This document shows positions 1 through 21,014 of a stretch of DNA of 21,014 nucleotides, one piece after another. How positions within the stretch are numbered: position 1 is the first letter of the stretch; each line of letters opens with the position of its first letter. This stretch comes from a virus. The stretch spans positions 1-21,014 of the IMG/VR virus record IMGVR_UViG_3300037189_020766; one strand, given 5' to 3'. Position numbers and translations under genes: made by a program. The notes beneath the pieces were generated by a model. The model was not told the origin of the DNA. It worked only from the letters and a program-made list of their open reading frames with translations, and made no database searches.

Positions 1-1
1 A

Positions 2-262
2 CTATTAACCCAATATGCACAGGGCCGTATAGTTCCTATTGAACTGTATCTATCTGAAGATCGTGGTTTTGAATATGGCACATATGTGTGCGTGGTTGAT
101 CAAGAGTTTTTGACTCTAGCATCAAAGACTGTATGTTGGGCAGAGTTAGATTACTTACCCAAACAACTACATTCTGGACTACGCACCACATTAAATAATC
201 AAGTAATACGTGTAAAAATAGAAACTGTAATGGAGTTAATAAAAAATGCTGCAACAAACTGA
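2..262 (+). CDS. Hypothetical protein, 5' end outside window
   Basis: This is an open frame from the first bases of the window (frame 2) to a TGA at 260-262, giving the last 86 residues of a protein. The visible part begins LLTQYAQGRIVPIELYLSED and ends ELIKNAATN. It is a mixed alpha/beta soluble sequence with no signal peptide, membrane segment or motif that I recognise. Its reality is supported by continuous coding across the edge and by a 17-base overlap with the next gene on the same strand, an arrangement typical of compact phage genomes. I cannot assign a function. Confidence 0.6.
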   Translation, partial: LLTQYAQGRIVPIELYLSEDRGFEYGTYVCVVDQEFLTLASKTVCWAELDYLPKQLHSGLRTTLNNQVIRVKIETVMELIKNAATN

Positions 263-506
263 CAGATTTAAAAACGACCTAGATCGATACAATAGTGCTA
301 TAGATAAAATTTCCAATGAACAGGAAAAATTAGCAGCAAAAAAATTGCTCAATGACTTGATCTATGAAGTTAAAAACATGGACAACATGTATGTAGACAT
401 GGTTTACGCCAAACAATTACCTACCATGGGTAATGACATGCGTGAAAAAATAGTGTCTATTAGAAAAAAATTAGAAACTAAAATTAAAGATTGGACCCAA
501 TCTTAA
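246..506 (+). CDS. Small helical hypothetical protein
   Basis: An 86-residue, highly charged protein, predicted by eye to be almost entirely alpha-helical. Heptad-like spacing of Leu/Ile/Val in residues 5-45 and 66-83 (for example MREKIVSIRKKLETKIKDW) suggests a coiled coil or helical hairpin. It has no membrane segment, no cysteine and no enzyme motif. The ATG lies inside the end of the preceding gene (17-base overlap), so translation is probably coupled. A 38-base gap separates it from the halogenase cassette, so it may belong to the upstream unit rather than the cassette. Short helical proteins of this kind are common, without known function, in marine T4-like phages; that comparison is from memory. 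Confidence 0.65.
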   Translation: MLQQTDRFKNDLDRYNSAIDKISNEQEKLAAKKLLNDLIYEVKNMDNMYVDMVYAKQLPTMGNDMREKIVSIRKKLETKIKDWTQS

Positions 507-544
507 CAAGAATACATGACTAGTCTTCTGAGAATATTTTTGAT

Positions 545-2062
545 ATGACCGACTCAAATAATGAGAAAATTCGCATTGTAATAGTGGGCGGCGGGACAGC
601 CGGCTGGCTCACAGCATTCTCAATTTCGACTATTAGAAAAGATGTTGCTTGTATCTCAATAGATAGTTCTAAATTAGGGGCAATCGGAGTGGGGGAAGGA
701 ACTACTGGTTTATTTTTAGACTATCTCACTGATCTAGGATTAGACTTTGACGAGATAATTAGAGAAACAAATGCTTTGCCAAAATATGGAATTAATTTTA
801 TCAACTGGACCGGAGATCAATCCAGTTATATTTCGCCGATTGATGGGTCGTATTTTCCAAGCAGTGCGCTTGACACACTATTTTTTGGTTCGCTTGCTTT
901 TGATAAAGATATAAATTTGACCAGCCGGTGTTCGACATTAATTAAAAATAAGTCTACTGATTTGTTTTTAACGAATGGAAAAGTTTCAAAAAAGTTTTCT
1001 TATCCTGCGTTACATCTAGATACATTTAAAACCATCGAATATCTTAAAAAGAAAAGTATGAATAATGGTTGTGAATTTGTTGACAGCGAAGTTGTGTCTG
1101 TAAATCTAGACACCGCAGGCAATATTCAATCGCTATCTATGAGTAACGGTAGTACAATTTCTGGAGATTTATTCATCGACTGTACTGGATTTGGTCAAGT
1201 GTTAATTAGCAAACTTAATCCTACGTGGATCGACTATTCTAACTATCTCCCAGTCGACTGTGCATTAACTTTTAAAGTTGATAACGACTCTGCTGAAAAG
1301 AACTTGTATACCACTGCCACTGCACTTAATGATGGCTGGATGTTTGAAATTCCTACTAGGCAACGGATCGGAAGAGGCTACATTTATTCTAGCAAGTTTG
1401 CAGACGAACAAAAGATTATTAAGGAACTAGAAGATAGGTTTCAATCAAACATTCACAAAGTTAAATCTATTAAATTTGATTCAGGCAGATTAAAAAATTC
1501 TTGGGTTAAAAATTGCATAGCTATAGGTCTATCATCGGCATTCTTAGAACCATTGCAGGCCACAAGCATTCATTGTACCATAATACAAATTAGAGATTTT
1601 ATTTTAAATTGTCTTGCTGATACTGCTGATAACAGCTTGGATCCTGTTATTGTGGAATCTCATAATAACCGAATTTCTAAACTTTATCAAGGAATGGTTG
1701 ATTTTATATCTATGCACTATAGCGGGGGGCGAACGGATACAGAATTTTGGAAATATATTTCAAATAATGTAAAACGAACTCCCAAAGCATCTGAAATAAT
1801 TCATTTATCAACTTGTAGATTGCCTCGTCAATGTGACTTCGATGTCCATGTGGGATTTGCCGGTCCTAACTTGTGGAACTATTCGCTTAACGGACTTGGT
1901 CATTTTAAAAAAGATGTTTTAGAAAAAATAACAAGGCTGGCAAATATAAATCCAAGTTATATTAATAATGCAATTGCACATTATTACAAGGAAACACAGG
2001 TACTAACTGCTGGCTGTTTTAATATAGATCAACTGATTAACGAATTAGAAAAGAAAGCATAA
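545..2062 (+). CDS. Flavin-dependent halogenase-family protein 1, altered active site
   Basis: A 505-residue member of the tryptophan-halogenase family. These enzymes use FADH2, O2 and halide to make HOCl or HOBr, which a lysine relays to an electron-rich substrate. Visible features are the FAD loop VGGGTAGW (residues 14-21), GEGTTG near 50-55, the relay lysine K80 in ALPKYGINF, and RTDTEFWK near the C-terminal helices. Two diagnostic sites deviate. WxWxIP reads WMFEIP (265-270), and the catalytic Glu (PrnA Glu346) is Gln338 in EPLQATS, codon CAG at 1556-1558. Length is normal and the frame intact, so this is not a pseudogene by decay. It closely resembles the protein at 2690-4198 (shared TTATA, RIG, KNCI and RTDT blocks), suggesting duplication. 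Its stop overlaps the next start (TAATG). It may be a slowed enzyme, a substrate-binding partner or a flavoprotein with another reaction. A weak GAGA ribosome site lies about 11 bases upstream. Confidence 0.85.
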   Translation: MTDSNNEKIRIVIVGGGTAGWLTAFSISTIRKDVACISIDSSKLGAIGVGEGTTGLFLDYLTDLGLDFDEIIRETNALPKYGINFINWTGDQSSYISPIDGSYFPSSALDTLFFGSLAFDKDINLTSRCSTLIKNKSTDLFLTNGKVSKKFSYPALHLDTFKTIEYLKKKSMNNGCEFVDSEVVSVNLDTAGNIQSLSMSNGSTISGDLFIDCTGFGQVLISKLNPTWIDYSNYLPVDCALTFKVDNDSAEKNLYTTATALNDGWMFEIPTRQRIGRGYIYSSKFADEQKIIKELEDRFQSNIHKVKSIKFDSGRLKNSWVKNCIAIGLSSAFLEPLQATSIHCTIIQIRDFILNCLADTADNSLDPVIVESHNNRISKLYQGMVDFISMHYSGGRTDTEFWKYISNNVKRTPKASEIIHLSTCRLPRQCDFDVHVGFAGPNLWNYSLNGLGHFKKDVLEKITRLANINPSYINNAIAHYYKETQVLTAGCFNIDQLINELEKKA

Positions 2063-2688
2063 TGACTACACACCATTTTAACAACCTAGGGTTTTATGAA
2101 ACGACTCTAACTCTCGAACAACTGCAACCAGTCTGGGATGAAATTAATGAAATTCAAAAAGACTTTGATAGCGCAACACCCTTTCATTCGGGACTTGTTG
2201 GATTAATTAAAAAAGAATATCTATTAGAAAAATGTCAGACACATTTAGAAAATATTGTGTTGCCTCATATTTTTGACTATCATAAAGAATTTGCATATCC
2301 TGGAAATTTATCGTTAACTCGAGGAAATCATAAACTAGCCATCGATTATCCGTGGGTTAATTTTATGAGCAAACATGAATCAAATCCCGCTCATAATCAC
2401 AGCGGTATTATGAGTTTTGTTATCTGGCTTAAGATTCCATACACTATGGAACAAGAGCATGCTCACTTGTCAGAGTTAGATCCGAATAAAAATGCCGCAG
2501 GTGCGTTTTCATTTGTTTATACTAACTCTGTTGGGCAGATTCAACAAACATTTTTACCTGTTGATAAAACATGGGAAAATAAATTAATTGTATTTCCTGC
2601 TGCGATGACTCATGCGGTTCATCCGTTTTTTAGCAGTGACGAATATAGAATTTCAGTAGCGGGTAACTTTATCTTGGAAAGCTGTTAA
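2062..2688 (+). CDS. Putative 2-oxoglutarate/Fe(II)-dependent oxygenase 1
   Basis: A 208-residue protein resembling the short 2OG-Fe(II) oxygenases common in cyanophages. The core reads NPAHNHSGIMSFVIWLKIP (residues 109-127), followed by FPAAMTHAVHPFF (178-190) and EYRISVAGNF (194-203). This is the jelly-roll order: metal-binding His region, distal His, then an Arg that would bind the 2-oxoglutarate carboxylate (R196). The first motif is H111-x-H113 rather than the canonical H-x-D, so the facial triad may be atypical or the acidic ligand may lie elsewhere. H184 is the likely distal ligand. The gene starts in the stop of halogenase 1 (TAATG) and ends one base before halogenase 2, so the three are probably made together. 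Its substrate is unknown; hydroxylation of the same substrate as the halogenases is an inference from position. Confidence 0.72.
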   Translation: MTTHHFNNLGFYETTLTLEQLQPVWDEINEIQKDFDSATPFHSGLVGLIKKEYLLEKCQTHLENIVLPHIFDYHKEFAYPGNLSLTRGNHKLAIDYPWVNFMSKHESNPAHNHSGIMSFVIWLKIPYTMEQEHAHLSELDPNKNAAGAFSFVYTNSVGQIQQTFLPVDKTWENKLIVFPAAMTHAVHPFFSSDEYRISVAGNFILESC

Positions 2689-2689
2689 G

Positions 2690-4198
2690 ATGAAAAATAA
2701 AAAAATTACAATTGTTGGTGGTGGTACTGCTGGATGGTTAACTTCACTGTATATACAAAAACTATTACCGTATGCTAACATCACCGTTATTGAAAGTGAC
2801 GAGATAGGAATCTTAGGTGCCGGCGAAGGGACAACACCTAACATCATTGACTGTTTAAATTTTTTAGATATTGACTACAAAGATGTTATCAAAGAAACAC
2901 ACGGCAGTTTAAAAATAGCTATAAAATTTGAAAATTGGAATAAAGAACAGTCTTATTATTATCATCCTTTTTTAGTAACTAACCCACAACTATCAGAATT
3001 TAATTATGGGCTGAGTCATATTAACGATCAGGGTGGGTTCTTAAGCTACAGCATGATTGCAAATAATACAACTGTTGGTCGCAATACCGCCTTTTGCCAC
3101 TATGCCGATAACAACAAAAGTCCGTTTTTCATGCATGATGGCAAACTAACTAATGTCGGGCTATTTGCGTTACATTTTGATGCTAGACTATTAGCCAAAT
3201 ATTTAAGATCTGTTGCCGAGTCTCGAGGAATTGATCGAGTCGAAGGAAATGTTAAAGGCTTTAATGATAGTGATGGATTTATTAATAAGATTACTCTAGA
3301 AAATAACTCTACCGTTGAGTGTGATTTTGTTTTTGACTGCTCCGGGTTTCAGAGATTAATTATTGGAAAATTTCATAAGTCACGATGGAAAAGCTACAAA
3401 GAGTTTCTTCCGGTAGATTCAGCTTTAGCATTTTTCTTACCAACAGAAACCACTACTAACCCGTATACTACTGCCACAGCAATGAAGTATGGTTGGATGT
3501 GGAAGATTCCATTACAGCATCGAATCGGTTGTGGGTATGTTTACGATAGTTCATTAATCGATGAACATCGAGCCAAAGCAGAGATTGAACAAGAACTTCA
3601 AACAGACATCGAAGTAGTAAAGATTTTTAAATTTGATCCTGGATGTTTTGAGGAGACATGGATTAAAAATTGTATATCCATTGGTGTGTCAACCGGCTTC
3701 ACCGAACCGTTAGAAGCAACTTCAATAATGTTAGCAATTAAGAGTTTAGAAACTTTTAAAAACTACATTATAGGTATAGACAATTTTAATCAAGATATCG
3801 TAGATCAATATAATACTCAAATTTTAGATTTTAATAATCATATCATGGAGTTTTTATATGCGCATTATCTAACTGATCGCACCGACACTGCATTTTGGAA
3901 AAAGTTTTCAGGTAAAAATGCACCTAAAAATCTATCAACAAAACTAAAAATATGGGATCATAAACCAATAACCATAGACGACAGTCGAACTTTTCAATTC
4001 TTCGGTCCGAGTAACTGGATGTGTGTGTTGGACGGATTAGGAAAATTAAAACCAGAAATATATCAACATCATTTGACGTTGCTTGATTTGACTAATAATT
4101 ATGCCAGCGACAATGTTAAGTTAAATTTATCTATTTTTAACAGCGAAAAAATGATGATTGGTCATCAAGAATACTTAAATTATATTAATAGCTTATGA
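2690..4198 (+). CDS. Flavin-dependent halogenase-family protein 2
   Basis: A 502-residue tryptophan-halogenase-family protein with every diagnostic element intact. The FAD loop is VGGGTAGW (residues 9-16), the halide/flavin strand is GAGEGTT (43-49), and relay lysine K75 lies in GSLKIAIKF. The halogenase signature WMWKIP is at 269-274, and the catalytic glutamate is E342 in EPLEATS. RTDTAFWK sits in the C-terminal helical part. Known homologues halogenate tryptophan, indoles, phenols or carrier-bound pyrroles. A viral member, VirX1 of cyanophage Syn10, was reported to prefer iodide and accept many small aromatics. No dedicated flavin reductase is encoded nearby, so FADH2 must come from elsewhere. 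It begins one base after the oxygenase stop and overlaps the next halogenase by four bases (ATGA). It is closer to halogenase 1 than to halogenase 3. Substrate and halide are unknown. Confidence 0.9.
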   Translation: MKNKKITIVGGGTAGWLTSLYIQKLLPYANITVIESDEIGILGAGEGTTPNIIDCLNFLDIDYKDVIKETHGSLKIAIKFENWNKEQSYYYHPFLVTNPQLSEFNYGLSHINDQGGFLSYSMIANNTTVGRNTAFCHYADNNKSPFFMHDGKLTNVGLFALHFDARLLAKYLRSVAESRGIDRVEGNVKGFNDSDGFINKITLENNSTVECDFVFDCSGFQRLIIGKFHKSRWKSYKEFLPVDSALAFFLPTETTTNPYTTATAMKYGWMWKIPLQHRIGCGYVYDSSLIDEHRAKAEIEQELQTDIEVVKIFKFDPGCFEETWIKNCISIGVSTGFTEPLEATSIMLAIKSLETFKNYIIGIDNFNQDIVDQYNTQILDFNNHIMEFLYAHYLTDRTDTAFWKKFSGKNAPKNLSTKLKIWDHKPITIDDSRTFQFFGPSNWMCVLDGLGKLKPEIYQHHLTLLDLTNNYASDNVKLNLSIFNSEKMMIGHQEYLNYINSL

Positions 4199-5775
4199 TA
4201 AAAAATATTAAAAATATTGTGGTTGTCGGGGGCGGCAGTGCTGGGTGGATGTCTGCATCTGCATTGATACGAGCATTTCCAGATTTTAATATCACAGTAA
4301 TTGAAAGCCCAGATATTCCCATAGTTGGTGTTGGAGAGAGTACACTGGGCGGAATTAAAAAGTTCTGCCAATATCTTGATATTGACGAAAAAGATTTTAT
4401 TGCTTATACAGGTGGGTCTTTTAAAATTAGTATTAAGTTCAGTGATTTTTATGAAAAGGACTACGGATCTTTTCATTACCCTTTTGGAAGCCCATTGCTA
4501 AACAACCAGTCAGCAAGCACACAAGATTGGCTGTTAAAGAAGGCAGTTTATCCTGAGATTCCAACCGACGACTTTGTTGATTCCTATTTTGCTTCAGCAG
4601 CATTATTCAAAAACAATAAATTCACATTATCGGATATTGATAATTTTAATCCAAAATCAGATGCTGCTTATCATTTCGATGCAACAAAATTCGGAGCGTG
4701 GTTACGAGATCGATATGCTTGTCCTCGAGGTGTTACGATTATTCAAGACACTGTTGAGAAAATAAACGAAAACGACAATGGTATTAAGGAGTTAGTATTA
4801 AAGTCCGGAGCTACAGTAACGGCAGATTTATTTGTTGATTGCACTGGGTTTAGTAGTCTACTACTCGGGGGATGTCTTAAAGAACCATTTATATCTTTTG
4901 AAGATAAATTGCCGAACAATAGAGCGTGGGCAACTCGAATACCGTTTAAAGATAAAGTAAAAGAACTAGAGCCGTTTACGCATTGCACTGCAATCGACAA
5001 CGGGTGGGTTTGGAATATTCCGCTATGGGCAAGGATCGGAACCGGGTACGTGTACAGTGATAAATTTACCACTCCGGAACTCGCTAAGGAAGAATTTAAA
5101 AACTATCTAATGTCAAACAAAATGATATGTCCTAGAACCAAAGAAGAGGTTGACAATTTAGAGTTTAAAGATATAAAAATGCGTATAGGTATTCATCGTC
5201 AGACCTTTGTGAAAAATGTTGTAGCCATCGGACTTAGTGCAGGATTTATTGAACCACTAGAATCAAACGGGCTGTTTACTGTTCACGAGTTTTTATTTAA
5301 ATTAATTAAGACACTGTTGCGTGGCTCTGTAACGCAGTGGGATCGAGATGTATACAACACCGCAACCTATTTAGAATATAACGCATTTGCTGAGTTTGTG
5401 GCATTACATTACGCATTAAGTATTAGAAACGACACTCCGTATTGGAAACACAATACTTCAAAAGTCTATGATCCCGATATGGTTTTTCAAAATCAGCAGA
5501 ATGCCTCGGCATTTAATCAATTGCATAATAATAAAATGTGGGCGACACCGCCAAAAGAAATTGCCGGTATCACGTATGTTGCTGTCGGTATGAATTATTT
5601 TATTCTAGACAAAGTAAATCAAGTGGTGTATGAAAACGATGCCGGCGTCGACTTTAAGATTAAATATCATCAAGTATTTGACTCGTTAGAAAAAAGAAAA
5701 AAACGATGGAGCGCCTTGGCAGAAAAAGAACTAACTCTATATGAGTTTTTGAAACAAAATTATTACAAAGAATAA
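4195..5775 (+). CDS. Flavin-dependent halogenase-family protein 3
   Basis: A 526-residue tryptophan-halogenase-family protein, the one most like bacterial enzymes. It has the FAD loop VGGGSAGW (residues 11-18), GVGESTLGG (45-53), relay lysine K77 in GGSFKISIKF, signature WVWNIP (271-276), and catalytic E356 in EPLESNG. The last is close to the PrnA/RebH EPLESTG that also forms the halide site. It lacks the shared TTATA and RTDTxFWK wording of halogenases 1 and 2, having RNDTPYWK instead, and it carries extra C-terminal sequence rich in Lys and Glu (about 495-526). It is therefore probably a separate acquisition or an old split rather than a recent copy. Its ATG overlaps the previous stop (ATGA), and the carbamoyltransferase starts one base after its own stop. 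An active FADH2-dependent halogenase is likely; the substrate cannot be predicted. Confidence 0.9.
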   Translation: MIKNIKNIVVVGGGSAGWMSASALIRAFPDFNITVIESPDIPIVGVGESTLGGIKKFCQYLDIDEKDFIAYTGGSFKISIKFSDFYEKDYGSFHYPFGSPLLNNQSASTQDWLLKKAVYPEIPTDDFVDSYFASAALFKNNKFTLSDIDNFNPKSDAAYHFDATKFGAWLRDRYACPRGVTIIQDTVEKINENDNGIKELVLKSGATVTADLFVDCTGFSSLLLGGCLKEPFISFEDKLPNNRAWATRIPFKDKVKELEPFTHCTAIDNGWVWNIPLWARIGTGYVYSDKFTTPELAKEEFKNYLMSNKMICPRTKEEVDNLEFKDIKMRIGIHRQTFVKNVVAIGLSAGFIEPLESNGLFTVHEFLFKLIKTLLRGSVTQWDRDVYNTATYLEYNAFAEFVALHYALSIRNDTPYWKHNTSKVYDPDMVFQNQQNASAFNQLHNNKMWATPPKEIAGITYVAVGMNYFILDKVNQVVYENDAGVDFKIKYHQVFDSLEKRKKRWSALAEKELTLYEFLKQNYYKE

Positions 5776-5776
5776 T

Positions 5777-7417
5777 ATGAGAATACTTGGAGTAAGCCCA
5801 CTACATGACAGCTCTGTTGCAATTATTAACAACGGAGAAATTGAAGTATTTTATAAAGAAGAACGCCTCTCAAAGAAAAAAAGAGATGCAAATCCTTTTC
5901 TTGCGGTTGAACGAGCAATACAAGAAGCCAAAGGCCCCATCGACGGGGCTGTTGTCGGAGCGCCTGCGTGTGATCATCCTGAATTAGTTACTTGGTTAAA
6001 TTACTTAAAAAAGAGAGCAAACGTTCCAGTGGTTCTCGACCTATCGAAAAATCATCATGTACAGCATGCCAGTTTAGCTTTTTATAACAGCGGGTTTGAC
6101 AAAGCAGCGATAATAGTTATTGACCGAAGCGGAACTGTTCATGCTGATTCTTTAAGAGAGTCCGAATCAATTTACGCGGCAAGTTATCCGGCAAACTTTG
6201 TTGAAGTGTATAAACAATACTGGCAAGATGAATTTAAAAGAGAATCTCTAGAGTGGCTCCAGCGTCAAAGTGATAATACCAAATGTGAATATTCTAGCAA
6301 GAGTTTATTTGGTGTAGTTACTGTGTATGAAACAGCAACTACTCTTATCGAACAGCATATTTTAGAAAACGGAAAGACCATGGGATTAGCTTCATACGGC
6401 AATCCGATGGAAAATCCTCCTAAGTTATTTTCACACGATAACATTCCGAATGACATGTTATTTGAAAGAGAGCCGCTTGACGGGTACTGGAGGGCAGCTA
6501 ATCGAAAACTTAGAAAGCATTCTCAGCGATTTATAACAAAAGAAAACTATCAAATGTACGCAGACTACGCTTACCAGGTACAAAAGCAAACACAAGAAGC
6601 AGTGTGTTCGTTGATTAGAAAAGCGATTGAGAAAACAAATTTAAAAAAGATTTGCATAACAGGCGGCTATGGATTGAACATTGTCGCCAATCATTATTAT
6701 ACTACACAGTTTCCCGATGTTGAATTTTACTTTGAACCGCTGGCAGACGACTCCGGCAATAGTATAGGGATGGCAATGTTGTATTATCGCATGGAAACGC
6801 AGGATTCTACTATTAGAAAAATAAAAAATACATTTATACATGGAAAACCTGCAGATTTGTCAATGGTGGAAGGTTCCACTTGCTCGATTATTGATATAGC
6901 TAGGTTACTTGCTGATAATAATAGTGTCGGAGTGTATAACGGTCTCGCAGAAAGCGGTCCAAGAGCACTGGGCAATCGAAGTATTCTGTTTAATCCGCTT
7001 AATCCAGATGCCAAAGATATTGTAAACAAAATTAAAAATCGTGAATGGTACAGACCGTTTGCAGCTATGGTACTTAAAGAAGATGCTTCCATGTATTTTG
7101 ATTTAGGGAATATCAAAGAGTGTCCGTTCATGACTATTAGTTTTCCTGTTTTAGAAAATGCAAGAGAGTTAATATCTGGAGTAGTTCATGCTGACAACAC
7201 ATGTCGTATACAAACAGTATCGGATGAAGACGGACACATATACGAACTGTTAAAAGAGTTTAAGAAAGTATCAGGACACGGAGTATTACTTAACACTAGT
7301 TTTAATCTAGCTGGACAACCGCTCATCGAAGAACCAAATGAAGCATTAGAAATATTGCATAAATCTAATCTTGACGTTGTATGGTTCCCCGAAATTAACA
7401 AAATGGTAGGGAACTAA
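5777..7417 (+). CDS. NodU/TobZ-family O-carbamoyltransferase
   Basis: A 546-residue carbamoyltransferase of the NodU/CmcH/TobZ family. These enzymes use carbamoyl phosphate and ATP, through carbamoyl-adenylate, to carbamoylate a hydroxyl on a sugar or small molecule. The N-terminal Kae1-like part begins ILGVSPLHDSSVAII and has the metal-binding NHHVQHA motif (residues 92-98), then GGYGLN (296-301) and ADDSGNSIG (323-331). The C-terminal YrdC-like part has ESGPRALGNRSIL (392-404), WYRPFAA (424-430), DNTCRIQTV (473-481) and a late NTSFN...GQP block. Length matches the family (about 550-600). It sits one base after halogenase 3 and two bases before the next oxygenase. In natural-product clusters such enzymes are late tailoring steps; in phages, relatives have been suggested to modify DNA bases or host glycans. 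Which applies here is unknown. Confidence 0.9.
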   Translation: MRILGVSPLHDSSVAIINNGEIEVFYKEERLSKKKRDANPFLAVERAIQEAKGPIDGAVVGAPACDHPELVTWLNYLKKRANVPVVLDLSKNHHVQHASLAFYNSGFDKAAIIVIDRSGTVHADSLRESESIYAASYPANFVEVYKQYWQDEFKRESLEWLQRQSDNTKCEYSSKSLFGVVTVYETATTLIEQHILENGKTMGLASYGNPMENPPKLFSHDNIPNDMLFEREPLDGYWRAANRKLRKHSQRFITKENYQMYADYAYQVQKQTQEAVCSLIRKAIEKTNLKKICITGGYGLNIVANHYYTTQFPDVEFYFEPLADDSGNSIGMAMLYYRMETQDSTIRKIKNTFIHGKPADLSMVEGSTCSIIDIARLLADNNSVGVYNGLAESGPRALGNRSILFNPLNPDAKDIVNKIKNREWYRPFAAMVLKEDASMYFDLGNIKECPFMTISFPVLENARELISGVVHADNTCRIQTVSDEDGHIYELLKEFKKVSGHGVLLNTSFNLAGQPLIEEPNEALEILHKSNLDVVWFPEINKMVGN

Positions 7418-7418
7418 T

Positions 7419-7988
7419 ATGGCAAAATACACTGTAATAAGGAATCTAATTAGAGAAGACATTTGTCTTGAAATGTCTAAACAAATGTGGCTGGAGGAAA
7501 GAAAACGCCCCGGCATATTCGGAGATGCTCTTTGTCCAACTACATCGTCTTTTTATAATTTGTATCCTTCAATACTAGCATTATGCCACTCGTCGGTTGA
7601 AAAAGCAGTTGGGGAGGAAATTATACCTAGCTACAACTATTCGAGAATATATCGAAGAGGCGATGATTTAAAAAAACATGTTGATCGAGAATCTTGCGAA
7701 ATAAGTTTCACAGTCACATTGGATTATCCATCATCGCCGTGGCTGTTTTATTTTGATGACAACGGTCTTGAAAAAGAAATAATCTTATATAAAGGAGATT
7801 GTCTTATATACGAGGGATGTACAACCAAACATTGGAGACACCCGATGACTCATCAGGATTGGCAGACACAGGGATTTTTTCATTATGTTAGAAAAAACGG
7901 TCAGCATGCAAATCACGCTTATGATCAAGTCTTACTTAAAAGGATGGACCACATGGGTGTAGTACTTAACAACGATGCTATTTTATGA
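7419..7988 (+). CDS. Putative 2-oxoglutarate/Fe(II)-dependent oxygenase 2
   Basis: A 189-residue protein with a prolyl-4-hydroxylase-like double-stranded beta-helix core. YSRIYRRGDDLKKHVDRESC (residues 74-93) contains the H87-x-D89 metal pair, followed by EISFTVTLDY. The strand GDCLIYEG (126-133) leads to the distal His in KHWRHP (H138, less likely H141), and QGFFHYV follows. The usual final Arg that binds 2-oxoglutarate is not obvious, although the HWRHP region supplies an Arg. Small proteins with the GDxxIYxG...HWR order are annotated as 2OG oxygenases in many phages and bacteria (from memory). It starts one base after the carbamoyltransferase stop and overlaps the next oxygenase by four bases (ATGA), which places it in the same unit. 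Substrate unknown. Confidence 0.72.
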   Translation: MAKYTVIRNLIREDICLEMSKQMWLEERKRPGIFGDALCPTTSSFYNLYPSILALCHSSVEKAVGEEIIPSYNYSRIYRRGDDLKKHVDRESCEISFTVTLDYPSSPWLFYFDDNGLEKEIILYKGDCLIYEGCTTKHWRHPMTHQDWQTQGFFHYVRKNGQHANHAYDQVLLKRMDHMGVVLNNDAIL

Positions 7989-8524
7989 ACGAATCTTTAA
8001 ATTTAGTAGCTGTTGAAAATCTGTTATCGGCACAAGAGTGTGACCTGCTTATAAAACATTTAGACCGTGATTATGTGGCAGGCGAAACTGAAGATAATTC
8101 ATCCCAAGCAAGAGTTGTTGAAATATCGACAACGACAATTCCTAACGAATTAATTGAAAGAATTGTTAACATAGTTTCAAAACTAAATTTAAAGCATTAT
8201 AATTTTAACATAACAGGATTTCATCCTTGCGATCCTGTACTAATGTTTAAATATACATCAACGAATAATGCTCATTACGATTGGCATAACGATTTTGTTT
8301 ACGACGAAGGCTCTACTCGAAAATTAAGTTTTTCAATCCAGTTATCAGACCCTCAAACTTATAAAGGTGGGTCTTTGCAATTTATTCCTAATATAACTCA
8401 CTCATGCATTGATCAAGGATCGATAGTGGTATTTCCCTCTTACCTTGCGCATTGTGTAATTCCGGTTACAGAAGGTAATCGATACTGTATTGTTGGTTGG
8501 GCGCATGGCCCTGCGTTTAGGTAA
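7985..8524 (+). CDS. Putative 2-oxoglutarate/Fe(II)-dependent oxygenase 3 (PKHD/P4H-like)
   Basis: A 179-residue oxygenase with a complete facial triad: H101 and D103 in YDWHNDF, and H156 in FPSYLAHCVIPV. R166 in the EGNRY block would bind 2-oxoglutarate. The middle strand YKGGSLQF matches the GGxLxF strand of prolyl-4-hydroxylase and PiuC/PKHD-type hydroxylases, and FPS...H...PVT.G.RY is their usual C-terminal pattern. The N-terminal 75 residues are helical and probably form the family's support domain. It is the last gene of the plus-strand cassette. Its ATG overlaps the previous stop, and its own stop (TAA, 8522-8524) touches the stop of the convergent gene at 8525. Prolyl-hydroxylase-like folds act on peptidyl residues or free small molecules; the target is unknown. 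It resembles the convergent oxygenase at 8525-9064. Confidence 0.82.
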   Translation: MNESLNLVAVENLLSAQECDLLIKHLDRDYVAGETEDNSSQARVVEISTTTIPNELIERIVNIVSKLNLKHYNFNITGFHPCDPVLMFKYTSTNNAHYDWHNDFVYDEGSTRKLSFSIQLSDPQTYKGGSLQFIPNITHSCIDQGSIVVFPSYLAHCVIPVTEGNRYCIVGWAHGPAFR

Positions 8525-9064
8525 TTAAAAACACCACATAACCCACGTATATCTAACACCTTTAGTTACAGGTGTTACTTCGTGTGGCCAAGGAAATGCC
8601 GATGGAAACACCAGAACACTGTTAGTCGGCAATTTATAAGAAACAGATTCGCCGCCTAAGTTAAAAACAAGCTCGCCTCCTTCATAATTATCGTTTAAAA
8701 AACCAATAATACTGAGTATCGGAATTCCTTTATAGTATCCATCAAACACTGAATGTATGTGATCAAAATGCATTTCCATTTTTTGACCTTCGGAATATTT
8801 GTTAAAGCGAACTCCGGACGCTCCTCGAATTGGCACTTCAAATTCTACAGAATATTGATAGACAACTTTCTTTGCCCACTCAGTTACAATGTCTTTGATT
8901 TTTATATCTTCGCAGATTACCGTGTCCATATTTTGATATGCTGTAACTGTTGCATGATTGTCGGTCCAAGACCCAGGCGTTGTCTTAGACGACTCCAGCA
9001 GTGTTAGCACTCTCGAATCGTCTTCAACATTATATACTTTGATATAATCTTTCAGTAGTTTCAT
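8525..9064 (-). CDS. Putative 2-oxoglutarate/Fe(II)-dependent oxygenase 4 (PKHD/P4H-like)
   Basis: A 179-residue protein with a full 2OG-Fe(II) signature: H99 and D101 in MHFDHIHS, the strand YEGGELVF (127-134), distal H161 in PWPHEVTPVTKG, and R171 in GVRYTWVMW. The order and wording match the prolyl-4-hydroxylase/PKHD group and resemble the oxygenase that ends one base away on the other strand. It is the last gene of the minus-strand block and overlaps the upstream DUF6065-like gene by four bases (ATGA), so it is probably co-translated with those paralogues. This ties a hydroxylase to the unknown family as well as to the plus-strand cassette. Substrate unknown. An annotation as a small structural protein is unlikely given the complete triad. 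Confidence 0.82.
   Translation of the reverse strand: MKLLKDYIKVYNVEDDSRVLTLLESSKTTPGSWTDNHATVTAYQNMDTVICEDIKIKDIVTEWAKKVVYQYSVEFEVPIRGASGVRFNKYSEGQKMEMHFDHIHSVFDGYYKGIPILSIIGFLNDNYEGGELVFNLGGESVSYKLPTNSVLVFPSAFPWPHEVTPVTKGVRYTWVMWCF
8554..8577. other. 8-bp perfect inverted repeat at the convergent gene junction
   Basis: TAACACCT (8554-8561) and AGGTGTTA (8570-8577) are perfect reverse complements around an 8-base loop. The hairpin lies 30 bases after the plus-strand stop and inside the 3' end of the opposing oxygenase gene. There is no immediate T run on either side, so it is not a textbook intrinsic terminator. It could act as a 3'-end stabilising hairpin or a weak bidirectional terminator, or it could be chance within coding sequence. 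Confidence 0.3.
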
Positions 9065-9822
9065 TTTTTAGAAAAATATTTCTGAGCCACACTGGCTATA
9101 GCTTTATAATTTGGAATAAATGTATTATGTCTTCTATACTGATGAAATTGTGACCAAGATTGTTCTCTAACTGTAGATTCACGGACTTCAAACTCACCGT
9201 CTGACAGTTTCACTGGTAATAGAAAGCACAAGGGAGTTCCCGCCTTGATTAATTCAGTTCCGTTCAAGACATGCCAAAATAAGGGAATAGTTATTTGGTT
9301 ATTAGTGTTAGGATCAAAAATTCCAGTACAAGATGAAAATCTAGTTTCGTCTGTATACGGTATATTTGTTTGTAATAAACTCCAACCTTTTGGTAATTTT
9401 ACACTCCAGCCTGTTGTAATTTTAACAATGTCTCTATGACAAGCCCTAGCCTCGATTACACAATTATCATAAAAGTCAGTAAGATTTACTGGATCGTGTG
9501 TTTGAATTGATTCTTGATTGCCTAAAAAAATATCTTTATTTGGAAATACTGCATCGGTGTATCTACCATTGGAAAGCGGTGTGGAAGAGGTAGTTACTTT
9601 AAAGTCGTACCATGTACTAACTATAAATCCGTGTTTAAAAGGAGTAAAAATTCCAGGACAGCGTAGCGTATTAACACAGTCGGGTTTTTTATTTTTAAAA
9701 AACGCTTTCATGCGTTCTGCCCAATTAAATTTAACCTGTCTCGCTGATTCGATTGGGTGCGAATATAGTGCATTTACATTATCAGAATAAAATTCAATTT
9801 TTTCTTTTTTCTTAAAGAACAT
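9061..9822 (-). CDS. DUF6065-like protein, paralogue C
   Basis: A 253-residue soluble protein and the most divergent of three tandem paralogues. Shared landmarks are FYSDNV near the N-terminus, RCPGIFTPFKHGFIVSTWYD (residues 54-73), LPKGWSLL (143-150), ETRFSSCTGIF (158-168), LFWHVLNGTELIKAGTPLC (182-200) and a following hydrophobic LLPV. The pairing of a CxxI...HGW/GF segment with a GWSL...RF...G...W...F/L...GTPxCxxxP segment recalls bacterial DUF6065 proteins, as I remember them; I cannot confirm membership. It has no signal peptide or membrane helix. Residues 200-253 are paralogue-specific and rich in Gln, Arg and Tyr. Its ATG overlaps the upstream paralogue by 11 bases, with TAGGAAT as a ribosome site. 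Function unknown. Confidence 0.75.
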   Translation of the reverse strand: MFFKKKEKIEFYSDNVNALYSHPIESARQVKFNWAERMKAFFKNKKPDCVNTLRCPGIFTPFKHGFIVSTWYDFKVTTSSTPLSNGRYTDAVFPNKDIFLGNQESIQTHDPVNLTDFYDNCVIEARACHRDIVKITTGWSVKLPKGWSLLQTNIPYTDETRFSSCTGIFDPNTNNQITIPLFWHVLNGTELIKAGTPLCFLLPVKLSDGEFEVRESTVREQSWSQFHQYRRHNTFIPNYKAIASVAQKYFSKK

Positions 9823-10555
9823 TCGGATTCCTAGTAAATGTACAACCCTTTCTATAGAAAAAACTTTCTTGTTTTTTTTTAATTTCGGCAGTGGATTCTA
9901 AGCATTCTCCGTTAGCATTAAACGAAGAGTCAGGAATAGGAATTAGTTGGCATAACGGAGTACCTGCTTTGATTAACGTTTCTCCTTTGGTGTAATTCCA
10001 AAAGAGTTGAGGATTTACTTCTACTAAAGACCCCGATTTTAACATCCCAGTTGAACACTGAAATCGAGTTTCTCCAGAATAAGGAGTTGGTATCATTAGT
10101 AAATTCCATCCTGGCGGAATATCAACTACCCACGGCATGGTTATCTTTACCAGAAGCTTTGAGGTGTATTCAGGCAACGGGATAGATAATTCCGGAGACC
10201 CCATATTCATAAACTTTATTAAATCTCCAGGAGGAATTGCTTGCGAAATTGCACCAGGTAATGTTGATGGTACTTTCCAACTAGCAGTTTCTCGATTGTT
10301 TGCTTCTATTATAAAATCAAACCATGAAGTTACGATCCATCCAAGTTTTCCTAGTTCGTTTATACCAGGACATTTGCTGACACTCGAAAGTTGATGTCCA
10401 AAATTAGAAATTGTACTAGTTTTTTGTTTGTAAGCATCAACAGCTGATTTCATCCAACTAGGCCTATTAGCTGTTGCTGGAATAATCGGAAACATTTCTG
10501 TAACGCCAGGCACAGAAGAGTAAAATTTAAATTTTGGTTTATTAAAGAAATACAT
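9812..10555 (-). CDS. DUF6065-like protein, paralogue B
   Basis: A 247-residue paralogue lying between two relatives. Landmarks are FKFYSSVPGVTEMFPIIPA (residues 8-26), KCPGINELGKLGWIVTSWFD (61-80), IPPGWNLL near 150, ETRFQCSTGML, NPQLFWNYTKGETLIKAGTP and then LCQLIPIPDSS. It is closer to paralogue A (10561-11301) than to C, as the shared FKFYSS, GWIVTSWFDFI and CQLIPIPD blocks show. Six bases separate its start from the stop of A, with only a weak ribosome site (AAGAAA), so coupled re-initiation is likely. The conserved Trp-rich segments suggest a beta-rich binding fold. The C-terminal 30 residues (KKKQESFFYRKGCTF) keep the pattern of a polar run followed by an aromatic Cys motif. No function can be assigned. 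Confidence 0.78.
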   Translation of the reverse strand: MYFFNKPKFKFYSSVPGVTEMFPIIPATANRPSWMKSAVDAYKQKTSTISNFGHQLSSVSKCPGINELGKLGWIVTSWFDFIIEANNRETASWKVPSTLPGAISQAIPPGDLIKFMNMGSPELSIPLPEYTSKLLVKITMPWVVDIPPGWNLLMIPTPYSGETRFQCSTGMLKSGSLVEVNPQLFWNYTKGETLIKAGTPLCQLIPIPDSSFNANGECLESTAEIKKKQESFFYRKGCTFTRNPNVL

Positions 10556-10560
10556 ACTAA

Positions 10561-11301
10561 TTAGTTTCTTAGAAATTTACAGGCTTTTTCAAAAAAGTAG
10601 TGATCTTGTTTTTTAATTTGTTCAGGTGTGTAATCTAAACATTCAAAATCAAAGTTAACTGTCTCGTCGGGAATAGGAATTAATTGACACAGGGGAGTTC
10701 CTGCTTTGACCAATTCAGTTCCGTTAAACTGATGCCAAAACAGTTGTGGGTTAATTTCGCGATCGCCTTGTCGTAAAATTCCTGTTGACGAAGTAAATCT
10801 TATTTCATCTGAATAGCTTACTGGACATAGTAATAGACTCCATCCTTTGGGGATTTCAACTGCCCAGGGTGTTGAGATTTTAATTAGTGTGTCTAACGAC
10901 TGTGGGGGTTTAGGAATTTGCATTTGAGGCAATGACAAATTCATGAAATTAATTAATTTTTTTCCGAATACCGGATGTTTAGTAGTTGTTTCTTCGACTA
11001 GTGTTGGTGGAAGTCGATAGCCTACAGATTTTCCATCATCGGTTGTGTCTATAATAAAATCAAACCACGAAGTTACTATCCAACCAGTTTTACAAGCATT
11101 AAAGATTCCTGGACATTTGATTACTCCGCTGAACGGCTTTCCAAAATTATTAATGTTATCTACAATAGTTTTATATGATGCTGCAACCGGAGGAACCCAT
11201 TTTCTCTTATAGGCACCAGCTGGAATAATAGGAAACTCTTTTGTTACTGCAGGAAGCGATGAGTAAAATTTAAACTTTAAATTTTTTGAGAAAATAGACA
11301 T
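10561..11301 (-). CDS. DUF6065-like protein, paralogue A
   Basis: A 246-residue protein, the first of the three-paralogue array in transcription order. Landmarks are KFKFYSSLPAVTKEFPIIPA (residues 9-28), KCPGIFNACKTGWIVTSWFD (62-81), WAVEIPKGWSLLLCP (146-160), DEIRFTSSTGIL (165-176), INPQLFWHQFNGTELVKAGT (183-202) and PLCQLIPIPDE (203-213). The family resemblance to bacterial DUF6065 is tentative. There is no enzyme motif, signal peptide or transmembrane segment. No clear Shine-Dalgarno precedes the ATG. Instead, a perfect 9-bp inverted repeat (11294-11319) places the start codon in a hairpin, so expression may depend on where the transcript begins. Position after the tail-adhesin genes hints at a virion or adhesin-related role, but this is inference. 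Confidence 0.78.
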   Translation of the reverse strand: MSIFSKNLKFKFYSSLPAVTKEFPIIPAGAYKRKWVPPVAASYKTIVDNINNFGKPFSGVIKCPGIFNACKTGWIVTSWFDFIIDTTDDGKSVGYRLPPTLVEETTTKHPVFGKKLINFMNLSLPQMQIPKPPQSLDTLIKISTPWAVEIPKGWSLLLCPVSYSDEIRFTSSTGILRQGDREINPQLFWHQFNGTELVKAGTPLCQLIPIPDETVNFDFECLDYTPEQIKKQDHYFFEKACKFLRN

Positions 11302-11319
11302 ACTACTATATATGTCTAT
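11294..11319 (-). promoter_or_regulatory. Hairpin sequestering the start codon of 10561-11301
   Basis: In the mRNA sense, ATAGACATA and TATGTCTAT pair perfectly over 9 bp around an 8-base loop (TATAGTAG). The ATG of the downstream gene lies in the 3' arm. The position is intergenic apart from the first codons. T4 is known to use such hairpins (genes e, soc, 49) to silence early read-through transcripts, while a late transcript that starts inside the hairpin is translated. The geometry here is similar, but I do not see a clear late promoter (TATAAATA) at the right place, so the role is a hypothesis. Confidence 0.45.
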
Positions 11320-11344
11320 CTAAAAACGGCGGATTAAATATTGA

Positions 11345-11956
11345 TTAGTATTTAATACAGGCCATTACTGCACGATTTCTTGGGAGGGTATTTCCAGTAT
11401 CCCAAGCATAGCCTTGACCGGCCGCAGGTGCTTGCCAACGCCCGCCGAATAAATTTCCAGTATGCGTACCGAATAAATCCTTGCCCATGTAGACCGGACC
11501 GTGACTATACCCGGTTGTATTTGATCCAGTGTTTGTTTGATAAAATCCTTTCCAATCTTGATCTTGAAAACTAGCGAAACCTCGACCACTGTCTACTGTA
11601 CGTCCGTCGTCCCAGCCTCGTATAAATTCGCCTCTAAGGTCGGGCAAGGTAAATGATCCGCCACTACCACCCCAGGTATATCCAATATTAGCAAATAACG
11701 CTGCATAGGTAGTAGTTGATACGCTGGCACCATTGGCTTTGAGCCACCCTGGAGGAACTGTAGTTGTAGCAAATAATTCTATAGCTCCGGTTGGAATTAG
11801 AGGGGTCCAAATTGCTCCATCATAAAACTCAGGAGCACTAATAGATGTATTAAATCTAATCATTCCTGTAGCAGCAGTTGGTCGCTGAGCTGTAGTGCCC
11901 GATGGGAATGTAAATGCTCCCGTGTCGTTAATTGTAATATTTTTTAACGTTGCCAC
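11345..11956 (-). CDS. Tail-collar domain fibre protein C
   Basis: A 203-residue short tail-fibre/receptor-binding protein. The N-terminal part GTTAQRPTAATGMIRFNT (residues 20-37), followed by YDGAIW (45-50), is the usual phage-adhesin shoulder. PTGAIELFATTTVPPGWLKA (55-74) begins the phage tail-collar domain, which runs to LPDLRGEFIRGWDDGR (104-119) with DSGR just after. The C-terminal 60 residues (SHGPVYMGKDLFGTHTGN to PRNRAVMACIKY) form the tip domain shared with the two paralogues. The start is GTG at 11954-11956, supported by AAAAGGAAAG about 6 bases upstream. It acts outside the cell as part of the virion, probably as a trimer at the fibre tip. Unlike its paralogues it has LFATTTVPPGW where they have YFARNSAPDGW. 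Confidence 0.88.
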   Translation of the reverse strand: MATLKNITINDTGAFTFPSGTTAQRPTAATGMIRFNTSISAPEFYDGAIWTPLIPTGAIELFATTTVPPGWLKANGASVSTTTYAALFANIGYTWGGSGGSFTLPDLRGEFIRGWDDGRTVDSGRGFASFQDQDWKGFYQTNTGSNTTGYSHGPVYMGKDLFGTHTGNLFGGRWQAPAAGQGYAWDTGNTLPRNRAVMACIKY

Positions 11957-11968
11957 TGCTCTTTCCTT

Positions 11969-12583
11969 TTAATATTTAATACAAGCTAACAACGACACAT
12001 TTCTAGGACGAATTTCTGATGTGTCCCATGCAGTGCCCCATGCAGAACTAGGAGCAGCCCAGTATCCTGTAAACAAATTTCCAGTATGTGAAGGAAATAT
12101 TGATTTTCCCATATAAACTGGACCATGACTGTATGAAAATGAACCACTAGCAGTGTTGGTCATGTAATACCCTTTCCAGTCTTGAGCCTGTGCTGTTGTA
12201 AGAGCTCTCCCGGAATCAACTCCGCGGCCGTCATCCCACACTCTCGGAAACTCTCCACGAAAGTCGGGAACGTTAAATGTTGCTCCGCCACCACCCCAAG
12301 CATAGCCAATTACTGCAAATAAATTAGCATAGGTTGTGGTTGAAATACCAGCACCATTGGCTTTGAGCCATCCGTCAGGTGCTGAGTTTCTAGCGAAATA
12401 TCTAATAGCGCCAGTTGGAACTAACTCAATCCAGGCAGTACCGTCATACCATTCGTTTTGACTCGTTGTGGTGTTTAATCTAGACATACCCACAACCGGA
12501 CTACCAGGTCGTTGACCAGTAGTCCCAACTGGTAATCTTAAAAACCCAGTATCGTCAACTGTTAATCCTTGTAATATAGCCAC
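11969..12583 (-). CDS. Tail-collar domain fibre protein B
   Basis: A 204-residue paralogue of the flanking collar proteins. It has the adhesin shoulder GTTGQRPGSPVVGMSRLNT, then PTGAIRYFARNSAPDGWLKA and the collar core up to VPDFRGEFPRVWDDGRGVDS. The tip reads SHGPVYMGKSIFPSHTGNLF and ends PRNVSLLACIKY. The start is GTG (12581-12583), preceded by CAAGGATT, a good ribosome site that fixes this start. At DNA level it shares runs with collar protein A, such as GCTGAGTTTCTAGCGAAATA (about 12383-12402) and CCGCGGCCGTCATCCCA, which suggests recent duplication or gene conversion. The most variable parts are the N-terminal 50 residues and the 140-190 tip, as expected of host-recognition proteins. Confidence 0.88.
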   Translation of the reverse strand: MAILQGLTVDDTGFLRLPVGTTGQRPGSPVVGMSRLNTTTSQNEWYDGTAWIELVPTGAIRYFARNSAPDGWLKANGAGISTTTYANLFAVIGYAWGGGGATFNVPDFRGEFPRVWDDGRGVDSGRALTTAQAQDWKGYYMTNTASGSFSYSHGPVYMGKSIFPSHTGNLFTGYWAAPSSAWGTAWDTSEIRPRNVSLLACIKY

Positions 12584-12599
12584 TTAGAAATCCTTGTTC

Positions 12600-12962
12600 T
12601 TAGGTAGGTTTTGGATACTTAGCTTTGACTGCTAGACAATCTGCAATATACTTGTCAACTTGAGCCTGGTCGCCTTTTACGATTGCATCTAGATAGTTAG
12701 TAAACGGGGGATATTCGAAAGATCTAAAATCACTCCAAGTTAACGATTTACTAGGATCTTCAGGAGGTGGTGGAATATCACGGTAAACCCAAGTTTGTGT
12801 TTCTTCATTGAAATTTATAGTTTTTCCCTCGACCGAGTCAGGCGGTGGAAGAACTACGGAATTTCCCGGAACCAGCCAATGTGTGGGATCCAAGGGATCT
12901 TGATCTGCGTCACCTTGTCCGATATATTCAAATGTGTCTGGATGATAATTGTAAATTTTCAT
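12600..12962 (-). CDS. Tail-fibre assembly chaperone-like protein
   Basis: A 120-residue acidic, proline-rich protein. The start MKIYNYHPDTFEYIGQGDAD, the following DPLDPTHWLVPGNSV and PPP, and a later TWVYRDIPPPPEDP run are typical of caudoviral tail-fibre assembly proteins (Tfa/T4 gp38-like, tail-assembly chaperone group). The C-terminal YPPFTNYLDAIVKGD...YIADCLAVKAKYPKP resembles the XkdW-like segment found in many of them. Such proteins help fibres fold and often stay at the tip as adhesin caps. It lies between collar genes A and B with 9- and 16-base gaps, which matches the expected partnership. AAAGGATT is the ribosome site. Which of the neighbouring fibres it serves cannot be told. Confidence 0.78.
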   Translation of the reverse strand: MKIYNYHPDTFEYIGQGDADQDPLDPTHWLVPGNSVVLPPPDSVEGKTINFNEETQTWVYRDIPPPPEDPSKSLTWSDFRSFEYPPFTNYLDAIVKGDQAQVDKYIADCLAVKAKYPKPT

Positions 12963-12971
12963 AATAATCCT

Positions 12972-13586
12972 TTAATATTTAATACAAGCTAAAAGTGCTC
13001 TATTTCTTGGGCGAACTTCTGAACCATCCCAACCGGTACCTGTCGCTGCGGCAGGAGCGGCCCAGTGTCCACCAAAAACGTTACCTGTAAATGTACCAAA
13101 TATAGTTTTGCCCATGTAGACTGGTCCATGGCTGTATGCTGTTGTGTTTGATCCAACGTTGCTTTGATAAAATCCTTTCCAATCTTGTCCTTGCTGGTTG
13201 GCAAAGGCTCGTCCTGAATCCGCTCCGCGGCCGTCATCCCAAGATCTTGGAAACTCGCCTCTGAGATCAGGTACGTTAAATGATCCGCCACTACCGCCCC
13301 AGGCGTAGGCAATGTTGGCAAACAGAGCTGCATAGGTTGTAGTCGATATACTAGCACCGTTGGCCTTAAGCCATCCGTCAGGCGCTGAGTTTCTAGCGAA
13401 ATACATAATAGATCCAGGGGGGTATAACGGATCCCATATTCCGGATGGTTCATAAAGTTCAGGAACACGGGTAGAGGAATTATACCTCAACATACCAGTT
13501 AGCGGTGATGGCCGCTCAGCAGTTGTGCCAATAGGAATTCTTACTGATGTAGTACCTTGTACCGTTGTGTTTAACAGAGTTGCCAT
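12972..13586 (-). CDS. Tail-collar domain fibre protein A
   Basis: A 204-residue collar-domain adhesin. The shoulder GTTAERPSPLTGMLRYNS is followed by YEPSGIWDPLYPPGSI, the collar core SAPDGWLKANGASISTTTYA to VPDLRGEFPRSWDDGRGADS, and the tip SHGPVYMGKTIFGTFTGN to PRNRALLACIKY. Its core resembles collar B in the FARNSAPDGW block but collar C in QDWKGFYQ, SNTTAYSHGP and the GGSGGSF run, so the three look like mosaics of one another. It starts with ATG, with only a weak upstream AAGAG as ribosome site, five bases after the S74 fibre gene; coupled translation is likely. It probably serves as a virion adhesin. Confidence 0.88.
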   Translation of the reverse strand: MATLLNTTVQGTTSVRIPIGTTAERPSPLTGMLRYNSSTRVPELYEPSGIWDPLYPPGSIMYFARNSAPDGWLKANGASISTTTYAALFANIAYAWGGSGGSFNVPDLRGEFPRSWDDGRGADSGRAFANQQGQDWKGFYQSNVGSNTTAYSHGPVYMGKTIFGTFTGNVFGGHWAAPAAATGTGWDGSEVRPRNRALLACIKY

Positions 13587-13590
13587 GCTA

Positions 13591-14502
13591 TTATTTGTTA
13601 CTCTTTAATTCGTTTATTTCTTGCTTTAATGATTTAATCGATTCTATTAAGTATGCTGTTATTTTTGTATATTTAATGCCAATTGGTTTACCGTACTTGT
13701 TTTTAGTGACTAAGTCAGGTATTACTTGATCAACCCATTCAGCAATAAGTCCGGCTTCGTGTTCTTTGGTGTCAATTCTGTCGTAGGTTACACCGCTTAA
13801 TTTTAATATATTTTCTAGAGCATTTTCAATAGGATTAATATTTTCTTTCAGTACAATACTAGAATCTTCTGTTACGCTAGTAGCAGTTAATGTGGAAAAA
13901 CTGCCATTTGCTCTAGTGGTTGCGCCAATAGTAGTACCGTTTATGGTGCCTCCAGTAATAGTCACGCTGGAACTAGATACGGCTCCACTAAATGTTGTTG
14001 CTGATAACACTCCTGTACTAGGAACAAAAGATAGGTTTGATCTAGCCAGTGGTGATAATGTAGTTGGGATTGATCCAGATGCAGTTCCAAAAAACGGATA
14101 GTGTACTGTGGCTGTCGATCCAGGATCACTCACAGGAATATTTCCACCTGCGCTGGCCCACGACAAGTTACCACTGGCATCGGAAGTTAACACAAACCCG
14201 GCGGTAGTTGACACTGCTGCCGGCCAAGTAATGGTATAGTTTGCAGCCATTGTTGCTGCGGCTTGCTGAGCAATATAGTTGGTGCCGTTGCCTGACGCTT
14301 CTCTGAGTCGAAGATCACCTTGGTTAGCTATTGTAAGATCGCCAGTGATCGTAGTATCTGTGCTGACGTTTACCACGCCAGTACCGTTCGGATCTATTGT
14401 AAGATCTTGATTAGTTTGTGATGTTGTTAAGGTCGATGCATTGGCTTGAATATTACCGATACTCTGAAATCCAGTTTGCTGACCACTCGTTCTTCGTCCC
14501 AT
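13591..14502 (-). CDS. Tail fibre with C-terminal S74-type intramolecular chaperone
   Basis: A 303-residue fibre protein. The first 210 residues are low-complexity, Ser/Thr/Gly-rich beta sequence, with the fibre phrases NQDLTIDPNGTGVVNVS (31-47) and GGTINGTTIGATTRANGSFS (184-203) that recur in marine phage fibres. Residues about 212-303 match the S74 peptidase/intramolecular chaperone: EDSSIVLKENI (212-222), then LSGVTYDR, HEAGLIAEWVDQVIPDLV (248-265) and a helical tail SIKSLKQEINELK. S214 and K219, five residues apart, fit the Ser-Lys pair known from endosialidase chaperones, which trimerise the fibre and then cut themselves off. The ribosome site AAGGCGG precedes the ATG. It probably forms a trimeric fibre near the collar proteins. 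Confidence 0.85.
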   Translation of the reverse strand: MGRRTSGQQTGFQSIGNIQANASTLTTSQTNQDLTIDPNGTGVVNVSTDTTITGDLTIANQGDLRLREASGNGTNYIAQQAAATMAANYTITWPAAVSTTAGFVLTSDASGNLSWASAGGNIPVSDPGSTATVHYPFFGTASGSIPTTLSPLARSNLSFVPSTGVLSATTFSGAVSSSSVTITGGTINGTTIGATTRANGSFSTLTATSVTEDSSIVLKENINPIENALENILKLSGVTYDRIDTKEHEAGLIAEWVDQVIPDLVTKNKYGKPIGIKYTKITAYLIESIKSLKQEINELKSNK

Positions 14503-14514
14503 ATTTTATCCGCC

Positions 14515-14844
14515 TTATGCAGTCGATGTTTCAATACCGTAAACAACCACACTTAATGAAGGTGTTGCTGTTGGGGTTTGAACAACTATTAATTTACCAG
14601 CGTCCATTACAATGCCTGTGCGTTCAATAACACCGTTTGCTACCAGTGCTGAATCATATTCGATATATTCAGCAGGTGCCGGTGTTGCCGATGACGCCAC
14701 AGCTATACGTACACTAGCTGATGCGCTTGAGCTGCGATTTACGATGTTTACTGATACTACTGAAAAAGTAGTTGCAGGTACTGTGTACACAGTGGTATCT
14801 GCGGTTGTTGTAATGTTAGCTGTACCTAATCTTCCTGTTGCCAT
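14515..14844 (-). CDS. Small beta-rich virion-associated protein
   Basis: A 109-residue protein that starts MATGRLGTANITTTADTTVY and is made of alternating beta strands rich in Thr, Val and Ser, ending VVVYGIETSTA. The central AEYIEYDSALVANGVIERTG is a recognisable segment of a small protein often found beside fibre and baseplate genes in marine T4-like phages. Its biochemical role is not established to my knowledge. The fold looks like a single beta-sandwich, so a decoration or fibre-attachment role is possible. The ribosome site ACGGAGAAT lies just upstream of the ATG. It sits between the giant structural gene (21-base gap) and the S74 fibre (12-base gap). Confidence 0.75.
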   Translation of the reverse strand: MATGRLGTANITTTADTTVYTVPATTFSVVSVNIVNRSSSASASVRIAVASSATPAPAEYIEYDSALVANGVIERTGIVMDAGKLIVVQTPTATPSLSVVVYGIETSTA

Positions 14845-14865
14845 GTTTGATTCTCCGTAATATAT

Positions 14866-17800
14866 TTAGTTATTTAAAAAGTAGTTCCAAGCCACCGGAT
14901 AACCTCTTACTCCAGCCTGGAAGTTAAAGTTAGCTTTCATTTGGATTGTGCCGCCTGTTGTGGTAGTAATACGTGTTCCTGCAATTTCGACGAATCCTGC
15001 CACCAAGCTATTTACGTTTAGTGCAGCTCCGCCACCACCAATCTGTGCAGAAATATATGCTCTAATAGCCCGTTGTGTAGGAACCACGTTGTCTGAGTTG
15101 GCTGTTAAGAATGGATCTGTTGAGAATTCAGTGATTGTAGCTGAATTGCCGCCTAGTGTGATGTTACCTAGGCTCAATTCTGATAGTCCTGCAATGTTGA
15201 ATGCATCAGCATTTAGAGTTGCCACACCAGTCGACTGTTCGATACTGAATAAAGCACCTACTCTAAAGTTACCATCTTGGTCAGTACTAGTGTAGAACAC
15301 TCGTCCGCCGTTTAGATCCACGGTTTCGTTGGCCGGTACCGGCACCTGTGTAGGTAGTCCGGGATAATTAGTTTCTACAAAATTTCCAGTACCAATATCT
15401 AAGAAATCGTGTCCAGTTAGTCGAACTTGGCTGTATCGTATTCGAGTAGTGATTCCAGTAGCGTCTGCTGGCGAGTTAAATATCTCCATCGGCGGTGACA
15501 GTTGAAAAAATGCTGACCTAGCACCATCGAACTCACCAGATTCAGATATCACCTGTACCAGCTTGTAAACTGTAGTAGGTTGGGTAGCGAATACCACGTT
15601 GGCTCCAGGACTTGGCACACCAGTCATTCTTCGAACTCCCATAAACTTACCGTTTTGAAAGTTGTTAGCATACCCGTCGCCGGTGTCCTTTTCAACTATA
15701 GCAGAATCAAACCCAGTACCTCTATCAATAAAGCTGACGTTGGCACAGGCACCGTTGCCTATTCTCACCTGCGTCGGAGCTTCAAACAGATTGTTAGGAT
15801 CTGTGATAGTGATAGTCGGTGCTGCTGCATAGGTTGATCCGGGATCGGTTACTCTGATTGCAAATATCTTGTTTTCTGATATAAACGCTCGAGCCTTAGC
15901 TGTGGCTCCGATCACAGCACTTGAAGCTGCTGTAGTCGATGCTGAAGGTATAATCGCCCAAATGCCTGACTGTGATGGATTGCCTTGAATAGCAGCCAGT
16001 GCTCCGGTTCCTGAAGCACGAGTAATTGCTCTTGTGGTCCAGTTGAGACCATCTTGTGAACTTGACATGTTATTGCCGCTGGAAGCTGTGACTACAAATA
16101 CACCCTGTCCGTAATGAACACTGGTTATTGTACCTGAGCCTAGGTAGCCAGCTGCATCGGTATTGCTCCAAGTAACTCCTCCGTCTACAGAGTAAGCAGG
16201 ATTCACAGCGCCGTCGCTAGATACTGCAACAAACTTGTTAGCACCGTAGGCTATGCTGATCCATGTTGAACTTGCGGGCAATGCACCCCCTGCTATCCAG
16301 TTTTGGCCGCCGTCAATGCTGATTCTTGTGGTAGTTGCACCTGTGGTTATGGCCACAAATACCCCTTGACCATAGGCTATTGCTGTATAAGTTCCTGCTC
16401 CAACTGCTCCACCTGCCACCCAAGACGTACCACCAGTGGCACTATAAGCTGATGCACCGCTTGACCCCAATGCCATCCAACGACCGTTGCCGTTGTATAC
16501 TCCGTATGTCACTGATACTGCTGTTCCTGAAATCCCTCCAGGTAATGATCCGCCGGCGGTCCATGTTGTGCCACCGTCGGTGCTATAAGAAGTAACAGTT
16601 GTGCTGCTTGAGATTGCTACCAAGTGATTAGCTACTGGTGTTGCAGTACCTGTGCCAGCACCTGCTCCTGTGGCCACAAAGTATATACCTACTAGATTAG
16701 TTGTAGCTCCAATGCTGGTATACACAGTATTACCTAATGAAGTTATACGATATGCTCTACCAATTACAAATGTACCTGCAGTCTCTACCACAGTCAATTT
16801 ACCAGCTGCTACTGAAGTCCAGTTTGAAGTGCTAGGCAGTGCTAGTAGATTTTCACTCCAGGTAGTACCGTTTGTAGAAGTGTTAGTAGTTCTTGAACCG
16901 CTGGCTATTGCTACGAATTTACCACCTGCGCCTACCCCTGCGAACTCAAGTGCGGTAATAGCGCCGGTTGTAGAATCAACTGCGGTTATAGTAACCGTGA
17001 TGTTGTTAGACGGTGCTGCGCCGCCTAGACTGGTACCAGCAATAGTAACAGTGTCTAATCTTGCATAGCCTGTACCTGCGGCAACAATATTAACGGCAGA
17101 GTATTTTGTGCCTTTTCTTACTACTGTAAATGTAGCTGATACTCCGCTTCCACTAGATGTAGAAGAGATTGGCGAGTAGACTGCAAAAGTAGGTGCAAAT
17201 GTTGCATCAGTATAGGTCTGAGCGGTGCCTAATGTTCTCGAAGCACTGCTATATGTCGGTGCAGTAAACGTGACTCTTGGTTCAATACTATATGTTGATG
17301 ATGCATCAGGTGCTACGATAGCAGTTCCTGGAACCAAATGGTCCCACCCAGCAGCGCCTGTGCTTTCTTTGTTTACAGTAGCTAATTTAGTACCAGCTGT
17401 AAATGCAGATACTATGCCAACCTGTCCAGCGCCAGCTCCTGCTGTGATAATTAACTTCATACCTACATAAGCGCCAGTGATTTCATCATCAGTGGCTGCT
17501 AGAGTAAGTGATGTGGTTGTTCCACTCTGTGCAGTGTTGGCATTAGAAAGATATCCGCTGCCACCAAAGTTTCCATCTGCTTCAGGGGCTGTGGTTGAAT
17601 CTTCAAAATTATCTAACAATCTAACTTGGAACACAGCACCGTCGCGGAAGTCGTCTTGTTCAGTTTCTATTCCTGCTCCACTGCCTGATACTGACCATGT
17701 TATTTCGGTATAGTCTGTGCCTGCATTGTCGTATTCGAACTGATAAATCTTATCGATACCATCAGTGATCACTGATCCCACAGTGGCTCTAAATGCTGAA

Positions 17801-20800
17801 TTATCAACTTCGCAGAGTATAGGAGTTTCTGTTGCGTCAAATCCTTCTGCCACAGATCCAAAGTCACCGTAGGAGTTGTTACCGTTAGTGCCACGAATAC
17901 GTCCACCGTTCTCTGCCAAGTATCCGATGTGTGCGTAGTATGAGAACACCGAAACTAATTCAGCACGACCGTTGTTGGTTATCCAAGCACCGATGCCATC
18001 TGATATGATTTGTGTAAAGTCGTTGCTAACGATAGAATCATTACCACCATTATGCAAGGCACCGTCAATCTTTTGACCAACCGCAGCATACCCAAATGTA
18101 GCCACGTTTTGTACATAAGGAGAACGACCGATGATCCATGTACGGAAGTCATCTGGTCCCCAACCTGGATCTAGAGAACAGTATGCTCCGGCAGATACTC
18201 TAGAAGTACCGAATTCGTTCTCAGCTAGTAGATCTCCTGTGAGCCCTTGTAGAGTCTGATTACGTACACCAGTACCGTTACGCAGATAATACATATCTTC
18301 TTCTAGGCTTCCCATAACCGCGTTGGCATAATATCTTGCAGCCATTCTTGACTTATAGTTTCCTGGATATTGCAAATCAAATTTCAGTGCATCGATGTAA
18401 GCATTAACATCACGTTCGCATTCTCCAACTGGATAATATAAACTTACGGTCATAGTACCAGTACCTACTGATGCATCAAACGCAGTATTTGAATTTCTTG
18501 TAGCTGCAATCTTAAATGTTGTGGCACTTACTACGTTTTGTATATAATAAGTTGTGCCGGTGTCTACTCCACCAAATACAGTTCCTGTAAATCTAATTGA
18601 TGCATTACGTTGCATCCAGCTAGTATCTGCGCAGGTGAATACATCTGTGGCTGCTGTAGTTGCAGTAACTGATGTTGTATATGTAGCAGCACCATAGGCT
18701 GTGATTTCAGATACAATGTACGCTCTATTGCGTTCTAACTGTAATCGAGCATAGTCAGCAGCACGAATTTCAGTTTGACATATGCTGCCTTCATTAGTCG
18801 CACCGTAGACAATATCGTCCAACAGTGACATTAGTGTAGCAATACGAGTCTGTGCTGTAGCATTGCCGCCAACGTTGGCTGCTGCCTGTGTGGCCACATA
18901 GCTAAATGCTGCACGAGTGGCTGTTTTCTGATTCAGACTAAACACATCGCTAGCCGATGCTCTTAGGTATGAATATGCTGCGGTACGTGTTAGACTGTTG
19001 CTGTTAAACATGAAGTCAAACATCACTGCTTCAAGAATCAATCTTACATCTCGTTGACACTTAGCTGAGTTATAAACTAACGTAGGGAAGTTAGTGGTAA
19101 TGTAAGTGGTAGCGGCAGCAACTATTGTTTCTTGTGCAGCATCTAAAGTCACTGCGGCAGCTATGAGTGCAGTTGTTGATGTAACAGCGTCAGTTGCTGT
19201 TGGGTAGTCGATGATTTCAAAGTCTAAATCTAGACCGCTGCCGTTGGTAAACGAAGCTAGTACTGATCCGCCATATGTGGCTGCAAGCTGAAAAGTATTT
19301 GTGTTAACTGTTCCTACTACCCAATATTTTGTGCCTGCGGTTAATCCGTTGGCGGTGGTTCTTGGAACTATAGCATCGCCAACTAGTAGTCCGTGACTAT
19401 TAGATGTAAATGTATTAAGTGTTGCTATCTGAGTGACATTGATCTGAGGAGTTAAACTTGCGGTTGAATCTCCCTGAATAATGTTGATAATAATATCTAC
19501 AAGACTGCCTACAGCGGTATTAGCACCGGCTCCGCCAGTTAAATTAGTACTATCAGTCCACTGAGTTGCTGCATTACCGATAGATTTAGTAACTGTAGTA
19601 TTGGCAATGATCTGTTGCATAACTGTTTTTAATCTGCTGTAAGAAGCAACAGTAGCAGCTACTTCAGTACTGTCAATTTGCAAGTCAGTGCTAGCATTGC
19701 CATCAAAATAAGCCAGTCCCGCAGTTAGTGTTTGATAACTGCCACCGTATGTTAAATCATAACATACTGCATCTACTATAAATCCGATGTCTCTACGGCA
19801 TTTGGTTTTGCTATATTTTACTGCAGGAAAATTCACAGCAATAAAAGCTGTAATTTCGTCCTTTAGAAATTCTTTGTTTTCTCTCAACAAGCTACGTGCA
19901 TCTCCGTACCCTGCTAAAAATCCTATATTATACCCTGTAGGATTAGTTACGGTTTCTAATATATTTGTACCAATTTTAAAATCAATCTGGTGTTGGATGG
20001 TTCTGACTAATCGCTGGATGTTAGTTACTTCAGGAGCACTGGCAAAAGGAACTGCTGCATTTTGAATAGCAGTATTGCCTGCGCTTTCAGTTACATTTGT
20101 ACCTAGAATAATCTGTCCAACTACAGTTTCTAATCGACCTAATGCTCCAACGCTGTATCTAGCATCATCGCGGCTGATTAGACTACCTGCTGGTCCTGCG
20201 TTTGTTGAACGCTTTTCATCACCGACTAGTGCAGTTTCTGCTGGAACAATGATAGGTAATGTTTCTCTGTACTGTCCTGTCTTAATATTAATTGTGTTGT
20301 TAGGCACAAGTCTTGCCGGAAGAGCATCTGTGTCTTGATCTTCCAGTGCAGTTATAACGATGTCTATAAGACTATCTGTAGTAGTAGTAATCCCAGTTTC
20401 AGCCACATAGTCAGTGTTAATATACTGAGCGACAATAGCTGTAGAGTCTAAGGCCAATGTTTGGTATACTGTAGTTGGAACTTCATTGGCCAATACATCT
20501 GCCACTAACAATTTTAATTGTTCATAGGCTGCAACACCTTCGTCTGCTTCTGCTGCCAGTGTAACATAAGGTGTACTTTCTTCTGGCGCAGAGAATTCTC
20601 CAGCCTCACCAAATGCTCCTAGCAAGCTGAAAGCTGCGGCTCTCATTTTTAGGTTGCCGTCGTGGCCGATATCCCAAATTAATCTATCGATGATAAATCC
20701 AACATCTCGCTCACATTTATATTCGTCATAATCAAAATTATACCAAAGTTCGCCGATTAGTGCTGCAGAAATTTGTGTTCTAATCCAAGCTGTGATTTCT

Positions 20801-21014
20801 TTTTGTATAAATGCGCGATTTAGTTCTAGTAGATGTTGTGCGTTAGGGTTTCTTGGACCCTTTTCAATCTGTTCGCAGGCATAGCGAATAGTCTGCCAAG
20901 GTTTATCTATGGAATTACCGCATGCTGGATATGGACGATCTTCACCTGCCGGCGAAACATAATAGACATTTTTAATCTCACCGTAAGTTACCCACTCAGG
21001 AATACCTGCTGAAC
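14866..21014 (-). CDS. Giant repetitive structural (tail fibre/baseplate-type) protein, 5' end outside window
   Basis: The frame is open from the stop at 14866-14868 to the window edge: at least 2,047 residues, N-terminus missing. The ATG at 20644-20646 is internal, because 122 further codons upstream continue the same protein, with GNSIDKPWQTIRYACEQ in a beta-helix-like opening. Order: four C-x-R-D modules (20721 to 18357); a region with conserved RTWIIGRSPYVQNVATFGYA; beta-rich segments; six Asp-box blades (16900-16030); then LTGHDFLDIG and GGRVFYTSTDQDGNFRVG (near 15250-15420). The C-terminus has PTQRAIRAYI and ends VAWNYFLNN. The last third closely recalls long structural proteins of T4-like cyanophages. 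No signal peptide can be judged. It is probably an elongated virion fibre or baseplate-attached protein. The propeller probably binds glycan or packs structurally; sialidase activity is not supported. Confidence 0.85.
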   Translation of the reverse strand, partial: SAGIPEWVTYGEIKNVYYVSPAGEDRPYPACGNSIDKPWQTIRYACEQIEKGPRNPNAQHLLELNRAFIQKEITAWIRTQISAALIGELWYNFDYDEYKCERDVGFIIDRLIWDIGHDGNLKMRAAAFSLLGAFGEAGEFSAPEESTPYVTLAAEADEGVAAYEQLKLLVADVLANEVPTTVYQTLALDSTAIVAQYINTDYVAETGITTTTDSLIDIVITALEDQDTDALPARLVPNNTINIKTGQYRETLPIIVPAETALVGDEKRSTNAGPAGSLISRDDARYSVGALGRLETVVGQIILGTNVTESAGNTAIQNAAVPFASAPEVTNIQRLVRTIQHQIDFKIGTNILETVTNPTGYNIGFLAGYGDARSLLRENKEFLKDEITAFIAVNFPAVKYSKTKCRRDIGFIVDAVCYDLTYGGSYQTLTAGLAYFDGNASTDLQIDSTEVAATVASYSRLKTVMQQIIANTTVTKSIGNAATQWTDSTNLTGGAGANTAVGSLVDIIINIIQGDSTASLTPQINVTQIATLNTFTSNSHGLLVGDAIVPRTTANGLTAGTKYWVVGTVNTNTFQLAATYGGSVLASFTNGSGLDLDFEIIDYPTATDAVTSTTALIAAAVTLDAAQETIVAAATTYITTNFPTLVYNSAKCQRDVRLILEAVMFDFMFNSNSLTRTAAYSYLRASASDVFSLNQKTATRAAFSYVATQAAANVGGNATAQTRIATLMSLLDDIVYGATNEGSICQTEIRAADYARLQLERNRAYIVSEITAYGAATYTTSVTATTAATDVFTCADTSWMQRNASIRFTGTVFGGVDTGTTYYIQNVVSATTFKIAATRNSNTAFDASVGTGTMTVSLYYPVGECERDVNAYIDALKFDLQYPGNYKSRMAARYYANAVMGSLEEDMYYLRNGTGVRNQTLQGLTGDLLAENEFGTSRVSAGAYCSLDPGWGPDDFRTWIIGRSPYVQNVATFGYAAVGQKIDGALHNGGNDSIVSNDFTQIISDGIGAWITNNGRAELVSVFSYYAHIGYLAENGGRIRGTNGNNSYGDFGSVAEGFDATETPILCEVDNSAFRATVGSVITDGIDKIYQFEYDNAGTDYTEITWSVSGSGAGIETEQDDFRDGAVFQVRLLDNFEDSTTAPEADGNFGGSGYLSNANTAQSGTTTSLTLAATDDEITGAYVGMKLIITAGAGAGQVGIVSAFTAGTKLATVNKESTGAAGWDHLVPGTAIVAPDASSTYSIEPRVTFTAPTYSSASRTLGTAQTYTDATFAPTFAVYSPISSTSSGSGVSATFTVVRKGTKYSAVNIVAAGTGYARLDTVTIAGTSLGGAAPSNNITVTITAVDSTTGAITALEFAGVGAGGKFVAIASGSRTTNTSTNGTTWSENLLALPSTSNWTSVAAGKLTVVETAGTFVIGRAYRITSLGNTVYTSIGATTNLVGIYFVATGAGAGTGTATPVANHLVAISSSTTVTSYSTDGGTTWTAGGSLPGGISGTAVSVTYGVYNGNGRWMALGSSGASAYSATGGTSWVAGGAVGAGTYTAIAYGQGVFVAITTGATTTRISIDGGQNWIAGGALPASSTWISIAYGANKFVAVSSDGAVNPAYSVDGGVTWSNTDAAGYLGSGTITSVHYGQGVFVVTASSGNNMSSSQDGLNWTTRAITRASGTGALAAIQGNPSQSGIWAIIPSASTTAASSAVIGATAKARAFISENKIFAIRVTDPGSTYAAAPTITITDPNNLFEAPTQVRIGNGACANVSFIDRGTGFDSAIVEKDTGDGYANNFQNGKFMGVRRMTGVPSPGANVVFATQPTTVYKLVQVISESGEFDGARSAFFQLSPPMEIFNSPADATGITTRIRYSQVRLTGHDFLDIGTGNFVETNYPGLPTQVPVPANETVDLNGGRVFYTSTDQDGNFRVGALFSIEQSTGVATLNADAFNIAGLSELSLGNITLGGNSATITEFSTDPFLTANSDNVVPTQRAIRAYISAQIGGGGAALNVNSLVAGFVEIAGTRITTTTGGTIQMKANFNFQAGVRGYPVAWNYFLNN
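16030..16900 (-). repeat. Six Asp-box (BNR-like) propeller blades within the giant protein
   Basis: Reading in protein order the motifs are STNGTTWSE (about 16860-16890), YSTDGGTTW (16561-16587), YSATGGTSW (about 16415-16445), ISIDGGQNW (about 16295-16325), YSVDGGVTW (about 16165-16195) and SSQDGLNWT (about 16040-16070). Most are preceded by a strand of the type YGQGVFVAI. Spacing is about 120-150 bases except between the first two, where a foreign module is inserted (16631-16796). Six blades fit a six-bladed propeller as in sialidases, but catalytic residues are not identifiable. Confidence 0.7.
16631..16796 (-). other. Promiscuous beta-module inserted between propeller blades
   Basis: The segment starts TAGTFVIGRAYRITSLGNTV and continues VYTSIGATTNLVG...FVATGAGAGTGTATPV. 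It matches a short module that I recall in many unrelated structural proteins of marine phages (T-x-G-x-F-x-x-G-x-x-Y-x-I-T-S-x-G-x-T, then IGA, then F-x-A-T-G-x-G-x-G-T-G-T-A). Here it interrupts the regular blade spacing. The likely explanation is modular insertion into a surface loop. Confidence 0.55.
18357..20721 (-). repeat. Four degenerate C-x-R-D modules within the giant protein
   Basis: Four copies of a motif of roughly 25 residues, KC-x-RD(V/I)-x-x-I(I/L)(D/E)A-x-x-(Y/F)D(L/F), lie at about 20644-20721 (CERDVGFIIDRLIWDI), 19741-19810 (CRRDIGFIVDAVCYDL), 19007-19071 (CQRDVRLILEAVMFDF) and 18357-18430 (CERDVNAYIDALKFDL). Each is preceded, directly or across an inserted segment, by a helix-like stretch of the form N-x-x-(F/Y)I-x-x-EITA or a relative, so the whole unit is about 200-300 residues long. 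Spacing shortens from about 920 to 640 bases. They are diverged at DNA level, so this is an old protein repeat. Confidence 0.75.

Follow-up and report, generated by a model that had tools for sequence, protein, structure and literature searches.

What is the target of a phage gene cassette that encodes halogenases, oxygenases and a carbamoyltransferase side by side? The window, i.e. the whole stretch of 21,014 bases analysed here, is a complete virus record yet only a fragment of a genome, and its source is a marine-type phage. An earlier note had described seven consecutive plus-strand genes (545-8524) as a cassette of three flavin-dependent halogenases (FDHs), one NodU/TobZ-type carbamoyltransferase and three 2OG-Fe(II) oxygenases that would together modify one target.

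The enzymes of the cassette and its minus-strand continuation

All seven open reading frames are present with matching coordinates, their junctions are overlaps of 1-4 bases or one-base gaps, and the three families are recovered by Pfam/PHROG searches and motifs. The set is nevertheless larger than had been described, because the adjoining minus-strand genes add another 2OG oxygenase, the fourth, as well as three phrog_7084 genes. These phrog_7084 partners, like the link to the tail-fibre operon, had been overlooked. The genes are tandem, co-directional, full-length family members, and a second assembly (IMG/VR 3300032304_001283), 100% identical to the window over 20,555 bases, carries the cassette as well; it is thus more than a product of chance.

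HalA (545..2062, plus strand), HalB (2690..4198, plus) and HalC (4195..5775, plus) match PF04820 over nearly their full length with 310-377 bits (HalA 310, HalB 377) at a cut-off of 21 bits. All three contain the FAD-binding GxGxxG motif (GGGTAGW/GGGSAGW) and the catalytic lysine at the PrnA K79 position, which is found in 193 of 194 viral sequences. At the PrnA E346 position, HalB (EPLEATS) and HalC (EPLESNG) are canonical, as are their GWMWKIP and GWVWNIP motifs. HalA belongs to the Trp_halogenase family, within a clade of 21 viral FDHs, but departs from both motifs: glutamine replaces the catalytic glutamate (EPLQATS, i.e. EPLQ for EPLE), and GWMFEIP replaces WxWxIP. The same glutamine occurs in the HalA of record L057 and in the third FDH of phage S-RIM44, and HalA is probably not a normal halogenase. 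The order halogenation, hydroxylation, carbamoylation that had been proposed is speculation, and one of the three FDHs lacks the catalytic glutamate.

The top PDB match of HalB is 6frl and its best isolate match is the FDH of HTVC008M (41.9%); a HalB scan of genome contigs returned three MAG loci, one of them a weak partial match. HalC is most similar to VirX1 (6qgm, E 3.2e-98, residues 4-524) and shares with it a 39-row clade in a FastTree phylogeny, apart from the HalA and HalB clades. By sequence, the three FDHs are assigned to three separate, old viral lineages. To our knowledge, no natural substrate has been established for viral halogenases such as VirX1.

CarbT (5777..7417, plus) is identified by its domains and motifs as a predicted O-carbamoyltransferase of the NodU/TobZ type (PF02543, PF16861, phrog_1601). 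Both the N- and the C-terminal domain are present, the HHxxHA and ESGPRALGNRS motifs are intact, and its relatives in the PDB include TobZ and GdmN.

Among the oxygenases, OxyA (2062..2688, plus; PF13759, 40.2 bits; phrog_81), OxyC (7985..8524, plus; PF13640, phrog_61) and OxyD (8525..9064, minus; PF13640, 51.8 bits) match Pfam above the cut-off and contain the iron triad HxD/H...H plus the 2OG-binding arginine. Pattern searches placed these residues in OxyA at HNH (111-113), a distal histidine and Arg196 in YRIS, and in OxyC at HYD/HND, a distal histidine and Arg166; OxyD shows HFD...H...R. OxyC and OxyD converge without a gap (8524/8525). Of the same signature residues, OxyB (7419..7988, plus; phrog_2954, 147.5 bits), a probable 2OG-type oxygenase, shows HVD and a distal histidine, and its 2OG Pfam match is below threshold (E 0.066). 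Its PHROG label, 'ferrochelatase', was rejected, as OxyB shows the 2OG motif pattern and has no ferrochelatase Pfam or NCBIfam match.

phrog_7084 proteins and adjoining tail genes

The three phrog_7084 paralogues are encoded on the minus strand at 9061..9822 (121.5 bits, predicted to share the family fold), 9812..10555 (133 bits) and 10561..11301 (50% identity to the second). An AF2 model of the second paralogue (pLDDT 81.2, pTM 0.79) superimposes on dUTPases with Z up to 11.5 and an rmsd of 2.3 over 119 residues, and by this model the protein has the β-fold of the dUTPase monomer. The dUTPase catalytic motifs (RSG and the aspartate of GVID) are absent or variable in 31 phrog_7084 sequences. 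Bacterial homologues, present in 29 of 398 genomes of the sampled phylum, show weak similarity to DUF6065 and to nothing else; they give no clue to a substrate, because no FDH or 2OG gene was found within ~8 kb at the 20 loci checked. Degenerate-pattern scans with CarbT or phrog_7084 returned only the identical contig.

A dUTPase fold could indicate that nucleotides, DNA or RNA are modified, e.g. to hypermodified bases, with phrog_7084 as the nucleotide-binding component. Nucleobase hydroxylases do occur among 2OG oxygenases, although we know of no FDH that halogenates a nucleobase. A CarbT of S-RIM44 lies beside ThyX, but falls outside the group of the window CarbT. A phage-encoded, TobZ-like carbamoyltransferase, in this respect similar to CarbT, carbamoylates 5-hydroxymethylcytosine (MetaGPA, eLife 2021, PMC8670742); that enzyme was found with a thymidylate synthase and acts on 5hmC. 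The fragment contains neither a thymidylate-synthase nor a hydroxymethylase gene. Since phrog_7084 also lacks the RSG motif and the invariant GVID aspartate, and the island sits beside tail genes, modification of nucleotides or nucleic acids is improbable.

The tail genes occupy the remainder of the minus strand. Three tail-collar-domain proteins (11345-11956, 11969-12583 and 12972-13586; PF07484) and a tail-fibre-assembly-like protein (12600-12962) form a block at 11345..13586 that matches phrog_523/327/105. The next block (13591..14844; phrog_5668, phrog_11338) consists of a peptidase-S74 (endosialidase chaperone) tail protein (13591-14502; PF13884) and a small tail protein (14515-14844), followed by a giant tail fibre of 2,048 aa whose 5' end lies outside the window (14866..21012; phrog_9851, 251 bits). 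The C-terminal part of this fibre matches Kyanoviridae fibres, the sole Kyanoviridae match in the fragment, and no T4 core genes (gp23, gp17 etc.) were recognised within it.

OxyD and the three phrog_7084 genes share the strand of the tail genes and come directly after them, no gap exceeding 43 bases; this stretch has a single weak terminator-like site, inside OxyD. A CTAAATA sequence at the boundary of the fibre and the small tail gene (14863..14869, minus) is a possible cyanophage-type late promoter; the window contains two such matches versus 5.9 expected, which is not above chance. The late promoter TATAAATA is absent from the window, sigma-70 and terminator scans of the window were near chance, and the cyanophage transcriptome literature searched does not mention the window genes.

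Recurrence in viral records and cultured phages

Co-occurrence was analysed in 32 viral records that encode an FDH (the contig identical to the window and 31 others), with circular shifts of positions as expectation. Of the 89 PF13640 oxygenases in these records, 43 are located no more than 5 kb from an FDH, compared to 16.0 expected (P<=2e-4). This excess lies in multi-FDH records (36 of 47 2OG genes near an FDH versus 11.5 expected), and single-FDH records show no enrichment (7/42 versus 4.7). Of the phrog_7084 genes, 18 of 24 have a 2OG gene no more than 5 kb away (5.9 expected). The distance between FDHs and the phrog_9851 fibre was not significant in the shift test (P 0.85), because the contigs are short and consist mostly of fibre. 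The evidence for the tail link is therefore the gene order conserved between related phages. FDHs lie 3' of the fibre genes in 13/13 records with the fibre family of the window, a count uncorrected for relatedness of the records; a search for PF07484 collar domains was positive in 3/32 records and uninformative.

The cultured phages Syn10 (the source of VirX1; AGH56624-AGH56611), S-RIM44 and P-TIM40 share the order tail genes, FDH, FDH, phrog_7084, 2OG array, with the array of S-RIM44 followed by a 'ferrochelatase' and then gp13. VirX1, cited in the earlier note as a single viral halogenase, is thus encoded in an FDH/phrog_7084/2OG island. These islands resemble the window in their tandem FDHs, phrog_7084 and 2OG array near tail genes, but contain two FDHs (three in the window), a single phrog_7084 and no CarbT. 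The orientation differs too: these islands run in the direction of the fibre and neck genes, whereas the cassette of the window converges with its fibre genes. In S-CAM8 and P-RSM4, CarbT adjoins OxyC-type and OxyB-type oxygenases near tail-fibre genes as in the window; here CarbT is on the strand opposite to the oxygenases, belongs to a different subgroup (38.9% identity for S-CAM8), and no FDH or phrog_7084 is annotated. The Pelagibacter phages HTVC008M and Mosig EXVC030M contain 2OG arrays with a 'ferrochelatase' between fibre and neck genes; HMMs detected no phrog_7084 in these stretches, and the only FDH match in HTVC008M, located between gp16 and gp17, compares with three FDHs in the window.

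The outcome that the earlier note had named as contrary to its proposal, each gene found alone elsewhere, was not observed, because the genes recur across viral records as a non-random set with conserved sub-orders in cultured phages. They could still be independent auxiliary genes that accumulate at a plastic site beside the fibre genes and share no target. Gene content is mix-and-match from island to island, FDHs and CarbTs are found at other genome sites too (a third FDH of S-RIM44 lies beside tRNAs, outside the island, and the FDH of P-SSM2 beside nrdB/NAD synthetase), and foreign genes gather at several hot-spots in the genomes of cyanophages (PMC3037559). The four hot-spots listed by Sullivan et al. 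omit the fibre-gp13 interval (PMC3037559), however, and the same families recur rather than random cargo: FDH-FDH-phrog_7084 is fixed in three cultured phages and CarbT with OxyB/OxyC types in two. The overlapping start/stop junctions and the 2OG enrichment also argue against unrelated passengers, a distinctly unlikely explanation.

Candidate targets of the island

The sugar hydroxyls that serve as acceptors of NodU/TobZ enzymes point to another target: glycans of the host envelope (LPS/O-antigen) or phage-directed sugars. CarbT would carbamoylate a sugar that the oxygenases and FDHs tailor, altering the cell surface in the course of infection, e.g. for superinfection exclusion. The nearest CarbT relative in cultured phages lies among nucleotide-sugar genes, which also counts against a tail-fibre target. 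In P-SSM2, S-CAM1 and S-SSM7, CarbT has fibre genes on one side and a heptose-nucleotide pathway on the other; in S-SCSM2R, nucleotide-sugar epimerases come after it together with a glycosyltransferase, and in L027, the record with the closest CarbT, it lies within a few genes of a glycosyltransferase. Yet the substrates of FDHs are electron-rich aromatic rings, and sugars have none; the window contains no glycosyltransferase or sugar enzyme, and no sugar gene is annotated in the island stretches examined in Syn10, P-TIM40 and S-RIM44. These glycans and sugars are unlikely targets on this balance.

The earlier note had listed a host metabolite among its candidate targets. The pathway would then tailor a small molecule of the host or a compound resembling an antibiotic, and natural products are indeed tailored by all three enzyme classes. 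For phage FDHs, host metabolites (PMC10452541) and antibiotic protection (PMC2984593) have been suggested speculatively. As the note had stated, no scaffold-building enzyme is encoded in the 21,014-base fragment, and transporter and resistance genes are lacking as well. The conserved tail-gene link and the number of paralogous oxygenases, which reaches ten in the island of record L107 and is excessive for one small molecule, leave this proposal with little credence. A drain of 2-oxoglutarate that tunes NtcA signalling, proposed for cyanophage 2OG oxygenases (Sullivan et al. 2010, PMC3037559), would make the other genes incidental; it leaves the co-occurrence of FDH, CarbT and phrog_7084 and the diversity of oxygenase families unexplained, and is a cyanobacterial idea, while related islands occur in pelagiphages too. 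It can scarcely be the main function.

The enzyme families, their mostly conserved active-site residues, their co-occurrence and their syntenic position near tail genes of cultured phages are best explained by an island of tailoring enzymes that acts late and covalently modifies tail-fibre/baseplate proteins or their glycans, a tentative reading to which we give somewhat less than an even chance. The cassette would be the plus-strand half of such a tail-fibre-linked island of Kyanoviridae-like (T4-like) phages. Late in infection, HalB, HalC, the 2OG oxygenases and CarbT would modify residues of the phage's tail fibre/collar or sugars attached to them, with reduced flavin, 2-oxoglutarate and carbamoyl phosphate supplied by the host. 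HalA may be an accessory or hydroxylating variant, and the dUTPase-fold phrog_7084 proteins may serve as non-enzymatic binding partners that select the substrate or gather the enzymes. The abundance of paralogous enzymes in an island fits a large substrate with multiple sites. The location of some FDHs elsewhere in the genome and the lack of 2OG enrichment in single-FDH records count against a tail-fibre target, and no report of a modified tail fibre was found in the literature examined. A bolder version is doubtful: combinatorial halogenation, hydroxylation and carbamoylation by a phage of its own fibres, or of glycans on them, with catalytically dead dUTPase-fold proteins as guiding adaptors, would diversify the receptor-binding surface chemically and not by sequence.

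VirX1-type enzymes share a recurring operon near tail-fibre genes with another halogenase, an array of oxygenases and a partner of dUTPase fold, which provides concrete candidate targets and partners. Because blocks of this kind are found in many phages, the cultured source of VirX1 among them, the targets of the island enzymes are now testable, e.g. in the cultured phages Syn9, Syn10, S-RIM44 and P-TIM40. If the virion is the target, this would represent a new route by which phages alter their receptor-binding proteins. For biocatalysis, the islands also offer a large stock of halogenases paired with oxygenases; that of record L108 contains two FDHs, eight 2OG oxygenases and four phrog_7084 genes.

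The cassette and a converging tail run

The seven plus-strand ORFs of the cassette (545-8524) lie where the earlier note placed them, with the junctions it described. Its reading of three halogenase-family genes, a carbamoyltransferase and three oxygenases also holds: Pfam Trp_halogenase is found in the flavin-dependent halogenases (FDHs) HalA (545-2062), HalB (2690-4198) and HalC (4195-5775), Carbam_trans_N/C in CarbT (5777-7417), and 2OG-Fe(II) domains in OxyA (2062-2688) and OxyC (7985-8524), while OxyB (7419-7988), a probable oxygenase, is recognised by PHROG 2954 and an HVD...H pattern. The window spans an entire IMG/VR record (21,014 bases). A second contig, IMGVR_UViG_3300032304_001283 (30,404 bases), is 100% identical across 20,555 bases, which rules out a misassembly in a single sample as the source of the gene order. 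The enzyme half (1-10000) has a G+C content of 0.34-0.39, the fibre part (14000-18000) one of 0.44-0.49.

Absent from that first account is a minus-strand run that meets the cassette without a gap. It opens with a fourth 2OG oxygenase, OxyD (8525-9064), and three phrog_7084 paralogues (9061-9822, 9812-10555 and 10561-11301), continues with three tail-collar proteins, a fibre-assembly-like protein, an S74 protein and a small tail protein, and ends in the window with a giant fibre of 2,048 aa. The second contig extends further upstream, containing the start of the giant fibre and another fibre-family ORF (1,844 aa). Intergenic gaps in the run are at most 43 bases, and a terminator scan of it gave a single weak site, within OxyD; this contiguity assigns OxyD and the phrog_7084 genes to a predicted tail operon.

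Encoded proteins and candidate targets

HalB and HalC retain the catalytic Lys, WxWxIP and EPLE, whereas HalA has EPLQ and WMFEIP. Its Gln is common to HalA of locus L057 and the third FDH of S-RIM44, and Gln replaces the catalytic Glu in FDHs of three different phages (window 545-2062, L057:13332-14759 and L196:9998-11434), perhaps non-halogenating or altered enzymes. Because the Glu-to-Gln change strongly lowers activity in PrnA, HalA may, by analogy, be a weak enzyme or have a different chemistry. The three window FDHs fall into three separate viral clades in a FastTree tree and are thus old paralogues; one 50-kb record, G020, carries five FDH genes.

CarbT retains both domains and motifs, its closest relatives being in L027 (51%) and S-SCSM2R (40%). 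The name 'ferrochelatase' (phrog_2954) is wrong for the OxyB family, which, by its HVD...H pattern, looks like a 2OG-type oxygenase (window 7419-7988; L191, L200, L201, L257, L258). Further naming errors are possible for several genes of the islands that bear the labels 'DNA endonuclease V' (phrog_274) or 'minor coat protein' (phrog_1644) and give cross-matches to oxygenase families.

FDHs act on electron-rich aromatics. This chemistry, the paralogous arrays of tailoring enzymes without scaffold genes, and their position within or abutting the tail-fibre transcription unit favour as substrate a large protein made late, which would be the tail fibre and collar proteins or glycans on them. Nucleic acids are another possible target, given the precedent of a 5hmC carbamoyltransferase (PMC8670742) and the dUTPase fold of phrog_7084. 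An AlphaFold model of this family, built from 29 viral sequences (pLDDT 81, pTM 0.79), aligns with dUTPases over 119 residues (Z 11.5, rmsd 2.3); the top Foldseek ranks are all dUTPase, but the best E is only 1.5e-3. The RSG motif is missing and motif III lacks a conserved Asp; a role in binding rather than as a dUTPase is inferred. Bacterial homologues, weakly DUF6065-like, exist (L235-L254), and none of the 20 loci checked has an FDH or 2OG oxygenase neighbour.

Recurrence across viral loci

Five protein scans gathered 187 viral loci, which were annotated with HMMs from window proteins and form 69 clusters, the window included, once copies of its own contig are set aside. FDH and 2OG genes occur together in 43/69 clusters (with at least two 2OG genes in 28/69), at least two FDHs in 22/69, FDH, 2OG and phrog_7084 in 15/69, and FDH, 2OG and CarbT in 9/69, counts that describe FDH loci, for which the loci were picked, and not phages at large. 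The island genes could possibly be unconnected passengers. Circular-shift tests were run on 32 records, most of them long and one of them the contig that matches the window at 100% identity, each scanned over its full length for Pfam/PHROG families. Of 89 2OG genes, 43 lie no more than 5 kb from an FDH, versus 16.0 expected (P<=2e-4), with 36/47 versus 11.5 in multi-FDH records and a non-significant 7/42 versus 4.7 in single-FDH records. Proximity is likewise seen for phrog_7084 to 2OG genes (18/24 versus 5.9 expected, P<=2e-4) and for CarbT to FDHs (5/11 versus 1.9, P 0.025). In the 13 records with the window's fibre family, FDHs lie 3' of fibre genes, the nearest 4.4-12.5 kb off; a plain FDH-to-fibre distance test was not significant. 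Loci L107, L108 and L114 pack 6-10 2OG oxygenases and 3-4 phrog_7084 paralogues into ~10 kb.

Sullivan et al. 2010 (PMC3037559) list prnA, 2OG oxygenases and carbamoyltransferases individually, suggest 2OG/NtcA tuning, and do not include the fibre-to-neck interval among their hot-spots; phage FDHs are regarded elsewhere as stand-alone enzymes acting on host metabolites (PMC10452541, PMC2984593). In the literature searched, which lacked most subscription journals, the island is nowhere described as a unit.

Cultured phages

VirX1, an iodinating viral halogenase that has been characterised, corresponds to AGH56623 of Syn10 (L198:6425-8017, HQ634191.1), which is annotated only as 'hypothetical protein' and agrees with the 6qgm sequence. 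Upstream lies a second FDH (AGH56624) and downstream phrog_7084, in the order tail genes, FDH, VirX1, phrog_7084 and 2OG array. P-TIM40 and S-RIM44 share this order, which S-RIM44 extends with a gene of the OxyB type and then gp13, a neck protein. In HTVC008M and Mosig the order is fibre, 2OG array and neck genes. S-CAM8 and P-RSM4 instead carry fibre, tail genes, CarbT, OxyC-type, OxyB-type and further oxygenase genes. The window is therefore a merger of two modules carried apart by cultured cyanophages.

In P-SSM2, S-CAM1 and S-SSM7 (L259, L260, L192), the fibre operon is followed by CarbT and, downstream, heptose-nucleotide pathway genes; these heptose genes adjoining CarbT make host glycans a possible target. 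The same order prompts one to ask whether carbamoyl-heptose decorates fibres or LPS. The pelagiphage Mosig EXVC030M (L201:1-11300) carries a second cluster upstream of its tail genes, with hydroxylase, desaturase, FMN reductase, peroxiredoxin and MoaA-like genes.
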